Shown here one piece after another: positions 1-64,000 of a stretch of DNA of 64,000 nt (position 1 is the first letter of the stretch; every line of letters starts with the position of its first letter). A program made the translations under genes and the position numbers. The notes below the pieces were generated by a model. That model did no database searches and had not been told where the DNA came from. It was given only the letters and a program-made list of their open reading frames with translations. The stretch is from Roseimaritima ulvae (lineage in GTDB: Bacteria > Planctomycetota > Planctomycetia > Pirellulales > Pirellulaceae). The DNA lies in NCBI RefSeq assembly GCF_008065135.1, contig NZ_CP042914.1, forward strand, positions 806,001 through 870,000, given 5' to 3'.

Positions 1-599
1 TCATCAGCCAAGGGGATGCCGGCAGCATTCACGCTGGGGTCTCCGTCGGTGAATAAGATGATGGTGTCAACACCGGGTAAACCGTAGGCCGCTTGCAGGG
101 CTTTATAGGTGTTGGTCATGTTTTCGGCGCGGAGCGTGCGGACATGTGCACAGGCGCGTTCGACGTTGCGATCGGAGTGTTCGAGCATGCGGTTCGGTTG
201 CCAGACGTGAGCCTCATGGTTGAAGCTGACCACGTTAAAATCTTCGGACGGCAACTCTGTGATTTTTAGGCAGAACTGATTGAGGTAGTGCTCCGGGATG
301 GCGTTAGAATCCTCCGACTCTGCCATGCTTCCGGAAACGTCGATGACGTAAACGACGTGCTTCAAGTTGCCTCCCAGGCCCGTTAAAGCTTTCTGAAGTT
401 GAGCTAACCGCTGGACGTTTTCTTGCGCGGCATCTCGTTCCGTTTCCGCTTGCTGCTGTTTGTGTTGTGCTTCTTGAACGATCTGCTGGCTTCGTTCTTC
501 CATTGCCAAGAGCAGCAACAGGGTCCCCCCCAACGCGCAGGAAATGACGTCCAGGAATGACACGCTGAAGACTTGAACGTCGCGGCCTCGTATTCGCAT
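1..599 (-). CDS. VWA-domain protein with N-terminal membrane anchor, partial
   Basis: The C-terminal part lies beyond the left edge; about 199 codons are visible from the ATG at 599. Residues 1-35 hold the planctomycete SFLDVISCALGG motif followed by one hydrophobic helix of mostly Leu. Residues 36-75 look like a Gln/Glu-rich coiled coil. A von Willebrand factor A domain starts near residue 82 with the MIDAS motif DVSGSM, and a later FTDGDP fits the second metal-site strand. The topology (short N-terminus, one TM, coiled coil, then a large domain) resembles MotB/ExbD-type stator partners with a VWA domain in place of OmpA. The ATG lies 3 nt after the stop of the upstream MotA/TolQ/ExbB gene, which supports a channel pair. 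The stator role is inference; the VWA call is firm. Confidence 0.85.
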   Translation of the reverse strand, partial: MRIRGRDVQVFSVSFLDVISCALGGTLLLLLAMEERSQQIVQEAQHKQQQAETERDAAQENVQRLAQLQKALTGLGGNLKHVVYVIDVSGSMAESEDSNAIPEHYLNQFCLKITELPSEDFNVVSFNHEAHVWQPNRMLEHSDRNVERACAHVRTLRAENMTNTYKALQAAYGLPGVDTIILFTDGDPSVNAAGIPLAD

Positions 600-602
600 C
601 CG

Positions 603-1415
603 TTACTCCTTCTTGATGTGCATGCGGTGAACGAATCTTTTCATACATGCTTCCAGCACGCGGACCAGCAAAGAGTCTTCGTCTGCTTGGACCCGATGGA
701 CGAAATACATCAGGATCAAACTCAATACCAAGGCTACGAATGTGGTGTCGAAGGCGGTACTTAGGTGACCCGCCGCAGCGGAGATTAGCGACTCTCCTTC
801 CGCGTCCTGGCCAAACACACCCATAGCTTCGCCAATGCCCATCACGGTGCCCACAAAACCGATCGAGGGAATGGCCCAGGCCAAGTATCGAATGGTTGCG
901 TACTGCGATTCCGTTTCTGCCTGAATGATTTCCGCATGGGACTCGAGCGCTGCGCTAACGTCCTCAGCCGACCAATTCGCTCGGGCTCGCTGCAAGGCGG
1001 TTCCTAATAGGAGGTTGATCATCGACGGATCCGTCTGGTTGGGTTGGTTCATGGCTTGACGCAACTGCAACGCATCTTCTGGCAGCAACAGGGTTTGGTC
1101 ATCGGGGCTCAACATGGATTCATCAATTTTTTGGGACTGCACGTTCACAAACCGCCACCGCGCGGCCAGCGATGCCAGGGCGGCCCCAAATGCCATTAGC
1201 GTGAACAGGTTGATCCAGTGTTGCATCGATCGCAGCATGATCGGAACACTAGCGGGACTTGAGACGTTTTCGGGGCCCACCACCCATTGAACGCCCACGA
1301 ATTGAAATAGCAAGATATGCCCAATCACAAGCCAGAAGATTCCCCCGAGAGCAGCTCCGATCAACAACGGTCCCAGAGATGCGGGCTTAGGCGAAACGGA
1401 TGATGAGTTAGCCAT
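603..1415 (-). CDS. MotA/TolQ/ExbB proton channel family protein
   Basis: 270 aa. Four hydrophobic segments are visible, at about residues 14-38, 67-84, 172-195 and 222-240. The last two carry the family signature: IPSIGFVGTVMGIGEAMG, then a Thr-rich stretch (STAFDTTFVALVLSLIL). Known members form pentameric inner-membrane channels that use ion flow to power a MotB/ExbD/TolR-type partner. The partner here is probably the VWA protein whose start is 3 nt downstream. The gap to the upstream FHA gene is 76 nt, the largest within the operon. The function (transport, envelope work or a defence-type motor) cannot be read from the sequence. Confidence 0.88.
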   Translation of the reverse strand: MANSSSVSPKPASLGPLLIGAALGGIFWLVIGHILLFQFVGVQWVVGPENVSSPASVPIMLRSMQHWINLFTLMAFGAALASLAARWRFVNVQSQKIDESMLSPDDQTLLLPEDALQLRQAMNQPNQTDPSMINLLLGTALQRARANWSAEDVSAALESHAEIIQAETESQYATIRYLAWAIPSIGFVGTVMGIGEAMGVFGQDAEGESLISAAAGHLSTAFDTTFVALVLSLILMYFVHRVQADEDSLLVRVLEACMKRFVHRMHIKKE

Positions 1416-1472
1416 GTATCTGCTACAGTCGCAAAGAAGTTTGAGTAAGAAAGAAAAGCGGTTGTGGACGCT

Positions 1473-1510
1473 CTACTGGGAAGCAAAACGACTACTGGGA
1501 AGCAAAACGA
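1473..1510. repeat. Exact 19-bp tandem duplication at a stop codon
   Basis: Positions 1473-1491 and 1492-1510 are identical 19-mers (plus strand CTACTGGGAAGCAAAACGA). The stop codon (TAG) of the minus-strand FHA gene sits at 1494-1492, so the duplicated unit encodes the last residues RFASQ and the stop, then repeats them past the stop. It looks like a recent slippage product. Confidence 0.9.
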
Positions 1511-2946
1511 AACGTGGGCCCCGACTCGCCCAGTTGAAACTGGTCGCCGTTTTGAATGCGATGAATGGAGATGCGTTCGCCGTTGACGAACGTTCCGTTG
1601 GTGCTGTTGAGGTCTTTGAGGAAGTACTCACTCTTGCGTTTCAACAACACGCAATGTTCAAATGACAGTTCTGGGTACTTGTCGGATGGAAAGGACCATT
1701 CGGCTTTGGGGCTGCGGCCAATTAGCAATTGCGCCCCAACGACACGTTTCTCATTCGTTTCGACAATCGTAATTGCGGCGGGGGTCGGAACCCGTCCGGC
1801 TGCTAGGGAAACGGGAAGGTCTCGCAACACGGGAATCACATCCATCGATTCCGAGACTTCCAATAGAGCCGTCCAATACGCGCCGGTTTCCGTGTCGATG
1901 GCCTCGTACAAATCGGCGTTGTCCAGGCAGTTCGATTCGGTGGTGGCGGCACATAATCTCGCCGTGCCCGCCGCAACGGAGTCAAGAGAACAGTGGATGG
2001 GCTGGGTGCCTCCGCGACAGAAAGGCAGGCACCAGTCGGCAATGGGTAATATCAACGTTAGTTCGCCCCACAGCACAACGTCGATCGTGTCGGACTGGAT
2101 GTTTTTGACCAGGGACTCAAGAGCGCCGCGCAAGGATGTCGCCATGTCTGCGGCCATCTCCATCATCACAACGCCATCTAGGTTTCGTTGCAGGCGTCTG
2201 CCGAGCACCGTTGCATCGATAGTGGCCGTTCCTGAATGAGCCAGTTGGATGAACGCACGATCAACCGAATTCACAATTTGGCAATAGGCTTCCAAGTGTT
2301 CGCGTGGGTCTAATCGAAATTCGGAAATCATTTCCTCGGCAACCCAATCGATGATTCGTTTCTTAAGCTTCGCTCCAGAAATCGAATTCAATCGGACACT
2401 TTTCAACGGCGTCCAGCATTGCTCTTTAAGTTGGCAGAGGGTTAGCCGGGCGGGGCCACTGCCGAGTGAGGCGAAGATGCTCACGTCGCCGCAGAGCTCG
2501 GCATTGGTGCAGCAAATCGTTTGCCATTCGCGTACGAACATTGCTGGTCGAACGCCATTGCGAAAAACGGTGCCGAGTGTCCAGTTGGCATGCCCCCAGT
2601 CGTCCGGAATCGACATCGCGAAATCATTCGTCAACTGCAACGTTGACAAAATCGCTTGGAAGAACTCTGCCAGGATAAGCTGGCGATTATGGACGAGCCG
2701 TTTCGCTTCGTCATCAATGTCGTCTCGAAAGGAGGAGGCTATCGACCTGTTCATGGCCCGCTGATCATAGACGTCCCAGCCAACGGCGACGCCCGGTTGT
2801 GGACTATTCTGCTGCTGGAACAATGAAATCGCCGTGGGCAGGAACGGGTCGGTCTGACTTAATTGAATCAGTACCTGTTGATCGCCAATATCGTTTGTCG
2901 ACGCAACCTTGAGCATTTCCGATCCGAAGTCGATGCCGTAGTACAT
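1492..2946 (-). CDS. Hsp70/actin-like ATPase-fold protein with C-terminal FHA domain
   Basis: 484 aa. The N-terminus YYGIDFGSEMLKVA matches the phosphate-1 loop of Hsp70/actin-like ATPases, and VVLWGELTLILPIADW near residue 290 resembles their adenosine-binding stretch. The middle phosphate-2 loop is degenerate: FASLGSGPARLTL, where an Asp is expected at the first Ser. ATP hydrolysis may therefore be lost. Residues about 395-484 form an FHA domain with IGRS, SFEHC and LNSTNGTFVNGE, predicted to bind phosphothreonine peptides. It lies between the FHA-protease and channel genes in one operon with a Ser/Thr kinase, so it is a likely reader of that kinase. No TM segment is seen. Two neighbours encode other FHA proteins; only this one has the ATPase fold. 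Confidence 0.75.
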   Translation of the reverse strand: MYYGIDFGSEMLKVASTNDIGDQQVLIQLSQTDPFLPTAISLFQQQNSPQPGVAVGWDVYDQRAMNRSIASSFRDDIDDEAKRLVHNRQLILAEFFQAILSTLQLTNDFAMSIPDDWGHANWTLGTVFRNGVRPAMFVREWQTICCTNAELCGDVSIFASLGSGPARLTLCQLKEQCWTPLKSVRLNSISGAKLKKRIIDWVAEEMISEFRLDPREHLEAYCQIVNSVDRAFIQLAHSGTATIDATVLGRRLQRNLDGVVMMEMAADMATSLRGALESLVKNIQSDTIDVVLWGELTLILPIADWCLPFCRGGTQPIHCSLDSVAAGTARLCAATTESNCLDNADLYEAIDTETGAYWTALLEVSESMDVIPVLRDLPVSLAAGRVPTPAAITIVETNEKRVVGAQLLIGRSPKAEWSFPSDKYPELSFEHCVLLKRKSEYFLKDLNSTNGTFVNGERISIHRIQNGDQFQLGESGPTFRFASQ

Positions 2947-2961
2947 GGTGTGGAGCTCTCG

Positions 2962-4374
2962 TTAATGTTGTTCTAAGAGTTCGTGGAGCTCGTCAATACG
3001 TATGCAAAACGGCAGCACTCCAGGGTTGTCGCCGGCGGCGAGGATGCCACCTGCGAGGATGGCGACAACTTGCCCATCTTTATCAAAAATGGGGCTGCCG
3101 CTTGCGCCGCCCCGTTGGGCGCTCATGTCATTCTCGATCAGTCGTAGCTCTCCTTCGTTATCCTCTTTGTAAGAACAGACACGCACAATTTTTCCCACAC
3201 CGGTCCTGGGGATCACTTGTTTTTTGTCGGCCAAGTAGTCGCCTCTATTAAACACGGGAAAACCTACAAAGCAGAGGTCGGTTCCCGGGGACAGCGATTG
3301 GGCACGCGAACGAGAGGCAAGCCGCACCGGGCGAATTTTTTCGTCGTAGTCTTTAACCGTCAGTAGTCCAACATCCGGGTAATGTCTTGAGAGATCGACA
3401 TCCGCGTCGGTCGCATCTCGATAATCGGGATGGGTGATAGCCGCATCGATCGTAAAAACCAGCTCACCCGCTTCGCTAATCAACATGGCTTGTCCACCAT
3501 TTGCGAGCACCCGCTCGACGCCGCGTGTGACGTGTGAGTTGGTTGCGAAAGTTCCTTGCCGATCCACCAGGAAAGCCGTCGCTCGACTGACTTCATCTCC
3601 ATCCTGTGTGATGACCAGAAACACCGAACCCCGCCAGTCCGCAAGTATCTGCTGCGCATTCATGCTGCTGGGGCGTTGAAAGACGGCCAGCAGGACCAAC
3701 AGCAAGACCAGCAATACCGCTCCCAAGCCCGCGACGCCACCGACCGCAAACGCTTTCCATCTTTTCTGCTGGCCTTCCAGTTGACGGACCATCATCCTGG
3801 TGGTGGAACTGGATTGGTTTCCCTGTTCGTGCTGCTGGGACGTAGCGTCAGCGTGCCACCGGGAGGCCGGGGCAGGCGGCGCAGGACGCGAATCGGCAGC
3901 AGCGGGACTGGGGTGGGGGCGTAAGCCGTCCGCCACCACGCCGCCGCCGTGCTGGGTGTGTCGAAAGACGCTTGGCCTGTCGGGCATGGGAGTGATCGAT
4001 GCCGGCGGTGCTGCGCTGTGATCGACGTTTGGAGTGACCCGCAAGGGCGCATGTTCGGGGGCCCTTGCAGGGGCGGCGTAATCGAGTATCCGCAGGGCGG
4101 GCCCGGATTTGCCCAGCCGCACCAGATCTCCACGATCGATCGAGACGGTGCCCCGCAACGGTTCGTCATTGACGAAAGTTCCGTTGGCTGAACCGAGGTC
4201 CGTGACCTCCAGACCGGTGTCGCCGACGTGGAAGCGGACGTGCTTTGACGAGACGACCGATTGTGCGATCACCAGATCACAGGCGCGACTGCGTCCGGCT
4301 GTCATGACTGTTTGATCAAACGTTCGGTCGACTCGTGTTTGCGGATCTAGGCAGACTTCAAGACGCAGTTTCAT
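2962..4374 (-). CDS. FHA domain - TM helix - trypsin-like serine protease
   Basis: 470 aa. An FHA domain spans residues 1-98 (AGRSRACDL, SSKHVRFH, LGSANGTFVND). A Pro/Ala-rich linker follows (100-200), then one TM helix at about 206-232. The rest (245-470) is a trypsin/DegP-like protease with a plausible triad: His281 in TNSHV, Asp334 in PDVGLL, and Ser425 in GGASGSP. No PDZ domain is seen. This topology puts the FHA in the cytoplasm and the protease outside, so phosphopeptide binding could control proteolysis across the membrane (inference). The start ATG shares one base with the stop of the preceding gene (TGATG), which indicates translational coupling. Confidence 0.87.
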   Translation of the reverse strand: MKLRLEVCLDPQTRVDRTFDQTVMTAGRSRACDLVIAQSVVSSKHVRFHVGDTGLEVTDLGSANGTFVNDEPLRGTVSIDRGDLVRLGKSGPALRILDYAAPARAPEHAPLRVTPNVDHSAAPPASITPMPDRPSVFRHTQHGGGVVADGLRPHPSPAAADSRPAPPAPASRWHADATSQQHEQGNQSSSTTRMMVRQLEGQQKRWKAFAVGGVAGLGAVLLVLLLVLLAVFQRPSSMNAQQILADWRGSVFLVITQDGDEVSRATAFLVDRQGTFATNSHVTRGVERVLANGGQAMLISEAGELVFTIDAAITHPDYRDATDADVDLSRHYPDVGLLTVKDYDEKIRPVRLASRSRAQSLSPGTDLCFVGFPVFNRGDYLADKKQVIPRTGVGKIVRVCSYKEDNEGELRLIENDMSAQRGGASGSPIFDKDGQVVAILAGGILAAGDNPGVLPFCIRIDELHELLEQH

Positions 4375-5444
4375 CAGGGGAACCTTATGCAGAAACGTTG
4401 CTCACCAATTTGAAAGTGAGCTCGCATATCGATTTTTTTTTCTTTGATCGAAAGCCACGTTCCGTTCAGCGAATCCAGATCAAGGATATGCCAGCGACGG
4501 TGTTCGTCCATGTAAATACGAGCGTGTTTCGAACTGACCGTTTCATCATCGCCAATAAAAATGTCGCAATCTTTCTCACAACCAATTATTTGGTCGGTAC
4601 CGTTGAATTTGAACTCGCGGGTTTCGCCTTGGGGCGTGATGCGAATGATCGACTGCTTGGCTTGGAAATTCTCGTCGGGGTTTACTTTCTGCCAGCCCAG
4701 CGTTTTGTTGGACTGCTCGACGGCCTGTTCGGGCTGCGACGCTGCGCGGCCGCTGCCTTGAGGTGCCGCGTTAAACCGGTAGCGAAACGCACCAATGATG
4801 AATTCACGATTGTGCGGTAGTTTGCTGGTCTTGAGTCGCAGGTATGTTCCGTTGGTGCTGCCCAAATCGGTTAGGTACCAACTGTGATAGTCGTTCTCCA
4901 GGCGACGGGAAATTTTGGCGTGTTCGCCGGACATCAGAAGCTCGTGGGGCACGACGAAATCACCAGACGAGCGGCCGATAACGAATTCCGGACCTCTGAG
5001 CCGTACGACGTCTGCGGTTTGCATGTCGTCATCGAAAATGGACAGGATCGCCATCGGTGGTCGCAGCACCGGACGATAACTCACGGCCCGGTCGCGTTTG
5101 CCCTTGTCGGCCGAACGAACGTCGTCGAAGTAGGTGCCTGGCGCGATGGCTCCACGCGAGGGCGGGGAGTCTATCGATTCAGGCTTGGTGTCCCGTTCGT
5201 CGCCAAACCCTTCGCCAGAATCATCACCGAAGCTGGCGCTGGGGTCCTCGGGCTCGCCATACAGTGGTTTCCGATCCAACGCTGTGTCGGGATAGTCGAT
5301 GCCGGGTTTTTCAGATCGGGTCGCACCGGTTTGCTGGGGCGAGGCGACCGACGCGTTACGAAGATCGAAAAAGCAATTCATGCAAAAGTTTTCATCTTCG
5401 CTAACGGGTTGGCCGCAATGAGGGCATTTGTCTGCGTAGACCAT
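4374..5444 (-). CDS. Zinc-ribbon protein with two FHA domains
   Basis: 356 aa, apparently cytoplasmic. Cys7, Cys10, Cys21 and Cys24 (CPHCG, then CMNC) form an N-terminal zinc ribbon. A polar, Asp/Ser-rich linker follows to about residue 130. The first FHA domain (about 135-225) shows VIGRSSGD, SGEHAKIS and DLGSTNGTYL. The second (about 270-356) shows IIGCEKDCDI, SSKHARI and DLDSLNGTWL. Two phosphopeptide readers on one soluble protein suggest an adaptor that links phosphorylated partners. The gene lies 12 nt after the GAP1-like gene and overlaps the start of the FHA-protease by one base. Confidence 0.88.
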   Translation of the reverse strand: MVYADKCPHCGQPVSEDENFCMNCFFDLRNASVASPQQTGATRSEKPGIDYPDTALDRKPLYGEPEDPSASFGDDSGEGFGDERDTKPESIDSPPSRGAIAPGTYFDDVRSADKGKRDRAVSYRPVLRPPMAILSIFDDDMQTADVVRLRGPEFVIGRSSGDFVVPHELLMSGEHAKISRRLENDYHSWYLTDLGSTNGTYLRLKTSKLPHNREFIIGAFRYRFNAAPQGSGRAASQPEQAVEQSNKTLGWQKVNPDENFQAKQSIIRITPQGETREFKFNGTDQIIGCEKDCDIFIGDDETVSSKHARIYMDEHRRWHILDLDSLNGTWLSIKEKKIDMRAHFQIGEQRFCIRFP

Positions 5445-5456
5445 GGTGCTGCTCAG

Positions 5457-8156
5457 TTATTTGGTTTGCGAAGAGCGAGGTACAAGTAAATAGAGGGTCG
5501 TGTCTTCGACGGTTAAGGTGGCATGCAAGTTGAGCGGAAATTCAATTTCGGCGTCATGCATTGCCTGGGTATAGGCGATGGCCTGTTCGAGATCCGCTGG
5601 CACCGCTGGCACCGCTGGTGCCGCTGGGTCGGTCGCGTCCAGTTCGGTAGGTTGGGGCAGTAACTCTTTCAAGTCTTCCAGGTCCTTCAACAGTAAATCT
5701 CTGGAGGTCGCCGCGTTGGGTTTCTTTTTGGGCCCAGCGATATACCGAGTGCACTTGGCGCTGAGTTCGCAGGAGGGAAGTTGATTGCTACCGCGGTCAG
5801 ATGTTTTCACATTGAGCTGGGGAGGATCGATTTTCAATTCGGTTAGCGATTCCGATTCCCCCTGAATTGTTCCTGGATGGAACGCAACCGTCGCTTTCAT
5901 TGGCTTTCGCCAGATCTCAATATTTGCAATGAACTCAGCAGCCTTCTCGAGACGATTTTGTGAGTTATTCGAAAAAGGGTTGATGGTTTTTCTGGGAGAG
6001 TCTTGGAAGTCGTCCATCGTCAATGATTGCGGTTCATGGTATCGAAACGGCTGCAGGAATTGGTATTTACGCGTCAGCGTCACCTGTTCTGGTGTGGTCA
6101 GTTTGGCTACTAGCAAGTAATCAGAAGACGCAAAGACCATGCGCAAATACAAGCCGGGTACCTTGCAATCAAGTGTCAGGAGTCGCTGGCTTTTCGTCGG
6201 GATATACAGTTCGGCAACTGTGTTTTGTCCCATCCGCAACTCCCACAGATTTTCACGGGAATTGGATTGCTGAAAATTAAACTGATACTCACTCGGTTCT
6301 TGAGAGTAGGTGATGCCGCCGTTCCAGCATCGCTCTAAAGTCAACTCCAGCTTGTATTCGTTCGGCAGCGCTAACGAGGAAATCGGCAGATTGCGTGTGG
6401 ATTTGCGCGGAAACGGAAAGACGTAGTCGGCGGCTGCTCGCCCTACAGGTAGTTTTTGGTAAAGCGAGATTGATTCAAGAAAGGATTCGGCAAGCTGCTC
6501 TGGGGTAGCGGGACGTGCAGCCTCAGGCGTCCCACTGTCAGACGCGTCGGCTTTGGCAGGCGTGCCTGTTCCATCATTAGGCGTGTTGGGGGCAGCGTCT
6601 GAAGTGCCGGTGGCAGCGTCCGATGCAGCCATGTTGTCGCCGGGCGCCGTGGTGCTGTCGCCGGCCGTCGTGGCGCTGTCACCGGGCGCTGTGGCGCTGT
6701 CACCGGGCGCTGTGGCGCTGTCACCGGGCGCTGTGGCGCTGTCGCCGGGCGTCGTGGCGCTGTCACCGGGCGTCGTGGCGCTGTCACCGGGCGCCGTGGT
6801 GCTGTCGCCGGGCGCTGTGGCACTGTCACCGGGCGCCGTGGCACTGTCGCCGGGCGTCGTGGCACTGTCGCCGGGCGTCGTGGCGCTGTCACCGGGCGCC
6901 GTGGCGCTGTCACCGGGCGCCGTGGTGCTGTCACCGGGCGCCGTGGTGCTGTCGCCGGGCATTGTGGCATCGTCTGTCGGCGTGGCGACCGTGTTAATCG
7001 TAGTCGTTTCTTGATTTGGATTTGTGACGGGGGTGTTTTCTTGTTGGCCGAATCTGGAAGCCACGATGAGCGTCGCGGGGACGCACAGCAGCACGACCGC
7101 AACGAAGCCGATTAATCCAATGATTAACAGTGTTTTGCTGTCAGGCGACCTTGTCCCGGCCGGGCGATGACGTCCCGGTGGCGAATGGCCGGCCGTTCGC
7201 TGATCGGGGACGAGGTTGGCGATCGGCGGTTCGGCGGGCAGGCTCCCCTCAGGCGGTGGAGGAGGCGGCGTTGCCGGAGATTGGGGCCGCGTGGAAAAGA
7301 CTCGCCCTGGGGATTGGTTTGCGTCGAGCAAAACGCCGCTGCGGGCGGCGTCGGCTGCGGGGCCGTCGGGGCAAGGTTCCGGATTGGCAAGATCAAGGAA
7401 GACTCCATTGGGCATGCCGTGAGCCGCTTGTAGTTCCGGCGAGGTTCGCTCCACGAACCGCCAGTTGCAGGTGATCTGCGGAGGCAACTCGGAGTAGTTG
7501 GTTGCAAAAGTGGCTTTCCAGCGATCTTTTGGCGGTAGCAGTGCGACGGCTTCCTGTACCAATCGCAGCACGTCGGTATTTGAGTCATAGACCATCAAGA
7601 GCGGATGCGGTGCGCGTTGAAGAGCTGTTTCGGCGAGTCGACCGGCCCAGCCTGCGTCGCCGGTTATCTGTTGCCAGTACTGACAGCTTTGCGCGGTCAC
7701 CGTCGCGTCGGGTATGCGTTTTTCGGTTTTGATCGTTTGTGGTTCGCCGCCCCAGCTGCCGAGAAAAACACGCGGTTGCGACATTACCCAGGCGGGGCCT
7801 GCCAAGGAATGCTCTGCATCGTCTAGCACCAGAAAGTGGCTGAGTTTGCGAAGCCGACTCGAGTAATCAAATTCGGCGAGGCAAGTTTTTAGCAGAACGC
7901 TTTTGGATTCGCGGCGATAGTCAAACTTGAGATGGGCGAAGTTGGGCGGATTGACCCGCAACAGGTGTTCATAGTTCGCGGGCGTCGCCGCCACACTTTT
8001 ACCATTTAAAGTATTGTTGATGCGGTAGACGCTAAGGCTCTCAAGAAAGTTGCACTGGGTCCGCGGCATGCCCTCGGTGATAAGGACCGGGCAGTATCCG
8101 CTGGTGCCAGGGAAAACGCCCTCGCGAACGGACGTATAGACCATTTGTTTAGCCAC
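5457..8156 (-). CDS. GAP1-like GTPase-associated membrane protein with heptapeptide repeats
   Basis: 899 aa from a GTG start with AGGGAG nine bases upstream. The N-terminus (QMVYTSVREGVFPGTSGYC, then SVYRINNTL) resembles the GTPase-associated protein 1 N-terminal domain described from predicted bacterial conflict and signalling systems; this is recognition from memory, not a search. A TM helix lies at about residues 345-370. Residues 400-508 are about 16 tandem units of the PGDSATA type. Residues 560-899 form a folded-looking domain that I do not recognise. The topology suggests the GAP1 domain is cytoplasmic and the C-terminal half is outside. The next upstream gene encodes a kinase fused to a GTPase, which fits the GAP1-GTPase pairing. 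Confidence 0.72.
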   Translation of the reverse strand: MAKQMVYTSVREGVFPGTSGYCPVLITEGMPRTQCNFLESLSVYRINNTLNGKSVAATPANYEHLLRVNPPNFAHLKFDYRRESKSVLLKTCLAEFDYSSRLRKLSHFLVLDDAEHSLAGPAWVMSQPRVFLGSWGGEPQTIKTEKRIPDATVTAQSCQYWQQITGDAGWAGRLAETALQRAPHPLLMVYDSNTDVLRLVQEAVALLPPKDRWKATFATNYSELPPQITCNWRFVERTSPELQAAHGMPNGVFLDLANPEPCPDGPAADAARSGVLLDANQSPGRVFSTRPQSPATPPPPPPEGSLPAEPPIANLVPDQRTAGHSPPGRHRPAGTRSPDSKTLLIIGLIGFVAVVLLCVPATLIVASRFGQQENTPVTNPNQETTTINTVATPTDDATMPGDSTTAPGDSTTAPGDSATAPGDSATTPGDSATTPGDSATAPGDSATAPGDSTTAPGDSATTPGDSATTPGDSATAPGDSATAPGDSATAPGDSATTAGDSTTAPGDNMAASDAATGTSDAAPNTPNDGTGTPAKADASDSGTPEAARPATPEQLAESFLESISLYQKLPVGRAAADYVFPFPRKSTRNLPISSLALPNEYKLELTLERCWNGGITYSQEPSEYQFNFQQSNSRENLWELRMGQNTVAELYIPTKSQRLLTLDCKVPGLYLRMVFASSDYLLVAKLTTPEQVTLTRKYQFLQPFRYHEPQSLTMDDFQDSPRKTINPFSNNSQNRLEKAAEFIANIEIWRKPMKATVAFHPGTIQGESESLTELKIDPPQLNVKTSDRGSNQLPSCELSAKCTRYIAGPKKKPNAATSRDLLLKDLEDLKELLPQPTELDATDPAAPAVPAVPADLEQAIAYTQAMHDAEIEFPLNLHATLTVEDTTLYLLVPRSSQTK
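6633..6959 (-). repeat. 21-bp tandem repeats encoding PGDS(A/T)T(A/T)
   Basis: About fifteen and a half units of 21 bp lie within the GAP1-like gene. The units differ mainly at residues five and seven (Ala or Thr), plus silent changes, so the array has been homogenised but is not identical. It sits just after the TM helix, probably outside the cytoplasmic membrane, where it would form a flexible Ser/Thr/Pro stalk. Confidence 0.93.
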
Positions 8157-8182
8157 TCAATTGCACTCCCTAGATAGCATGC

Positions 8183-10699
8183 TCAAACTTTCCGGATCAA
8201 ACCGCGGCGAATATTGCTAAGCAAGGTTAGCAATGGGACCTCGGCCCACATCGGGTTCAGGTCTTTCGTGCGTACGCCATCTACTCCGGTTTGCGCGTCT
8301 TGCTCAATGGGCCGCCCAAATGCGCTGGTTGGCACATAGGTTACGTCTGAGAACAGGTCTTCGGTGGTCGATACGACTTCGGGGCAGTGAGCCAATAGAA
8401 CCTGCCGCATCTTTTTGGAGAAGCTTTTGATGTACGACAGGTCCAGCGAATCGGGAAGCGAGGGATCACGACGTTTGGATTTTCCCCAGGGGTCACGAAG
8501 TCGTTTGCCGTTAAAGTGAGCTGCCCAAGCATCGTATTTGTTGACCACAAAGATCAGTGGCTTGTCGCATTTCTGATGGGACGAAGATTGCCCAAATTTC
8601 TTGATTCGGTTCGCAACTTCGATCAGTGAAAGTTCCTGGCGAACGGTGTTGCCGCCATAAAACCCAGAGTGAAACTGAGGGTCTGTGGACCTGCCGATGG
8701 CGGCCCGGAATTTCGGGTGTTGAGAGGGGTCGAACACGAATATGAGAGCGTCCGCACATGCCAAATGGCGTGTGGAGTGATTCGCATTTCCTGGCAAAAA
8801 TTGTTCGCCCGGTTGGTCATACATACATAGTGTGTACGAAATGCCTTGGGCCGAATGGAAGTTAGGGTGGGTGGGCATGGGACGCAACGAAAAGATCATC
8901 GGTTGCGCTAAGCTGACCTGCTTACCATCAATCGTGGTGTGCTTATAGCCATCCCCTTCGACCATCGTCTTGGGCAGTCGAGTCAGCTTGCCGGAGTCTT
9001 GCAGAAACAGCACGTCTTCGTGGGCGCAAAGATTTGCGTTCAGCTCGGGGTCCGCATCCGTAAACGTCAACTGAAAATTGTTCGGCAACGTTTTGCGTAG
9101 CTGCCATGCCATCGATGTGATCAGGCAACTTTTGCCCGAAGTGGGGATACCCACGACGGACACAAAGATCGGCTGGAAGTCAATGAACTCCCGCGGCACG
9201 AGCAAATGACAACTGGGACAGGCCGTGCGGTGGCAGCGACTTCCGCGCGCGTCAATGCCCTCGCAGTCCGCCGTAAATAGATCCGGAAGAAATCGTTTTT
9301 GCTCATTGGGTAGTTTGAAGTCGCCGTGCAGGTCTGGATGCTCAGCGATCCAGAGGATTTCATGCGGACGAAACTGATTCCAGCACCAAGGGCATGTCAA
9401 GCTACGGCTATGCCAAGCGGGAACGCGAACGCTGCCTCCCTGCTGGGGTTGGCGGACCGCAGGGCCGACGACCGCAAGGGGCTCGCTTGCTGCCGCGCGA
9501 TGCTTGTCCGATAGGGGTTCGGTGGGAGCCGAATCCGTATCCGTGGTGGGCGCTGAAATCGCTTCCGTTGCGGTTTCTCGTTTGCTAGGCCGGAACACAC
9601 TGCTACGACGTTTCGAATCTGCCTGGTAAGGCGCTGTGGTTGGCGGGCCTGCAACCGGTCGCAAGCCGCCACTACGGCTAGCCGTAGTGGGGACCGGTTG
9701 GGTTTGCAATGGACGCGGCTGTTTCGGCTGCGACGGCACCGGCCGAGCATGAGTTTGCTGAACCAAGGGCTGGCTGGGTTGGCGTTGATTGGGTTGGCTT
9801 TGAACTTCACTTGGGGCGGTTTTGGTAAAGGCTTCTAAGTAGGCGTCGGCAAATCGCACGCAACTGGCAAATCGCTGGGACGGTTGCGGCGACAGCGCTC
9901 GATGGATTGCGTCAGCAGCTTGCTCTGGCAAACCGACGCACAGCGATTCAATGCGTTCGGGTTGATTCGCTTTCTGTAGCATGCTGATGCGCGAGGGGTT
10001 ATTGCCCTTAAAGGGCCGCTTGCCGGCAAGCACTTCGTAGAGTGTCACCGCAAGGGCGTATTGATCAACTTTTCCATCCAACTTTTCCCCTAGCAACAGT
10101 TCATACGCGCTGTACTCCAGAGTGCCCACAACTTGGTCGGCATGGGTGATCGCCGGTCTGGACGCGGTGGCTTCGCTGGTAATTTTGGCGATGCCAAAAT
10201 CGGCTAGGTAGGGACGCCCCGCGTCATCAAACAGAATGTTTGCCGGTTTTACATCGCGGTGAATGAATTTTCTGGCATGCACAAAGTCCAGGGCCTCTGC
10301 CATTTCGGACAACCACCGGAAGACTTTTCGCGGGTCGCTGCCCGCCAAATAGGCTTTGCGCAACCGCTGCATGCGGTCCTCGAGGGACCCGCCGGCAAGA
10401 TATTGCATGGCAACAAAGGGAACGCCCTCGTGTTCGCCCACATCGATCACATTCACGATCGCAGGGTGTTTGTTGGAAAGCTTTGCCAGCGAGTCCATTT
10501 CCAGCTGGAATCTGGCACGAAAACCCTCATCCTCCAACATCGATGGCAATGGGATTTTAAGAACGACCTCGGCGCCAATCGATTTTTGAATGGCCAGCCA
10601 CACCGAGCCCATCCCGCCGGCGCCGATGCATCGGATGACTTCGTACCTGCCTCCACCGATAATTTGTCCCGATAGGTCAAGATTGGATTGGCTCGACAC
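8183..10699 (-). CDS. Ser/Thr protein kinase fused to Cys-rich linker and GTPase domain
   Basis: 838 aa, GTG start with GAGG a few bases upstream. The kinase domain (about 18-290) has the Gly loop GAGGMGSV, Lys48 (VVLKI), HRD with Asp149 (IHRDVKPAN) and DFG with Asp168, so it should be active. A Pro/Gln-rich linker (295-430) leads to a Cys-rich segment (CPWC at 436-439, later C479, C489, C494 and C497), probably zinc-binding. The C-terminal domain is a GTPase: P-loop GIPTSGKS (517-524), DQPGE (628-632) as the DxxG motif, and NKYD (720-723) for guanine specificity. It is first in the operon and the likely source of phosphorylation for the four downstream FHA domains. No TM helix is seen. Kinase control of the GTPase, or the reverse, is inference. 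Confidence 0.9.
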   Translation of the reverse strand: MSSQSNLDLSGQIIGGGRYEVIRCIGAGGMGSVWLAIQKSIGAEVVLKIPLPSMLEDEGFRARFQLEMDSLAKLSNKHPAIVNVIDVGEHEGVPFVAMQYLAGGSLEDRMQRLRKAYLAGSDPRKVFRWLSEMAEALDFVHARKFIHRDVKPANILFDDAGRPYLADFGIAKITSEATASRPAITHADQVVGTLEYSAYELLLGEKLDGKVDQYALAVTLYEVLAGKRPFKGNNPSRISMLQKANQPERIESLCVGLPEQAADAIHRALSPQPSQRFASCVRFADAYLEAFTKTAPSEVQSQPNQRQPSQPLVQQTHARPVPSQPKQPRPLQTQPVPTTASRSGGLRPVAGPPTTAPYQADSKRRSSVFRPSKRETATEAISAPTTDTDSAPTEPLSDKHRAAASEPLAVVGPAVRQPQQGGSVRVPAWHSRSLTCPWCWNQFRPHEILWIAEHPDLHGDFKLPNEQKRFLPDLFTADCEGIDARGSRCHRTACPSCHLLVPREFIDFQPIFVSVVGIPTSGKSCLITSMAWQLRKTLPNNFQLTFTDADPELNANLCAHEDVLFLQDSGKLTRLPKTMVEGDGYKHTTIDGKQVSLAQPMIFSLRPMPTHPNFHSAQGISYTLCMYDQPGEQFLPGNANHSTRHLACADALIFVFDPSQHPKFRAAIGRSTDPQFHSGFYGGNTVRQELSLIEVANRIKKFGQSSSHQKCDKPLIFVVNKYDAWAAHFNGKRLRDPWGKSKRRDPSLPDSLDLSYIKSFSKKMRQVLLAHCPEVVSTTEDLFSDVTYVPTSAFGRPIEQDAQTGVDGVRTKDLNPMWAEVPLLTLLSNIRRGLIRKV

Positions 10700-10759
10700 A
10701 TCTGCCTCTAGTTTGCTGGGCTAAGAGGAATTAGGAATGGTTGGATAGGTTTGGAATGA

Positions 10760-10788
10760 TTGCGAAGCGATTTGGGGGGGAGTATACT
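10760..10788 (+). promoter_or_regulatory. Candidate sigma70-like promoter for the plus-strand gene pair
   Basis: TTGCGA (10760-10765), a 17-nt spacer, then TATACT (10783-10788). The -10 lies in a perfect 12-bp palindrome GGAGTATACTCC (10779-10790). The distance to the chosen start at 10925 is about 130 nt. Confidence 0.4.
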
Positions 10789-10809
10789 CCTCCTGTGGAG
10801 GACCTGCAA
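10781..10809 (-). promoter_or_regulatory. Candidate sigma70-like promoter for the minus-strand operon
   Basis: Read on the minus strand: TTGCAG (10809-10804), a 17-nt spacer, then TATACT (10786-10781). It shares the palindrome AGTATACT with the opposing candidate promoter, so the two -10 boxes overlap almost completely. A start of transcription near 10775 would leave about 75 nt before the kinase GTG. Confidence 0.35.
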
Positions 10810-10924
10810 GATTTTGTGAACGGCAAGTTACTGTCACCGCAACCAAGGCCCTCGGCGGGGTCTCGAAGTCCTCGGCAGCGTCTTGGCGACGGTTATTGGC
10901 ATTCTCATTCACGAGGACATTCCA

Positions 10925-11419
10925 TTGGTTGCAAAGGACCTGGTCTTTGATTTGCAGTTGGCGGCGTCCTACCCAAGTTCGAAGAGTGAACAGGAACTAC
11001 TGGTGTTGGCTCAACAGTACGCAGATGCTTGCTCACGCACCAATGAGCGAATTTTTGAATGTGTGAAGTTGTTGCGAGTTGGGATGCGCAGTGAAGCCAT
11101 CCGTTTGGCTGAATTAGAGCCCAATATTCTTGATGAATTGAGTTCCTTGAACTTTGGTGAGCGGGGCGCGTGGCTGGCGCTTGCCGAGCAGCTTGGTGTT
11201 CCCACGCCTGATCCCGCATTTGAGATGGCGCGAGAGATTAGCGACGCTTACGATCAACATGAAGAAACCAAGGGATTGGCATGCCAGCTACGCCTACAGA
11301 ACATCTATCGGCGCCCCAAAGAAGAGCGTTTGCAAACGCTGGAAAAGCTGCTGCAGGTCGACCCTAACAACCCCGCATGGCTAAGAAACTACAGTCTCCT
11401 GGAAGATTCAGTCGGCTAG
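10925..11419 (+). CDS. Conserved-looking soluble protein of unknown function
   Basis: 164 aa from the TTG at 10925, which has GAGGA seven bases upstream. An earlier in-frame TTG at 10883 would add 14 residues but has no clear ribosome site. There is no ATG in the open frame before residue 40. The protein is mostly helical, with a pattern of LAQQYADACSRTNERI, then LRVGMRSEAIRLAELEPNI and a C-terminal Leu-rich helix ending in DPNNPAWLRNY, which is TPR-like in flavour. I do not recognise a named domain. It is transcribed divergently from the kinase-GTPase operon and 21 nt before the GYF-like membrane protein, so both may belong to the same system. Confidence 0.6.
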   Translation: MVAKDLVFDLQLAASYPSSKSEQELLVLAQQYADACSRTNERIFECVKLLRVGMRSEAIRLAELEPNILDELSSLNFGERGAWLALAEQLGVPTPDPAFEMAREISDAYDQHEETKGLACQLRLQNIYRRPKEERLQTLEKLLQVDPNNPAWLRNYSLLEDSVG

Positions 11420-11440
11420 CTGTTTACGGTGAAATAGTAG

Positions 11441-12319
11441 ATGCACTTGATTAAACACCGCGGTAAAGTCGTCGGGAAAGCAACCTTCGAACAGATTGAA
11501 GTGCTGGTTCAGCGTGGCCAGATCACGCCCTACCACAAAATTTCCAGTGACGGTGGGCAAACGTGGACCTATGCATCGGATATTCCCGAGTTATTTGAAA
11601 CCGTGCCTGCTGCTCCCTCGCATGTTGAGCCTCCGCCCCGGGATCATGCTCCGCCACTCGCGGCGGAGAACGGAAATTGCCCTGCTTGTGGAGTCGCCAT
11701 CGACGCCCACGCCACGGTATGTCCGAACTGCCAATTTGATAAGAGTGGAGCACCAAGGATTAGCCTGGCAGCAGCTGATGCGACGACGAGTCGCACCGCG
11801 AAAAGTCCCAGTAGGATGTTGCTTTGCTATGCAATTGGAATGGGGGCCGCCTATTTATTTCTTATCGCCTGGGTCGCCTGTATCGCCGTCGAGGAAGAAA
11901 GTGGCACAGTTAGTTTCATTCCATTTTCTTTGTTCTATGTTTCGGCTTTGAGTCAGATGGTATTTTTTTGCATCTGGCTGTACCAGGCATGGACGACGCT
12001 GCCAGCGGCGTATCAAAATCGGGTCACCCCCGCGTCTGCCATTGGGTTTCTGTTTGTGCCGTTCTACAACCTGTATTGGGTTTTTGTAGCGATTCCAGGT
12101 TTGGCAAGCCGCTTGAGCCAGTGCCTTGGCGATCATGATCGCGAGTCCGCGGGAACCACGGGGTATGAGTTGGGGGTTGCCGCATGCGTCGCCGCGTTTA
12201 TGCCATGCCTCAACGTACTTGCTTGCCCGGTGCTCCTGTTAGTCTTCATGCTCCAGGTGGATGCAGCGAGACGGCGAATCGAAGGTGGTTCGCCGGAGCC
12301 GTCCTATGCGTACCAGTGA
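11441..12319 (+). CDS. GYF_2-like / zinc-ribbon / DUF4328-like membrane protein
   Basis: 292 aa. Residues 1-55 resemble the GYF_2 (DUF4339) domain: a short fold with GKVVGKATFEQIEVLVQRG and GQTWTYASDIPELF. A zinc ribbon follows, with CPAC and CPNC near residues 85-105. The C-terminal half has four hydrophobic segments and the phrase VTPASAIGFLFVPFYNLYWV, typical of DUF4328-type membrane proteins. The domain order is common for planctomycete envelope or stress proteins of unknown function. It lies 21 nt after the previous gene and ends 54 nt before a convergent gene. Confidence 0.7.
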   Translation: MHLIKHRGKVVGKATFEQIEVLVQRGQITPYHKISSDGGQTWTYASDIPELFETVPAAPSHVEPPPRDHAPPLAAENGNCPACGVAIDAHATVCPNCQFDKSGAPRISLAAADATTSRTAKSPSRMLLCYAIGMGAAYLFLIAWVACIAVEEESGTVSFIPFSLFYVSALSQMVFFCIWLYQAWTTLPAAYQNRVTPASAIGFLFVPFYNLYWVFVAIPGLASRLSQCLGDHDRESAGTTGYELGVAACVAAFMPCLNVLACPVLLLVFMLQVDAARRRIEGGSPEPSYAYQ

Positions 12320-12373
12320 AGTCTGGCTGGGTAGGCAATCAGGTCCTGCTACCGGGCAGCGGCGGCGACCGGA

Positions 12374-13486
12374 CTATCGCACTTTCCGCAACGCCTTAAT
12401 TTCGTCGTTTAAGCGTTCGATTTGAGCTTGCTTGGCTTTGATGCTCTTGTCCAGGTATGCCCTCTGCTGTCTGGTGATACGGCCGGGACGACGCATTCGC
12501 CCCAAAGCCTGACGCTCTCGGGTGAGTTGGTTTTGCAAATACAGCAACCGTTGTTTTGCAGCCTTGGTGGCCGTTTCCCGAAGGCTTTGGATCTCCGTCG
12601 TGAACTTGGATGCCGACGGATGTTGACGCAGTTCGTCCAGTTGTTCGATACACCCCGCCGGGTCTCGCTGGGCAGTTGATTTCAGGCGTTGGATGGCTGC
12701 GGCCAAGCTGCGATCAACGTTCTTGGTAAGCTCAAATGTCAGGTTCTCAATCGTCGCCTCGTCGGCAAATAGGTCGACCTCTACCGCCACAACATCGCCG
12801 GCTGTTAACCCAAAATCCTTAGGGATACGTAGCGTCTGTTTTTCTGACCTGTTCCAGTTCGGAAGGAAGTAGAAAGCTGTGCTGTGGCGATTCGAGATAC
12901 CACGGAATGTGACTGCGAGCGTGCAGTTGCGATACCGCTCTTGCGAAGAAATGGATATCGAACGGGGGCCGTAGCTGCAACTCCATTCACTATCAGCGGC
13001 TTCACGAACCGGGCCGGCAAGCCGTTTCACAATCGGCAGCAGGGTCTCGTAGGAATGGCGACAACGTTTGTCGAGTTCCCGTTGCCAGGCTTTTAGTGCC
13101 TGTCCTTCGAAGGCTCGAGAGAGCAGTTCGGCGAAGATTTGACCAGCCTCCAGCTCATTGGCTCTCAGGGTAGGGATCACCCTGGCTTCCGACGCGATCA
13201 AATAATGGATGTGCTCGCTGCCCACCTTATTAAGCAGCGGATCGGAGTCGAATTTCGTGGTCGCCAGTTCACTTGCCGTCTTTAGTTTCTCGACAATCAC
13301 TTCCGCATCGATGTCGACCAGCTCAATCTCGGTATCCATCGACATTAATGGAGCAAGGGTCCGAAAGTCACGGCGTAGTTCGGGATCGGCTGCTTGCACC
13401 GCCAGCGGCAGTGCAAGAGGAGAAATACCCACGGCGAGTGCCATGGTCAGAAACCGCTGCAGCTTCGGGAGTTCAAATATGCCCAT
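12374..13486 (-). CDS. Secreted protein with C-terminal coiled coil, unknown function
   Basis: 370 aa from the ATG at 13486, which has GGAGAG at a good distance; longer in-frame starts (13498 and farther upstream) add only unlikely residues. The N-terminus (FLTMALAVGISPLALPLAVQAAD) is a clear signal peptide, so the protein is exported. The middle region is mixed alpha/beta with a Cys pair near residues 170-190 but no motif I recognise. Residues about 290-370 form a long basic coiled coil (QRLLYLQNQL, then AYLDKSIKAKQAQIERL). It is convergent with the DUF4328-like gene and followed by the heme-binding gene region. Confidence 0.65.
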   Translation of the reverse strand: MGIFELPKLQRFLTMALAVGISPLALPLAVQAADPELRRDFRTLAPLMSMDTEIELVDIDAEVIVEKLKTASELATTKFDSDPLLNKVGSEHIHYLIASEARVIPTLRANELEAGQIFAELLSRAFEGQALKAWQRELDKRCRHSYETLLPIVKRLAGPVREAADSEWSCSYGPRSISISSQERYRNCTLAVTFRGISNRHSTAFYFLPNWNRSEKQTLRIPKDFGLTAGDVVAVEVDLFADEATIENLTFELTKNVDRSLAAAIQRLKSTAQRDPAGCIEQLDELRQHPSASKFTTEIQSLRETATKAAKQRLLYLQNQLTRERQALGRMRRPGRITRQQRAYLDKSIKAKQAQIERLNDEIKALRKVR

Positions 13487-13650
13487 GAAACTCTCCATTT
13501 TGTCTGGGGACTGGCAGGCCCAAGGTGAAGGAACCGAAAACCGGAAGGTCCGCTCTGAGAGTGGCTCTAGTGGGCGGTTTCCGGCTCCTCCATTGTAGCT
13601 ACACGAGTGCATGGCTATCCAGTCGGTGCTACAGCGGCAGGGGCGGGCTC

Positions 13651-16161
13651 TTATGGCTTGCCATACAGCTCGTGCTGGGCGTTGCCGCCGGCTCGCAGGT
13701 AGACCATCAGATCCTGAATTTCTTCCTTGGTCAGGCTGTCCAGCAGACCGGTGGGCATCATGCTGGTTCGAGACAGTTGCGCCGATTCAACCGTATCACG
13801 ATTGACGGACTTCAACTGACTGGGGTCCAGCATGTTGGTCAGCACCTGAATGTTGTTGCCGTTCATATTGACGATCTTGCCGACCACCACTTCCCCCGCA
13901 TCGGTGAGGAACTGTGTGGCGGCGTATTGATCGCTGACCGACTGGTTGGGGTCAATGATCGCGGTCAACAGGTCTTTGGGGCTGAAGCGTCCGCCGGCAC
14001 CAGTCAGGTCCGGACCGAGGATACCGCCCTGGGTACCGATGCGATGACACTTGTAGCACTGGGCGACAGCAAACATCTGCTTGCCGCGTTCGAAGTCGGC
14101 CTTGTGAGCGTCGTCGGTGATCGCTTCGGCCAGATCCGAAACCTGCCACTGTTTGACCAGATCGCGTGGTTCCAGGTCGGCCAGGGGATCGCGCGGTTCG
14201 GGCTTGTCCAGAATTTTGCCCAGCGATTCTTTCTGTTCGTCCGAGAGCTGGCCGATTGCGGCTTGTCGGATATTTTCCAGAAAGCCGCCGAAGGACATCC
14301 CGCCACGCGAGGAAGCAACGTCGCGGAACCAGCCAAAGTAGCGTTCGCGATCTTCCGGCTGCCAACCCGATTCGACGTCGCGGAGCACAAAGGCGAAGTG
14401 AATCTGATCTTCTTGCGAAGGCCCGCTCAGCAATTGATCGACGACTCGCGTGACGATGTTAGGGGCCTGCAGGTAAGTCAGCACCATTGCCAATTCGCGA
14501 TTCAAGCGTGGATCGCGACCGGGGAATTGATCGTTCAACGCCGCCACGATGGCTTCACGCTGCGCGTCGCTGGGCTCGCCCAAGCGGATGAACGCCAAGC
14601 TGTAAGCTCGCAGCAGATCCAATTGCAGTGCGACCGGTGCGTCGGCGAAGTGGACCGTTTGCAGGACTTGCAGGGCCGTGTCTAGGTCCGACGGCTCTCC
14701 GCAGCGAGCCAGCGCAGCGACGCCCACCACTTTAGCGTTGGCGTCTTCCAGTTGGGCGATCCGGTCACGCCAGGAAGCCACCGGTTGGTGTTCCAGGGCG
14801 ATGCGGGCGGCGTAGCGAATCTGGCGGTCGCCGTGGCTCAGATGGTCGATCGCTTTGTCGACATTGGCCGCCGAGGCTTCCGGATTCAGGTGCAATTTTT
14901 CCAGTTGATGCCGGACCTCACGCAGTGATTGAGCTTGGGGGGTATCAAGCGGTTCGGCTGCGGCGGTCGATTCGTTGCCCACGTACCGCACGCGGTACAG
15001 AGCCGATTGAGTGCGGCGACCACCGATGGTGAAGTACATGTTTCCGTCATCGGGATGGATCACGATGTCGGTCACCGGCAGCGGCGCGGCGGTGGCGAAG
15101 GTTTCGTATTCGCCGCTGTAGGTGCTGCCATCGGCATTCAGGTGGACGGCAAAGATGTTGCCGTAACTCCAGTCCAGAATGTACATGGCGCGTTGGTACT
15201 TGGCGGGGAATTTGGCGCCGGTGCCGAAGCACACGCCGGTCGGCGAGCCAGGACCGATGTTGACCGCCGCGCCGACACTGTCGACGTAGTATTCGGGCCA
15301 TTTGCCGGTGCCGTTGCGCCAACCAAACTCGCCACCACTGACGACGTGATTGACACGGGTGGGGCGGTACCAAGGCGTACCAACATCCCATTCCATGTCG
15401 GCGTCGTAGGTGAACAATTCGCCGGCGGGGTTAAAGGCGATGTCGTACTCGTTGCGAAACCCGGTGGCGATGACTTCAAAGTTCCCGCCATCGGGATCCA
15501 TCTTGGCGACAAACCCGCCCGGTGCCATGCGGTCGGCATTGTGGCCGCGAGCATCGGGCATGCGTCCGAGCAGATGGTCTTCGTCCCAATGACGAGGCAC
15601 GCGGCTGTGGGGGATCTGTTTGGGAAGAAAAGTGTTGTTGCCCGCGCACAAATAGATCTGCTTGCCGTCAGGGCTGAGTATCAAGGCGTGGGGACCGTGC
15701 TCACCACCGTTGTTCAGCGGCAGGATGTGTTCGACGGTTTCATATTCATCATCACCGTCTTTGTCTTGCAGGCGAAACACGCCGCCCGAGTTGCCGGGCT
15801 TGCGGCTGCCGTTGACGTTGACGTACAGCGAATCGAACGCAAACAGTAAACCCTGTGCCATGCCGATGTCGGCTTTGACCGGTTCCACTTTCAGCGGTTG
15901 ATCGTCCGTGGCCAAGGTGATGCGGAACAGGCCGCCGTACTGATCGCACGTCAGCAAACGTCCTTGAGGATCCACGGTCAGGCTGACCCAGGAGCCTTCA
16001 CTGTCTCGGGGAACCTCGTACAGCATTTCGACTTCAAAACCTTCCGGCAAACGGAAGGCGTCGGCGGGGGTAGCCCCCAAGCCGGCGGCAGATGCCGATT
16101 GGCTGAGCCCGACGGCGCACAGCAGCACGAGGCTGAAGATGATGGGAAGAGGGTTCTTCAT
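13651..16161 (-). CDS. PVC-type dehydrogenase-like beta-propeller with C-terminal c-type heme domain
   Basis: 836 aa with a signal peptide (residues 1-25). Residues about 30-400 read as a sugar-dehydrogenase-like propeller (membrane-bound dehydrogenase domain family): DPQGRLLTCDQYGG, GRGHNADRM-type loops and FGWRNGTG. Residues 410-680 are helical, HEAT-like. The C-terminus is the planctomycete putative heme-binding domain with one CYKCH motif near residue 707 and GGILGPDLTGAGGRF, ending with an axial-Met-type region. It probably oxidises a sugar or alcohol in the periplasm and passes electrons to its heme. It is the last gene of a minus-strand series, 49 nt after the hydroxypyruvate-isomerase-like gene. 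The substrate is unknown. Confidence 0.85.
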   Translation of the reverse strand: MKNPLPIIFSLVLLCAVGLSQSASAAGLGATPADAFRLPEGFEVEMLYEVPRDSEGSWVSLTVDPQGRLLTCDQYGGLFRITLATDDQPLKVEPVKADIGMAQGLLFAFDSLYVNVNGSRKPGNSGGVFRLQDKDGDDEYETVEHILPLNNGGEHGPHALILSPDGKQIYLCAGNNTFLPKQIPHSRVPRHWDEDHLLGRMPDARGHNADRMAPGGFVAKMDPDGGNFEVIATGFRNEYDIAFNPAGELFTYDADMEWDVGTPWYRPTRVNHVVSGGEFGWRNGTGKWPEYYVDSVGAAVNIGPGSPTGVCFGTGAKFPAKYQRAMYILDWSYGNIFAVHLNADGSTYSGEYETFATAAPLPVTDIVIHPDDGNMYFTIGGRRTQSALYRVRYVGNESTAAAEPLDTPQAQSLREVRHQLEKLHLNPEASAANVDKAIDHLSHGDRQIRYAARIALEHQPVASWRDRIAQLEDANAKVVGVAALARCGEPSDLDTALQVLQTVHFADAPVALQLDLLRAYSLAFIRLGEPSDAQREAIVAALNDQFPGRDPRLNRELAMVLTYLQAPNIVTRVVDQLLSGPSQEDQIHFAFVLRDVESGWQPEDRERYFGWFRDVASSRGGMSFGGFLENIRQAAIGQLSDEQKESLGKILDKPEPRDPLADLEPRDLVKQWQVSDLAEAITDDAHKADFERGKQMFAVAQCYKCHRIGTQGGILGPDLTGAGGRFSPKDLLTAIIDPNQSVSDQYAATQFLTDAGEVVVGKIVNMNGNNIQVLTNMLDPSQLKSVNRDTVESAQLSRTSMMPTGLLDSLTKEEIQDLMVYLRAGGNAQHELYGKP

Positions 16162-16210
16162 CGCAATTAAAAGTCTCGACTAGATGGGGAAGTGGGAGGG
16201 AAGGAAGAGG

Positions 16211-16981
16211 CTATACGGTGCATTGGCGGACGGCGTCGGAGAGTGCATCCAGCGGGTCGCTTTTGGCGACAAACTCGTGCGCTAAGAAGCCCTCGAAACC
16301 GGTGTCCGCAATGGCCCGGGCGATCGGCGGATAACGCAGTTCTTGCTGGTCATCCAATTCATGTCGGCCGGGATTGCCGGCTGTATGATAATGGACAAAA
16401 GCGTCGTGATGTTGTTGGATGGTGCGAATGATGTCTCCTTCCATGATCTGCATGTGGTAGATATCAAACAGCAACCCAAAGTGTTTGCTGCCCAAGCGGC
16501 GGACCAGTTCCACACCCCACTCCGAGCGGTCGCACATATAGTCGGGGTGATCGACGCGGCTATTGAGCAGTTCCATGACCAAGGTCACGCCCTTGGATTC
16601 GGCCAGCGGGAGGATTTTTTCCAGGGCCGCGATGCAGTTTCGCATGCCCGTTTCGCGGTCGATGCCGCGGGCGTTGCCGGTAAAACAAATCACGTTTTTC
16701 CAGCCCTCGGCCGCCGTGGCTTCGATCGACGCGGTCAGCCGTTCATGGCACATGTCGTGGAACTGCGGATCGCAGAGGCCGTCTTCCAGCGGGTGCGAAG
16801 TGACCATCGTGCAGACCAGACCATGCTGTTTGACCGCCGCGAATTGTTTGGGTTCCAGCAGGTCGATGCCCACCATGCCCCGGCGAGCGACTTCGGCGGC
16901 CAGCTCTTCCAGCGGCATGTGTCCATAACACCACTGGCAGACCGACTGCTGCAGTCGGCCCTGTTTCGCATCGACGTTCAT
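16211..16981 (-). CDS. Hydroxypyruvate isomerase-like TIM-barrel protein
   Basis: 256 aa from the ATG at 16981, preceded by AGGAAG. A longer in-frame start at 17149 would add 56 residues encoded by repeat-containing intergenic DNA and is rejected. Family marks are KQGRLQQSVCQWCYG at the N-terminus, the metal-site Glu in LVMELLNSRVDHPDYMCD, LLFDIYHMQIMEGDI, and AGNPGRHELDDQQELRYPPI, all matching hydroxypyruvate isomerase (Hyi/YgbM). The enzyme would interconvert hydroxypyruvate and tartronate semialdehyde, or a related sugar acid. It sits between the heme dehydrogenase-like and PSCyt1-WD40 genes, in keeping with sugar oxidation. Confidence 0.8.
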   Translation of the reverse strand: MNVDAKQGRLQQSVCQWCYGHMPLEELAAEVARRGMVGIDLLEPKQFAAVKQHGLVCTMVTSHPLEDGLCDPQFHDMCHERLTASIEATAAEGWKNVICFTGNARGIDRETGMRNCIAALEKILPLAESKGVTLVMELLNSRVDHPDYMCDRSEWGVELVRRLGSKHFGLLFDIYHMQIMEGDIIRTIQQHHDAFVHYHTAGNPGRHELDDQQELRYPPIARAIADTGFEGFLAHEFVAKSDPLDALSDAVRQCTV

Positions 16982-17116
16982 GAAAAGCTTCCTAAGAAAA
17001 GCGCGAGGTAGGCATCTGCGTGACCCGACTCGCCAGAAGATGGAGGGAGTGCGGGTAGGGATTTTTCCAAAGTCTAGCGACGAGCGGCCAGCTCGTGGGT
17101 GAAATGTCGCGTTCTT

Positions 17117-17213
17117 CGTAGCTACCTTCGCCAGAAGGTGGGTGCTCAAGGTTTTCCCACGCTCTGGCGAGCGTAGCTACGAAATCTTCCACGCTCTGGC
17201 GAGCGTAGCTACG
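17117..17213. repeat. GTAGCTACG...CTCGCCAGAGCGTGG palindromic repeat cluster
   Basis: Three related 24-25-bp units lie in the gap before the isomerase gene: 17117-17140 (CGTAGCTACCTTCGCCAGAA type) and two near-identical inverted copies at 17158-17182 and 17190-17213. The same unit recurs at 55432-55485. The first and later copies can pair into a hairpin. Confidence 0.85.
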
Positions 17214-17227
17214 GAAAATGGACGTGC

Positions 17228-19378
17228 CTACTGGGCGTAGGCGGTGCTGAAGAGGGCGGCTTGGTCTTTGACCCGCTGGCCGTTTTCGTCGTCGCCCGCA
17301 GCTTCGGCGGCCTTGGCCAGTTCCGCGCCGCGTTGTTGGAACTGCGTGAGCGCCTGTTGCAGTTGTTGCAGTTTGGCGGCGGCAGCATCGCGGGCCGTTT
17401 TCGCGCTGGTCACGGTGGCCTGGGCGGCGGTCAGCTTGTCGTTCAATTCGGCCAGCTTTTTGTCCGCCGCAGCGATGGCGGGCTTCATCTTTTCCGCTTC
17501 GGCTCGCAGTGCGGCTTCCGCGGCGGCCAGCTGCTTCACGGCATTCTGTTTACCGACCAGCTCTTCACGTTTGGCGGCAACTTTCTGCAGCGAATCGGCC
17601 AAGGCTTTTTCTTGGGCGGCCACCTGGGGTTCAACGGCGGCGTCGGTTTTCAGTTTTTCTAGCGAACCCTGCAGGGCTTGTTGTTTCTGATCGGCGTCGC
17701 CGCGCAGTTGATTTCGCTGGTTGGTCAGCGCTGCAACGGCTTGTTCGGCGGCTGTCTTCTCCGCTTTCTTCTGTTCGGCCTGCTGCGTTTTCTGCTGCTG
17801 GGCCGCAACGGCGGTGTTTTTCTGATCGGTGGTCGCGGCGATCTGAGCTTGCAGGTCCTTGGCGGCCGTTTCCGCGGCGGTGACCGGCGCTGACAAGGCG
17901 GCGACGTCGGCGGTGCTGGCGGCGATGCGTTGTTCCAGCGACTGCGGATTGGCGGGCATCGCCTGGGCAGGAGCTTTGGGATCTTCGGCGTTCCAGCACA
18001 GCGTCTGCCCGGTCCAATCGCCGGCGATGATGCGTTTGCTGTCGTGCGAGATGGTGACCTCCAAGACCTGTTCGGGCATGGCCGGGAAGTCGGCCTTTTT
18101 ATTGCCCGAGGCGTCCCACAGTCGGACACGGTTGTCTTTGCCGCAGGTCACCAATTGGCCTTTGTGGTCGAAAGCCACATCCAGCACGCCGCCACCGTGA
18201 GCGTTGATGCTTTTGATGACTTTGCCTTCGTTCATCTCGAACAGTTTGACGGTGCCGTCATCGCTGGCGGTGGCTAGGACGTTGCTGTCGTCACGCCAAG
18301 AGAGTGCATTGATGGCGTCTTTGTGATCGGTCAGGTTCAAGTAATTGCGTCCCGTTTCCGCTTCCCATACCAACAGTCCGGCGGCCCGGTCGCAGGAGGC
18401 CAAAAGCACGCCATCGGGGCTGTAGGCGACGTCATAGATCCAGTCGGTGTGTTTCTTGATGTCGAACAGCAGTTCGCCGTCGGCCAGGTCGTAGATGCGG
18501 AGCATTTTCTGGGGGCCGCCCAGAGCGATTCGCGTCATCCGGTCGTTGACGTCGGCGCCCAAGACCGTGTCCAGTTCGTCGCCCACGACCGACAGTCGGT
18601 CACCGGTTTTGACGTCGTAGACCGTAACCATTCCGCGGGAAGCGTCCGCTCCGCCACCGGCGATGAGGAACGCTCCGTTGCGGCTGAAACGCAAGGACTG
18701 AATCAGGCCTTCGGGAAACGGGAGGATGCCGACCAATTCGGCGGTATCGGTGTTATACAGCACGATTTGGCGTTGTCCGCCGATGGCCACCAAGGGAGCC
18801 CAAGGACTGGCGGCGATCGACGTGGCAGCGCCGGCTCGTTCGCTGATCACCACTGGTTGTTGGATCACTGCTTCGGGCATCGCTCCACCACCTTCGGGCT
18901 TGCCGGACGTGGCGCCGGCGAAGGCCAGCGGATTGGCTTTCTTCTTCTTGGCTTTGGAACCAGAGTTCTCCAGCAACCCGCCGTTGATCCAGTCCTTGAT
19001 AAGGTTGATCTGGGCTTCGGGGATTTTCTCTTGTTCGGGCGGCATCACCGGCGTGTCTTCATGCGCGACCAGCTGCCACAGTCGGCTGCTTTCCGCGTCC
19101 CCGTCATAAACGATTTCCCCACTGCCCCCGCCGGTCATGGTGCTGCCGTAGGTATCCAGGGCTAAGCCACCTTTGGCTTCGCCTTGGTTGTGGCAAGTTA
19201 AGCATTTTTCACGGAAGATCGGTTTGATGTGATCTTCGTAAGTGATCTTCTTGACTTCGCCCTCTTTGGCGGCCGCGTCATCGGCCGATACCGAGGGAGC
19301 GACCAGCGCCGAGTAGACGACAACCGACGAACAAACCAGGACGCCAGCCAACAGACGGGAAAATGGGTATCGCAACAT
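17228..19378 (-). CDS. PSCyt1 c-type cytochrome with WD40 propeller and coiled coil
   Basis: 716 aa. The signal peptide/anchor is residues 1-32. A planctomycete cytochrome C domain follows: ITYEDHIKPIFREKCLTCH, with C59-C62-H63, and VMPPEQEKI as the Met side. Residues about 165-475 are WD40-type repeats (AYSPDGVLLASCDRAAGLLVW, SDDGTVKLFE and KDNRVRLWD are typical). Residues 480-700 are a long Ala/Gln/Lys coiled coil. The protein is periplasmic, single heme, and probably a scaffold. It starts 20 nt after the DUF1549/DUF1553 gene, its usual partner in these operons. The role in catabolism is inferred from genomic habit. Confidence 0.87.
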   Translation of the reverse strand: MLRYPFSRLLAGVLVCSSVVVYSALVAPSVSADDAAAKEGEVKKITYEDHIKPIFREKCLTCHNQGEAKGGLALDTYGSTMTGGGSGEIVYDGDAESSRLWQLVAHEDTPVMPPEQEKIPEAQINLIKDWINGGLLENSGSKAKKKKANPLAFAGATSGKPEGGGAMPEAVIQQPVVISERAGAATSIAASPWAPLVAIGGQRQIVLYNTDTAELVGILPFPEGLIQSLRFSRNGAFLIAGGGADASRGMVTVYDVKTGDRLSVVGDELDTVLGADVNDRMTRIALGGPQKMLRIYDLADGELLFDIKKHTDWIYDVAYSPDGVLLASCDRAAGLLVWEAETGRNYLNLTDHKDAINALSWRDDSNVLATASDDGTVKLFEMNEGKVIKSINAHGGGVLDVAFDHKGQLVTCGKDNRVRLWDASGNKKADFPAMPEQVLEVTISHDSKRIIAGDWTGQTLCWNAEDPKAPAQAMPANPQSLEQRIAASTADVAALSAPVTAAETAAKDLQAQIAATTDQKNTAVAAQQQKTQQAEQKKAEKTAAEQAVAALTNQRNQLRGDADQKQQALQGSLEKLKTDAAVEPQVAAQEKALADSLQKVAAKREELVGKQNAVKQLAAAEAALRAEAEKMKPAIAAADKKLAELNDKLTAAQATVTSAKTARDAAAAKLQQLQQALTQFQQRGAELAKAAEAAGDDENGQRVKDQAALFSTAYAQ

Positions 19379-19398
19379 ATTGATATCGTTTGTTTGAA

Positions 19399-21867
19399 TT
19401 AGTGATTGAAGACAAATTCGCGGCTGTTCATGACCGCCCAGAAAACGTCCTCCAGACCTTGCTGCTCGTTGGCGGCTTCGCCGACCGAGACCAACAAGTT
19501 TTTCTTTTCTTCATCCGTGGGATACCGGCTGAGGCAGCGGATGTACAAGCGTTCGATTACCTGTTCGGCGTTCAAACCCTCGTCTTTGATCATCCGCTCC
19601 ACGACTTTGCCCTGTCCGATTTTGCCGGAGATGGCACTGCCGTTAAGCAGGTGCAGGGCCTGCGATAACGAGGGGTCGGTGGTCGCTTCGCAATCACAAA
19701 CCGTGTCACGCGGCGAGCGGCCGAAGGTGGTTAAGAAGTAGGTCGAGGTGCGACCGTCGGCGATCTGCACCGCCCGTGCTCCCAGCGGCAGGCCGCGGAA
19801 CTTGTCCTTCGCTTCGGTAACCTGACAGACCACGTCCAGCATGCTTTCGGCCGGGATCCGGCGCGGCAGGGCGTGGGTGTAGTTGCGGGTATCGTCGACG
19901 TTCGATTCGTTGGCCACCACGCTGCGTTGGTAGGCTTCGCTGGCACAGATGTCCCGCACCAGTTGGCGGAAGTCGAACTTGTATTCGACCAGCTTATCGC
20001 CCAACGTTTCAAACAGCTCGGGGTTACTGGGCGGGTTGCTGATGCGGATGTCATCGACAGGATCAACGATGCCAACGCCCAGGAAGTGAGCCCAGACGCG
20101 GTTGGCCATGGATTTGGCAAAGTACGGGTTTTCCGGATCGGTCAGCCATTCGGCCACGACCGCGCGGCGATCTTTGCCGCTGGTTTGAGCGGCCCCATCG
20201 CCCAGGAAGGTCGGCGTCATCACGGCGCCGCTGACCGGGTGCTTAACGTCTCCGCCGCGGCGGTCATAAATGATCCGCTCGCGATAGTCTTCCGCCGTCT
20301 TGCGACCGATTTGGCTGAAGAAGCTGGCGAAGCCGTAGTAGTCATCCATCGTCCAGCGGTCGAACGGATGGTTGTGGCACTGAGCACATTGAGTGCGGAT
20401 GCCCATGAACACCTGGGCGACGTTTTCGGCGGTTTTTAAGGTGTCGCGTTCGATCTCGTAGAAGTTCGTCGCGGGGCTGCTGAACGTACCGCCTTCGGCC
20501 GTCAACAATTCACGCACCATTTCGTCGACCGGAACGTTACGAGCGAATTTGTCGGTCAGCCAGTTGGCGTACAGGAAGGCCGATTTGTAGCTGACCTGAT
20601 TGCTGCTTTTGATCATCAGCAGCTGCGCGAATTTCATTGCCCAGATTTCGCTGAATTCTTTGCGTCCCAGCAATCGCTCCACCAGCGCGGCGCGTTTGTC
20701 CGGGGCATTGTCGTTCATGAAGGCGTGGTATTCTTCAGGCGTTGGCAATAAGCCAGTGATGTCGATGGTGACCCGTCGCAGGTACTCTTCATCGCTGCAG
20801 ATTTCGCTGGGCAGCAGCCGCAGTTGCTGCATCTTTTTGCCGACCAGTTCGTCGATGTAGTTGCCGGTGACCGGCGGCGCGGTGTACTGCAAGCCCTTGG
20901 GTAACACCAACACTTGGCTGCCCACGGTGTGGGTATCGAAGCGAGCCATGATGAAGGCTTCGCCGCGGGCCCCCGCTTTCACGCCCCCGTAGGCATCAAC
21001 TTCGGTGGATGTCGGGTTATTGGTGGAGAACGCGGCCAGGCGAGACACGTCGCGAGTGGTTCCGTCGGCATAGTTGGCCACAGCCACAAAACGTTGCGAA
21101 GCGTTTTCGCCTTCCAGGACGGCTTGAGGCGGATAAAAATCGACCGACGTCACCGCTGGTGGCTGAGCGTCTGCGGGGTCTTGGGGAGCTCCGTTTTGCA
21201 ACCATTCCAGCAAGGTGGCGTAGTAGTCGCTGTCTTCGCCGAACAATTTGCCGCCGCTGTGCGGGACGCTGCCGGCAGCTTTTTTCAGGAACAGGCTGTC
21301 GGTGGGCACGGCCAGGTTGATGCGGCGAGCACCGATCTCGCGGGTCACACGGTGGTAATCGCCGTCGGGATCAAACCCAAACAAGCTCAACCGAAAACCG
21401 TCTTTGCCGCGGGCGGCTCCGTGGCAACTGCCCGTGTTACAGCCACTGCGAGTCAGCACGGGCATGACGTCTTTTTTGAAACTGATCGCTGGCCGCGCGG
21501 TAGCATTGCTGACCTTAACCGGGATCCGCACTTCGGTGCCCTGGTAGGAAGCGATCAGTTCGGTTTCGCCATCGGCCAGCGGCAACAGTTGGTTGCCTTC
21601 GCGTTTGACCAAGCCCTCTTTCGCCAACGTCCAAGTCGTCTGCTCGGTGACATCCAGAGTGACTCCGTCAGGCCGGCTCATCACGGCTACAAAGGACTGG
21701 AAGTCACGCGCCGAACCGAGTTGGATGCTGGGCGGGTAGACCGCTACCTGCGGCGGCTCGCTGGGCGGAGGCGTAGCAACCGAGGCCTCGGGTTCAACAC
21801 CAAATGCAACGGCAGCCATTAAGCCGGTCAGAACCAGGCTGAACGAAAGTCGGATGGGATAGGGCAT
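19399..21867 (-). CDS. DUF1549/DUF1553 cytochrome-associated protein with Ig-like domains
   Basis: 822 aa with an N-terminal signal peptide. Residues about 40-125 and 245-320 look like bacterial Ig-like (BIG2) domains. Between them lies a heme-like motif (SGCNTGSCHGAARG). DUF1549 starts near residue 345 (LRRVTIDITGLLPT). A second heme motif is QCAQCHNHPFDRW near 495. DUF1553 follows (FAKSMANRVWAHFLGVGIVDP, then NYTHALPRRIPAE and LHLLNGSAIS). These are periplasmic planctomycete proteins of unproven enzymatic role, tied to PSCyt1 and DUF1501 genes as here. Confidence 0.87.
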   Translation of the reverse strand: MPYPIRLSFSLVLTGLMAAVAFGVEPEASVATPPPSEPPQVAVYPPSIQLGSARDFQSFVAVMSRPDGVTLDVTEQTTWTLAKEGLVKREGNQLLPLADGETELIASYQGTEVRIPVKVSNATARPAISFKKDVMPVLTRSGCNTGSCHGAARGKDGFRLSLFGFDPDGDYHRVTREIGARRINLAVPTDSLFLKKAAGSVPHSGGKLFGEDSDYYATLLEWLQNGAPQDPADAQPPAVTSVDFYPPQAVLEGENASQRFVAVANYADGTTRDVSRLAAFSTNNPTSTEVDAYGGVKAGARGEAFIMARFDTHTVGSQVLVLPKGLQYTAPPVTGNYIDELVGKKMQQLRLLPSEICSDEEYLRRVTIDITGLLPTPEEYHAFMNDNAPDKRAALVERLLGRKEFSEIWAMKFAQLLMIKSSNQVSYKSAFLYANWLTDKFARNVPVDEMVRELLTAEGGTFSSPATNFYEIERDTLKTAENVAQVFMGIRTQCAQCHNHPFDRWTMDDYYGFASFFSQIGRKTAEDYRERIIYDRRGGDVKHPVSGAVMTPTFLGDGAAQTSGKDRRAVVAEWLTDPENPYFAKSMANRVWAHFLGVGIVDPVDDIRISNPPSNPELFETLGDKLVEYKFDFRQLVRDICASEAYQRSVVANESNVDDTRNYTHALPRRIPAESMLDVVCQVTEAKDKFRGLPLGARAVQIADGRTSTYFLTTFGRSPRDTVCDCEATTDPSLSQALHLLNGSAISGKIGQGKVVERMIKDEGLNAEQVIERLYIRCLSRYPTDEEKKNLLVSVGEAANEQQGLEDVFWAVMNSREFVFNH

Positions 21868-21932
21868 GGTCGTTCTGGGGAAGGCGTGAAGGATTGGCGT
21901 GAGGAACTATCAGGAGGGACGTCGGCGGAGGA

Positions 21933-24365
21933 TCAGTTTTCGCGAGCTTTGCGAAGCTGTTCCAAACGGCTGAGCGGTCGTTCCTTGGGAGGTTCAGGCT
22001 TGGCCTTGGGTTTGGGTTCGGCAGGCTTCTTCTCTTTGGGTTCTTCTTTCTTGGGCGGCAGCGGCTTGTCGACCCGCAATTCGCCAGTGCCCTGTGTCTG
22101 CGTGATGACCCCTTTGTCGCTGGTGATCCGAGCTCGCACGTTGAGGGTTTTGTGCGTGCCGGGACGGGCGTCGGCCGCCACCGCGATCGGGAAGCTAACC
22201 TGCGTGGTTTCGGGCGTGATTTTTTGAATCGGCGCCGAAGAGCTGACGCCGGGCGGCAGGCCGACGATTTCCACTTCCGCTTCACCTTCGAACTCGCGAG
22301 CGATTTCCACACCGACGGCGACCACACTTTCGGTGCCCTGCTCGGCGGCCGACTTGGGGAATTCAAAGCTGAAGAAGGCTTCTTGCACGTCCAGCGAAAT
22401 CGGTGTGGAAGTGATCCGAGCCGAACCGTTGCCGATGCCAGTCGTAGCGATCAGGAACATCGGCCACTCGCCCAGGCCCGCGCTGCCGTTGGCGGTCAGC
22501 GGGATTTCGACTTGGGTTTTATCTTTGGCCAGTTTGCGGCTGTTATTGACGCTCACCCCGGGCGGGTTGTACAGCGATTGCAGCGTGATCTCGCCTTCAA
22601 ACCCTTCGTTCCGCTCGACGTTGACCACCAGCGACATCGAGCCGCTGCGGACCACCGGGACTTGGGGCTGGACGACGGTCAGTTTGAAGGGCACCGGTTC
22701 GGCCACCGAAACGGCCACTCGGTCGGTTTTCCAGTTCCAGATGTTGCGGCGGTTTTGCCCCAACACCAATTTGTGTTCTTGCTTGAGGTGTCCGCTGACG
22801 TGGGCCAGTTTTTCGTCGCTGGGCTTGGCCACCACATCGACCAAGGCCGCGGTTTTTCCGGCGTCTTCGGCAGCCGACAGCATCAGCGGCACCGTCGAGC
22901 GGTCGGCTCGCATCGGGAAGGCCGTGGCGGTGATACCCTCGGGCAGGTTGAGGGCTTCGATGTTCAGTTCGCCACCGAATTGTTTGCGAGCGGCGTTGAC
23001 CATCACGGCCATTTGGGCCCCACGGGGCACCGGCCAGACAACGGCTTGATACCGATCCAGTTCGGCCAAATCCAGTTGCAGCGAAGGCACCGCTTCGGTG
23101 ACTTCCAGGCGGTATGCAAACGCGGGGCCGCCATTGCCCAGTTGGTCGTTGATGCGGACGCGGTACAGGCCGTCGGCCGCCGCGGTGAATTCACAATAGC
23201 TGTCGGGCATATTCGCCGTGTCGTCGTTGCCAGTGACGCGTTTGGAGTCGGGGCCGTAGACATTGACCACGCTATCCAAGGGCGAACGCAGCGTGCCACG
23301 GGCATACATCTGAACGATGTATTTGCGGCCCTTGGTGGCTTCGAATGCAAAGTAGTCGACGTCGCCGGGTTCACCGATCACCCCACATAGGGCGGCGGGC
23401 ACGGTGACCTGAGGCGCCTTTTGGAGCTCTTCGTTGGGCTCCTCTTCCATCGCCACCGGCAGGTCGTTGACGCGGATGTAGTTGGGCGAAGGAGAGACCC
23501 CGTTTTCATCTTCGCTGATGGCCGGGAAACGGTCTTGGGGCTCGCTGGGCAGTTGGATTTGGGCGGTGCGTTTGCTGCCGTCCAGGTTGACCAGTTCCGC
23601 GGTCAGGATTTCGCCCGGTCGCCCGCCGCTGGGAACCACCGCGACGGGACGGGGGAAGGTACCGATGTGAACGCGGTAGTGAGCCGCGTTGTCGCCCCCA
23701 AACGATGCGTCTCGCACCAGCACCGTGTAAGTGCCATCGGCTTCGGCGGTGTAAGCACACAAGCCGTCTTGTTGCAGCAGAGGAATGTCGTCGCGGGTCG
23801 ATTTTTCAAAGCGACCGGAATCCAGGATGGCGATGTAGGGATCCAGGAAGCGGTTGCCCTGGTTGCTGGCCAGACGCACGCCTTCGACTTCCACCACCAG
23901 GGTTTGCCCGGCTTTCAGATCGACGGCAAAAAAGTCTTGGTCTTCCGTCTTAATTATGCCTTCGACCGTGGTGTTCAGTTCGATCTTCTGCGGCGTTTCG
24001 AATTCGCTGTTCGGTTCCACTTCCTGAACCACCGGCAGGTCACCGACGCTGAGCAATCGCAGGTTGGAGATTCCGGTATCGGTCACCAGACGCACCGGGT
24101 ACAGGCCCGGGGCCAAGTCTTCCGCCGCGGTGATCGTCATTTCCACCTTGCTGTTATCCAGCGGCTTGACGTCGGTAATGGTCAGACCGGGCAAGTCGGC
24201 CAACACATCCCGCGCGTCTTGCAAACGTGAGCCGTGAAAAGTGACTTTCGTCGCTTCACCGCGCCGCACGCCCAGCGGCTGCAGTCGTGACACAACCGGC
24301 TGTGCGGCGGTGGCAACGGCGGCCACGACAAGCGTGGCCAACAGTGGGTAAACGATGCGTTTCAT
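21933..24365 (-). CDS. Secreted protein with PPC-type domains and Lys/Pro-rich tail
   Basis: 810 aa from the ATG at 24365 (GGAG seven bases upstream); a longer in-frame start at 24458 would put 31 residues before the signal peptide and is rejected. MKRIVYPLLATLVVAAVATA is the signal peptide. Two stretches match pre-peptidase C-terminal (PPC) domains: EVEPNSEFETPQKI near residue 100 and EEEPNEELQKAPQV near 300, each followed by DxDYFAF/DQDFFAVDL strands. Further Ig-like repeats fill residues 440-760. The tail is KPLPPKKEEPKEKKPAEPKP-like. No catalytic motif is seen. It sits between the DUF1501 and DUF1549 genes and is probably a surface binding protein. Confidence 0.78.
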   Translation of the reverse strand: MKRIVYPLLATLVVAAVATAAQPVVSRLQPLGVRRGEATKVTFHGSRLQDARDVLADLPGLTITDVKPLDNSKVEMTITAAEDLAPGLYPVRLVTDTGISNLRLLSVGDLPVVQEVEPNSEFETPQKIELNTTVEGIIKTEDQDFFAVDLKAGQTLVVEVEGVRLASNQGNRFLDPYIAILDSGRFEKSTRDDIPLLQQDGLCAYTAEADGTYTVLVRDASFGGDNAAHYRVHIGTFPRPVAVVPSGGRPGEILTAELVNLDGSKRTAQIQLPSEPQDRFPAISEDENGVSPSPNYIRVNDLPVAMEEEPNEELQKAPQVTVPAALCGVIGEPGDVDYFAFEATKGRKYIVQMYARGTLRSPLDSVVNVYGPDSKRVTGNDDTANMPDSYCEFTAAADGLYRVRINDQLGNGGPAFAYRLEVTEAVPSLQLDLAELDRYQAVVWPVPRGAQMAVMVNAARKQFGGELNIEALNLPEGITATAFPMRADRSTVPLMLSAAEDAGKTAALVDVVAKPSDEKLAHVSGHLKQEHKLVLGQNRRNIWNWKTDRVAVSVAEPVPFKLTVVQPQVPVVRSGSMSLVVNVERNEGFEGEITLQSLYNPPGVSVNNSRKLAKDKTQVEIPLTANGSAGLGEWPMFLIATTGIGNGSARITSTPISLDVQEAFFSFEFPKSAAEQGTESVVAVGVEIAREFEGEAEVEIVGLPPGVSSSAPIQKITPETTQVSFPIAVAADARPGTHKTLNVRARITSDKGVITQTQGTGELRVDKPLPPKKEEPKEKKPAEPKPKAKPEPPKERPLSRLEQLRKAREN

Positions 24366-24476
24366 CAAAAGCTCCAGATGCCGATGGGGCGGGCAAAACA
24401 AGGGGAGAGAAGTGCACGAGGTGGGGGCGGGCACGCGTCGCAGGAAGCGTGCCCGCAAAAATCGTTGTGGCGGCCG

Positions 24477-25784
24477 TTAAGCCAAGATGCCTTTGATCAC
24501 CTGCCCACCATCGACGATTTCGATGGGGCGATCACCGGGCGCCATTAATTCTTTGTCAGCCACGATGCCCAACTGATGGTACACGGTGGTGGCCAAGTCG
24601 GCGGGCGAAACTGGGTTTTCTTCCGGTTCCGACGCAATCGCATTGGAGGACCCGTAGACGGTGCCTCCCTTAATGCCGCCACCGGCCAGCATCACGCTGA
24701 ACACTTTGGCCCAGTGATCGCGACCGGCGTCCTTGTTGATCTTCGGCGTGCGACCGAATTCGCTGCTGACCATCACCAGGGTTTCATCCAACATGCCGCG
24801 GTCGGAAAGGTCGTCCATTAGCGTGGCCAGCGCCACGTCCAATGGCGGCATGCTGCGTTTGATGCTGGCGGTGATGCCCTGGTGCATGTCCCAACCACCG
24901 TAGGTCAGGGTCACCAGACGAACGCCCGATTCGACCAGTCGGCGAGCCATCAGCATTCGCTGACCCGCTTCGTTGCGGCCATAGCGATCGCGGAGCTTGC
25001 CGTCTTCGGCCGAGATGTCGAATGCTTTGCGAGCGTCCGGCGAGTCCAGCAGGCTATAAGCTCGCTCGTAGAAGGTGCTCATCGCCCCGACGTTGTCCGC
25101 CGAGGTCATCGACGTGAAGCGGCTGTTGACCGTTTCCAACGCCGACTTGCGACGGGCGAAGCGTTCCATGTCGACGCCGCCGGCCAGATCCAAGTCACGA
25201 ACTTTGAAGTTATCGTTCTTGGGATCCGCACCCAACGAGAAGGGGCCGTACGAGCTGCTCAGGTAGCCGCTGCCGGCGAACTCGTTGGGCATGTTGGGGA
25301 TGCACACGTACGGCGGCAAATTTTTCCGCGGACCGTATTCGTGGCTGACCACGCTGCCGAAGCTCGGGTACTTCAGCGCCGGGCTGGGTTTGTAACCGGT
25401 GAACATATTGTGCGTGCCCCGCTCGTGAGCCGCTTCGCCATGGGTCATCGAGCGGATCACGGCAAACTTGTCGGCTCGCTTGGAAACCTCTTTCAGGGTT
25501 TCCGAGAAAACCTCGCCCGTGTTGGTTTTGGTGGTCCCCATTTCACCGCGGTATTCCAACGGGCTGTAGGGCTTGGGGTCAAATGATTCCTGCTGAGCCA
25601 ATCCGCCGGGCAGGAAAATGTGAATCACGCTCTTGGCCTTGGCTTCGATGAAGTCATAGGACTTTTGGTCGGCCCGAGCCTCTTGCACCATCAGCAAGTC
25701 GGCCAGCGAAAGCCCCACTCCACCGAGGGCACCAGCAGCCAGAAAACCACGACGACTAAGTTGATTACCGGGGCAGCGATACAT
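24477..25784 (-). CDS. DUF1501 protein with Tat signal
   Basis: 435 aa. The N-terminus has a Tat motif (SRRGFLAAGALGG). DUF1501 belongs to the alkaline-phosphatase-like superfamily; visible marks are FLPGGLAQQESFDPKP, MTHGEAAHERGTHNM, LVTLTYGGWDMHQGI and VMVSSEFGRTPKIN, which would contribute metal ligands. The protein is exported folded to the periplasm. It is the first gene of the minus-strand operon to 13651, downstream of the promoter at 26002-26030. Its reaction is not established. Confidence 0.88.
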   Translation of the reverse strand: MYRCPGNQLSRRGFLAAGALGGVGLSLADLLMVQEARADQKSYDFIEAKAKSVIHIFLPGGLAQQESFDPKPYSPLEYRGEMGTTKTNTGEVFSETLKEVSKRADKFAVIRSMTHGEAAHERGTHNMFTGYKPSPALKYPSFGSVVSHEYGPRKNLPPYVCIPNMPNEFAGSGYLSSSYGPFSLGADPKNDNFKVRDLDLAGGVDMERFARRKSALETVNSRFTSMTSADNVGAMSTFYERAYSLLDSPDARKAFDISAEDGKLRDRYGRNEAGQRMLMARRLVESGVRLVTLTYGGWDMHQGITASIKRSMPPLDVALATLMDDLSDRGMLDETLVMVSSEFGRTPKINKDAGRDHWAKVFSVMLAGGGIKGGTVYGSSNAIASEPEENPVSPADLATTVYHQLGIVADKELMAPGDRPIEIVDGGQVIKGILA

Positions 25785-26341
25785 CGTGTGCGGACTCCGA
25801 AACAGTTAGGGAGGCTGCTGGCAGGGCATCCAGGCAGCAGCGGGGACTTAACGAACGTTGGGATGACGAAAAAAGCAAGGAAACGACAAAAGCGGAGGGC
25901 AAATATTCGCTCTTGTCGAGTATCTGACTGCGGGCCAGCCAGTGGGTGAGGTAGGTAGGGGGCCGAACGTAGGGTTGGTCGGCAGGGGGGTAATTGGCCG
26001 TATTTTAGCGGTCGTGCGGAGCGTTGTCAAAGAATTGTGTCAAGAAGTTGACAAGAATTTTAGAAAGAAAAACCTCGAAAAATCAGCTTTTTTACCCCTT
26101 TTCCTGGGTACCAATTGACACTGTCGCCACCTCCGTTACCCTGGGAACCAAATTGCGCGAGCCGTTTAGTTTGCCTGGCTTGCCTAGTTTGTTTTGCTGT
26201 CAGCCGTCGCCTTCGTTGCGGCGTAGATCAGGATTAAGGTGCCACCGATGAATTGCGTTGGCACGTTTGGCAGTTGGCACTGAGAGCCTTTCCATCCTTT
26301 GAAGCCCCCTGATTCCAGTTTCCAACGGAGAGTCAAGAACG
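25785..26341. other. Divergent intergenic region between DUF1501 operon and Cys-rich gene
   Basis: 557 bp without a credible gene. It contains the minus-strand promoter at 26002-26030 and an inverted repeat TGTCAA-GAAG-TTGACA at 26038-26053, with a third TGTCAA at 26025-26030 forming the -35. These spaced half-sites could be an operator. Plus-strand promoter elements for the gene at 26342 were not convincing. Confidence 0.5.
26002..26030 (-). promoter_or_regulatory. Strong sigma70-like promoter for the DUF1501 operon
   Basis: On the minus strand: TTGACA (26030-26025), a 17-nt spacer, TAAAAT (26007-26002). This is near consensus and correctly oriented towards the DUF1501 gene, leaving a leader of about 210 nt. 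Confidence 0.6.
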
Positions 26342-26959
26342 ATGAGTCGAAAATTATTTGCAGTTGTTACGATGTTTGTGGTCGCCGCCATGCTGACGGC
26401 GGCCCCTGCCGATGCCGGCGGTTTGTTCAAGGGCAAACTGTTCAAACGCGGTTGTGGCGGTGGATTGCTCAAGGGCGGTTGCTTCGCCAAGAAGTCGTCC
26501 TGCTGTGAGCCCGCCCCTGTCTGCTGCGAGCCCGCTCCGGTCTGCTGCGAACCCGCTCCGGTTTGCTGCCAGCCCGCTCCGAGCTGCTGTGGTGCCCCCG
26601 TCGCTCCCAGCTGCTGCGGTGCTCCCGTGGCCGAAGGCGAAATCATCATCGAAGAAAGCGTGCTGAGCGAAGGCGACGTGATTGACGCCGAACCCACGCC
26701 TCCCGCTCCGGTTGCCGAGCCCGCTGCCGACGCAGCGCCACCCGTTCCCGACGTGGAAGAAGCTCCCGCCGCTCCGGCCGCTGAAGAAGCTCCTCCCGCA
26801 CCGGCCGCTGAAGAAGCCCCAGCTGCACCGGCCGCCGAAGAAGCTCCCGCTGCTCCGGCTCCCGCCGAAGAAGCTGCTGCAGAAGCTACCGAAGCCGCCG
26901 AAGAAGCTGTTGAAGCGACCGAAGCCGCCGCTGAAGAAGTTGCTGAAGAAGCAAAGTAA
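26342..26959 (+). CDS. Small secreted protein with CCEPAP repeats and Ala/Glu/Pro tail
   Basis: 205 aa. Residues 1-25 are a signal peptide (MFVVAAMLTAAPADAGG). A short Gly/Lys/Cys region (FKRGCGGGLLKGGCFAKK) precedes four CCEPAPV-type units and two CCGAPVA units, all with vicinal Cys pairs, between residues about 53 and 95. Residues 125-205 are a low-complexity Ala-Pro-Glu tail (EEAPAAPAAE repeats). Vicinal Cys pairs suggest disulfide cross-linking or metal binding in the envelope; planctomycetes are known for cysteine-rich walls and structural proteins. It is probably monocistronic, with a strong terminator 84 nt downstream. No enzymatic motif. Confidence 0.8.
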   Translation: MSRKLFAVVTMFVVAAMLTAAPADAGGLFKGKLFKRGCGGGLLKGGCFAKKSSCCEPAPVCCEPAPVCCEPAPVCCQPAPSCCGAPVAPSCCGAPVAEGEIIIEESVLSEGDVIDAEPTPPAPVAEPAADAAPPVPDVEEAPAAPAAEEAPPAPAAEEAPAAPAAEEAPAAPAPAEEAAAEATEAAEEAVEATEAAAEEVAEEAK

Positions 26960-27042
26960 ACTCGGCGAGTTTTACGCTCTGGAGTCGCGCGACATTTCCT
27001 GACGCATCGTCCTTGTGGCGACGCTCCAGTCATCGATTAGGG

Positions 27043-27072
27043 AAAAGGGACACACCTGGGTGTGTCCCTTTT
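27043..27072. terminator. Strong bidirectional Rho-independent terminator
   Basis: A perfect 14-bp stem AAAAGGGACACACC/GGTGTGTCCCTTTT with a 2-nt loop, followed by T residues on the plus strand. It separates the plus-strand Cys-rich gene from the convergent minus-strand coiled-coil gene, whose stop is at 27077. Confidence 0.92.
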
Positions 27073-27076
27073 TTCG

Positions 27077-27604
27077 TTATCGCGTGGCGTCGATCGCGTC
27101 GGGGCGGGCGGTGAGCGCCAGGCGGCGGGCCTGCTGTTTGAGTTCCTCGCGGAGACGCAGCGCTTCGCGTTCGAGTTGCTGCAGCTGTTGCTGTTGGCTC
27201 TGGGACCACAGCCGAAAGCTGCGTTCGCGGTTCTCTTGAAGGGCCATGGCCGCGTGCAATTCTGATTCGCGACGGTCCAGCAACTCGGCCCAGGTCTGCA
27301 GGTTGTGCACCAGGTCCTCGGCGTGGGCGTGGAGTAAGGAAGAGCCTGCGTCGTCGTTGGTTTGCGCGGCCGTCGCGGGACCGCTCGGCGCGGCCGTCGC
27401 GGTCGGTAGGGTGTTGTCGTCCGACTGCGGCCGCTGGCCACCGTGATGCGGCGGGTCGATACGCCGGCCCGCTTCGGCGCTTGCCGGTTGGTTGCCGACC
27501 GGCCGCGCAGCGGCATCGGTCGCCGAGCCGGCTCGGTGCTGAAATACGTGCGAGCTGGGTGCACGAATACGCCCCAAATGGGTTTCGGCGGCCATTGTGG
27601 GCAC
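27077..27604 (-). CDS. Coiled-coil protein, unknown function
   Basis: 175 aa. Two other open frames overlap it; I chose this one because it encodes a coherent protein: a polar N-terminal half (residues 1-85), then a long amphipathic coiled coil (LLHAHAEDLVHNLQTWAELL, REREALRLREELKQQARRL-like). No signal peptide or TM helix is seen. The other frames are Arg/Ser/Pro-rich, as shadows in GC-rich DNA usually are. No function can be assigned. Confidence 0.6.
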   Translation of the reverse strand: MPTMAAETHLGRIRAPSSHVFQHRAGSATDAAARPVGNQPASAEAGRRIDPPHHGGQRPQSDDNTLPTATAAPSGPATAAQTNDDAGSSLLHAHAEDLVHNLQTWAELLDRRESELHAAMALQENRERSFRLWSQSQQQQLQQLEREALRLREELKQQARRLALTARPDAIDATR

Positions 27605-27727
27605 CTTGCTGGGGAGGAAAACGGGAGAGGATGTCCAACGACCCTCATCGGCTATTTGCTAGCGTCGGCTGTGGCGGATCGTGGCTCCGCAAGGGCGTAG
27701 GGATTATGCCGAACTTGCGGGCTCCGG

Positions 27728-27747
27728 CCGTAGCCGAAGTCGCCAGG
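27728..27747. repeat. Single CCGTAGCCGAAGTCGCCAGG unit
   Basis: One 20-bp copy of the repeat that occurs as an inverted pair at 53882-53949. It lies in the non-coding gap beside the complete MITE-like element. Confidence 0.7.
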
Positions 27748-27783
27748 CTTTGGACCGTTTTGTCGACCCGATCCAATCTCTGG

Positions 27784-27975
27784 GGGACGTGAAGTGTATT
27801 AATGCCGGATTCATTTCACTCTCCCTCTGGGAGAGTCGAGCGTCAGCGAGGAGAGGGCGACCGCGCCGTGCAAACTGCAAAAAACCTCCCCTCGCTAAGG
27901 CTCGACCCTCCTTAAGAAGGAGTGTGAAGGAAGCGGCCCCAAGGTCCAATGCTGCAGTAATACATTTCACGTCCC
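27784..27975. mobile_element. MITE-like element, complete copy (192 bp)
   Basis: Terminal inverted repeats of 22 bp (27784-27805 and 27954-27975) match at 20 of 22 positions, of the type GGGACGTGAAGTGTATTAATGC. No transposase is encoded. The interior holds CTCTCCCTCTGGGAGAGTCGAG near the left and AAGCGGCCCCAAGGTCC near the right. Truncated relatives lie at 39967-40040 and 57535-57678. I see no obvious target-site duplication. Confidence 0.8.
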
Positions 27976-28026
27976 GGCGAGATCGGTTACTGTAAATTTA
28001 AAACGGAGCAAAGCACTAGCAGTGGT

Positions 28027-29379
28027 TCATCGTCGGCGTTGTGCGGCGGCTTGGGACAGGACTTCGGCGATCCGCGGGATGACCTGGCGGGCGTCGTAGT
28101 GTTGGCGAATCGCGGCGGTGGCCAGGGTGGTTCGCTGCTCAATGGCCTGGTCGTTGTGGCCGCTGAGCAGGTCCGCGACGGCAGCGGCGAAAGCGGCCGC
28201 GTCGCCGCTGGGGACCAGACTGGCCAGACGCCCGTCGTCGACCAATTCCGGCGTGCCGCCACGGTTGGTCGCGACCACGGGGATTCTTAAACACATGGCT
28301 TCCAAAACCACGTTCGGTAAGCCTTCGAACAACGAGGGCAGCAGCAGGCCGTCGGCGGCGGCCAGCAACGGCAGTGGATTGTTCAGGTGCCCGGTAAAGG
28401 TCACCCGCTGGTCGAGACCACTGTCAGCCGCTTGCCGTTGCAGTTGTGCCCGCTGGGGGCCGTCACCGACGATCCATAATTGCCAGGGCAGCGAAGGCGA
28501 TTGGGCGGCCAGTCGCTGCATGGCTTGCAAAAGTATCGTCTGGCCCTTTTCTTCGGACAGACGACCGATGCAGACCAATTGCGGCGGTTGGCGGGACTGA
28601 GCGAGGGCGGCCGTCTCACACGCCGCGGCGGCTCGCTGTTGCGTGGCTGCGATATCGACGGGGTTATGAATGGTGGTCAGCTTGTCGGGCGGCAAGTGGT
28701 AATACTCCGCCGCCGATTGCGCGGCCGCGCGGCTGACCGCGATGACGCGATAGGCCCCGGCATAAGCCCTTGCCAGGCGGCGGCGTTTGATCGCCAGGTA
28801 ACGTGGTTCAAGCCGCGGCAACATTTGCGCCGGAGGGCTAACGATGGTGGATACGCGGGGTAGCCCCAGAGCGGTGGCGGCCGGGGCCACGGCCATCGTC
28901 ATTTGGAACGTGCGATCGTAAACGACCTCGACCTGATGTTGTTGCAAAATATGTCGCAGGTAGCGGCTGTGATGGCCACCAACGCGTCCGGGCCACCGCG
29001 GCCAGCCCACTGCCGGGGCGTCGTCAAACGATACAATCGGTACATCTGCGGGAACCTGATCCAGCAGCACGCCCTGCCGGTGCCGGAGGTACAAAATCGG
29101 GCGGAATTGCTGGCGATCGAGGTGCTGAGCCAGCAGCAGCGTTTGCCGTTCGCTGCCCCCACCGTCCATCGATCCGGACATCAGCAAAACCGTCAGCGGC
29201 AGGCGACTCACAGCGACAGTTTCCAGGTTAGAGTTCGGGTCGAATCGATTAATCCCGGCGTCACCACTCGGGCGGGCGGAGGAAGCCGGCAATTCGGCAA
29301 TTGGTTTGGATTCGCGTCGGGCGATTCCCGATTCCGAAGCAATGCGGGTGGGCAGCGCTTTTCTAGGCCGGTGGTCCAC
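28027..29379 (-). CDS. Glycosyltransferase family 4 (GT-B fold)
   Basis: 450 aa from the ATG at 29379. The first 56 residues are basic/polar without domain character; a GTG at 29211 would give 394 aa, the usual GT4 length, starting just before LPLTVLLMSGSMDGGGSERQ. The donor-binding half shows LVCIGRLSEEKGQTILLQAM, VTFTGHLNNPLP, LPSLFEGLPNVVLEAMCLR (the E-x7-E motif) and VATNRGGTPELV, all typical GT4. It should transfer a sugar from a nucleotide donor in the cytoplasm. It is divergent from the next gene. The acceptor is unknown; with nearby export genes, EPS assembly is likely. Confidence 0.87.
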   Translation of the reverse strand: MDHRPRKALPTRIASESGIARRESKPIAELPASSARPSGDAGINRFDPNSNLETVAVSRLPLTVLLMSGSMDGGGSERQTLLLAQHLDRQQFRPILYLRHRQGVLLDQVPADVPIVSFDDAPAVGWPRWPGRVGGHHSRYLRHILQQHQVEVVYDRTFQMTMAVAPAATALGLPRVSTIVSPPAQMLPRLEPRYLAIKRRRLARAYAGAYRVIAVSRAAAQSAAEYYHLPPDKLTTIHNPVDIAATQQRAAAACETAALAQSRQPPQLVCIGRLSEEKGQTILLQAMQRLAAQSPSLPWQLWIVGDGPQRAQLQRQAADSGLDQRVTFTGHLNNPLPLLAAADGLLLPSLFEGLPNVVLEAMCLRIPVVATNRGGTPELVDDGRLASLVPSGDAAAFAAAVADLLSGHNDQAIEQRTTLATAAIRQHYDARQVIPRIAEVLSQAAAQRRR

Positions 29380-29460
29380 CTCGTACGCGGCACCAGTGTA
29401 TCAGGCTGGTCGCCGCGCCAGGCCAATTCGGAACTTGATTGCCACGGAGGGGCATCAGGT

Positions 29461-31947
29461 ATGCATCGTCGGAAACGCAGCCTTGCGGTTTTCATCTTCC
29501 CGGTCTTCGCCGTCGCGGTGATTGCCATGTGGCTGCTATTGCATCCATGGGGAGGGATTGCCATCCGTGGCCCGATCGCGTCGGTTTCCATCAATCCGGT
29601 GGTCTCGACCAACCGCAGCGTGCGGCCGCGGATTCTACCGGCCGATCCGCTTCGACACGAGGCGATTGAAAGCCTGGGCAAGACGCGGCGGACGACGCGG
29701 CACCGCCGCCGCACCCCGCACCGTGATACGACGGCCCACCAGAGCCTGCCGATGCCCTGGGATCGACCGGCCAACGTGTCGTTGCATGCTCCCCTGTTGG
29801 ACGCCCAAGATGAAATGGCGGGACTGGACGCCGCGTTCGAACCGTTCGAACCGTTCGGGTCGGTCGGGCAAACGGTGGCGGTTGCCAAACCGGTGTCGAC
29901 CGAGGTGACGCCGGCCATCCGCCGCACGACGAGCGACGGACGCTCCAATGCCTGGCCGCCCACGCCCGCACTGGACGCCATGTTGACCGATGGCTTGGAG
30001 GTCGTGGCGGCTCGCGGTTGGATCGAGCGGGTTCGCGACGGATTGGCGGAACTGCAGAGCTATCGGACCTTGGGCGATCACGCCGCCGGACAGACGCTGG
30101 ATCAGTTATCGACGCTGTCGACCGAGGGGTTGGCGGCCGCCGAACAACTGGCCGACCGCGGCGAACAACTAAAGTGGTTGCGGCTGGCCCATTCCCTGCA
30201 GCGACGGTTGGCGGTCTGGCAACCGATCTGGAATACGACCCGTCAGCACAGCATGCAATTGGCTTCCAGCGGAAAACGTTTTACGGTTGATACGGCCGAA
30301 GTCCGTCGTCGCGCGGCCGTGGTGGCCAAGGCCTGCGAGCAAACCGGGGACGCGGCGGCATGGCATCGCTTCCTGCTGTTGCACCGCGTCAGCGACCCCG
30401 CCATGCCCACCGATGCCGCGGCCCGTCGAATCACCGCCCAACGTTTGTTGTCGCGAATCGAATGGGATGGGTTGAGCGAAGCCCAGCGGCAGTGGTTGCA
30501 GCAACCGGCGGTTCAGGATCTGGCCGATGCGGTCCGTCCTTGGGCGGCTGGTCCGGTCGACTACCCGCGTCTGCTGCAGCAGTTGGAACGCCAGGAAAGC
30601 GACGCTATCGACTTGGTCGCGATCGATGTGGCGGCTACCACCCAAACGATGCGGTTTGCCGCCGGACCGCAGCCGCATCAGGTGGCCGACGCCATCAACG
30701 CTTATTATCGTAACGCCAATCTGCGAGTGGCGATTTCCGAGACGTTTTTGAACCGCTTGCTGCCCGATATGCCGGAACGCGCCGAGCCGGTTTCGCAGAA
30801 CATTCTAGGCACCCGGATTCAAGGCACCAGCCAGATCGCCAGCGACTTACGGGTCGAGCTGCTGCCCTCGCCCGAGCAGTGGGCGCTGCGGGTGCATACC
30901 GATGGTCAGATCCATGCTCGAACCGTGGGCCGCAACGGGCCCGTGACACTCCGCAATGCCAGTGACGCCCAGTTCCAGGCTCACACCGACGTGATCGTCG
31001 ATGCCGAGGGCGTGCGTTTACAGGCCGCCGACGCCAGCGTCCAGCAACAGACCTATCTGCGAGGCTTGCAGACGGATTACGACGGTGTGCCGCTGATCGG
31101 TTCGTTGGTCCGCGGCATCGCGATGTCCAAGTACCGCGATGCCCGCAGCCGCTCGCAACGCATCGCCACCGCTCGCCTGGAACGCACCATCGCCGCCGGC
31201 TTGGATCAGGAATTCGAACAGCAGGTCCACGACAAGACGCAGCGGTTGACCGACCAATTGCTCGGCCCCCTAGCCGGCTTGCGGTTGGCTCCCACGGTCG
31301 TCGATTTGCAAACCGACCAGCAACGACTGACGGCCCGCTACCGGCTGGCCGGCGACTGGCAATTGGCCGCTTCCACACCGCGGCCGCGAGCGATGAGCGA
31401 CAGCTTGTTGAGTGTTCAAGTTCACCAGTCGGCGCTGAACAATACCTGCGAACGCCTGGCCCCGTCGGACGAGCCCAGGGCGATCGCGGCGGTCGCCGAA
31501 GAACTGTTGGAGATGTTTGGCCGAGACGCCTCGGCGGTACCGGAAGAGCTGCCCACGGACGTCTATCTGCAGTTCTCCAAGACGCGTCCGGTGACTTTGG
31601 AAGTCGATAACGATCGCATGTGGTTAACCTTTCGCTTACTGCGTTTGACCCGCGAAGGCGGCTTGGATTTGCGGCACTTTATCGTGCGAGCTTGCTACCG
31701 CGGCGAAGTCGATGGGATGCACGCCCGGTTTGTTCGGGAAGGGCATCTGAGTATCAAGGGAGCACGCATGTCGCTGGGCCAACGGGTTGCGGTCCGCGCG
31801 ATCTTCAACAAGGTGCTGAATGAAAACCAGCCCCTGCCGTTGACCAGCGAACGTTTAGCGGAGCACCCGGCCACCGCCGGCACCGAAATCAGCCAGCTGG
31901 AACTTCGCGACGGCTGGATCGCCTTCGCCATCGCGCCGCAGCGGTAG
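29461..31947 (+). CDS. Large membrane-anchored protein of unknown function
   Basis: 828 aa from the ATG at 29461. The frame stays open upstream to 28903, but that part lies antisense to the glycosyltransferase gene. Residues 6-25 form a signal anchor (LAVFIFPVFAVAVIAMWLLL). An Arg/His-rich stretch follows (residues 60-105), then a helical region (170-420) and an alpha/beta C-terminal half (430-828) ending in QLELRDGWIAFAIAP. No motif is recognised. It is probably a bitopic periplasmic protein. It has no close downstream partner. Confidence 0.65.
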   Translation: MHRRKRSLAVFIFPVFAVAVIAMWLLLHPWGGIAIRGPIASVSINPVVSTNRSVRPRILPADPLRHEAIESLGKTRRTTRHRRRTPHRDTTAHQSLPMPWDRPANVSLHAPLLDAQDEMAGLDAAFEPFEPFGSVGQTVAVAKPVSTEVTPAIRRTTSDGRSNAWPPTPALDAMLTDGLEVVAARGWIERVRDGLAELQSYRTLGDHAAGQTLDQLSTLSTEGLAAAEQLADRGEQLKWLRLAHSLQRRLAVWQPIWNTTRQHSMQLASSGKRFTVDTAEVRRRAAVVAKACEQTGDAAAWHRFLLLHRVSDPAMPTDAAARRITAQRLLSRIEWDGLSEAQRQWLQQPAVQDLADAVRPWAAGPVDYPRLLQQLERQESDAIDLVAIDVAATTQTMRFAAGPQPHQVADAINAYYRNANLRVAISETFLNRLLPDMPERAEPVSQNILGTRIQGTSQIASDLRVELLPSPEQWALRVHTDGQIHARTVGRNGPVTLRNASDAQFQAHTDVIVDAEGVRLQAADASVQQQTYLRGLQTDYDGVPLIGSLVRGIAMSKYRDARSRSQRIATARLERTIAAGLDQEFEQQVHDKTQRLTDQLLGPLAGLRLAPTVVDLQTDQQRLTARYRLAGDWQLAASTPRPRAMSDSLLSVQVHQSALNNTCERLAPSDEPRAIAAVAEELLEMFGRDASAVPEELPTDVYLQFSKTRPVTLEVDNDRMWLTFRLLRLTREGGLDLRHFIVRACYRGEVDGMHARFVREGHLSIKGARMSLGQRVAVRAIFNKVLNENQPLPLTSERLAEHPATAGTEISQLELRDGWIAFAIAPQR

Positions 31948-32756
31948 CCGAACTCGTCCGAGTTTGGACGGTTCGCGAGCTGGCGTAGCTCGACTCTCTC
32001 GTAGCTTGACTCTCCGAGTCGAGTGGCGGGGGTAAGCTTCGCTGCCCGACTCGGAGAGGGGAGCATCCTACGAGTGGCGTCAGTCGACAATGACGCGGTA
32101 ACGATTCCCGCCTTATTCCCGAAGGGAATTTCAGATAATAGCCGGTGGTCAGCGCAGCGCCACCACCGGAAAGAAACGCGCGAAAATCTGGCTCCCCTCT
32201 CCCTCAAAACAAGCTTGCAAATAACAGGTTTGATTCCAACGCTACCGTTCGTTTTCTAGGTCAATCGACACCGCTATAAAGGCTTGTTTTGGGGGAGAGG
32301 GGCTGGGGGTGAGGGGGCAACCGAGCAGTCCAGATGAGCCGCGTGGGAGCTGACATACGGGCGCCAAACCAGCACGCCCACGCCAGAAATCGCCTTGTGG
32401 AATTCCCCCTCACCCCCAGCCCCTCTCCCCCAAGCAAGCTCCAAAACCAACGCGCAGAGACGGAGAGAGCTGGCTGTCTATTCGATATCCACTGCACCGC
32501 CCCAAGCTTGCTTGGGGGAGAGGGGAGCGAGATTTTCGTCGCGCCTTTTCCGGCGGTGGTCGCTGCGCTCGACCGCCGGCTATTCGCTATAACGCCTTCG
32601 GCGTACTTCGCCCAGCGATCCTGTCCCAGGCCGCTTTTCTGGCAGCTAGCTTGCCAGATCATCGACACCTCGACAAATTTTGAAGTCAGCCACCCCAAAC
32701 GCCGCGGCTCGCAGGATGCGCCCCTCGGAGAGACAGGCTACGGTGGGAGAGTCAGG
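31948..32756. other. 809-bp intergenic region rich in inverted repeats
   Basis: No credible gene. It holds, in order: a Gly-codon-free palindromic run around 31990-32060 with CTCCGAGTCGAG / CCGACTCGGAG; a repeat half at about 32104-32215; GGGGGAGAGGGGCTGGGGGTG at 32290-32310 with its inverse at 32405-32438; and the inverted partner of the 32104 repeat at about 32505-32605. The mirrored halves suggest relic mobile elements. Confidence 0.6.
32104..32605. repeat. Imperfect long inverted repeat pair (arms about 100 bp)
   Basis: The arm at about 32104-32215 and the arm at about 32505-32605 are imperfect reverse complements, sharing in order ATAGCCGG(T/C)GGTC, CACC(A/G)CCGGAAA, GCGAAAATCT and GCTCCCCTCTCCC. 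The spacer carries a second inverted pair (32282-32317 and 32405-32438). No coding sequence lies between them. Confidence 0.6.
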
Positions 32757-34139
32757 CTACGGCGTCGCTTCTGGCGATGCAGTGCTCTCGGCGGGGCCGC
32801 GTTTGAAGACGTAGATGGCTAGGCCGGTGGCGGCGGTAAACGTGGCGATGCTGACCAACTGCGAAATCGTCAAACCGGTACCAAATTGGCCAGGTTCGTC
32901 GCTGCGGATCATCTCCAACCCGAACCGGATGATCGCATAACCGGCGAAGCCCACCACGACCAACAGCCCCTCGTGGCGAATCGCCCAAGGCGACAGGGCT
33001 AGTAGCAGCAAGCACAGTCCCAGCGCCAACCCGCTGCTCAGCAACTGCGAGGGGTACACCGGCAGTGACCGTTGCGGCAACTCGTCGCTGGACCATTGGA
33101 AGGGCTGTTTGTCAACCACGATCCGCAGGCCCCCCCAGCGGGTTTCTTCGGCGGGCCGAGCGGGATCGAGGTCTTCGATGGCCGGTGGCAGGGGCGTGAT
33201 CCGCTGCACGACCTGACCGGCGGTGATGCCCGCCTCAGCCGCCAAGCTATTGGGCAGCACGTATTCGATTTCCGCCGGCAGTTCCAGCTGTTCGGCTTTG
33301 GTGATCGCGAATTGGATCCCGGTTAATTCCGCTGTTTCAAATTGCTCGGAGTACAGCGGGCTGCCCGCGGGAAACCGCAGCGCCCAGCCGTTGTCTTCGC
33401 AGCGACCGCCGTAACAGCACCCGTTCAACAGGCAGCCGATCCGCCCAAAAAACATTCCCAGGAACAAGCATGGAATCACCACATCGCCCAGTTTCAGCAG
33501 GGGCACGCCGTGACGCCAACAGTACAGAGCCGTTCCTAGAAAACCGCCCATGATCGACCCGTAAACGACCAGCCCGCCGCCGGTGAAATTCAACAGATTG
33601 CGCAGTGTCTGTCCCCAGCTGGGGGCGGCGAATTGATCGTAGTATTCGATCACATAAAACAACCGGGCTCCGGCGATGCCCAGCACCAACACCCAGGGGG
33701 CCAAGCCGTAGATGACGTCGGCCGCCAAACCGCGTCGCGGGGCGCGGTATACCGCCAACGCGATCGCGGACACCACGCCCAATAGCATCATCAACCCATA
33801 GCCGCGAATCGCCAGACCCACCGGCGGTCCCGGTTGGCCGGGAGTCAGCGACTGACCACGGAGTTCCACACTGGGCAGCACCACCACAATGGCTACGGCA
33901 AGCAGCGCCCAAAACCATCCGCTGAGCTTTAATTCTTCCGCAACCGACCCGCCGCGACGATGGGTCACAAACAGGTATGTGCCGGAGACAATGATCAGCA
34001 GCAAAAGGGCCCAGCCGACCCCGAACACGGGGATGCCGGCAAATTCGTGGGGTACGAAAAAAAGTGTCCGCTGCAAGCGAGTAAGCTCTGAAATGGCGAA
34101 GGGGGGAGGATGGGGCGGCAAGCTTGCCCTGTTCGTCAC
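32757..34139 (-). CDS. lgt: Prolipoprotein diacylglyceryl transferase-like protein with PDZ-like insertion
   Basis: 460 aa from a GTG; bacterial Lgt is usually about 260-300. Lgt marks: IRGYGLMMLLG (111-121), GARLFYVIEYYD (158-168), VYGSIMGGFLG (192-202), and GRIGCLLNGCCYGG (232-245), the counterpart of the GRxGNFxNxE signature with Cys-rich changes. The final part resumes at YPSQLLSSGLALGL (362-375) and two TM helices. Residues about 265-355 are an extra soluble segment that includes LPNSLAAEAGITAGQVVQRI, like a PDZ domain. An extra N-terminal TM pair also precedes the core. It may transfer diacylglycerol to prolipoproteins, or be a paralogue with changed specificity. Confidence 0.75.
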   Translation of the reverse strand: MTNRASLPPHPPPFAISELTRLQRTLFFVPHEFAGIPVFGVGWALLLLIIVSGTYLFVTHRRGGSVAEELKLSGWFWALLAVAIVVVLPSVELRGQSLTPGQPGPPVGLAIRGYGLMMLLGVVSAIALAVYRAPRRGLAADVIYGLAPWVLVLGIAGARLFYVIEYYDQFAAPSWGQTLRNLLNFTGGGLVVYGSIMGGFLGTALYCWRHGVPLLKLGDVVIPCLFLGMFFGRIGCLLNGCCYGGRCEDNGWALRFPAGSPLYSEQFETAELTGIQFAITKAEQLELPAEIEYVLPNSLAAEAGITAGQVVQRITPLPPAIEDLDPARPAEETRWGGLRIVVDKQPFQWSSDELPQRSLPVYPSQLLSSGLALGLCLLLLALSPWAIRHEGLLVVVGFAGYAIIRFGLEMIRSDEPGQFGTGLTISQLVSIATFTAATGLAIYVFKRGPAESTASPEATP

Positions 34140-34196
34140 AGCCTACCCGTTTGCCAGCGCCGACGACAACCGCGGTCTGGCCGCGGGGCCCGCCAA

Positions 34197-34321
34197 GTAG
34201 CATGGGCCCCTGGCCCGTGTGGGAAAAGTAGCATGGGCCCCCGGCCCGTGTCCCCCGCGTGGCGATTCTTCCCAGGCTGGAAGCCTAGGCTACGTTCCCC
34301 AGGCTGGAAGCCTAGGCTACG
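34197..34321. repeat. Direct copies of two short repeat families
   Basis: Two direct copies of GTAGCATGGGCCCC-type units (34197-34220 and 34228-34251), then two direct copies of CCAGGCTGGAAGCCTAGGCT (34272-34294 and 34299-34321). Both families recur elsewhere in the window. Confidence 0.85.
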
Positions 34322-34342
34322 GGGGGCTGCAGAAAAGCACGA

Positions 34343-34379
34343 AAAAACCCAAGTTCATGGAGCATGAACTTGGGTTTTT
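34343..34379 (-). terminator. Rho-independent terminator of tRNA-Cys
   Basis: A 17-bp perfect stem (34343-34359 with 34363-34379, loop GAG) with A/T runs at both ends, located just 3 prime of the tRNA-Cys on the minus strand. Its symmetry allows bidirectional function. Confidence 0.9.
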
Positions 34380-34387
34380 CGTTGCAG

Positions 34388-34459
34388 AGGCGACGCCGGG
34401 ATTCGAACCCGGGATGTCGGATTTGCAATCCGATGCCTTAGCCGCTTGGCCACGTCGCC
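34388..34459 (-). tRNA. trnC: tRNA-Cys (anticodon GCA)
   Basis: 72 nt. Minus strand: the acceptor stem GGCGACG pairs with CGTCGCC, U73 is the discriminator base typical of tRNA-Cys, the anticodon loop is TTGCAAA (GCA), and the T-loop is TTCGAAT with a CCGGG/CCCGG stem. CCA is not encoded. Confidence 0.97.
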
Positions 34460-34714
34460 GTTTTGAACGGCCGGTGCGCGGCAAATGGGGCCACGCACTG
34501 GTGATTTGAGCAACGTAGGAGATTCAACCGGTTTGGTCAATATCTGACGATTCGATCGATTTCCGTGGTTGTGTGAATAAGATATCGGACGCACCCAGCG
34601 GCTTCTTGAGCTCGTTTCTCCAACTTCGTCCACGTCTGGACGAAATCGCGATTCGGTCTCAGGCTATTGCCTGCGAACCTTCCTTTTTTTCCCGTTAGCA
34701 ATACCGAGACCCCC

Positions 34715-35233
34715 ATGTCCCTGGGAACCGCTTTCCGAGCCTTTTTTGGCTCCCTGTTTAATTCGGAAGTTTCCGAACGTGTCCGCGCCGCCCTGGATGA
34801 CGAGCCGTCGCCGGCGAAAATCGAAGCCACGCCCCCGGCGCCCGCCCCCCCAAAACCGCCCGTTCGCAGCGACGCCATCGCCCTGCTGGCGACCTTGCAG
34901 CGCGAAGCCCGGTTGGTGGATTTGATTCAAGAAAAACTCGATTCGTTTTCCGATGCCCAGGTCGGCGCCGCGGCCCGGTCCTGTTTGCAGCAATCGGCCG
35001 CTACGCTGGATCGCATCGTGGGCCTGAAACCGATGGTCGAAGGCAGCGAAGGCCAATCGATCACCGTGCCCGAGGACGCTTCGGCGGCGGCCTATCAGTG
35101 GATCGGTGAAGGCAGCGGCAACCAGGGGCAACTGGTCCACCACGGCTGGCACGCGACTCGCCTGGACCTGCCCGAATGGACCGGCCAAGACGCCGATGCT
35201 CGTGTCGTCGCTCCCGCCCAAGTCAAGCGTTAA
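34715..35233 (+). CDS. DUF2760 domain protein
   Basis: 172 aa from the ATG at 34715 (MSLGTAFRAFFGSLFN is the usual family start); an in-frame start at 34667 is less likely. A short amphipathic N-terminal helix precedes a Pro-rich linker (residues 35-55), then the DUF2760 core (ALLATLQREARLVDLIQEKL, then a region ending LPEWTGQDADARVVAPAQV). The gene is followed after 13 nt by two Hsp70-like genes, an arrangement known from other bacteria in which DUF2760 accompanies atypical Hsp70s. The function is unknown; a chaperone accessory role is inferred. Confidence 0.85.
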   Translation: MSLGTAFRAFFGSLFNSEVSERVRAALDDEPSPAKIEATPPAPAPPKPPVRSDAIALLATLQREARLVDLIQEKLDSFSDAQVGAAARSCLQQSAATLDRIVGLKPMVEGSEGQSITVPEDASAAAYQWIGEGSGNQGQLVHHGWHATRLDLPEWTGQDADARVVAPAQVKR

Positions 35234-35246
35234 CGGAGACACCCAC

Positions 35247-37052
35247 GTGTCCAATCAACCTTCTGCTACCGCGTCCAACCCTCAGTTTTCCATCGGGATC
35301 GATCTGGGGACCACCAATTCGACGGTCGCCTTTGCCCCGCTGGACGACCCGGATTGCCAGCCCTCACTGCTGCCGATTCCGCAGATCGTCCAACCCGGCC
35401 AGATCGAGTCGCTGCCCTCGCTGCCTTCGTTTCTGTATCTGCCCCGCGAAGGCGAGCTGGAATCGCTGCAGACCCCGCTGGGGCTCGATCCGCAAGCCGG
35501 CATCGCGGGCGTTTATGCTCGGGCTCAGGCCGCCGACAACCCGCAGCGTGTGGTCGTGGCCGCCAAAAGCTGGTTGTGTCACAGCCGCCAGGGACGCAGC
35601 GAAGCGATCCTGCCCTGGCAGGCGCCCGCGGAAGTGCCGCGGGTCTCGGCGTTGGATTGTACGACCCGCTTTTTGCAGCATCTGGTGGCCGCGTGGCAAG
35701 CCGCTCATCCCAACGCTCCGCTGGCCGACCAACAGGTCGTGCTGACCGTTCCGGCGTCCTTCGATCCGGCCGCCCGCGAACTGACCCGGCAAGCCGCCAC
35801 CACGGCCGGCTTTCCCGCGGAATTTGTGTTGCTGGAAGAACCGCAAGCCGCCGTCTACTGCTGGCTCAGTCGACAGTCCGATAGCTGGCGACGTCAGCTG
35901 CACGCCGGGGATTCGATGTTGGTGGTCGACGTGGGCGGCGGCACCACCGACCTGACGCTGGTCACGGTGGCCGAAGCCGAGGGCGAACTGGTACTAGAAC
36001 GAACCGCCGTGGGCAACCATCTGCTGGTCGGTGGCGACAATATGGACCTCACGCTGGCCCATGTGGTGAGCCAGCAGCTGGCCGCTGAAGGCCACGAGCT
36101 GGATCCCTGGCAGAGCGTGTCGCTGTGGCATGCCTGCCGGGAGGCCAAAGAACGCCTGTTGTCGGACGACGGCCCGGACGAACACACGATCTCGGTGTTG
36201 GGACGCGGCAGTTCGCTGATCGGCGGCACGATTTCCACGACGATTCGCAAACCGCAAGCGGCCGAGGTGTTGGTCGATGGGTTCTTCCCCAAGTGCCAGC
36301 TCGGCGAGCGACCGCAGCGGCAGGCCAGCAGCGGTTTCCAGGACATCGGTTTGCCTTATGAATCCGATCCGGCGATCACCAAGCAGGTGGCCGCCTTCTT
36401 GACCGACCACACGGGCGAACAGGGCTTGCCCTCGCACCTGTTGGTCAACGGCGGCGTGTTTCGCAGTCAAGCCATCCGCGACCAGTTGTGCCAGACGGTT
36501 CGCGACTGGTGCGGCGACCAGTTGACCGAATACGCCGACCCGCAGCACCTGGACCACGCCGTGGCTGTGGGCGCGGCCTATTACGGTTGGACGAAAAACC
36601 ATGGCGGCGTTCGCATTCGCGGCGGCACCGCCAGGTCGTATTACATCGGTATCGAAACCGCGGGGCTGGCCATCCCCGGCATGCCGCGACCCTTGCGAGC
36701 GCTGTGCGTGGCGCCGCAGGGCATGGAAGAAGGCACGCAGGCCGACGTCCCCGGCGAACCGGTGGGCGTCGTCGTAGGCACCCCCGCACGCTTTCGGTTC
36801 TTCTCCTCCACCGTCCGCGGCGACGATCAGGTGGGTGTCAATTTGGATCGCTGGTCGCCGGAGGAACTGGTCGAAAGCGATCCCATCGAATTGCAACTGA
36901 CCAGCCAGAACGCCGGCGATGAACCCTTTGTGCCGGTGCGGTTCCACAGCCGCGTGACGGAGCTGGGGATGTTCGAACTGTGGTGCCATGCCACCCGCGG
37001 CGAAGACCAGTGGAAAATGGAATTTAATGTTCGCGACGAGGGAGAGGCGTAA
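35247..37052 (+). CDS. Hsp70 family protein (atypical, first of pair)
   Basis: 601 aa from the GTG at 35247 (GGAG eight bases upstream); an in-frame ATG at 35106 lies inside the DUF2760 gene and is rejected. Hsp70 marks: IGIDLGTTNSTVAFA, VVDVGGGTTDLTLV (phosphate 2) and LLVNGGVFRSQAIR. The ATPase loops look intact. The substrate-binding half is short and lacks the DnaK EEVD-type end. It is probably a specialised chaperone, not general DnaK. The gene is the middle of a three-gene operon, 2 nt before the next Hsp70. Confidence 0.88.
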   Translation: MSNQPSATASNPQFSIGIDLGTTNSTVAFAPLDDPDCQPSLLPIPQIVQPGQIESLPSLPSFLYLPREGELESLQTPLGLDPQAGIAGVYARAQAADNPQRVVVAAKSWLCHSRQGRSEAILPWQAPAEVPRVSALDCTTRFLQHLVAAWQAAHPNAPLADQQVVLTVPASFDPAARELTRQAATTAGFPAEFVLLEEPQAAVYCWLSRQSDSWRRQLHAGDSMLVVDVGGGTTDLTLVTVAEAEGELVLERTAVGNHLLVGGDNMDLTLAHVVSQQLAAEGHELDPWQSVSLWHACREAKERLLSDDGPDEHTISVLGRGSSLIGGTISTTIRKPQAAEVLVDGFFPKCQLGERPQRQASSGFQDIGLPYESDPAITKQVAAFLTDHTGEQGLPSHLLVNGGVFRSQAIRDQLCQTVRDWCGDQLTEYADPQHLDHAVAVGAAYYGWTKNHGGVRIRGGTARSYYIGIETAGLAIPGMPRPLRALCVAPQGMEEGTQADVPGEPVGVVVGTPARFRFFSSTVRGDDQVGVNLDRWSPEELVESDPIELQLTSQNAGDEPFVPVRFHSRVTELGMFELWCHATRGEDQWKMEFNVRDEGEA

Positions 37053-37054
37053 CG

Positions 37055-39877
37055 GTGAGCGACGTCGACAGTGAGCCGGAACTGCCGCGGTACGTGGTCG
37101 GCATCGATTTGGGAACGACCAACTGTGCGATGTGTTTTGTCGACACGGCCGCCGACGACTGGCAGGTGGAAACCTTTGGGGTGCCGCAGTGGATCGACGT
37201 GGGCCAGTGGGAACGACGCGACACCCTGCCCTCGTTCCACTACGAATGGACGGCCGAAGAAACCGCCGGCGACGCGCAGCGACTGCCCTGGCAAACCGAC
37301 CAGCCGCCGGCCAGTTGTGTGGGCGTGTTGGCTCGTGATGCCGGCGCACGCCACCCGGGCCGTCGCGCCGCGTCGGCCAAAAGCTGGTTGTCGCATGACG
37401 GCGTCGATCGCACGGCGGATCTGTTGCCCTGGCACGGCGATGCCGACGTCCAGCGGTTGTCGCCCGTGGATGCCTCGGCGGCGTATCTGCGGCACCTCCG
37501 CCACGCCTGGGATCATCAGCACCCCGAACATCCTCTGGCCGATCAGGACGTGATCATCACCCTGCCGGCCTCGTTCGACGAAGTCGCCCGCGAACTGACG
37601 GTGCGGGCGGCCAAACAAGCCGGGCTGCCTCGCGTGTTTTTGATCGAAGAACCGCAAGCGGCGTTTTATGCTTGGATCGACCGACAGGGTAGCGAGTGGC
37701 AGCAACGCGTCACTCCCGGTCAGTTAATTTTGGTTTGCGACATCGGCGGCGGCACGACCGACCTGACCTTGATCCGCGTCCGCGCGGCGGCCGATGGACA
37801 GGTGCAGTTCCACCGTGTGGCCGTCGGCAAGCACTTGATCTTAGGCGGAGACAACCTGGACCTGGCGATCGCCAAGCTGGCCGAGACCAAGTGGCAAGCC
37901 GATCACCCCGGCGAATCGCTCAGCCCCGCTCAATGGGAACGCTTGGTGCAAGCGTCGCGAATGGTCAAAGAAACCATGCTCAGCGATCCACGGCCGCCCG
38001 CTTACACCATCAACCTGCCGGCCGAAGGTTCACGACTGATTGGCGGCGCGGTGCAGATCAGCTTGTCGGCCGAAGACGTCGACGCCGCTTTGCTGGACGG
38101 GTTCTTTCCCGAAGTTCCGCTGGATGTTCGACCCAGCGCCGGCAGCAGCGGCTTTCAGGAATTTGGCTTGCCCTACGCAGCCGATCCGGCCGTCACCCGG
38201 CACTTGGCGGCGTTCCTGTCCGATCACCGGCACAGCGGCATCGGCGACGACGCCGACGCCGCCGATCGCCCGGACCTGGTGTTGTTCAACGGCGGCGTGA
38301 TGGCCGCCCCGGCGATCGGTCGACGGATCGTCGAATCCTTGTCCTGCTGGTTTGCTAAACCGGAAGAAGCGGACGACGCGAGCGGTGCGGCCTGGCAGCC
38401 CGAGGTGTTAGTCAACGAGCGATTGGATCTGGCGGTCGCTCGTGGCGCGGCTTATTACGGGATGGTCCGCCGCGGTGACGGCGTGCGGATCGCCGCCAAC
38501 TTGGGCCGTTCTTATTACATGCAGGTTGGTGACGCGCCGCCGATGGGATTGTGTTTGATCCCCGGCAGCGCCGAAGCCGGCCAGCGTTTTTCCGCTTCCA
38601 GTCATCCGCTGGAGCTGCAGATCGGATCTCCGGTGCAATTCCCCCTGTGGGTCAGCAGCACGCGGCTGGCCGACGATGTGGGCGACCTAGTGCCGATGCA
38701 AGACGGCGAAGCCACGGCCTTGCCGCCGATCTGCACCGCTTTGGTCCGCGGCCGACAGCGCGAACAGGCGACGGTGCGGGTAGTGGTGGAATCGGAGCTG
38801 AGCGAAATCGGCACCGTGGGGCTGTACTGCGTGGCCAGCGATACCGGCAAACGCTGGAAACTGGAATTTGATATCCGCAGCACCTTGGAAACCGACCGCG
38901 ACGCACACCTGGGCAGCGGCGAAGCGGCCGGGATTCTCGACACCGAAACCATGGCGGCCTGCGAACAAACCGTGGCCACCGTGTTTGCCCCGGACCAGCA
39001 ACCGCAGGAACAATCGCTCAAACCCAGTCGGTTGATGAAAACCCTGCAGTCGGTGATCGAGTTGCCCAAAACCGATTGGCCGCCCTCGCTGCTGCGGGGC
39101 TTGTGGCAAACGCTGTTGGACGTCGAGCCCGGTCGTCGCCAGAGCCCGCAGCATGAAGCCCGTTGGCTGAACACGCTGGGGTATTGCCTGCGGCCTGGTT
39201 ACGGCGTGGCGGTGGACGACTGGCGGGTCTCGCAAACCTGGCGCGCGGTCCACAATAAATTGGCGTTCCCCACGCCCGCTTCCCGCATCGAATCGGCCAT
39301 CCTGTGGCGGCGGATCGCCGGCGGTATGACCCACGCCCAGCAACAGCAGTTGGCGTTGCCCCTGTTGGCTGGCCTGAAAGGCAAGTCAGGGCGTGTGGAA
39401 GCCAACGAGGCGATCGAGTCCTGGCGATTGCTGGGCTCCTTGGAAAGGCTCGACACTCCCACCAAAGTCGAACTGGGCCGTTTAGCGCTGAGGCAGTTGG
39501 GGCAGAAGAAACACGAGAAGCTGCACGAGTCGTTGTTGTGGGCGGTGGGCCGGTTGGGCAGTCGTCAGCCCGTCTATGGTCCGCTGAACACTACCGTCCC
39601 GCGTGACGAAGTCGCCGCCTGGGTGAAGCGCTTGACCGGCCTGGCCGCCGGGCCCGCCACGCTGCCGCTGGCCCTGGTCCAGTTGTCGCGACGGACCGGT
39701 GACCGGTTTCGCGACCTGCCCGAAAGCGAACGGGAGGGAGTCGCCGCGTGGCTCTCGGCCGCCGGCGTCGGCGAGCACTACATCACCCTGGTTCGCGAAG
39801 GCGGCACGCTCCGCGACGACGAGGAATCCGCGGTGTTTGGCGAATCGCTGCCATTGGGAATCCGCCTGGCACGTTAG
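37055..39877 (+). CDS. Large Hsp70 family protein with C-terminal DUF3731-like region
   Basis: 940 aa, GTG start two bases after the previous stop. The N-terminal half is Hsp70: VVGIDLGTTNCAMCF, VCDIGGGTTDLTLI and LVLFNGGVMAAPAIG, with intact phosphate loops. Residues about 640-940 are a helical region that I recall as DUF3731, with SRLMKTLQSVIELPKTDWPP and TLGYCLRPGYGVAVDDWR. The extra C-terminal domain makes it about 300 residues longer than DnaK. It sits in tandem with the shorter Hsp70, so the two may form a complex. Substrates are unknown. Confidence 0.87.
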   Translation: MSDVDSEPELPRYVVGIDLGTTNCAMCFVDTAADDWQVETFGVPQWIDVGQWERRDTLPSFHYEWTAEETAGDAQRLPWQTDQPPASCVGVLARDAGARHPGRRAASAKSWLSHDGVDRTADLLPWHGDADVQRLSPVDASAAYLRHLRHAWDHQHPEHPLADQDVIITLPASFDEVARELTVRAAKQAGLPRVFLIEEPQAAFYAWIDRQGSEWQQRVTPGQLILVCDIGGGTTDLTLIRVRAAADGQVQFHRVAVGKHLILGGDNLDLAIAKLAETKWQADHPGESLSPAQWERLVQASRMVKETMLSDPRPPAYTINLPAEGSRLIGGAVQISLSAEDVDAALLDGFFPEVPLDVRPSAGSSGFQEFGLPYAADPAVTRHLAAFLSDHRHSGIGDDADAADRPDLVLFNGGVMAAPAIGRRIVESLSCWFAKPEEADDASGAAWQPEVLVNERLDLAVARGAAYYGMVRRGDGVRIAANLGRSYYMQVGDAPPMGLCLIPGSAEAGQRFSASSHPLELQIGSPVQFPLWVSSTRLADDVGDLVPMQDGEATALPPICTALVRGRQREQATVRVVVESELSEIGTVGLYCVASDTGKRWKLEFDIRSTLETDRDAHLGSGEAAGILDTETMAACEQTVATVFAPDQQPQEQSLKPSRLMKTLQSVIELPKTDWPPSLLRGLWQTLLDVEPGRRQSPQHEARWLNTLGYCLRPGYGVAVDDWRVSQTWRAVHNKLAFPTPASRIESAILWRRIAGGMTHAQQQQLALPLLAGLKGKSGRVEANEAIESWRLLGSLERLDTPTKVELGRLALRQLGQKKHEKLHESLLWAVGRLGSRQPVYGPLNTTVPRDEVAAWVKRLTGLAAGPATLPLALVQLSRRTGDRFRDLPESEREGVAAWLSAAGVGEHYITLVREGGTLRDDEESAVFGESLPLGIRLAR

Positions 39878-39966
39878 TGCTTGCCCGTTAGGAGACGCCG
39901 GACTTAGTAGCATTTTATCCTCTCCCCTGGGCATTGGTATCTACACATCTTCCTTCACCCTCCCTC

Positions 39967-40040
39967 GGGACGTGAAGTGTATTAATGCCGGATTCACTTC
40001 ACTCTCCCTCTGGGAGAGTCGAGCGTCAGTGAGGAGAGGG
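39967..40040 (+). mobile_element. Truncated MITE-like element, left end only
   Basis: 74 bp nearly identical to the first 74 bp of the element at 27784, including the full 22-bp terminal repeat. The right part is missing; the sequence departs after GAGGAGAGGG. Confidence 0.8.
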
Positions 40041-40160
40041 TTGCTCGGCTGCGGAAAATGGCTCTAACGACCTGCAAGTCTAACGAACCTTGCTCGCTCG
40101 TCCCCTGCGACCCGCTCACGGGGCGCAATGCTGCTAAGTTAGATTATGGACAGGAACCAC

Positions 40161-40194
40161 AAAAAAAGCCCCGTCGAAAGAATCGACGGGGCTT
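40161..40194 (-). terminator. Rho-independent terminator of the polysaccharide export gene
   Basis: On the minus strand the stem is AGCCCCGTCG/CGACGGGGCT (10 bp, 7-nt loop) followed by a T run (40167-40161). It sits 32 nt after the export gene stop. Confidence 0.9.
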
Positions 40195-40225
40195 GGCGTT
40201 GTTGTCGCAAGTCTGCGGTGCGACG

Positions 40226-41614
40226 CTAGTTGTTGTTGTTCTGCAACAGTTGCTGGATACCGTAGGTGAAGAATGTTCCCAGTCCGAAGTTGAGGACCTC
40301 TTCTTCACAGCGGTACTGCAGGATCAACACGTCACCTGCTTGGATCAGCGGTCGGCTACGCGGATCGTTGATCGCTTGGTTCAGATCGACCTCGATGATC
40401 ACCTGGCCGTTGCAGTCGGTTTGGCGAAGGATGTACAAAGCTCCTGGCGGCACACCGCCAACACTGGCAGCTCCACCTAATCCGCCGCCTCCGCCGCCGC
40501 TGCGGCCGGGAGCTCCGATCGCCTGGCCAGCCAGTGCCATCGCACCTAAGACGTCCAGGTCGTAGTCACGGGGCAACAGGTGTTGGCCGCCGGGCAGCAA
40601 GCCGCCCGTGTAGAAGACTTCGGTTTCACGGGATTCGATGTACACGATGTCGCCGTCTTCCAGGCGGATCTGGTCGTCGGTCAAGCTGGGCACGACACCC
40701 GGTGGCAGACGCAGTGGAATACGCAGCACCGAGGGATCTTCGGGAAGTTCAGGCGGGCAGGCACAAGGGTCACATGAGGCGGCTTCCTGGTGAGCATAGA
40801 ACTGCTGCACGAACAGGGCACGTTTGCGTTGATCCGCTTTGCTGGAACGCAGCACTTTGACTTCGTTCTTAGCGTACAGACCGGGCAGACCACCGGTTGC
40901 GACCAGGGCGTGCAGGATGTCGTTTTGGTAAGCGGGAAGCTTGACCAGATTTCCCGATGCACTCTCATCGCTGCTGCCGCGGATCTCACCGCCGCCGCCG
41001 CCGCCACCGCCACGGCCGACGTTGTCCTGTCGCACCACGATGATGTTGTAGGTGCGTTCTTTGATCAGTGTGACAACTGGGCGAGCCTTCTCTTCCAGCA
41101 AGATGCGTTCGTCGATGTAGGCTCGGCGAATCTGTTCGCGTACCTGTTCCAGGGTCAAACCGCGGACGTCGATCGGTGACAGCAGGGGCAGAGACAGCGT
41201 ACCGTCTTCGGCGACGGCAATCGGGTAACCCACCGACGGCGGCAGCGTGCTGCCGGCATCCGGGAAGTGAATGGGCGGCGGTTGCGGAGCGGCATCCGGA
41301 GGATTAAACGGCAGCACGCCTTCGACGTAGATGCCCAAGATGTCACCCGCGTCCAATTGGTAGCTGCGAGGCGGCTCCAAGGCGAGTAGCGAAACATCGA
41401 TGGGCACGAGGTTGTTCTTGGGGGACGCGAACAATTGCGGCGGCAGACGTTTGGCTGGAACCCCGTTGATGGGATTCAGCAAACTGGTGCAGCCGGTTGC
41501 CAACAGCAACATCACCGCAACGGTCGATTGCCAAATCGCCGCTCCACGCCGCAACCGCGAGGCTGGGGCTGATGTATAGGCGTCGCGGTAGGTTATAGGG
41601 CGATAGATTTTCAT
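40226..41614 (-). CDS. Polysaccharide biosynthesis/export lipoprotein (Wza/GumB-like)
   Basis: 462 aa from the ATG at 41614; an in-frame TTG at 41641 is possible but less likely. A signal sequence with lipobox LLLATGC places it in the outer membrane. After YQLDAGDILGIYVEGVLPF (poly-export domain) it has VAEDGTLSLPLLSPIDVRGLTLEQVREQI, then SLBB-like parts (DILHALVATGGLPGL, and VDLNQAINDPRSRPLIQAGD). Gly-rich loops interrupt the fold twice. It would be the outer-membrane channel part of an EPS exporter. It neighbours the small lipoprotein gene and the WecA-like gene, so an EPS locus is likely. Confidence 0.88.
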   Translation of the reverse strand: MKIYRPITYRDAYTSAPASRLRRGAAIWQSTVAVMLLLATGCTSLLNPINGVPAKRLPPQLFASPKNNLVPIDVSLLALEPPRSYQLDAGDILGIYVEGVLPFNPPDAAPQPPPIHFPDAGSTLPPSVGYPIAVAEDGTLSLPLLSPIDVRGLTLEQVREQIRRAYIDERILLEEKARPVVTLIKERTYNIIVVRQDNVGRGGGGGGGGEIRGSSDESASGNLVKLPAYQNDILHALVATGGLPGLYAKNEVKVLRSSKADQRKRALFVQQFYAHQEAASCDPCACPPELPEDPSVLRIPLRLPPGVVPSLTDDQIRLEDGDIVYIESRETEVFYTGGLLPGGQHLLPRDYDLDVLGAMALAGQAIGAPGRSGGGGGGLGGAASVGGVPPGALYILRQTDCNGQVIIEVDLNQAINDPRSRPLIQAGDVLILQYRCEEEVLNFGLGTFFTYGIQQLLQNNNN

Positions 41615-41695
41615 CGCAAGTTTCTCGCTGTTTACAGACAATCAATACGCGAACGGGGATCCAGCAGCATCGAAGGATGCTGCGGAGGGGGTGCC

Positions 41696-42454
41696 CTAAC
41701 GTGGCAGGTAAAAGGGCTGGCTGGGGGCGGCCGCCGAGGTGCCGTCGGGGCCCGGCGCTACATCATCGATGGGCAACTCATCCGTAAACGGATCGACGCC
41801 TTCGGTTTCCCCGTTGGAAGGCTGGTAGTCTTCCAACGGAATCGCCGGCGTGGGGGCTAGTCCACTGCCTTCGGGCAACACGTGTACCGGAACTCCGGTC
41901 GGCGGCTGCACCGGTTCGGGCGGCGTCGCGACGCCACTGGCTAAATGCGGCGGCAGGGGCGTGGTTTGCCGGAACATCGTGGGAATCTCTGACCAATTCC
42001 CCAGGCCATCCACCTCCGCTGCCTTGGCACCCTGTGGATACCCCGCAAACCAGGCGGCTACTTTGGCCTGGCCTTCAGGGGATTGGTAACGCCAGCCCCA
42101 ATACGCCTCCGGTGCAATCGTTGGAGTGCAGCCGTCGGAACCCGCGGCCACAGCTTCGTAACCGGCGATATAGCCGTCGGCGAAATGCTTTAGGTGAGGC
42201 TGGTTCTCGAAGCAATGTTTTTGTTCGTGCCATCTTTGAACGGCCAACGCATGGTTGCGATAACCGATCATAAAGTCATCCACACAATCGCAGTTCTGCA
42301 ACTTGCGGCTCACGCCATTGAGTGTGGAACACCCGGTCGACGTGCTCAGCACCGCGGTACCGGCGAGCAGGCCGCCGAGCAGTGACAATAATAGACGACG
42401 ACGTCGTGTACGAATTTGCGCTACATGAGCGCGTGCTGGTCTATGATCCGCCAT
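41696..42454 (-). CDS. Small lipoprotein-like protein of unknown function
   Basis: 252 aa from the ATG at 42454 (AGGGGGG just upstream); a longer in-frame start at 42490 lacks such a site. A basic leader and hydrophobic stretch end in STGCS, a possible lipobox. The folded part (residues 50-150) has DFMIGYRNHALAVQRWHEQK and an aromatic-rich YWGWRYQSPEGQ. The C-terminal third is Pro/Gly-rich. It is 81 nt upstream of the export lipoprotein gene and probably in its operon. No known domain. Confidence 0.65.
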   Translation of the reverse strand: MADHRPARAHVAQIRTRRRRLLLSLLGGLLAGTAVLSTSTGCSTLNGVSRKLQNCDCVDDFMIGYRNHALAVQRWHEQKHCFENQPHLKHFADGYIAGYEAVAAGSDGCTPTIAPEAYWGWRYQSPEGQAKVAAWFAGYPQGAKAAEVDGLGNWSEIPTMFRQTTPLPPHLASGVATPPEPVQPPTGVPVHVLPEGSGLAPTPAIPLEDYQPSNGETEGVDPFTDELPIDDVAPGPDGTSAAAPSQPFYLPR

Positions 42455-42827
42455 TTGGCCCCCCTTGGCTGCACGGCAGTCGCCAAACACAACGTGTCTG
42501 ACGTAGTTCGATAAATATCAGGTGCGCCTGCAGCGCAACTTTCCTGTGTTAGTCATCGCCAAACGGTCGTGTTGGATTGAGCGAAAATGTCAAGAGTGAC
42601 GAATGTGTGGGCATGTCCGTGGGGACGATCGAGGGCCGGAAAGCGGCTGGAATTCCCGTTTGTCCTGCGAAACACAACGTTTTTGTGCTTTATCTCGCTT
42701 CCGGATTTGCGGGTGGGCCTGTCAATGGGAATCAGGAAATTTGACAAAAGTCTTCCCATTTTGTGGGTTTCGGCTAGGCTAGGACGCAGCCCACCTGGAT
42801 TGCACTTCTCTGACTTATGACGCATCG
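42455..42827. other. Intergenic region upstream of WecA-like gene
   Basis: 373 bp, divergent arrangement. TTGACA occurs at 42741-42746 but no good -10 lies 16-18 nt downstream. No gene or repeat is supported. Confidence 0.4.
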
Positions 42828-44492
42828 ATGCCCAGCTTTTCATCTTCCATGGCCCTAATGTCGGTTGAAATGACCGCTTTTTGCGTGGCGGTCGCCGTGG
42901 CATTGTGCATCGTGCCCATCGTCCGCTACGGGGCTCGCCGCACCGGCACCGTCGATATTCCCGACCCCAAACGCAAGCTGCATAGCCGTCCGATTGCCTT
43001 GGGCGGCGGGTTGGCGATCTTGCTGTCCATGTTTCTGGCGCTGTGCGCGGCGGTGGGTGTGGCCCAGATTTTTGGAGGAAATCCGTTTGCCTGGGACCTG
43101 CAGTGGACGGCCCTGTCGTTGGGCTGTGTGGCGATTGTGCTGCTGGGATTTGTGGATGATCGCTGGACGCTTCGCGGCCGCCAGAAACTGCTCGGTCAGA
43201 TCGCCATCGCCACCGGGATCGTGTGGACCTCCAAGGTCGTCCATCACATGGACGTGTTGGGGATGCATATTGATTTGGGTGTGTTTGCGTTTCCAGTGAC
43301 GGTGCTGTGGCTATTGGGCGCCATCAACGCGATCAACCTGCTGGACGGGGCCGACGGCATGGCCAGTACCGTGGGGGCCATCTTGGCGGCCGGGTTTGCG
43401 GCGATTTCGGCGATCAAGGGTCAACCGTTGGAATGCGCCATCTCGTTGGCCATGACCGGATCCCTCTTGGGCTTTTTGGTATACAACCGTCCGCCGGCGA
43501 CGATTTTTCTAGGCGATGCCGGCAGCATGTTGATCGGCTTGGTGTTGGGCGTGTTGGCGTTGTGGGGCTCGCAAAAAGAGACCACCGTACTGGCCATCGC
43601 TCCGCTGGCCGTGTTGGCGATTCCGTTGTTTGATTCGGTTATCGCGATCCTCCGCCGCGTGCTGACCGGCCGCAGTCTGTACGACACCGACCGCGGCCAC
43701 ATGCATCACCTGTTGTTGGAACGCTTCTCACATCGCCGTGCGCTGGCCATCGTGGCTGTGTTATGCATCACCTCCACCGCCTCGGCAGTGATGAGTGTGG
43801 CGTTTGGCCGGCAGTGGATTGCCCCCTTAGGCGCCGCCTTGGCACTCGGTTGGTTGGTCGTCAGCCGCTCCTTCGGACACGCCGAAATCGTCTTGCTGCT
43901 GACCCGCTGCTGGTACTTTTTAGAATCGTTTGTGACCCCCAGACGTCGCTGCAAGGACCAAGTGCGACAACGTACCTGGCAGATGCAGGGATCGCGCTCT
44001 TGGGACAGCCTCTGGGACAGCCTGGTCGAATTTGCCGACAAACACCAATTGGCCAAGGTCAAGATGGACCTCAACATCGCCTGGATGCACGAGGGCTATC
44101 ACGGTTCGTATCAGCGTGCCGAGGTGCCGGAAAAATCGCGGCAAGTTTCGTTGCGGACCCCCATCCTGGCCCATCAGCGGATGGTCGGCCGGCTGGAGAT
44201 CGTCGGCTGCGGCGAGATGTCCAACCTGTACGAAGTGCTGGAGTTGCTGGTCGAACGATTGAAGGACCTGCAGCCCGAAATCGAACGCCTGATGACCGAA
44301 ATGGATTCGGCCCACCGGGCCAAGCAAGATTTGCTGGCAGCCGACAGCGGCGCCACGATCGCTCACACGGCCACGACGGACCACGCCGCCACGGCGGACC
44401 ACGCCGCCACTACGGACCACGCTGTCACGTCCGAGCGGCCGACCTCAGCACCCGGATGGGTGGAGACCGGCGGATCCAAAGCGATGCTCTAG
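42828..44492 (+). CDS. MraY/WecA family phosphoglycosyl transferase with C-terminal extension
   Basis: 554 aa; typical WecA/TagO members are about 330-380. The membrane core (1-370) has the family motifs LGFVDDR, NAINLLDGADGMAS, IFLGDAGSML and GHMHH, with about ten TM helices. It should attach a sugar-1-phosphate to undecaprenyl phosphate on the cytoplasmic face, starting a polysaccharide. Residues about 390-500 form an extra cytoplasmic domain, and the tail has three TDHAA-type repeats (18-nt units). The extra domain may regulate the enzyme; I do not recognise it. It is adjacent to the export genes, so EPS initiation is likely. Confidence 0.87.
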   Translation: MPSFSSSMALMSVEMTAFCVAVAVALCIVPIVRYGARRTGTVDIPDPKRKLHSRPIALGGGLAILLSMFLALCAAVGVAQIFGGNPFAWDLQWTALSLGCVAIVLLGFVDDRWTLRGRQKLLGQIAIATGIVWTSKVVHHMDVLGMHIDLGVFAFPVTVLWLLGAINAINLLDGADGMASTVGAILAAGFAAISAIKGQPLECAISLAMTGSLLGFLVYNRPPATIFLGDAGSMLIGLVLGVLALWGSQKETTVLAIAPLAVLAIPLFDSVIAILRRVLTGRSLYDTDRGHMHHLLLERFSHRRALAIVAVLCITSTASAVMSVAFGRQWIAPLGAALALGWLVVSRSFGHAEIVLLLTRCWYFLESFVTPRRRCKDQVRQRTWQMQGSRSWDSLWDSLVEFADKHQLAKVKMDLNIAWMHEGYHGSYQRAEVPEKSRQVSLRTPILAHQRMVGRLEIVGCGEMSNLYEVLELLVERLKDLQPEIERLMTEMDSAHRAKQDLLAADSGATIAHTATTDHAATADHAATTDHAVTSERPTSAPGWVETGGSKAML

Positions 44493-44641
44493 ACCTGCGT
44501 CCCCAATTCTGCTTCGATAGGGCTCGGTTAATTTATGTTCAGAGCACCTTTGGGGTCGATACCATTATTAAATCGCTAGCCACCTGGATTGTCAGTTGGG
44601 CGTCGGCATTTGCGATTCTTTGCTTACGATATTCGTGTCGG

Positions 44642-45358
44642 ATGCGGACGCACGATGATCCCCGAGCGGTGTTACGCGAGGCCGGCCAACCGTATATCTA
44701 TGCCGTTCTGCACGCCCATCAGGTGGCGGCCATTATGGCGGCCGAACCCGGTACCGGGGCCATGGTTTCCCGCTCGGCCGACGGCCAGATCATTGTCCCT
44801 ATTTTGCGGATTCGGCGGTGCACCCCGGTGCGCGGTTCGAGTCGCAAGCGGGGGCAGGACAAAGGCGGCCGAGCCGCTTTGGACGCGTTGATCCAACACG
44901 TCTCCTCGGGACGGCCAGGGTACTTGGCCGTCGACGGCCCCCGCGGTCCCCGCGGCCGGGTGCACAAGGGCGTCGCGCTATTGGCCCGTCGCACCGGCGC
45001 AGCGGTGGTTACCATCGTGCCGGTCGCCTCCCGCCGCTGGACACTCAGCAAGGCCTGGGATCGATTGCAAATCCCCAAGCCCTTTTGCACCATCAACGGC
45101 TACTTCGGTGAGCCCCTGACGGTCCGCGAGGGGGAGTCGCTGGAGGCCTTCGCGCGGCGCATCGAGCACACGCTGGCGGACTTGGAACAGCAGCACGATC
45201 CCGAGGAAGCGGCGCACTTTCCCGATCGCTGCACGCCGCCTGCCGCGATCGCGCCAGCTGTTGCCGCCTCCGTACGGATCGATCCCCCCGAAACCGCCTT
45301 GGGACGCTCGGCTTCGCCGCTGTCTTCCACATCGCCGGCACGCGAGGAAGCCCCGTAA
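44642..45358 (+). CDS. DUF374 lysophospholipid acyltransferase-like protein
   Basis: 238 aa from the only ATG (44642). The frame is open well upstream and encodes a plausible membrane helix (SLATWIVSWASAFAILCLRY) before this ATG, so the true start is perhaps the ATT at 44567, preceded by a GGGG run; no ATG, GTG or TTG lies in that stretch. The core shows YIYAVLHAHQ, VSRSADGQIIVPILR, GYLAVDGPRGPRG and AALARRTG-like segments of the DUF374 family. It probably adds acyl chains to lipids at the inner membrane. It starts soon after the WecA-like gene. Confidence 0.75.
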   Translation: MRTHDDPRAVLREAGQPYIYAVLHAHQVAAIMAAEPGTGAMVSRSADGQIIVPILRIRRCTPVRGSSRKRGQDKGGRAALDALIQHVSSGRPGYLAVDGPRGPRGRVHKGVALLARRTGAAVVTIVPVASRRWTLSKAWDRLQIPKPFCTINGYFGEPLTVREGESLEAFARRIEHTLADLEQQHDPEEAAHFPDRCTPPAAIAPAVAASVRIDPPETALGRSASPLSSTSPAREEAP

Positions 45359-45490
45359 CACGACCGTTGGGTGGACCACGCGCCCGGCTTCGAGGCGGCT
45401 ATAATGCGGCTCCTCTTTCCTAGCAATCGCCGAACATCCCGCCATCGATTGCCGGCTTGCCGCGTTTCCCATCGTCCGAAGTGAATAGTC

Positions 45491-47017
45491 TTGTTACAGC
45501 TTGCTGATCTGATTGTATTGACGGTGTATATCATCGCCGTCGTGGCTTTTGGTTGTTGGTTTGTACGCAAAAATCAATCCTCCGATGCCTTTATGGTGGC
45601 CGGCGGCGCGCTGCCGGCCTGGGCGGTGGGGTTGTCGATTTTTGGAACCTTCCTCAGCAGCAATACCTTTCTGGGCGTTCCCGGCAAAGCCTACGCCGGC
45701 AACTACAACGCCTTTGTGTTCAGTTTATCCCTGCCGGTGGCCGCCTTCCTGGCCACGCGATTTTTCGTGCCCTTCTATCGCCGCTCGGGCAGCGTCTCGG
45801 CCTACGAACACCTGGAAAAACGCTTCGGCGTATGGGCCCGGATGTACGCGGTCATCTGCTATCTGCTGACCCAGATCGCACGCATGGGAACCATCATGGT
45901 GGGCGTCAGCTTGGTGCTGCACGCCCTGACCGGTTGGGACAAAGCCGCAATCATTTTGGTGTCCGGCGTCGTGATCACCGCCTATACCCTGTTGGGAGGT
46001 ATGGAAGCGGTGATTTGGACCGACGTGGTGCAGTCGATCGTGTTGATGGTCGGTGCGGTGGTGTTATTGTTAATGCTGTTGTTCGGCATGCCCGAAGGCC
46101 CTGGTCAAATGGTTTCCATGGCCACCGCTGAAAACAAGTTCAGCCTGGGCCGTTGGGAGCTCGACTGGACCTCGTCCACGGTGTGGGTGGTGTTTCTGTT
46201 CGGCGTGTTTATCAACCTGGGAAATTTTGGCATCGATCAAAGTTTTGTGCAGCGTTATCACACCGCCGATAGCGACCGCGCGGCCGGACGAGCCGTATGG
46301 TTGGGTGCGCTGTTGTACGTGCCCATCTCGCTGGTGTTTTTCTTTATCGGCACCGCCGCTTATACCTATTACCAAACGCATCCCGAGTTGCTGCAAGAGG
46401 TCCAGGCCAGCGTGCTGGCGGCGGCCGATCCCAACGCTGCCGAGCCGCCTACAGCCGCCCAGATCGGCGACAAAGTGCTGCCGCATTTCATCGCCACCAA
46501 ACTGCCCTACGGCACCGCCGGGTTGTTGATCGCCGCGATCGCCGCCGCGGCGATGAGCAGCATCGATACCTCACTGAATTCCTCGGCAACGATTTTGCTA
46601 AAAGACATCTATCAACGCTGGATCGGCCGCGAGGTCGCCGAAGGCGAGGCGATGTGGGTGCTGCGGATCGCCACCGTCGCCGTCGGGGTCTTGGGCACCG
46701 GGATTGCCATTTGGATGGCCGGCGTGGATAGTATTTTGGACGCTTGGTGGACGCTGCAGGGGGTGTTCGCCGGAGGCATTTTAGGCCTGTTCCTGTTGGG
46801 CATGATTTCCAAAAACGCCAGTGGACCAATCGCCGCCGTGGCGGTGGCTGTCGGTGTTCTGGTGATCGGTTGGGTCAGTCTGTCGCCGGAAAGTCAGTGG
46901 TTGCCAGAGGCCTACCGCAGTTCGCTGGAACCCACGCTGGCGATCGTGGTCGGCACCGCATCCATCTTTCTGGTCGGCATGTTGCTGAGCGTCTGGCGAA
47001 AAACCAACCCCGCCTGA
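45491..47017 (+). CDS. Sodium:solute symporter (SSS family)
   Basis: 508 aa, TTG start. About thirteen TM helices are visible from residue 5 onward. Family phrases include GTFLSSNTFLGVPGKAYAGN, YLLTQIARMGTIMVGV and AIAAAAMSSIDTSLNSSATI, the last with the conserved MSS(I/M)D sodium-site motif. It would import a solute with sodium across the inner membrane. It lies 67 nt before a DapA-family aldolase, a pairing typical of sialic or sugar acid use; the substrate is not readable. Confidence 0.88.
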   Translation: MLQLADLIVLTVYIIAVVAFGCWFVRKNQSSDAFMVAGGALPAWAVGLSIFGTFLSSNTFLGVPGKAYAGNYNAFVFSLSLPVAAFLATRFFVPFYRRSGSVSAYEHLEKRFGVWARMYAVICYLLTQIARMGTIMVGVSLVLHALTGWDKAAIILVSGVVITAYTLLGGMEAVIWTDVVQSIVLMVGAVVLLLMLLFGMPEGPGQMVSMATAENKFSLGRWELDWTSSTVWVVFLFGVFINLGNFGIDQSFVQRYHTADSDRAAGRAVWLGALLYVPISLVFFFIGTAAYTYYQTHPELLQEVQASVLAAADPNAAEPPTAAQIGDKVLPHFIATKLPYGTAGLLIAAIAAAAMSSIDTSLNSSATILLKDIYQRWIGREVAEGEAMWVLRIATVAVGVLGTGIAIWMAGVDSILDAWWTLQGVFAGGILGLFLLGMISKNASGPIAAVAVAVGVLVIGWVSLSPESQWLPEAYRSSLEPTLAIVVGTASIFLVGMLLSVWRKTNPA

Positions 47018-47084
47018 TCCCAACTTTCTTGATTGTTCTCCTCGACTAACCAACACGCTTCACTCGAAGACTTTTAATTCTAAT

Positions 47085-48023
47085 ATGACAACGCAAGCCT
47101 CCGCTGCCGAAACCCAAACGCGACTTCACGGTATCGTCCCACCCATGGTGACGCCGCTGCGGGGACCCGATGAAATCGATTTCGATGGTGCCAGCCGGTT
47201 GATCGAACGCTTGATCGAAGGCGGCGTGGCGGGCTTGTTTATTCTGGGCACGACCGGCGAAGCGCCCAGTTTGAGTTACCGGTTGCGTGGAGAATTCATC
47301 CGCTTTGTCTGCAAAACGGTTGACAAGCGGGTTCCGGTGCTCGTTGGCGTGACCGATACGTCGGTGGTCGAATCGATCGCGGTGGCCGGTGTCGCGGCCG
47401 ACGCCGGCGCCGATGCCGTGGTGCTGTCGATGCCCTATTACTTTCCCGCCGGTCAGACCGAATTGGTGCACTATATTCGCCGCTTGGTACCGCAACTGCC
47501 CTTGCCGGTCATGCTGTACAACATGCCCAGCCTGACCAAGGTGAACTTCGACATCGAATCGCTGGCTCAGCTGACCGACCTGTCTCAGGTGATCGGCGTC
47601 AAGGACAGCGGTGGCGACCTGGCGTACTTCGAACGCTTGACGGCGCTCAAGCAGCAGCGTCCCGATTGGTCGGTGTTGATCGGCCCCGAACACTTGATGG
47701 CGACTTCGCTGGGATTGGGCGGCGACGGGGGCGTCAACGGTGGGGCCAATATCTATCCCAAACTGTTCGTCCGCTGTTACCAGGCCACGCGCGATGGCGA
47801 TCAAGCGGCGGAGACGGCGCTGCAGAACCAGATCGAAAAACTGCAAGCCATCTATCTGGTCGGCAAATATGCTTCGCGGCACATCAAAGGCACCAAGAGC
47901 GCACTGTCGATCTTGGGCATCTGCGACGACAAACTAGCCGAACCCTTCAATCACTTCGAGCCGCCCGAACGCGCCCGTGTAGCCGAAGTTCTGGAGAGTC
48001 TCAACACCGACCTGATCGAGTGA
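47085..48023 (+). CDS. Dihydrodipicolinate synthase/N-acetylneuraminate lyase family aldolase
   Basis: 312 aa TIM barrel. Motifs: FILGTTGEAPSLSY (the GTTGE pyruvate loop), MLYNMPS (Tyr for proton relay) and GVKDSGGDLAYF (Lys for the Schiff base). It would condense or cleave pyruvate-containing sugar acids in the cytoplasm. The second-position residues do not decide between DapA, NanA and KDG-aldolase subfamilies. The next-door symporter suggests a catabolic lyase, not lysine synthesis. Confidence 0.87.
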   Translation: MTTQASAAETQTRLHGIVPPMVTPLRGPDEIDFDGASRLIERLIEGGVAGLFILGTTGEAPSLSYRLRGEFIRFVCKTVDKRVPVLVGVTDTSVVESIAVAGVAADAGADAVVLSMPYYFPAGQTELVHYIRRLVPQLPLPVMLYNMPSLTKVNFDIESLAQLTDLSQVIGVKDSGGDLAYFERLTALKQQRPDWSVLIGPEHLMATSLGLGGDGGVNGGANIYPKLFVRCYQATRDGDQAAETALQNQIEKLQAIYLVGKYASRHIKGTKSALSILGICDDKLAEPFNHFEPPERARVAEVLESLNTDLIE

Positions 48024-48033
48024 GTACCTTGAA

Positions 48034-48103
48034 GTAGCATGGGGCCCCGGCCCGTGTTTCGCTGAGTCGGCCAAAGCTTACACGGGCCAGGGGCCCATGT
48101 TAC
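48034..48103. repeat. Inverted GTAGCATGGGGCCC repeat hairpin
   Basis: GTAGCATGGGGCCCCGGCCC at 48034-48053 pairs with the near-inverse at 48080-48103 (ends GGGCCCATGTTAC). It can form a long GC-rich hairpin just after the aldolase stop, where it may act as a transcript end. Confidence 0.85.
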
Positions 48104-48137
48104 CAACGTATCGCCTCCCACCCTTCGATCGAGTGCC

Positions 48138-49586
48138 ATGATGAAAAGCCTATTTGCTGCCCACGTCGGCTGGCTGTCGTTGTTCGCCCTTACCTGTTGC
48201 TGTGGAGTAGCGCTGGCGGAGGCTCCGCGTCCCAATATCATTCTGTGTATGGCCGATGACCAGGGCTGGGGCGATACGGCGTACAACGGCCATCCGCTGC
48301 TAAAAACGCCGCACCTCGATGCGATGGCTGCGGGCGGTTTGCGGTTCGATCATTTTTATGCTGCCGCCCCGGTTTGTACGCCCACGCGCGCCAGTGTGAT
48401 GACCGGACGTCACCCCAACCGCTGTGGAGCGTTTTCCTGGGGGCACCCGATGCGGCCCCAGGAAATCACTCTGGCTGAACGGTTGAAAGCGGCCGGATAC
48501 GCCACCGGTCATTTTGGGAAATGGCATCTCGGATCGGTGCTCAAGGGCAGTCCCGTCAATCCCACCGCAGCCGGTTTTGATCACTGGTTATCCGCTTACA
48601 ACTTTTACGACAACGATCCTCTGCTCAGCCGAGAAGGTACCGCTGTCGAGCTGCAGGGCGAAAGTTCCATCTTGACGGCGAACGCGGCGATCGAATTTAT
48701 CAAGGATCAAAATGCCAAGGGGCAACCCTTCTTAGCCGTGGTCTGGTTCGGCTCGCCGCACAATCCGCATCGTGCCGCCCCGCAAGATCGTCAGTTGTAC
48801 GCCGGGCAGAAACACGCCGATTGGTTGGGCGAAATTACCGGACTCGATCGCGCCGTGGGAAAACTGCAAGCCGCCCTCCGCGAAGAAAAGATTGTTGACG
48901 ATACGCTGTTCTGGTACACCTCCGACAACGGTGGTTTGCAACCGGCCAGCACGGGCGGACGCAATAAAAAAGGTTCGATCTATGAAGGCGGTTTGCGGGT
49001 TCCTGCCATCATCCAATGGCCCAGCCGGATCAAAACGCCGCGCGTCACTCAGGCGGTCGCCAATACCTCGGATATCTATCCCACGTTGTTGGACATCTTA
49101 AAGATCGACACCCCTTCGCAACCACCGCTCGACGGCGTCAGTCTGCTGCCCGTCATCGATGGCCAAACCGACCAACGCGGCGAACCGATGGGGTTCTGGA
49201 AATTTACCGCCCGCGGAATCCGCACGCCCAGCGATGCCTGGATGCGCGATCTGCTCAAAGCACAGCAAGCCGGCAAGGACTATCACGACGATTCAAGATT
49301 GGTTTTGGATGCGGCCGAAATTAAGCAACAGTACGAGGCCGATCACTTTGTCGGGCATTCGGCATGGAACGATTGGCCCTGGAAGCTGCATCGCATCACC
49401 GAACCCAGCAAAAACCAATCGGCGAAGGACTCAAAAGTCACGATCGAACTGTACAACCTGCAGGCCGATCCGATGGAAACCGATAATGTGGCCAACAAAT
49501 ATCCGCAGCGAGTCGCGGCGATGCGTGAGCAACTGGAAGCCTGGCAGAACTCCGTCCTGAACAGCCTGAATGGTGAGGACTATTAA
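48138..49586 (+). CDS. Arylsulfatase family protein
   Basis: 482 aa with signal peptide (residues 1-28). Sulfatase core: IILCMADDQGWGDTAYNG (metal site), then PVCTPTRASVMTGRHPN, where the Cys of CTPTR is converted to formylglycine. GKWHLG and LFWYTSDNGGLQP follow. Catalysis releases sulfate from sulfated sugars in the periplasm or outside. It is the first of three sulfatases in this region. The activating enzyme is not in the window. Confidence 0.92.
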   Translation: MMKSLFAAHVGWLSLFALTCCCGVALAEAPRPNIILCMADDQGWGDTAYNGHPLLKTPHLDAMAAGGLRFDHFYAAAPVCTPTRASVMTGRHPNRCGAFSWGHPMRPQEITLAERLKAAGYATGHFGKWHLGSVLKGSPVNPTAAGFDHWLSAYNFYDNDPLLSREGTAVELQGESSILTANAAIEFIKDQNAKGQPFLAVVWFGSPHNPHRAAPQDRQLYAGQKHADWLGEITGLDRAVGKLQAALREEKIVDDTLFWYTSDNGGLQPASTGGRNKKGSIYEGGLRVPAIIQWPSRIKTPRVTQAVANTSDIYPTLLDILKIDTPSQPPLDGVSLLPVIDGQTDQRGEPMGFWKFTARGIRTPSDAWMRDLLKAQQAGKDYHDDSRLVLDAAEIKQQYEADHFVGHSAWNDWPWKLHRITEPSKNQSAKDSKVTIELYNLQADPMETDNVANKYPQRVAAMREQLEAWQNSVLNSLNGEDY

Positions 49587-49731
49587 GATCTAGACGGAGC
49601 TTCGCAAACGGGACGGCTGACCGCTATTGAAATTGGCGACCGGTCTGCAGTGGAGCAAGCTTTCGAATTAGTCGTTCCTATTTTCACTTGCTGGACACCA
49701 CTGATCCTTTTGCCCCTCCGCCGGCTGGTCC

Positions 49732-49753
49732 GGGCTGGAAGCCTAGGCTATGC
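49732..49753. repeat. GGCTGGAAGCCTAGGCTA repeat unit
   Basis: One copy of the family found twice at 34272-34321, inside a 245-bp gap between two sulfatase genes. Confidence 0.8.
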
Positions 49754-49831
49754 GGGGGTCGCAGTGCAGCGCTGCCCGATTGCGGTTAAGATGGCGGGAG
49801 TCTATTTGTCGGCTCTCGAGGATTTTTCACC

Positions 49832-51424
49832 GTGCGCTCTAGTACCGAACCGCGTTGCTATTATGCCCCTCTCCTTCGCCCCGATCATCGTTCGGCTTGG
49901 TTTTCAATCGCCGCATTTTGGTGGTTGATTTTGGGGGCTGCCGTACTGTCGGCAGCCGAGCGACCGAACATCGTGTTTATCCTTGCCGACGATCTGGGCT
50001 ACGGCGAACTGGGCTGTTACGGCCAGGAAAAAATCAAGACGCCGCATATCGACCGGCTGGCTGCCGAAGGATTGAAATTCACCCAGCACTATACCGGGGC
50101 GCCTGTGTGCGCACCGGCGCGTTGCGTGTTGTTGACCGGGCAGCATCTGGCGCACGCGGAAATTCGCGGCAATCGTGATTCCGGCAACGGCCGAGTGTTC
50201 CCCGGGCAGTGGCCGATCAGCGACGAAATTGTCACGATCGCTGAAGCCTTTAAGCAAGCGGATTATGCGACAGGTGCGTTTGGCAAGTGGGGACTGGGGC
50301 CGTCCAACACCACGGGCTCGCCGATCAAACAGGGCTTCGATCGCTACTACGGCTACAACTGCCAACGCAACGCGCACAGCTACTTCCCTTACTTTCTTGA
50401 TGCCAACGAACGCGAACAGAAGATCAACGCCGGATTGATCGCCGGCCACCAACGCAAGCCCGAGGGACAGGTCAATGCGGATGATTACCGCTTGGAAAAC
50501 TACGCGCCTGATATGATCTTGGCGGAAGCCCTGAAGTTCATCGACAAACACAACAAGCGTCCGTTTTTTCTGTACCTGCCCTTTGTGGAACCGCACGTGG
50601 CGATGCAGCCACCACAGGAATGGATCGATCGCTACCCGCGGCAATGGGATGACGAAAAAGGACCCTACCGCGGACAGAACGGTTATCTGCCGCACCCGCG
50701 TCCGCGAGCGGCATATGCAGCCATGATTTCTGATCTGGATGAACACGTCGGAGCGGTGGTCGAAAAACTGCGGGAACACGGTTTGACCGACAACACCTTG
50801 ATCGTGTTTACTTCCGACAACGGTACCACGCACGGTGGACGCGATCCCGGCTTTCACATTGGCGGCGTGGACGCCAAGTTCTTTCAGTCCACCGCGGACC
50901 TGCGCGGCTACAAGGGCAGTGTGTACGAAGGCGGGATCCGCGTGCCCTGTGTGGTTAAATGGCCCGGTCATGTCGCCCCCGGATCGGTCACCGATGCGGC
51001 CACCTATTTTCCCGACTGGTTCCCCACACTGTGCAACCTCGTCGGCGCCCCGCTGCCCGATCAGCAATTGGACGGTATCGACCTGGCCGGCGTCCTTCAA
51101 GGCAAAGCCCCGCCGCCCCGCGAAGAACTGATGATTTGGGATTTCCACAACTACGGCGGCTTGGTCGCGATTCGCGACGGCAAATGGAAAGCCGTCCGCC
51201 GCAACCTGCTCAAACAGCCGAGCGCTTGGGAACTGTACGACATCGAAGCCGACAGGCGGGAAAGTCGCGACTTGGCGACCGATCATCCGGAAGTCATTGC
51301 TCGATTGGAAGCGGCCTACCTGAAAACCCGCACCCCGGAACCCGATTTCCCCGTGCCGTTTTATGATCAGGCGAGCGATGAAAGTAAAGGGACGGAAGGG
51401 ACGGAAGGGACGGAAGGGACTTAA
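49832..51424 (+). CDS. Arylsulfatase family protein with repetitive C-terminal tail
   Basis: 530 aa, GTG start, with a hydrophobic leader segment near residues 24-40. Core: IVFILADDLGYGELGCYG, then APVCAPARCVLLTGQH (CAPAR, formylglycine site), GKWGLG, and FTSDNGTTHGGRD. The C-terminus ends in KGTEGTEGTEGT, produced by 9-bp repeats that also supply the stop. It lies between another sulfatase and a DUF1549/DUF1553 gene. The substrate is unknown. Confidence 0.9.
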   Translation: MRSSTEPRCYYAPLLRPDHRSAWFSIAAFWWLILGAAVLSAAERPNIVFILADDLGYGELGCYGQEKIKTPHIDRLAAEGLKFTQHYTGAPVCAPARCVLLTGQHLAHAEIRGNRDSGNGRVFPGQWPISDEIVTIAEAFKQADYATGAFGKWGLGPSNTTGSPIKQGFDRYYGYNCQRNAHSYFPYFLDANEREQKINAGLIAGHQRKPEGQVNADDYRLENYAPDMILAEALKFIDKHNKRPFFLYLPFVEPHVAMQPPQEWIDRYPRQWDDEKGPYRGQNGYLPHPRPRAAYAAMISDLDEHVGAVVEKLREHGLTDNTLIVFTSDNGTTHGGRDPGFHIGGVDAKFFQSTADLRGYKGSVYEGGIRVPCVVKWPGHVAPGSVTDAATYFPDWFPTLCNLVGAPLPDQQLDGIDLAGVLQGKAPPPREELMIWDFHNYGGLVAIRDGKWKAVRRNLLKQPSAWELYDIEADRRESRDLATDHPEVIARLEAAYLKTRTPEPDFPVPFYDQASDESKGTEGTEGTEGT

Positions 51425-51442
51425 GGGACTTAAGGGACTTAA
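51389..51442 (+). repeat. Six 9-bp tandem repeats spanning a stop codon
   Basis: Three copies of GGGACGGAA followed by three of GGGACTTAA. The first three encode Gly-Thr-Glu; the change of CGG to CTT gives ACT-TAA, so the first variant copy supplies the stop and two more in-frame stops follow. Confidence 0.93.
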
Positions 51443-51538
51443 GGGACGGCGCGGCATCATACGTCTGGAACCCATCGTCCTTTTCGTCCCTTTTGTCTTT
51501 TAGGTCCCTTCTTACCACCAACCAACAACCACCAACCA

Positions 51539-53866
51539 ATGCCCAACCCGTTCCGCGCCGGCCTGTTGATCTTATACGTTGCCTCGCTGGCCGCTTCCAC
51601 GGCGGCCGCGGCCGATGAGGCTGCGGTTGACTTCGCTGCCGAGGTCAAACCGATCCTGGCGTCCAAATGTTGGAACTGCCACGGGCCCGACGAGCAGACG
51701 CGTGAAGCTGATTTGCGATTGGATCGCCGCGAAGACGCCGCGGGCGTGTTGGAAGCCGAGGGCGATACTCCGGCCGCCTTGCTCGAACGCATCACTGCGA
51801 CCGATCCCGATTTGCAAATGCCTCCGCCCTCGACGAAGAAACCGTTCAGCCAACACGAGCGCCAGCTGCTGACACGCTGGATCGAACAAGGTGCGGTGTA
51901 CGAGCAACACTGGGCGTTTCAATCACCGCGCCGAAGCGACCCTCCGTCGTTGCCAGATTCGACTGGCGGGCGAAACCCCATCGACCGCTTCGTGATCGCT
52001 CGTCTGCAAGCCGAAAACCTGCAGCCCTCGCCGGCGGCCGACCGCACCACCCTGCTCCGCCGACTCTCTTTTGACCTCACCGGCCTGCCGCCCAGCATCG
52101 AGCAAGTGGAAGCCTTTCTGGCCGACCGCTCCGCCGACGCTTACGAAAAGCAAATCGATCGCTTGTTGGATTCGCCGCGTTATGGCGAACACATGGCCGT
52201 GCCCTGGTTGGACGCCGCGCGGTATGCCGACACCGACGGATACCAAAACGATCGCTACCGTTACATGCACGTGTGGCGCGATTGGGTCGTGTTGTCGCTG
52301 AACGAAAACAAGCCCTACGATCAGTTTATTGTCGAACAACTGGCCGGCGACATGTTGCCCGACGCCACGCTCAAACAGCAAGTCGCCACCGGGTTTTGTC
52401 GCAACCACCGGATCAACAGCGAAGACGGATCGATCCCTCGAGAATGGCATGTGGAAAATGTCGTCGACCGTGTCGACACGCTGGGCACCGCCATCCTGGG
52501 ACTGACCGTAGCCTGTGCCCGCTGTCACGACCACAAGTATGATCCGCTGTCGGCCAAAGAGTACTATCAGTTGTTCGCGTATTTCAACAATGTGCCGGAA
52601 TGGGGCGTCGGTCCGAACAACGGCAACAGTCCCCCGTTTATCCCGGTTCCCGAATCGTGGCCGGATCTGGCGGCCGAAGAGAACGTGGCCGTGGTGCCTG
52701 AACCGCTGAAGCTGCGGCGGGCCCGAGAGACCAAAGGCAACGGACTTCAGCGGCCGCAACCGGGCGGGCCCCAGACCGTGATGGTGATGCAAGAAATGCC
52801 CACGCCGCGGCCCACCTATCTGCTCACCCGCGGGCAATTTGATTTGCCGGATAAGTCCCAGCCATTGCAGCCAGGCGTTCCGGCGGCGCTGGACGGTTTT
52901 CGCGATGCGTCCTCCGAACCGTCGCTGCCTGGCAACCGCCTGGGCTTGGCTCGCTGGTTGGTCGATCCACGCCATCCGTTAACGGCCCGCGTGGCGGTGA
53001 ACCGCATGTGGCAACAGTTTTTCGGCGTTGGTTTGGTGAAAACCTCGGAGAACTTTGGCCTCCAGGGCGAATTGCCCAGCCACCCTGAATTGCTCGACTG
53101 GCTGGCGGTGGAGTTTGTCGAAAGCGGCTGGGACGTGAAGGCCCTGCAGAAATTGATTTTGATGAGTGACACCTATCGACAATCGTCGCGGACCACGCCC
53201 GAGTTAGCCTCGCGGGATCCGGAAAACCGGTTGTTGGCTCGCGGTCCGCGGTTCCGTTTGCATCCCTTTGCACTCCGCGATGCCGCCCTGGCCAGCAGCG
53301 GGTTGCTGGTCGAACGGATCGGTGGACCGCCGGCAAAACCTTATATGCCGCCCAAAATTTGGCGTTCGATATCCAACAACACCTACAAGCAGGACCAGGG
53401 CGAGCAGCTTTATCGCCGCAGCCTGTACACCTTCTGGCGTCGCACCATCCCGCCGCCCACGATGGTCAATTTTAATGCGGCCGAACGCGAAGTCTGTGTG
53501 GTTCGCAAAGGTCAAACCAACACTCCGCTGCAAGCCTTGACCTTGATGAACAACGTCACCTTTGTGGAAGCCGCTCGCCAGTTGGCAGCGGAAATGTTGC
53601 GGCACGCGGACGAACCTTCCGCCGCGATTGAATTTGGCTTTCGACGGCTACTTGCTCGCCGCCCCAGTTCTGCCGAAGCCGCTTTATTGAACGACGCCCA
53701 CGCCGCCTTTGCGGCCAAATACGACAACCAGCCCGCGGCTGCGGAGAAACTATTGGACATCGGCGAAACCCCACGCGACGCCGCACTGGATCCCTCTCAG
53801 CACGCCGCCATGACGATGACCGCGTCGCTGATGATGAACCTGGACGAAGCCATCACCAAGGAATAA
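51539..53866 (+). CDS. PSCyt1-DUF1549-DUF1553 protein
   Basis: 775 aa with a signal peptide (residues 1-24). PSCyt1 heme motif: ILASKCWNCHGPDEQTREA (C44-C47-H48), with LQMPPPSTK as the Met side. DUF1549 follows (DRFVIARLQAENLQPSPAAD, LRRLSFDLTGLPPS), with a second motif CARCHDHKYDPL. DUF1553 closes the protein (RLGLARWLVDPRHPLTARVAVN and VRKGQTNTPLQALTLMNN). It shares its layout with many planctomycete proteins placed beside DUF1501 genes, as here 93 nt downstream. The function is unproven; catabolic oxidation in the periplasm is likely. Confidence 0.9.
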   Translation: MPNPFRAGLLILYVASLAASTAAAADEAAVDFAAEVKPILASKCWNCHGPDEQTREADLRLDRREDAAGVLEAEGDTPAALLERITATDPDLQMPPPSTKKPFSQHERQLLTRWIEQGAVYEQHWAFQSPRRSDPPSLPDSTGGRNPIDRFVIARLQAENLQPSPAADRTTLLRRLSFDLTGLPPSIEQVEAFLADRSADAYEKQIDRLLDSPRYGEHMAVPWLDAARYADTDGYQNDRYRYMHVWRDWVVLSLNENKPYDQFIVEQLAGDMLPDATLKQQVATGFCRNHRINSEDGSIPREWHVENVVDRVDTLGTAILGLTVACARCHDHKYDPLSAKEYYQLFAYFNNVPEWGVGPNNGNSPPFIPVPESWPDLAAEENVAVVPEPLKLRRARETKGNGLQRPQPGGPQTVMVMQEMPTPRPTYLLTRGQFDLPDKSQPLQPGVPAALDGFRDASSEPSLPGNRLGLARWLVDPRHPLTARVAVNRMWQQFFGVGLVKTSENFGLQGELPSHPELLDWLAVEFVESGWDVKALQKLILMSDTYRQSSRTTPELASRDPENRLLARGPRFRLHPFALRDAALASSGLLVERIGGPPAKPYMPPKIWRSISNNTYKQDQGEQLYRRSLYTFWRRTIPPPTMVNFNAAEREVCVVRKGQTNTPLQALTLMNNVTFVEAARQLAAEMLRHADEPSAAIEFGFRRLLARRPSSAEAALLNDAHAAFAAKYDNQPAAAEKLLDIGETPRDAALDPSQHAAMTMTASLMMNLDEAITKE

Positions 53867-53881
53867 CCAAAGCATTCAACC

Positions 53882-53949
53882 CGTAGCCGAAGTCGCCAGA
53901 CATTGGAAGGTCGCGCCGAAAGATCCAAACTCTGGCGAGTTCGGCTACC
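53882..53949. repeat. Inverted pair CGTAGCCGAAGTCGCCAGAC
   Basis: Two arms (53882-53901 and about 53927-53949) that are near reverse complements, in the gap between DUF1553 and DUF1501 genes. A single related unit is at 27728-27747. Confidence 0.8.
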
Positions 53950-53959
53950 AGACAAAGCC

Positions 53960-55426
53960 ATGACAAAAACATCCACCGCCATCGAACCGCTTCGTACCGC
54001 GCTTGCGCGGCGTCATTTCTTCTCCCGAGCAGGTGTCGGTTTGGCGGCCCTGTCGAGTTTGCTGGGCGGCAACGCGGCGGCGGCACGCGGCGAGCAATCT
54101 GGCGGCGTCGAGGGTCTGGCCGACCTACCACATTTTGCGCCACGAGCTCGGCGGGTGATTTACTTGTTCCAATCCGGCGGGCCCTCTCAGCTGGATCTGC
54201 TGGATCCCAAGCCGGAATTGCGCAAGCGATTTGGTGAAGAGGTTCCCAAGTCGATTTACCCGGATGAACGCAAGACCACGATGAGCAGCGCCCAAGGCGC
54301 GTTTGCGACCGCGCCCAGCTTGTTCGAGTTCCGACGCTGCGGGGAATCCGGTTTGGAAATGAGCGAGTTGTTCGATAAAACGGGCGAGCTGGCCGATCGC
54401 TTGTGCATCATCAATTCGATGCATACCACCGCGATCAATCACGATCCGGCGATCACGATGTTGCTGACCGGGTCTCAAATCCCCGGTCGTCCCAGCGCCG
54501 GGGCATGGACCAGTTACGCGTTGGGAGCGGACACGTCGGAATTGCCGGCCTTTGTAGCGATGAGCTCACGCGGTAGCGGCAAGGCCGGGCAGCCGTTGTA
54601 CGACCGCTTGTGGGGCAGCGGTTTCCTGCCGTCGGTTTATCAAGGCGTCAAGTTCCGCAATCAAGGCGCGCCGGTGTTGGATATCTATGATCCCGCCGGC
54701 GTCGATCCTGCCACTCGCCGCACGATGCTGGACTATCTGGCTCGACTGAATGAATTAAAGTTCCAGGACTCCGGGGATGCCGAAATCTCCACCCGCATCG
54801 CGCAGTACGAACTGGCCGGCCGCATGCAAACGTCGGTCCCCGAATTGCTGGATTTCAAACAGGAGACGGCTGCTACGCTGGACGCCTACGGTAAAGACGT
54901 GAACCGACAGGGCAGCTACGCCTATAACTGTTTGATGGCCCGCCGTCTGGCCGAACGTGGTGTCCGCTTCATTCAGTTGTTTCATCAAGGTTGGGACCAA
55001 CACGGGGCGCTGCCCAAACAGATCCGCCAGCAGGCTCGTGACACCGACCAGCCCACCGCGGCACTGCTGCGAGATCTGCAGCAACGCGGCATGCTGGACG
55101 ACACCCTGATCGTCTGGGGCGGCGAGTTCGGGCGGACGGTTTATTCGCAGGGAGCCCTGACCGCCAAGAACTACGGACGCGACCACCACGGCGGCTGCTT
55201 CTCGGTGTGGTTGGCCGGAGGCGGGGTTCGCGGCGGAATCCGCTATGGCCGTACCGATGACTATAGTGTGAATGTGGTCGAAAACGGTCTGGAAGTACAC
55301 GACCTGAACGCAACCATCTTGCACTTGTTGGGCATCGACCACGAACGACTGATCTTTCCTTTCCAGGGTCGCGATTTTCGCTTGACCGACGTGCACGGCC
55401 GAGTGGTGCGTGATATCCTCGCGTAA
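53960..55426 (+). CDS. DUF1501 protein with Tat-like signal
   Basis: 488 aa from the ATG at 53960. ALARRHFFSRAGVGLAALSS is a Tat-type start, though the RR-H-F context is less strict than usual. Core marks: IYLFQSGGPSQLDLLDPKP, LCIINSMHTTAINHDPA, FIQLFHQGWDQHGALP and LIVWGGEFGRTVYS, like the other DUF1501 protein here. It sits between a PSCyt1 protein and a sulfatase, so a sulfatase-pathway role is likely. The reaction is unknown. Confidence 0.88.
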   Translation: MTKTSTAIEPLRTALARRHFFSRAGVGLAALSSLLGGNAAAARGEQSGGVEGLADLPHFAPRARRVIYLFQSGGPSQLDLLDPKPELRKRFGEEVPKSIYPDERKTTMSSAQGAFATAPSLFEFRRCGESGLEMSELFDKTGELADRLCIINSMHTTAINHDPAITMLLTGSQIPGRPSAGAWTSYALGADTSELPAFVAMSSRGSGKAGQPLYDRLWGSGFLPSVYQGVKFRNQGAPVLDIYDPAGVDPATRRTMLDYLARLNELKFQDSGDAEISTRIAQYELAGRMQTSVPELLDFKQETAATLDAYGKDVNRQGSYAYNCLMARRLAERGVRFIQLFHQGWDQHGALPKQIRQQARDTDQPTAALLRDLQQRGMLDDTLIVWGGEFGRTVYSQGALTAKNYGRDHHGGCFSVWLAGGGVRGGIRYGRTDDYSVNVVENGLEVHDLNATILHLLGIDHERLIFPFQGRDFRLTDVHGRVVRDILA

Positions 55427-55431
55427 CCTTT

Positions 55432-55485
55432 CGTAGCTACGCTCGCCAGAGCGTGGGACACCACCGTCTGGCGACGGTAGCTACG
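55432..55485. repeat. Inverted CGTAGCTACGCTCGCCAGAG repeat pair
   Basis: Arms at 55432-55456 and 55463-55485 are imperfect inverses; the same family occurs at 17117-17213. It immediately follows the DUF1501 stop and precedes a sulfatase start by about 20 bases. Confidence 0.85.
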
Positions 55486-55506
55486 TTCTACCATTCCGGA
55501 GTAACG

Positions 55507-57315
55507 ATGAGATTTCTATTTGCGGTCATGCTGCTGGCGGGCGGAGCGGTGAGTGCGGCCGACCGGCCGAATATTCTTTGGTTGACCTGTGAAGACAACA
55601 ACGTCAACTGGATCGGCTGCTATGGAAACCCGCATGCCGATACGCCCAATATCGATGCTCTGGCCGCTCAGGGCGTGCAGTACATGCACTGCTACGCCAA
55701 CGCCCCGGTTTGTGCGCCCTCGCGGAGTACTTGGATTACCGGTGTGCATGCGCTGTCGATGGGCACCCATCCAATGCGCAGTCGATATCCGATTCCACAT
55801 GACCAGATCAAGTATTACCCGGACCTTTTGAAGCAAGCGGGTTACTACGTCGGCAACGCGAAGAAGACGGACTACAACATCGGAGGCCGCAAGGACGGCG
55901 AGGCCTGGGACACGAACAAGCTAGATTGGAAAACGCTGAAACAGCAACAGCCCTTTTTCATGGTGGTCAACAATACCAAGTCGCACGAGTCGAAGGCCTT
56001 TGGCGATGTCGAGCACACCACGCACAGCCCCAACGATGTGCGGCTGGCCAAATACCACCCCGATGTTCCCGACATCCGCAAGAATTACGCCCATTACCAC
56101 GACCAGATAAAAAAGATGGACGCCGACATCGGCAAGGCCTTGGCGGAACTGGAAGCCAGTGGGATGGCGGAAAACACCATCGTGATTCACAACTCCGACC
56201 ACGGCGGCGTGCTGCCACGCAGCAAACGGTTCTTGTTCAACAGCGGCACCCATTGTCCTTTGATTATCCGCTTTCCGGAAAAATACAAACACCTGTCTCC
56301 TGCTGAGTCGGGAACGCAGGTTGACGATTTGGTCAGCTTCATCGACATGACCAAAACTTGGTTAAACATCTGCGGGGCCGAAACCCCGACCTACCTGCAA
56401 GGCAAAGTCTTTTTGGGACCCGATAAAGAAACGCGTGATTACCACGTCAGCTTTCGGGCTCGTATGGACGAACGTTGTGACAACGTTCGCGCCATTCGCG
56501 ATCGCAAGTTTTTGTACATTCGAAACTACATGCCCTACGCGCCCTGGGGCCAGCACCTGAACTATCTGTGGAACATGCGAGCCACGCAGGCTTGGGAAAA
56601 CCAATATCGAGAGGGCAAAACGGACCCCATCACCGGGCGCTTCTTCGGCACCAAGCCCATGGAAGAGCTGTACGATACGTCAGTCGATCCCGACAACGTC
56701 TACAATCTGATCGACGATCCCAGATACCAAGCGGATGTGAAACGGCTGAGCGACGCACTCGACGTTTGGCAACAGGAAAATTACGATTCCGCGCTGATGC
56801 CCGAGACGGAATTGCTGCAGCGGGCCGAGCAGCACGGGCAAACGATTTATGAACTGGTGCGAGACCCCGCGCTGTATGATTTGAAACGCTACCAAGAATT
56901 GTCTGCGTTGGCCCTCAAGCAACAACCGGCCAATCGCCCGATATTCTATTGCGCTCTGGGCGAAGCCGACGCGGCGCTGCGTTACTGGGGCATGGTCGGC
57001 CTATTTCTGCTGCAGGACGACGCCGATATCGATCTCAAGCTGGTGCGTGAATTCCTGGATGATGAATCACATCACGTCCGCGCTATGGCGGCCTGGATCG
57101 TGTACCGCAGCGGCGACCGCTCGGCGGCGCAGAAGTGTTGGAATCAGCTGCTGGCAAACGATTCGTATGCCTCGCTGAAAGTGCTGAATATGATCGACTG
57201 GATCGGCGACGGCATCGACCCCTACCGCGAGGCGATCAAAGCTTGTCGGTACGATCACGGCGGCTACGTCGCTCGGATGCAAAAGTATTTCGGGGTGTCC
57301 GATTCAAAGCCCTGA
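55507..57315 (+). CDS. Sulfatase with long C-terminal extension
   Basis: 602 aa from the ATG at 55507 (GGAG five bases upstream). The signal peptide is MRFLFAVMLLAGGAVSA. Core: ILWLTCEDNNVNWIGCYG, ANAPVCAPSRSTWITG (CAPSR, formylglycine site) and VIHNSDHGGVLPRSKR. Residues about 460-602 are a helical extension with HHVRAMAAWIVYRSGDRSAA, like HEAT repeats. This domain pairing is common in planctomycete sulfatases of the CAPSR heparan-sulfatase type. It is the last gene in the run from 45491. Confidence 0.9.
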   Translation: MRFLFAVMLLAGGAVSAADRPNILWLTCEDNNVNWIGCYGNPHADTPNIDALAAQGVQYMHCYANAPVCAPSRSTWITGVHALSMGTHPMRSRYPIPHDQIKYYPDLLKQAGYYVGNAKKTDYNIGGRKDGEAWDTNKLDWKTLKQQQPFFMVVNNTKSHESKAFGDVEHTTHSPNDVRLAKYHPDVPDIRKNYAHYHDQIKKMDADIGKALAELEASGMAENTIVIHNSDHGGVLPRSKRFLFNSGTHCPLIIRFPEKYKHLSPAESGTQVDDLVSFIDMTKTWLNICGAETPTYLQGKVFLGPDKETRDYHVSFRARMDERCDNVRAIRDRKFLYIRNYMPYAPWGQHLNYLWNMRATQAWENQYREGKTDPITGRFFGTKPMEELYDTSVDPDNVYNLIDDPRYQADVKRLSDALDVWQQENYDSALMPETELLQRAEQHGQTIYELVRDPALYDLKRYQELSALALKQQPANRPIFYCALGEADAALRYWGMVGLFLLQDDADIDLKLVREFLDDESHHVRAMAAWIVYRSGDRSAAQKCWNQLLANDSYASLKVLNMIDWIGDGIDPYREAIKACRYDHGGYVARMQKYFGVSDSKP

Positions 57316-57372
57316 GTAAGTTTCACGTGTGACGTTTGAACGCACGTGTTCCGTCCTCCCGTTGGAGCCTCC

Positions 57373-57534
57373 ATGTCTACCAACCGCTTCGCCCGCTCGG
57401 TGTGTGTCGTTTTTCTGCTCGCGATACCGGCAAGCCGCTACTGGTGGTGTTGCGGTGCATCCCCTGTGAGGAATGCGTGAAATTGGATGATGATCTGGTG
57501 GATCAAAATCCGAAACTTCGACCGTTGTTGGGAC
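57373..57534 (+). pseudogene. Remnant of a thioredoxin-like exported protein gene
   Basis: An ATG at 57373 with GGAG five bases upstream begins a signal-peptide-like MSTNRFARSVCVVFLLAIPA. Then the frame changes: another frame (57423-57534) encodes DTGKPLLVVLRCIPCEECVK and then LDDDLVDQNPKLRPLL, which resembles the CxxC active-site region of planctomycete thioredoxin-like proteins. The similarity stops where the truncated MITE begins at 57535. A deletion plus a frame change is likely. The thioredoxin-like identity is from memory of that family. Confidence 0.6.
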
Positions 57535-57678
57535 AGTCGAGCGTCGGCGAGGAGAGGGCGACCGCGCCGCTGCAAAAACCATAAGAACCTCCCCTCGCGA
57601 AGGCTCGATCCTCGTTAAAAAGGAGGGTGAAGAAAGCGGCCCCAAGGTCCAAATCTGCAGTAATACAATTGACGTCTC
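57535..57678 (+). mobile_element. Truncated MITE-like element, right end
   Basis: 144 bp matching the right two-thirds of the element at 27784-27975 (AGTCGAGCGTC through the right terminal repeat GCAGTAATACAATTGACGTC). The left terminal repeat is missing. Confidence 0.8.
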
Positions 57679-57700
57679 GAGCGAACACAACGAAAAATTG

Positions 57701-57728
57701 GCGTTGCGTTCGCGGAGCGAACGACGAC
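57701..57728. repeat. 28-bp hairpin repeat after the gmd stop codon
   Basis: An exact reverse complement of 63640-63667. It contains the 7-bp palindromic arms CGTTCGC/GCGAACG with a 3-nt loop. On the minus strand it begins 2 nt after the stop of the dehydratase gene; in the same relative orientation it follows scpB. Confidence 0.9.
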
Positions 57729-57730
57729 CT

Positions 57731-58711
57731 TTAGAGGCTGGGGTGTTGGAGGTCGTGTTCGACCATAATCCGGGCCAGTTCTTGGAGCCCGGTTTGGGCA
57801 CGCCAGCCCAACTCGGCGACGGCTTTGCTAGGGTCGCCGACCAGGTGATGGACTTCGGCTGGGCGGACGAAGCGGGGGTCGGTGCGAATGTGGTCCCGAT
57901 AGTCGCGGTCCACCACGGCAAACGCGGCTTCGAGGAAATCCTGCAAGGAATGGCTGCGGCCGGTCGCCAGCACGTAGTCATCGGGTGTGTCGTGCTGCAG
58001 CATCTGCCACATCCCGGCGACGTACTCCGGCGCGAAGCCCCAATCGCGGCGAGCGTCCAGACTGCCCAGGGTCAGGTGATCGGTTTCACCCCGAGCGATT
58101 GCGGCCACGCCTCGGGAGATTTTGCGGGTGACGAAACTTTCGCCGCGCCGCGGGGATTCGTGGTTGTAGCAGATTGCGTTGCAGGCAAAGAAGTCGAACG
58201 ACTCGCGGTACACGCGAACCATGTCGGTGGCAAAGGTTTTGGCGACGCCGTAGGGGGTCACCGGTCGGTGCGGCGTGGCTTCGCTTTGCGGGGTGGTGTC
58301 GGGCCGTCCAAAAATCTCGCTGCTGCTGGTCTGCAGCATCCGCGGACGCTTGGGCAGGTCGCGAATGATTTCCAGCAACCGCAGCGTACCCATGGCCGTG
58401 GTGTCGCAGGTCGATTCAGGGATCTCGAAACTGGCCCCCACGTGGCTCTGCCCTGCCAGATGGTACAGTTCGTCCGGTTCGACGGTGGTCAGCACACGCC
58501 GGATCGTGGTGGGGTCGTCCAGGTCCGCATAGTGCAGGTGCAGTCGCCGTCCATAGATGCTGGGATCGGCGAACAGGTGGTCTAGGCGGCGGCGTTTGGT
58601 ACTGCTGTGGCGGCGTACCAAGCCGTGGACTTGGTAGCCCTTGTCGAGCAACAGTTCGGTCAGGTAGCTGCCGTCTTGGCCGGTGATCCCGGTGATTAGT
58701 GCCGTGATCAC
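57731..58711 (-). CDS. gmd: GDP-mannose 4,6-dehydratase
   Basis: 326 aa from a GTG start overlapping the preceding gene stop by 4 nt (GTGA). Extended SDR with GITGQDGSYLTELLLDKGY (NAD(P) loop), VRRHSSTKRRRLDHL, TSSSEIFG (Ser/Glu) and the YGVAK catalytic Tyr-Lys pair, and DARRDWGFAPEYV, all diagnostic of GMD. It converts GDP-mannose to GDP-4-keto-6-deoxymannose in the cytoplasm, feeding fucose or rhamnose-type sugars for EPS. It is translationally coupled to the metallophosphoesterase gene. Confidence 0.92.
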   Translation of the reverse strand: MITALITGITGQDGSYLTELLLDKGYQVHGLVRRHSSTKRRRLDHLFADPSIYGRRLHLHYADLDDPTTIRRVLTTVEPDELYHLAGQSHVGASFEIPESTCDTTAMGTLRLLEIIRDLPKRPRMLQTSSSEIFGRPDTTPQSEATPHRPVTPYGVAKTFATDMVRVYRESFDFFACNAICYNHESPRRGESFVTRKISRGVAAIARGETDHLTLGSLDARRDWGFAPEYVAGMWQMLQHDTPDDYVLATGRSHSLQDFLEAAFAVVDRDYRDHIRTDPRFVRPAEVHHLVGDPSKAVAELGWRAQTGLQELARIMVEHDLQHPSL

Positions 58712-59535
58712 GAGGCGAAGCTCCAGCGGCAGGTGTTATCGTCAATCTCCAGCAGGCCGGTCAAACGTGGGGCTCCATATTCGGCTCCACCGGTGACCAC
58801 GGTCAGGTTGTCGGTCAGCGCCGCGGTGCCACCATGGTGGGTGTGCCCGCAGAACACAAGCAACCGACGGGTGGGATATTGCCGAGCGGTTTCGAGCAGC
58901 AGTTCACCGATACGGCCGCAGACGAAAAACGGCGCCCACAAGTCATCGGTGGTGTGACCTTCGTACCAACAGGCTTCGCGAAACGGCGGCACATGGGTGG
59001 CCACGACCACGGTCGCAAAACGCTCTAGGGCTTGTTCAAGTTTGGGCCGCAAGCGGTCGGCGGCCTGTTGTCCGAGCTCCTGCAGTTGTGATTTCCAACC
59101 TTCTGGAGGAGCGTTGCGGAAGTCATCGATGTGTTGAAAATCGGCCAGCCGAACCGGTGAATTCTCGTAGTCACCCACCATGGCGTCTCCCCAGCCATCG
59201 TCGCCGACTAGGCCCACGTCGGACGCGAGCGGGATTTCGAATTCGTTGGTGAGGTAGATCAGGCGTGATTCGCTCCCACAGGCATCGACGATCTGGCGAC
59301 GGGTGGTGGCGATGCTGCGCTGGTAAAAATCGTGGTTGCCGAGAATGAAATAGATCGTCCCGGCAAACGAACCGGCCAAGCGACTGAGCTGGAACACGAC
59401 GTCGTCGCCTTCAGAGATATCGCCGGTAATCAGCAAGGCCTCCGGCATGTCGCCGTCGAGCGATTCGATGAACGCATCCCAGGCGGCCGCGCGAGCGTGG
59501 TTGAAATGTGGATCGGTCAACCACGCTACACGCAT
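58708..59535 (-). CDS. Calcineurin-like metallophosphoesterase
   Basis: 275 aa. All five motifs are present: TDPHFNH (D-x-H), GDISEG (GD), LGNHDFY (GNHD), ATHVPPF and GHTHHGG. It should hydrolyse a phosphoester with two metal ions; the substrate is not readable. No signal peptide, so cytoplasmic. It overlaps gmd by 4 nt, which suggests a shared function or at least shared expression. Confidence 0.9.
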   Translation of the reverse strand: MRVAWLTDPHFNHARAAAWDAFIESLDGDMPEALLITGDISEGDDVVFQLSRLAGSFAGTIYFILGNHDFYQRSIATTRRQIVDACGSESRLIYLTNEFEIPLASDVGLVGDDGWGDAMVGDYENSPVRLADFQHIDDFRNAPPEGWKSQLQELGQQAADRLRPKLEQALERFATVVVATHVPPFREACWYEGHTTDDLWAPFFVCGRIGELLLETARQYPTRRLLVFCGHTHHGGTAALTDNLTVVTGGAEYGAPRLTGLLEIDDNTCRWSFAS

Positions 59536-59562
59536 CGCGGATCCCTCGTAACGAAGCTCGAA

Positions 59563-59680
59563 GTAGCATGGGCCCCCGGCCCGTGTGGCACGAGCGCCGA
59601 TCGCTCAATGGGGCCATGCTGAACAGGACACGGGCCAGGGGCCCATGCTACACGCGGCACGGCCCAGGGGCCCGTGCTAC
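59563..59680. repeat. Cluster of three GTAGCATGGGCCC palindromic units
   Basis: 59563-59587 (GTAGCATGGGCCCCCGGCCC...) pairs with inverted copies at 59628-59651 and 59656-59680. The cluster lies between metK and the metallophosphoesterase gene. Confidence 0.85.
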
Positions 59681-59707
59681 CAAATCATGCTTATTGCAGG
59701 CTAGACG

Positions 59708-60889
59708 CTAGACCGCTTGAGCGGCTTTGCCGGCGGCTTCGGCCAAGGCGTCCGCTTTGTCGGTTTGTTCCCAAGAAAACTCGGGTTCCGAACGGCCAAA
59801 GTGTCCTCCGGCCGAGGTCGCTTGGAAGATCGGGCGACGCAGTTGCAGGTGATCGATGATGCCGGCCGGCGTCAGCGGGAAATGTTCGCGGACCAGTTCG
59901 CACAGACGGCTGTCGTCGATGGTTCCGCTGCCCTGCGTATCGACGTGCACGCTGACCGGTTCGGAGACGCCGATGGCGTAGGCCAGCTGGACTTCGCAGC
60001 GTTCGGCCAGGCCGGCGGCGACGATGTTCTTGGCGATGTAACGCGCCATGTAGGCGGCACTGCGGTCGACTTTGGTGCTGTCTTTACCGCTGAACGCTCC
60101 CCCGCCGTGACGGCCCCAACCGCCGTAGGTGTCGACGATGATCTTGCGACCGGTCAGGCCGCAGTCCCCGTGGGGGCCGCCGATGACAAATTTCCCCGTG
60201 GGATTGATGTGGTAGGTCGGCTCGGTTTGAACCAATTCGGCCGGCAGCGAAGGCTTGATCACTTTGTTGATCACAAACTCGCGGATCGTCTCGTTGTCGA
60301 CTTCGGGACCGTGCTGGGTGCTGACCACCACGGTGTCGACGCGGACCGGCGTGAAGCCGTCGTATTCCACTGTCACCTGGGCTTTGCTGTCGGGCCGCAA
60401 CCAGCTGACTTCGTTGTTCTTACGGGCTTCGGTGATGCGGTTGATGATGCGGTGCGACAACGCGATCGGCAGCGGCATCAGTTCGGGCGTGTCCTTGCAG
60501 GCGAAGCCAAACATCAGTCCCTGGTCCCCGGCGCCGACGTCTTTGTTTTCGCCAGCATCGACGCCCTGAGCGATATCCGGGCTCTGCGCGTCCAGGCTGA
60601 CCATCACGGCACAGGTGTCGCCGCAGATCCCCATTTGGTCATCGGTGTAACCGACATCGTTGATCACGTCGCGAACGATCTGCGAGTAGTTAACCTGAGC
60701 CTTGCTGCTGATTTCGCCGGCGACGATTGCGACCCCGGTGGTGACCATCGTCTCGCAGGCCACGCGGCTGTGGGGGTCTTGAGATAGCAGGGCATCGAGG
60801 ATCCCATCACTGATGCGGTCGGCCAATTTGTCGGGGTGGCCCATGCTGACCGATTCGCTGGTAAATAAATAACGTTGTTTTTCGGACAC
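59708..60889 (-). CDS. metK: S-adenosylmethionine synthetase
   Basis: 393 aa from the GTG at 60889 ([20 protein letters not shown] about ten bases upstream). A longer in-frame start at 60943 adds 18 unlikely residues. Diagnostic motifs: [41 protein letters not shown] and [20 protein letters not shown]. It makes S-adenosylmethionine from ATP and methionine in the cytoplasm, using Mg and K. The length is normal. Confidence 0.97.
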
Positions 60890-61156
60890 TTTGCGGATTC
60901 CTCCGGGATAGATTAAAAGGGAAGCAAATGAGCAGCGTCCCAAAAGGGGGGTCGCCCGGCGATGGACTGTAGGGCGTTTAGGGCTGGCGGGTCCCCACCC
61001 CGCCGGCGGTCGGTGCCAAGCGGGGGTGGCTATGGTAACCTCTATGATGGGCAGTTGCCTACCGAGAAACTAACAGGCTAGAAGAAAATTAGCCATAGAC
61101 CGCCAGTTGCATATTTGCCGGCCAAAGGCCATTTTTAAGGAGGAAAGTGGGCAAGC
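60890..61156. other. Leader region between metK and rnc
   Basis: 267 bp. No SAM riboswitch consensus was recognised upstream of metK. A GC-rich stretch lies around 60990-61010, and a weak hairpin with a T run (GGCCAAAGGCCATTTTT) at 61120-61136. A perfect AAGGAGG ribosome site is at 61137-61143. Confidence 0.45.
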
Positions 61157-61198
61157 ATGATGTTTTTACCCCCCCTCAATGATCGGATTATGGTGTGA
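61157..61198 (+). CDS. Possible leader peptide overlapping rnc start
   Basis: 13 codons: MMFLPPLNDRIMV then TGA at 61196-61198. The stop overlaps the rnc GTG (61195-61197). AAGGAGG lies 13 nt upstream of the ATG, longer than ideal, yet rnc itself has no ribosome site; translation of rnc may depend on this mini-ORF by re-initiation. Inference only; no homologue is claimed. Confidence 0.35.
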   Translation: MMFLPPLNDRIMV

Positions 61199-61974
61199 CC
61201 GAGCCCGAATCGCAACTCACGCACAACGTCGATCGAGCCAATTTGATCGATACCGATGCGACTGCGCCCGCGGCCGACCAACAGGCCAAGCTGACGCTTT
61301 GTCAGCAGCGTATCGGTTATGTCTTTACCGACGGTGAGCTGCTGCTCGAAGCACTGACCCACGCCTCCGGTGCCTCGACGCGACTAGCCAGTAACGAACG
61401 TCTGGAATTCCTGGGAGACGCGATCTTGGGAATGGTCGTCTGTGAATGGTTGTACCAGGAGTATCCCGAAGCCAGCGAAGGCGAGCTGACGAAAGTCAAA
61501 TCGGCGGTCGTCAGTCGTCAGACCTGTGGCCAAGTGGCTCGCTTCATGAGACTGGACGAGTGTTTGATCGTCGGCAAAGGTGTGATCCGCAACCGCAGTT
61601 TCCCCCGCTCGCTGATCAGCGACGTGTTCGAATCGATCGTCGCCGCGGTATACCTCGACGGCGGCTTGGACACCGTGCGCAGGCTGATCCGTCAGTGGCT
61701 CGCCGATCCGGTACGGGAAGCCGTCGAGGGCCAAGGCAGCAACTTCAAATCCGCCCTTCAGCAATACGCCCAGAAAGAGCTGGCCAGTACGCCTGTCTAC
61801 CGGTTGGTCACCGAAGCCGGCCCGGACCACAGCAAAACCTTCCGTGTCTCGGCCATGATTGGCGAACGCGAATTCGTGCCAGCTTGGGGGCGCAATAAGA
61901 AGGAAGCCGAACAGCGGGCCGCCGCCAACGCCTTGGCCGAACTGGAAGACCGCGACATCCCTTACGGTGAGTAG
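61195..61974 (+). CDS. rnc: Ribonuclease III
   Basis: 259 aa, GTG start; the upstream frame is closed by a TGA at 61180. The catalytic domain has the signature NERLEFLGDAILG and the acidic metal site DVFESIVAAVYLDGG. The C-terminal dsRNA-binding domain (about 185-250) has NFKSALQQYAQK and GRNKKEAEQRAAANAL. It cleaves double-stranded RNA in rRNA processing and decay. The N-terminal 30 residues are an extra, polar extension. The 5 prime mini-ORF may control its level. Confidence 0.95.
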   Translation: MTEPESQLTHNVDRANLIDTDATAPAADQQAKLTLCQQRIGYVFTDGELLLEALTHASGASTRLASNERLEFLGDAILGMVVCEWLYQEYPEASEGELTKVKSAVVSRQTCGQVARFMRLDECLIVGKGVIRNRSFPRSLISDVFESIVAAVYLDGGLDTVRRLIRQWLADPVREAVEGQGSNFKSALQQYAQKELASTPVYRLVTEAGPDHSKTFRVSAMIGEREFVPAWGRNKKEAEQRAAANALAELEDRDIPYGE

Positions 61975-62050
61975 CCCTTGAGCCGCCACCTGCAACGGTT
62001 CTTCACGCCTCACTTTTGATCACAACCTCCTCGATATCCATCCACAACGC

Positions 62051-62779
62051 ATGACTGATCTACAAGGAAAAAACGTCGCCATCACCGGTGGGGGCACGGG
62101 AATCGGAGCCGGTATTGCCACGGCCCTAGCCGCCGCCGGGTGCCGCGTGTTGGTCGGAGGCCGCCGCCAAGAACCGCTTGATGCCCTGGCCGCCGCCGTC
62201 GAGGGAGACCTGCAGGGGCACGTGTTGGATGTGGCCGACCGCGACAGTGTGAAGCGGTTTTTTGAGCATGCCCATCAGCATCTCGGCGAGATCGATGTCC
62301 TGGTCAACAGCGCGGGCGTGAATATCGTCAACCGTTCGATGGCCACCATGGAACCCGATGATTGGGACCGCGTGCTGCAGATCAATGCCTCGGGGGCCTA
62401 TTACTGTATGCAGCAGGTGCTACCGGCGATGCGTCGTCGCCGGGACGGGGTGGTCGTAAATATTTCCTCGATCGCCGGCAAGCGGGCCATCGCTCTAGGG
62501 GGCGTGGTGTACTGCGCCTCCAAATTTGCCATGACCGCGATGGGCACTGCCGTGGCCAACGAAGTTCGCGAAGAGGGCGTGCGGATCACCAATGTCTATC
62601 CGGGCGAGGTGAACACCCCGATTCTGGACAACCGTCCGGCTCCGGTATCGCAAGAGCACAAAGATTCGATCCTGCAACCCGAAGATATCGCGTCCTTGGT
62701 CGTGGCCATCTGCCGCTTGCCGCCTCGAGCTCATGTGCCCGAAATTGTGATCAAGCCGACCAAACAGGAGTGGGTCTAG
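62051..62779 (+). CDS. Short-chain dehydrogenase/reductase (SDR)
   Basis: 242 aa classical SDR. The cofactor loop is VAITGGGTGIGAGIA, NSAG at 89-92 is the second motif, and the catalytic Ser/Tyr/Lys are in NISSIAGK and YCASK. Residues after the cofactor loop (GGRRQEP) favour NADPH. The substrate is unknown. It ends 3 nt before scpB, so they are cotranscribed, though a functional link is doubtful. Confidence 0.92.
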   Translation: MTDLQGKNVAITGGGTGIGAGIATALAAAGCRVLVGGRRQEPLDALAAAVEGDLQGHVLDVADRDSVKRFFEHAHQHLGEIDVLVNSAGVNIVNRSMATMEPDDWDRVLQINASGAYYCMQQVLPAMRRRRDGVVVNISSIAGKRAIALGGVVYCASKFAMTAMGTAVANEVREEGVRITNVYPGEVNTPILDNRPAPVSQEHKDSILQPEDIASLVVAICRLPPRAHVPEIVIKPTKQEWV

Positions 62780-62782
62780 CGG

Positions 62783-63637
62783 ATGAGCGAAGACCAGCAG
62801 CCCCTGCCGGACGACAGCCACCAAGATACGCCCGATCAGCCGGAGGGATTCGATCAGCCTGAGGAGTTCGATCAGCCTGAGGAGTTCGATCAGCCCGAGC
62901 AAGACGGGCCGTCCGAGCAGGACGAACAGGACGAACACTGGGAAGGGGTGTCGCTGGAGGAGCTGGGCGCCGCCTATGCGAAAGTGCTGGCCGATGCGGA
63001 AGGTGTGCCGCTAGATGAACCCGAGACTGGCCCGCCCGAAGAGACGCCGCCGGCTGAAGACGAGCAGCCGGAGCTGGAAGCCGAAGCCGATGGTCCGGTC
63101 ACGATCGAAGGCATCATCGAAGCGGCGTTGTTTGTCGGGCATCCCGAAAACCAGCGACTGACCGCCAAACAGATCGCCGGCATGATCCGCGATGTGTCAC
63201 CCAACGAGGTTGAAGAAACCGTCGCCGCTCTCAACGCCTCGTATGCCAAAGCCGGCCAGGCGATTCGCATCGTCCATGACAACGGCGGCTTGCAGATGGT
63301 GTTAGCGCCGGAGCTGGAGACGGTCCGCCGAGCCTTTTACGGAAAAGTCCGCGAGGCCCATCTGTCGCTTGGAGCCGTCGAAGTCTTGGCCCTGGTGGCC
63401 TATCAGCCAGGGATTTCCGCACAAAAGGTTCAAGATCAACGCGGCAAAGACAGCGGCCCGCTACTGAACCAGATGGTCCGCAGGCGATTGTTGCGGATGG
63501 AACGAGTCAAGCCGGAGGGGGGTGGTCGAGCCACCGCTACGTATTACCCCACCGAACGTTTTTTGCATCTGTTCCAATTAAGCAGTCTTGAGGACCTGCC
63601 CCATGTCGAAGAAGAAGGTACCGTCAATCAGCTGTGA
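62783..63637 (+). CDS. scpB: Segregation and condensation protein B
   Basis: 284 aa, longer than the usual about 200. Core ScpB starts at VTIEGIIEAALFVGHPEN (about residue 110), with winged-helix parts (LSLGAVEVLALVAYQPGISA, then GPLLNQMVRRRLLRME). The extra N-terminal 105 residues are acidic and repetitive (FDQPEE units). ScpB binds ScpA and SMC to form the condensin-like complex for chromosome segregation. ScpA and SMC are not in the window. Confidence 0.92.
   Translation: MSEDQQPLPDDSHQDTPDQPEGFDQPEEFDQPEEFDQPEQDGPSEQDEQDEHWEGVSLEELGAAYAKVLADAEGVPLDEPETGPPEETPPAEDEQPELEAEADGPVTIEGIIEAALFVGHPENQRLTAKQIAGMIRDVSPNEVEETVAALNASYAKAGQAIRIVHDNGGLQMVLAPELETVRRAFYGKVREAHLSLGAVEVLALVAYQPGISAQKVQDQRGKDSGPLLNQMVRRRLLRMERVKPEGGGRATATYYPTERFLHLFQLSSLEDLPHVEEEGTVNQL
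62831..62902 (+). repeat. Four 18-bp repeats encoding (F/P)DQPE(E/G/Q)
   Basis: Near-identical units of TTCGATCAGCCTGAGGAG lie in the acidic N-terminal extension of ScpB. Confidence 0.9.
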
Positions 63638-63639
63638 TG

Positions 63640-63667
63640 GTCGTCGTTCGCTCCGCGAACGCAACGC
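63640..63667. repeat. 28-bp hairpin repeat after the scpB stop codon
   Basis: An exact inverse of 57701-57728, 2 nt after the scpB stop. Palindromic arms CGTTCGC/GCGAACG. No T run follows directly, so simple Rho-independent termination is uncertain. Confidence 0.9.
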
Positions 63668-63799
63668 ATTTAACGCATTCAACGCCATAACGTCCCCCGC
63701 CCCTGGTATTAGGGCTCGGCGAATCGGTATTGCGCTAACACGCATTACAAACTAAGCTAATACTTTGTTGCCTACTTCTCTTTAACCCAGGCCCCATCG

Positions 63800-64000
63800 A
63801 TGCCCCTGCTGCCGTCAGAGCCGGACATGTTTCCGGAGGACTTGTTGGACACGGTTGCCGAAGACGCACCCTGGTGGGCGATTTACACTCGCTCACGTCA
63901 GGAAAAAGCTTTGATGCGGCAGCTGCAACAGGCGGGTATCCCTTTCTACGGGCCGGTGATCGAGCGCCGCTACCGTTCGCCCGCCGGGCGGGTGCGGACC
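63800..64000 (+). CDS. NusG/RfaH-like transcription antitermination protein, partial
   Basis: 67 codons visible; the gene runs past the right edge. ATG start at 63800. After an acidic N-terminus it shows the NGN-domain opening WWAIYTRSRQEKALMRQLQ followed by GIPFYGPVIERRYRSPAGR, as in NusG, RfaH and UpxY-type proteins. The divergent N-terminus and position favour a specialised factor for a polysaccharide operon that lies beyond the edge. The KOW domain is not visible. Confidence 0.8.
   Translation, partial: MPLLPSEPDMFPEDLLDTVAEDAPWWAIYTRSRQEKALMRQLQQAGIPFYGPVIERRYRSPAGRVRT

Follow-up and report, generated by a model that had tools for sequence, protein, structure and literature searches.

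What kind of system is encoded by the tight minus-strand operon at the left end of the window, the whole 64,000-nucleotide stretch of Roseimaritima ulvae DNA analysed here, and do its parts belong together? A first-pass annotation described a single phospho-signalling, GTPase and channel operon, and the seven minus-strand open reading frames that it listed are all present at those positions (Table 1). Starting from the kinase-GTPase gene, the intergenic distances are 26, 12, -1, 15, 76 and 3 bp; what had been reported as 1 base between the FHA genes is an overlap of 1 base. The supposed end of the operon at the window edge has to be revised, because the edge truncates the gene for VWA1 (253 residues at full length, G000:C1:805838-806599) and a second VWA gene, VWA2 (368 residues, G000:C1:804713-805819), follows 18 bp further on, outside the window. 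The operon thus has eight same-strand genes rather than seven, running from kinase-GTPase to VWA2, which, judging by their tight spacing, are presumably cotranscribed. Two genes facing away from them belong to the same neighbourhood family. The 178-residue product of the first, without a Pfam match, corresponds to the cytosolic N-terminal part of a membrane protein of about 970 residues that follows GAP1 in relatives (phmmer 1e-7 to 1e-23). Promoter-like sites in the region between operon and divergent pair were no more frequent than in shuffled sequences, and the results of promoter and terminator scans fell within the scatter of shuffles. A MoxR-DUF58-BatA cluster begins after a 286-bp gap from the operon; we excluded it as a member of the system, or as part of a MoxR-vWA ternary system, since congeners lacking the operon have conserved it too.

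Table 1. Features of the operon and the divergent pair, in window positions. The last 54 residues of VWA1 lie left of the window.
Feature	Positions	Strand	Evidence
VWA1: ExbD/MotB-like N-terminal helix (Asp17) and periplasmic VWA	1..599	-	VWA_2 6.5e-8
MotA/TolQ/ExbB-type motor A subunit, four TM helices, 270 aa	603..1415	-	MotA_ExbB 6e-13
Hsp70-like ATPase-domain protein (weak assignment) with C-terminal FHA, 484 aa	1492..2946	-	FHA 3e-17
FHA - TM - trypsin-like protease, 470 aa	2962..4374	-	FHA 4e-15, Trypsin_2 7e-15
Zinc ribbon and two FHA, 356 aa	4374..5444	-	FHA x2
GAP1: cytosolic GAP1-N2 and GAP1-M, one TM helix, repetitive linker, periplasmic C-terminal part	5457..8156	-	Pfam
Kinase and zinc-ribbon DO-GTPase fusion, 838 aa	8183..10699	-	Pkinase 6e-41; DO-GTPase2 sub-threshold, 19.0 bits
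Putative divergent promoter region between operon and opposite-strand pair	10700..10882		Spacing
178-aa helical-repeat protein	10883..11419	+	phmmer match to N-part of relatives' ~970-aa membrane protein
GYF - zinc ribbon - multi-TM protein, 292 aa	11441..12319	+	GYF_2 1e-5, borderline

The catalytic and nucleotide-binding motifs of the kinase, GTPase and protease are intact. The kinase domain (141 bits in Pfam) retains VVLK, HRD and DFG, and the GTPase retains its G1, G3 and G4 motifs (GxxxSGKS, DxxG and NKxD), conserved together with the cysteines of a CPxCW/CPxC ribbon. Taken alone, the window GTPase stays below the Pfam cut-off of 27 bits; its identity is backed by orthologues (E to 1e-103), of which the one at locus L155 scores 35.7 bits. 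In several relatives (8/47 loci) a stand-alone kinase gene lies immediately upstream of the GTPase gene. The count of four FHA domains on three proteins agrees with Pfam, which finds two in the 356-residue protein and one each in the proteins of 470 and 484 residues. The first of these is likely a phospho-Thr adaptor, and its paralogues adjoin kinases at other genomic loci (L032, L037). In the protease (Trypsin_2, 56 bits) the triad H281, D334 and S425 is intact; a KRWK stretch ahead of the transmembrane segment suggests an N-in orientation, and the FHA domain is predicted to be cytosolic and the protease domain periplasmic. An FHA-FHA-TM-trypsin paralogue is found at L032:10835-12580. The “Hsp70/actin-like” label fared less well: phmmer links the protein to DnaK at E = 0.009 (DnaK/Ssz1 similarities range from E 0.009 to 0.5), but the region has no Pfam match and the single-sequence AF2 model reaches a pLDDT of 34. 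Pairwise profile comparison with neighbouring Hsp70s returned nothing, and the N-terminal part has no homologue in the 240 other genomes of the family. Its phosphate-2 loop reads ASLGSG in place of DLGGG, which suggests that ATP hydrolysis may be absent.

The putative membrane partner of the GTPase is GAP1, as first proposed, with GAP1-N2 (62.3 bits) and GAP1-M (48.7 bits) well above their Pfam cut-offs of 24 and 24, a transmembrane helix at residues 342-368, and a linker encoded by a tandem repeat of 21 bp x 15.5. Residues 1-284 were modelled by AF2 at high confidence, with the longin-type order b-b-a-b-b-b-a. Foldseek matched this cytosolic domain to TagF (9t0n, E 2.5e-4), and a second fold comparison listed TagF (Z 7.2), DENND1B-Rab35 (7.0), a Lokiarchaeal longin (7.0) and DENND1A/DENND10 (6.8), scores of about Z 7 that lie under the caution line of Z 8, at a level that common folds can also reach. 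GATOR1, Lst4, FLCN, TRAPP and C9orf72 ranked lower; nearly all matches are GTPase regulators, and the effective coverage of the search is the N-terminal part of GAP1. The cytosolic domain is thus tentatively predicted to fold like TagF and the longin-DENN GTPase regulators, a likeness confined to the fold: a profile comparison of GAP1 with TagF (hhalign) was not significant, the GAP1 profile matched no PDB sequence, and TagF_N (PF09867) has no match in the R. ulvae genome, which leaves GAP1 outside the TagF sequence family.

The remaining three genes encode the putative motor. In Pfam, the window proteins score 49 bits for MotA_ExbB and 34 bits for VWA_2. MotA stops shortly after its last transmembrane helix and has a pore signature, AIPSIGFVGTVMG...LSTAFDTT, in common with the MotAs of GAP1-linked loci, where the B subunits carry an invariant Asp. 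An HMM of that B-subunit helix, run against 1181 open reading frames of the same genome, ranked VWA1 first (E 0.0023) and VWA2 next (E 0.025), with Asp17 of VWA1 and Asp18 of VWA2 aligned. These two proteins, 31% identical over the matched part, are likely the B subunits of the motor, each with an ExbD-like, Asp-bearing helix, in the layout called “TPH-vWA”. Neither has an OmpA-like match, the periplasmic part of VWA1 being a VWA domain, and no exbD/tolR gene lies beside the window MotA. VWA1 has no close relative in 392 genomes of the phylum and none on plasmids. The window MotA is very divergent and branches outside the GAP1-linked MotA clade (97/88), so the coupling of this motor may be independent or secondary. 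Vertical membership of that clade is unsupported by the tree; forcing the long-branched window MotA into it gave p = 0.049 in an AU test, which is not a firm rejection.

An argument for a connection between switch and motor comes from relatives. The comparison used 47 named loci whose sequence extends 8.5 kb or more past the GTPase on its downstream side. GAP1 and the helical-repeat membrane protein were each found in 45 of them, and the GYF protein in 39. MotA is present in 20, always on the same strand (19 at +5.8 to +9.5 kb, one upstream), and is joined by at least one B-type subunit in 17/47. With no more than 10 MotA_ExbB genes across the 8.2 Mb of the R. ulvae genome, about one match would be expected by chance. 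Since half of the relatives have no MotA nearby, the motor is either not obligatory or encoded elsewhere; another arrangement, GAP1-MotA-VWA, occurs at L157. Co-variation of all seven genes, the check proposed with the first-pass annotation, was borne out for this core. The FHA, FHA-protease and Hsp70-like-FHA genes do not follow it and are missing from all 47 relatives. These three are local additions, and a conserved seven-gene set is rejected; the presence of paralogous FHA/kinase cassettes at other loci of this genome points to their recruitment. What recurs across planctomycetes is the core of switch and motor, to which kinase, phospho-reader and protease parts have been added.

We propose, at about an even chance of being correct, that the operon encodes a trans-envelope machine driven by ions and switched by a GTPase, to which a layer of Thr phosphorylation has been added. 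MotA would form a pentamer whose pore holds one VWA1 and one VWA2 helix as two non-identical B subunits, and ion flow would turn or displace both periplasmic VWA heads. The GTPase, together with the longin/DENN-like domain of membrane-bound GAP1, would form an on/off switch by which the motor is assembled or unlocked, while the periplasmic part of GAP1 could serve as sensor or anchor. The fused kinase would mark partners on Thr; FHA domains would then bring the adaptor, the Hsp70-like protein and the membrane protease to the active complex, and the protease would cleave a periplasmic target. As output, we would favour a reaction to envelope damage or invasion. This proposal builds on the gene content, the catalytic motifs, the pore Asp and Thr ring and the switch-motor synteny in relatives, and on the predicted GAP1 fold and predicted topology; from these we infer the contact between GTPase and motor, the phospho-docking and the output. 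That TagF binds FHA proteins (PMC5995506) was counted for it, FHA proteins and a kinase being among the products of the operon. The close gene spacing and the independent precedent for TPH-vWA pairs with TolQ-like motors were likewise counted.

One alternative is that two unrelated modules share a transcript by chance, their products having no direct contact: a stress cassette of kinase, GTPase, FHA and protease genes, and a VWA motor that serves general envelope upkeep. Motor-less FHA/kinase/FHA-TM-trypsin cassettes do exist at other places in the genome (L032), the MotA tree separates the window motor from the GAP1-linked ones, and the lack of a nearby MotA at half of the GAP1 loci points the same way. 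We nevertheless consider this quite improbable, as GAP1/GTPase and MotA with a B-type pair are repeatedly linked on one strand in distant planctomycetes, much more often than expected, and L157 joins GAP1, MotA and VWA once more. The same motor could instead work as in Zorya, without being Zorya: it would sense an invader's breach of wall or membrane and signal inward to an effector. A 5:2-type motor combined with a regulatory switch would suit such a role, as would the distribution of the operon, which is missing from three congeners, in two of which the syntenic MoxR site lacks it, and patchy within the family (GTPase orthologues in 54/241 genomes and 22/68 genera); its GC3 is lower (0.56-0.64 vs 0.72), and GAP1-N2 systems are predicted conflict systems (PMC7159879). 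Yet the operon has no nuclease, TIR or toxin effector, none of ten neighbouring proteins tested is a defence gene product, and the long MotA tail, the peptidoglycan-binding domain and ZorC/D/E are all missing, so that defence of this kind seems unlikely.

Also unlikely, in our view, is a surface force or adhesion machine resembling Agl-Glt, in which the GTPase would position a motor with two B subunits and an FHA-TM protein would connect it with a periplasmic chain that serves attachment, movement akin to gliding, or the transport of coat or polymer. In Myxococcus, AglR (MotA/TolQ) works with two different TolR-like subunits, the FHA-TM protein GltG binds AglR, and TPR proteins and the cytosolic-side GTPase MglA complete the set (PMC3169522, PMC3858216). 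The window FHA proteins match GltG below threshold (E 3e-9 and 3e-4), and MotA with two different B subunits is a common arrangement in planctomycetes. Against this, no outer-membrane, TonB-box or adhesin component was recognised in the cluster, and the GTPase is a DO-GTPase rather than MglA. To our knowledge, gliding is not established in these bacteria.

Returning to the GTPase-switched motor, we put forward with considerable reserve a wider proposal. Planctomycetes would have a distinct class of machine built around a 5:2 ion motor with two unlike B subunits, under the direct control of a GTPase and a bacterial regulator of the longin/DENN type. Different motors, with ExbD-like pairs, VWA pairs or a single VWA, would have been recruited to this one switch more than once, and the window copy would carry the full kinase-FHA-protease layer. 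The concrete, testable hypothesis is that the GTPase gates an ion motor, in an uncharacterised class of bacterial machine. If the fold match of GAP1 holds, a longin-DENN-type GTPase regulator would be present in bacteria, which would bear on the origin of the eukaryotic Rab/Rag regulators.

On domain content, the operon falls in the GAP1-N2/DO-GTPase class predicted by Kaur et al. (2020, PMC7159879), with which it has in common GAP1-N2, GAP1-M, a C-terminal transmembrane segment in GAP1 and an adjoining zinc-ribbon DO-GTPase. The pairing of GAP1 with GTPases in conflict systems, stated in the first-pass annotation, is indeed predicted there. Kinase, Hsp70, vWA, trypsin and GYF proteins are found in various GAP1-N2 systems, the kinase theme only in actinobacteria and with PP2C, and FHA is mentioned for other systems only (PMC7159879). 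The window differs in its MotA motor, its FHA partners and the fusion of kinase to GTPase; the FNIII partner of these systems was not recognised here, and the ~970-residue protein of relatives, of which the window retains only the N-terminal part, has no Pfam FNIII match. The operon had been called undescribed, which gives way for the class as a whole and stands for the motor, as the 2020 text has no MotA or ExbB; the motor synteny, the VWA B subunits and the TagF/longin-DENN fold prediction are likewise absent from it.

The earlier comparison with Zorya (ZorAB; PMC11890865) survives for the motor principle, a MotA-like motor, putatively 5:2 in the window, within a system for which a reaction to the envelope has been proposed. 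Membership is rejected: there is no long cytoplasmic ZorA tail, peptidoglycan-binding ZorB domain or set of ZorC/D/E effectors, and the operon proteins matched only generic kinase and protease models and, weakly, ZorA (E 6.6e-5, confined to the shared channel region). The PpkA-Fha-TagF threonine-phosphorylation pathway of the T6SS (PMC5995506) is similar in placing a kinase, FHA readers and a TagF-fold protein in control of a membrane machine, although the window fold is predicted, GAP1 is not of the TagF sequence family, and its putative partner is a GTPase. With the Agl-Glt gliding and sporulation machine the operon shares a MotA/TolQ motor, two different B subunits, an FHA-TM protein and a cytosolic GTPase, whereas the Agl-Glt B subunits are TolR-like and lack VWA, its GTPase is of another family, and its large periplasmic/outer-membrane Glt set has no evident counterpart here. 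Closest for the motor itself are the TPH-vWA gene sets, in which a MotA/TolQ-like gene precedes two different vWA proteins with an ion-binding Asp in the N-terminal helix (PMC12204202, 2025). These were reported mainly in Proteobacteria and Verrucomicrobia, without exbD/tolR alongside and with no function assigned; the window likewise has an A subunit without an exbD/tolR neighbour and a heterologous vWA pair with an Asp helix, but its motor is embedded in a GTPase/kinase/FHA operon. In planctomycetes, two sets of genes so far uncharacterised, those of the GAP1/DO-GTPase systems and those of the vWA-bearing TolQ-like motors, look like components of a single machine.

We put at roughly even the chance that this operon encodes a GTPase-switched ion motor under phospho-control, the best of the models considered, whose steps are in part observed, in part predicted and in part inferred. 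The seven ORFs claimed by the first-pass annotation are all present, with domains matching its description (ORF check and domain search), in the window (G000:C1:806001-870000), which belongs to a closed planctomycete genome of 8.21 Mb. The operon extends past the window edge, where VWA1 reaches a full length of 253 aa and is followed 18 bp later by a second VWA gene, VWA2 (368 aa); the intergenic gaps are, in order, 26, 12, -1, 15, 76, 3 and 18 bp. At the sequence level, the kinase K/HRD/DFG motifs, the trypsin triad (H281/D334/S425) and the GTPase G1/G3/G4 motifs are intact, and VWA1 carries DxSxS and TDG motifs. The Hsp70 identity of the Hsp70-like part is uncertain, with weak similarity to DnaK, an altered phosphate-2 loop and a failed model.

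Coordinates of features in the window, the rest of the genome and relatives
Feature	Position	Strand	Remarks
GAP1 linker (PGDSATA...)	window 6635-6960		21-bp tandem repeat, 15.5 copies, 91% matches
Divergent genes 1 and 2	window 10883-12319	+	178 aa; 292 aa
Two adjacent Hsp70-like genes	window 35106-39877		second with DUF3731; by position unrelated to operon
Paralogous cassette, same genome	L032:10835-16335 (G000:C1:96835-102335)		kinase-WD40, double-FHA and FHA-FHA-TM-trypsin proteins; without GTPase or motor
Stand-alone GAP1-N2 proteins (260-460 aa), without GTPase module	L060:7597-8376	-	
	L061:9527-10906	-	adjoins genes resembling fliM (sequence reading)
	L062:10601-11866	+	adjoins genes resembling fliM (sequence reading)

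The operon genes have a GC3 of 0.56-0.64, lower than that of the window's remaining genes (median 0.72) and of the genes to the left (about 0.70), and the GTPase was absent from all three congeners searched; together these fit a history of horizontal gain or loss. A MoxR-DUF58-BatA cluster beginning 286 bp beyond the operon was considered as part of the system and rejected, because congener G406 and G408 both retain it (MoxR 89% and 83% identical, respectively) and have other genes in the operon's place.

Of 241 family genomes, 54, spread over 22 of the 68 genera, contain relatives of the GTPase part, and a scan of named genomes confirmed at least 484 among the candidates listed. The best 80 of these lie in records for Planctomycetota, Lentisphaerae, Victivallales and Kiritimatiellota and in a few MAGs with other labels; their loci were annotated using HMMs based on sequences of the window and of the first relatives. 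Across 47 phylogenetically non-independent loci with at least 8.5 kb downstream of the GTPase (10-kb flanks), GAP1 and a ~970-aa single-TM protein were each found in 45, a GYF-TM protein in 39, and MotA in at least 20, of which 17 also encode one or more B-type subunits. The MotA count is a lower bound because the flanks end before some motors; by density, the 10 MotA_ExbB genes of the R. ulvae genome lead us to expect about one chance match across the 47 loci. Gene order in relatives is GTPase, GAP1, ~970-aa protein, GYF, MotA, B1, B2; divergent gene 1 of the window corresponds to the N-part of the ~970-aa protein and gene 2 to the GYF protein. A separate kinase, counterpart of the fused one here, lies upstream in 8 of the 47 loci; Hsp70 was found in one, and FHA and trypsin in none. 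Another locus, L157, has GTPase, GAP1-N2, a gene weakly similar to Ppx/GppA, MotA and a single TM-VWA protein, and in L230 the GTPase is flanked by two B1/B2 pairs and two ~970-aa genes, a tandem arrangement of the module.

In nearly all copies inspected, the N-terminal helix of the relatives' B1 and B2 carries an Asp at a constant place (F-x-FQD in B1, L-x-LD in B2; missing from L183, a distant B1-like protein), and their periplasmic parts gave no convincing Pfam domain. With a 46-column HMM of these helices, VWA1 (E 0.0023) and VWA2 (E 0.025) ranked top of 1181 ORFs from the R. ulvae genome, with the Asp aligned, and the window MotA has the pore signature WAIPxxGFxGTVxG...LSTAFDTT common to relatives' GAP1-linked MotAs. 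From this ranking and signature, the most plausible reading makes VWA1 and VWA2 the motor's two B subunits, the role that a 2025 study proposes for TPH-vWA pairs (PMC12204202). In a 42-row MotA tree, the window MotA falls outside the GAP1-linked clade (100/99) and groups, on a long branch, with non-GAP1-linked planctomycete MotAs (97/88); forcing it into that clade gave an AU p of 0.049. Thus, GAP1/GTPase-MotA linkage may have arisen more than once. In four further loci (L269, L271, L272 and L282), a planctomycete MotA precedes two different B subunits, the first with helix PFLAV (Asp replaced by Ala) and the second with FLD, which suggests motors carrying a single ion-binding Asp.

GAP1 residues 1-284 were modelled well by AF2 with 36 relatives. 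TagF was the sole Foldseek match below 1e-3 (E 2.5e-4), and a second structural comparison placed TagF (Z 7.2), DENND1B-Rab35 and a Lokiarchaeal longin (7.0 each), and DENND1A and DENND10 (6.8 each) ahead of GATOR1, Lst4, FLCN-FNIP, TRAPP and C9orf72-SMCR8, all below a Z of 8, where a match can reflect a common arrangement. We give these matches weight because the top of the list consists almost wholly of GTPase regulators and the neighbouring gene encodes a GTPase. Sequence and profile comparison revealed no link between GAP1 and TagF, and the 2020 GAP1 paper leaves longin, roadblock and TagF unmentioned (PMC7159879). Binding of TagF to Fha represses the T6SS (PMC5995506), which provides an earlier example of contact between a TagF-fold protein and an FHA protein. 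The repeat-encoded GAP1 linker is a candidate length-variable tether. Of 179 planctomycete genomes, 25 encode TagF_N proteins (L294-L308), some of these proteins lying inside very long open frames of up to 1463 aa.

Both halves of the system, GAP1/DO-GTPase and the vWA-type motor, are already described, separately. In the part of the literature covered, we found no paper uniting them or assigning GAP1 such a fold. A PADLOC search of ten neighbouring proteins gave no defence match. Claiming membership in neither system, we regard Zorya as an analogue for a motor used in defence, and Agl-Glt of Myxococcus as an analogue that combines a GTPase and an FHA-TM protein with a MotA/TolQ motor whose two B subunits differ.
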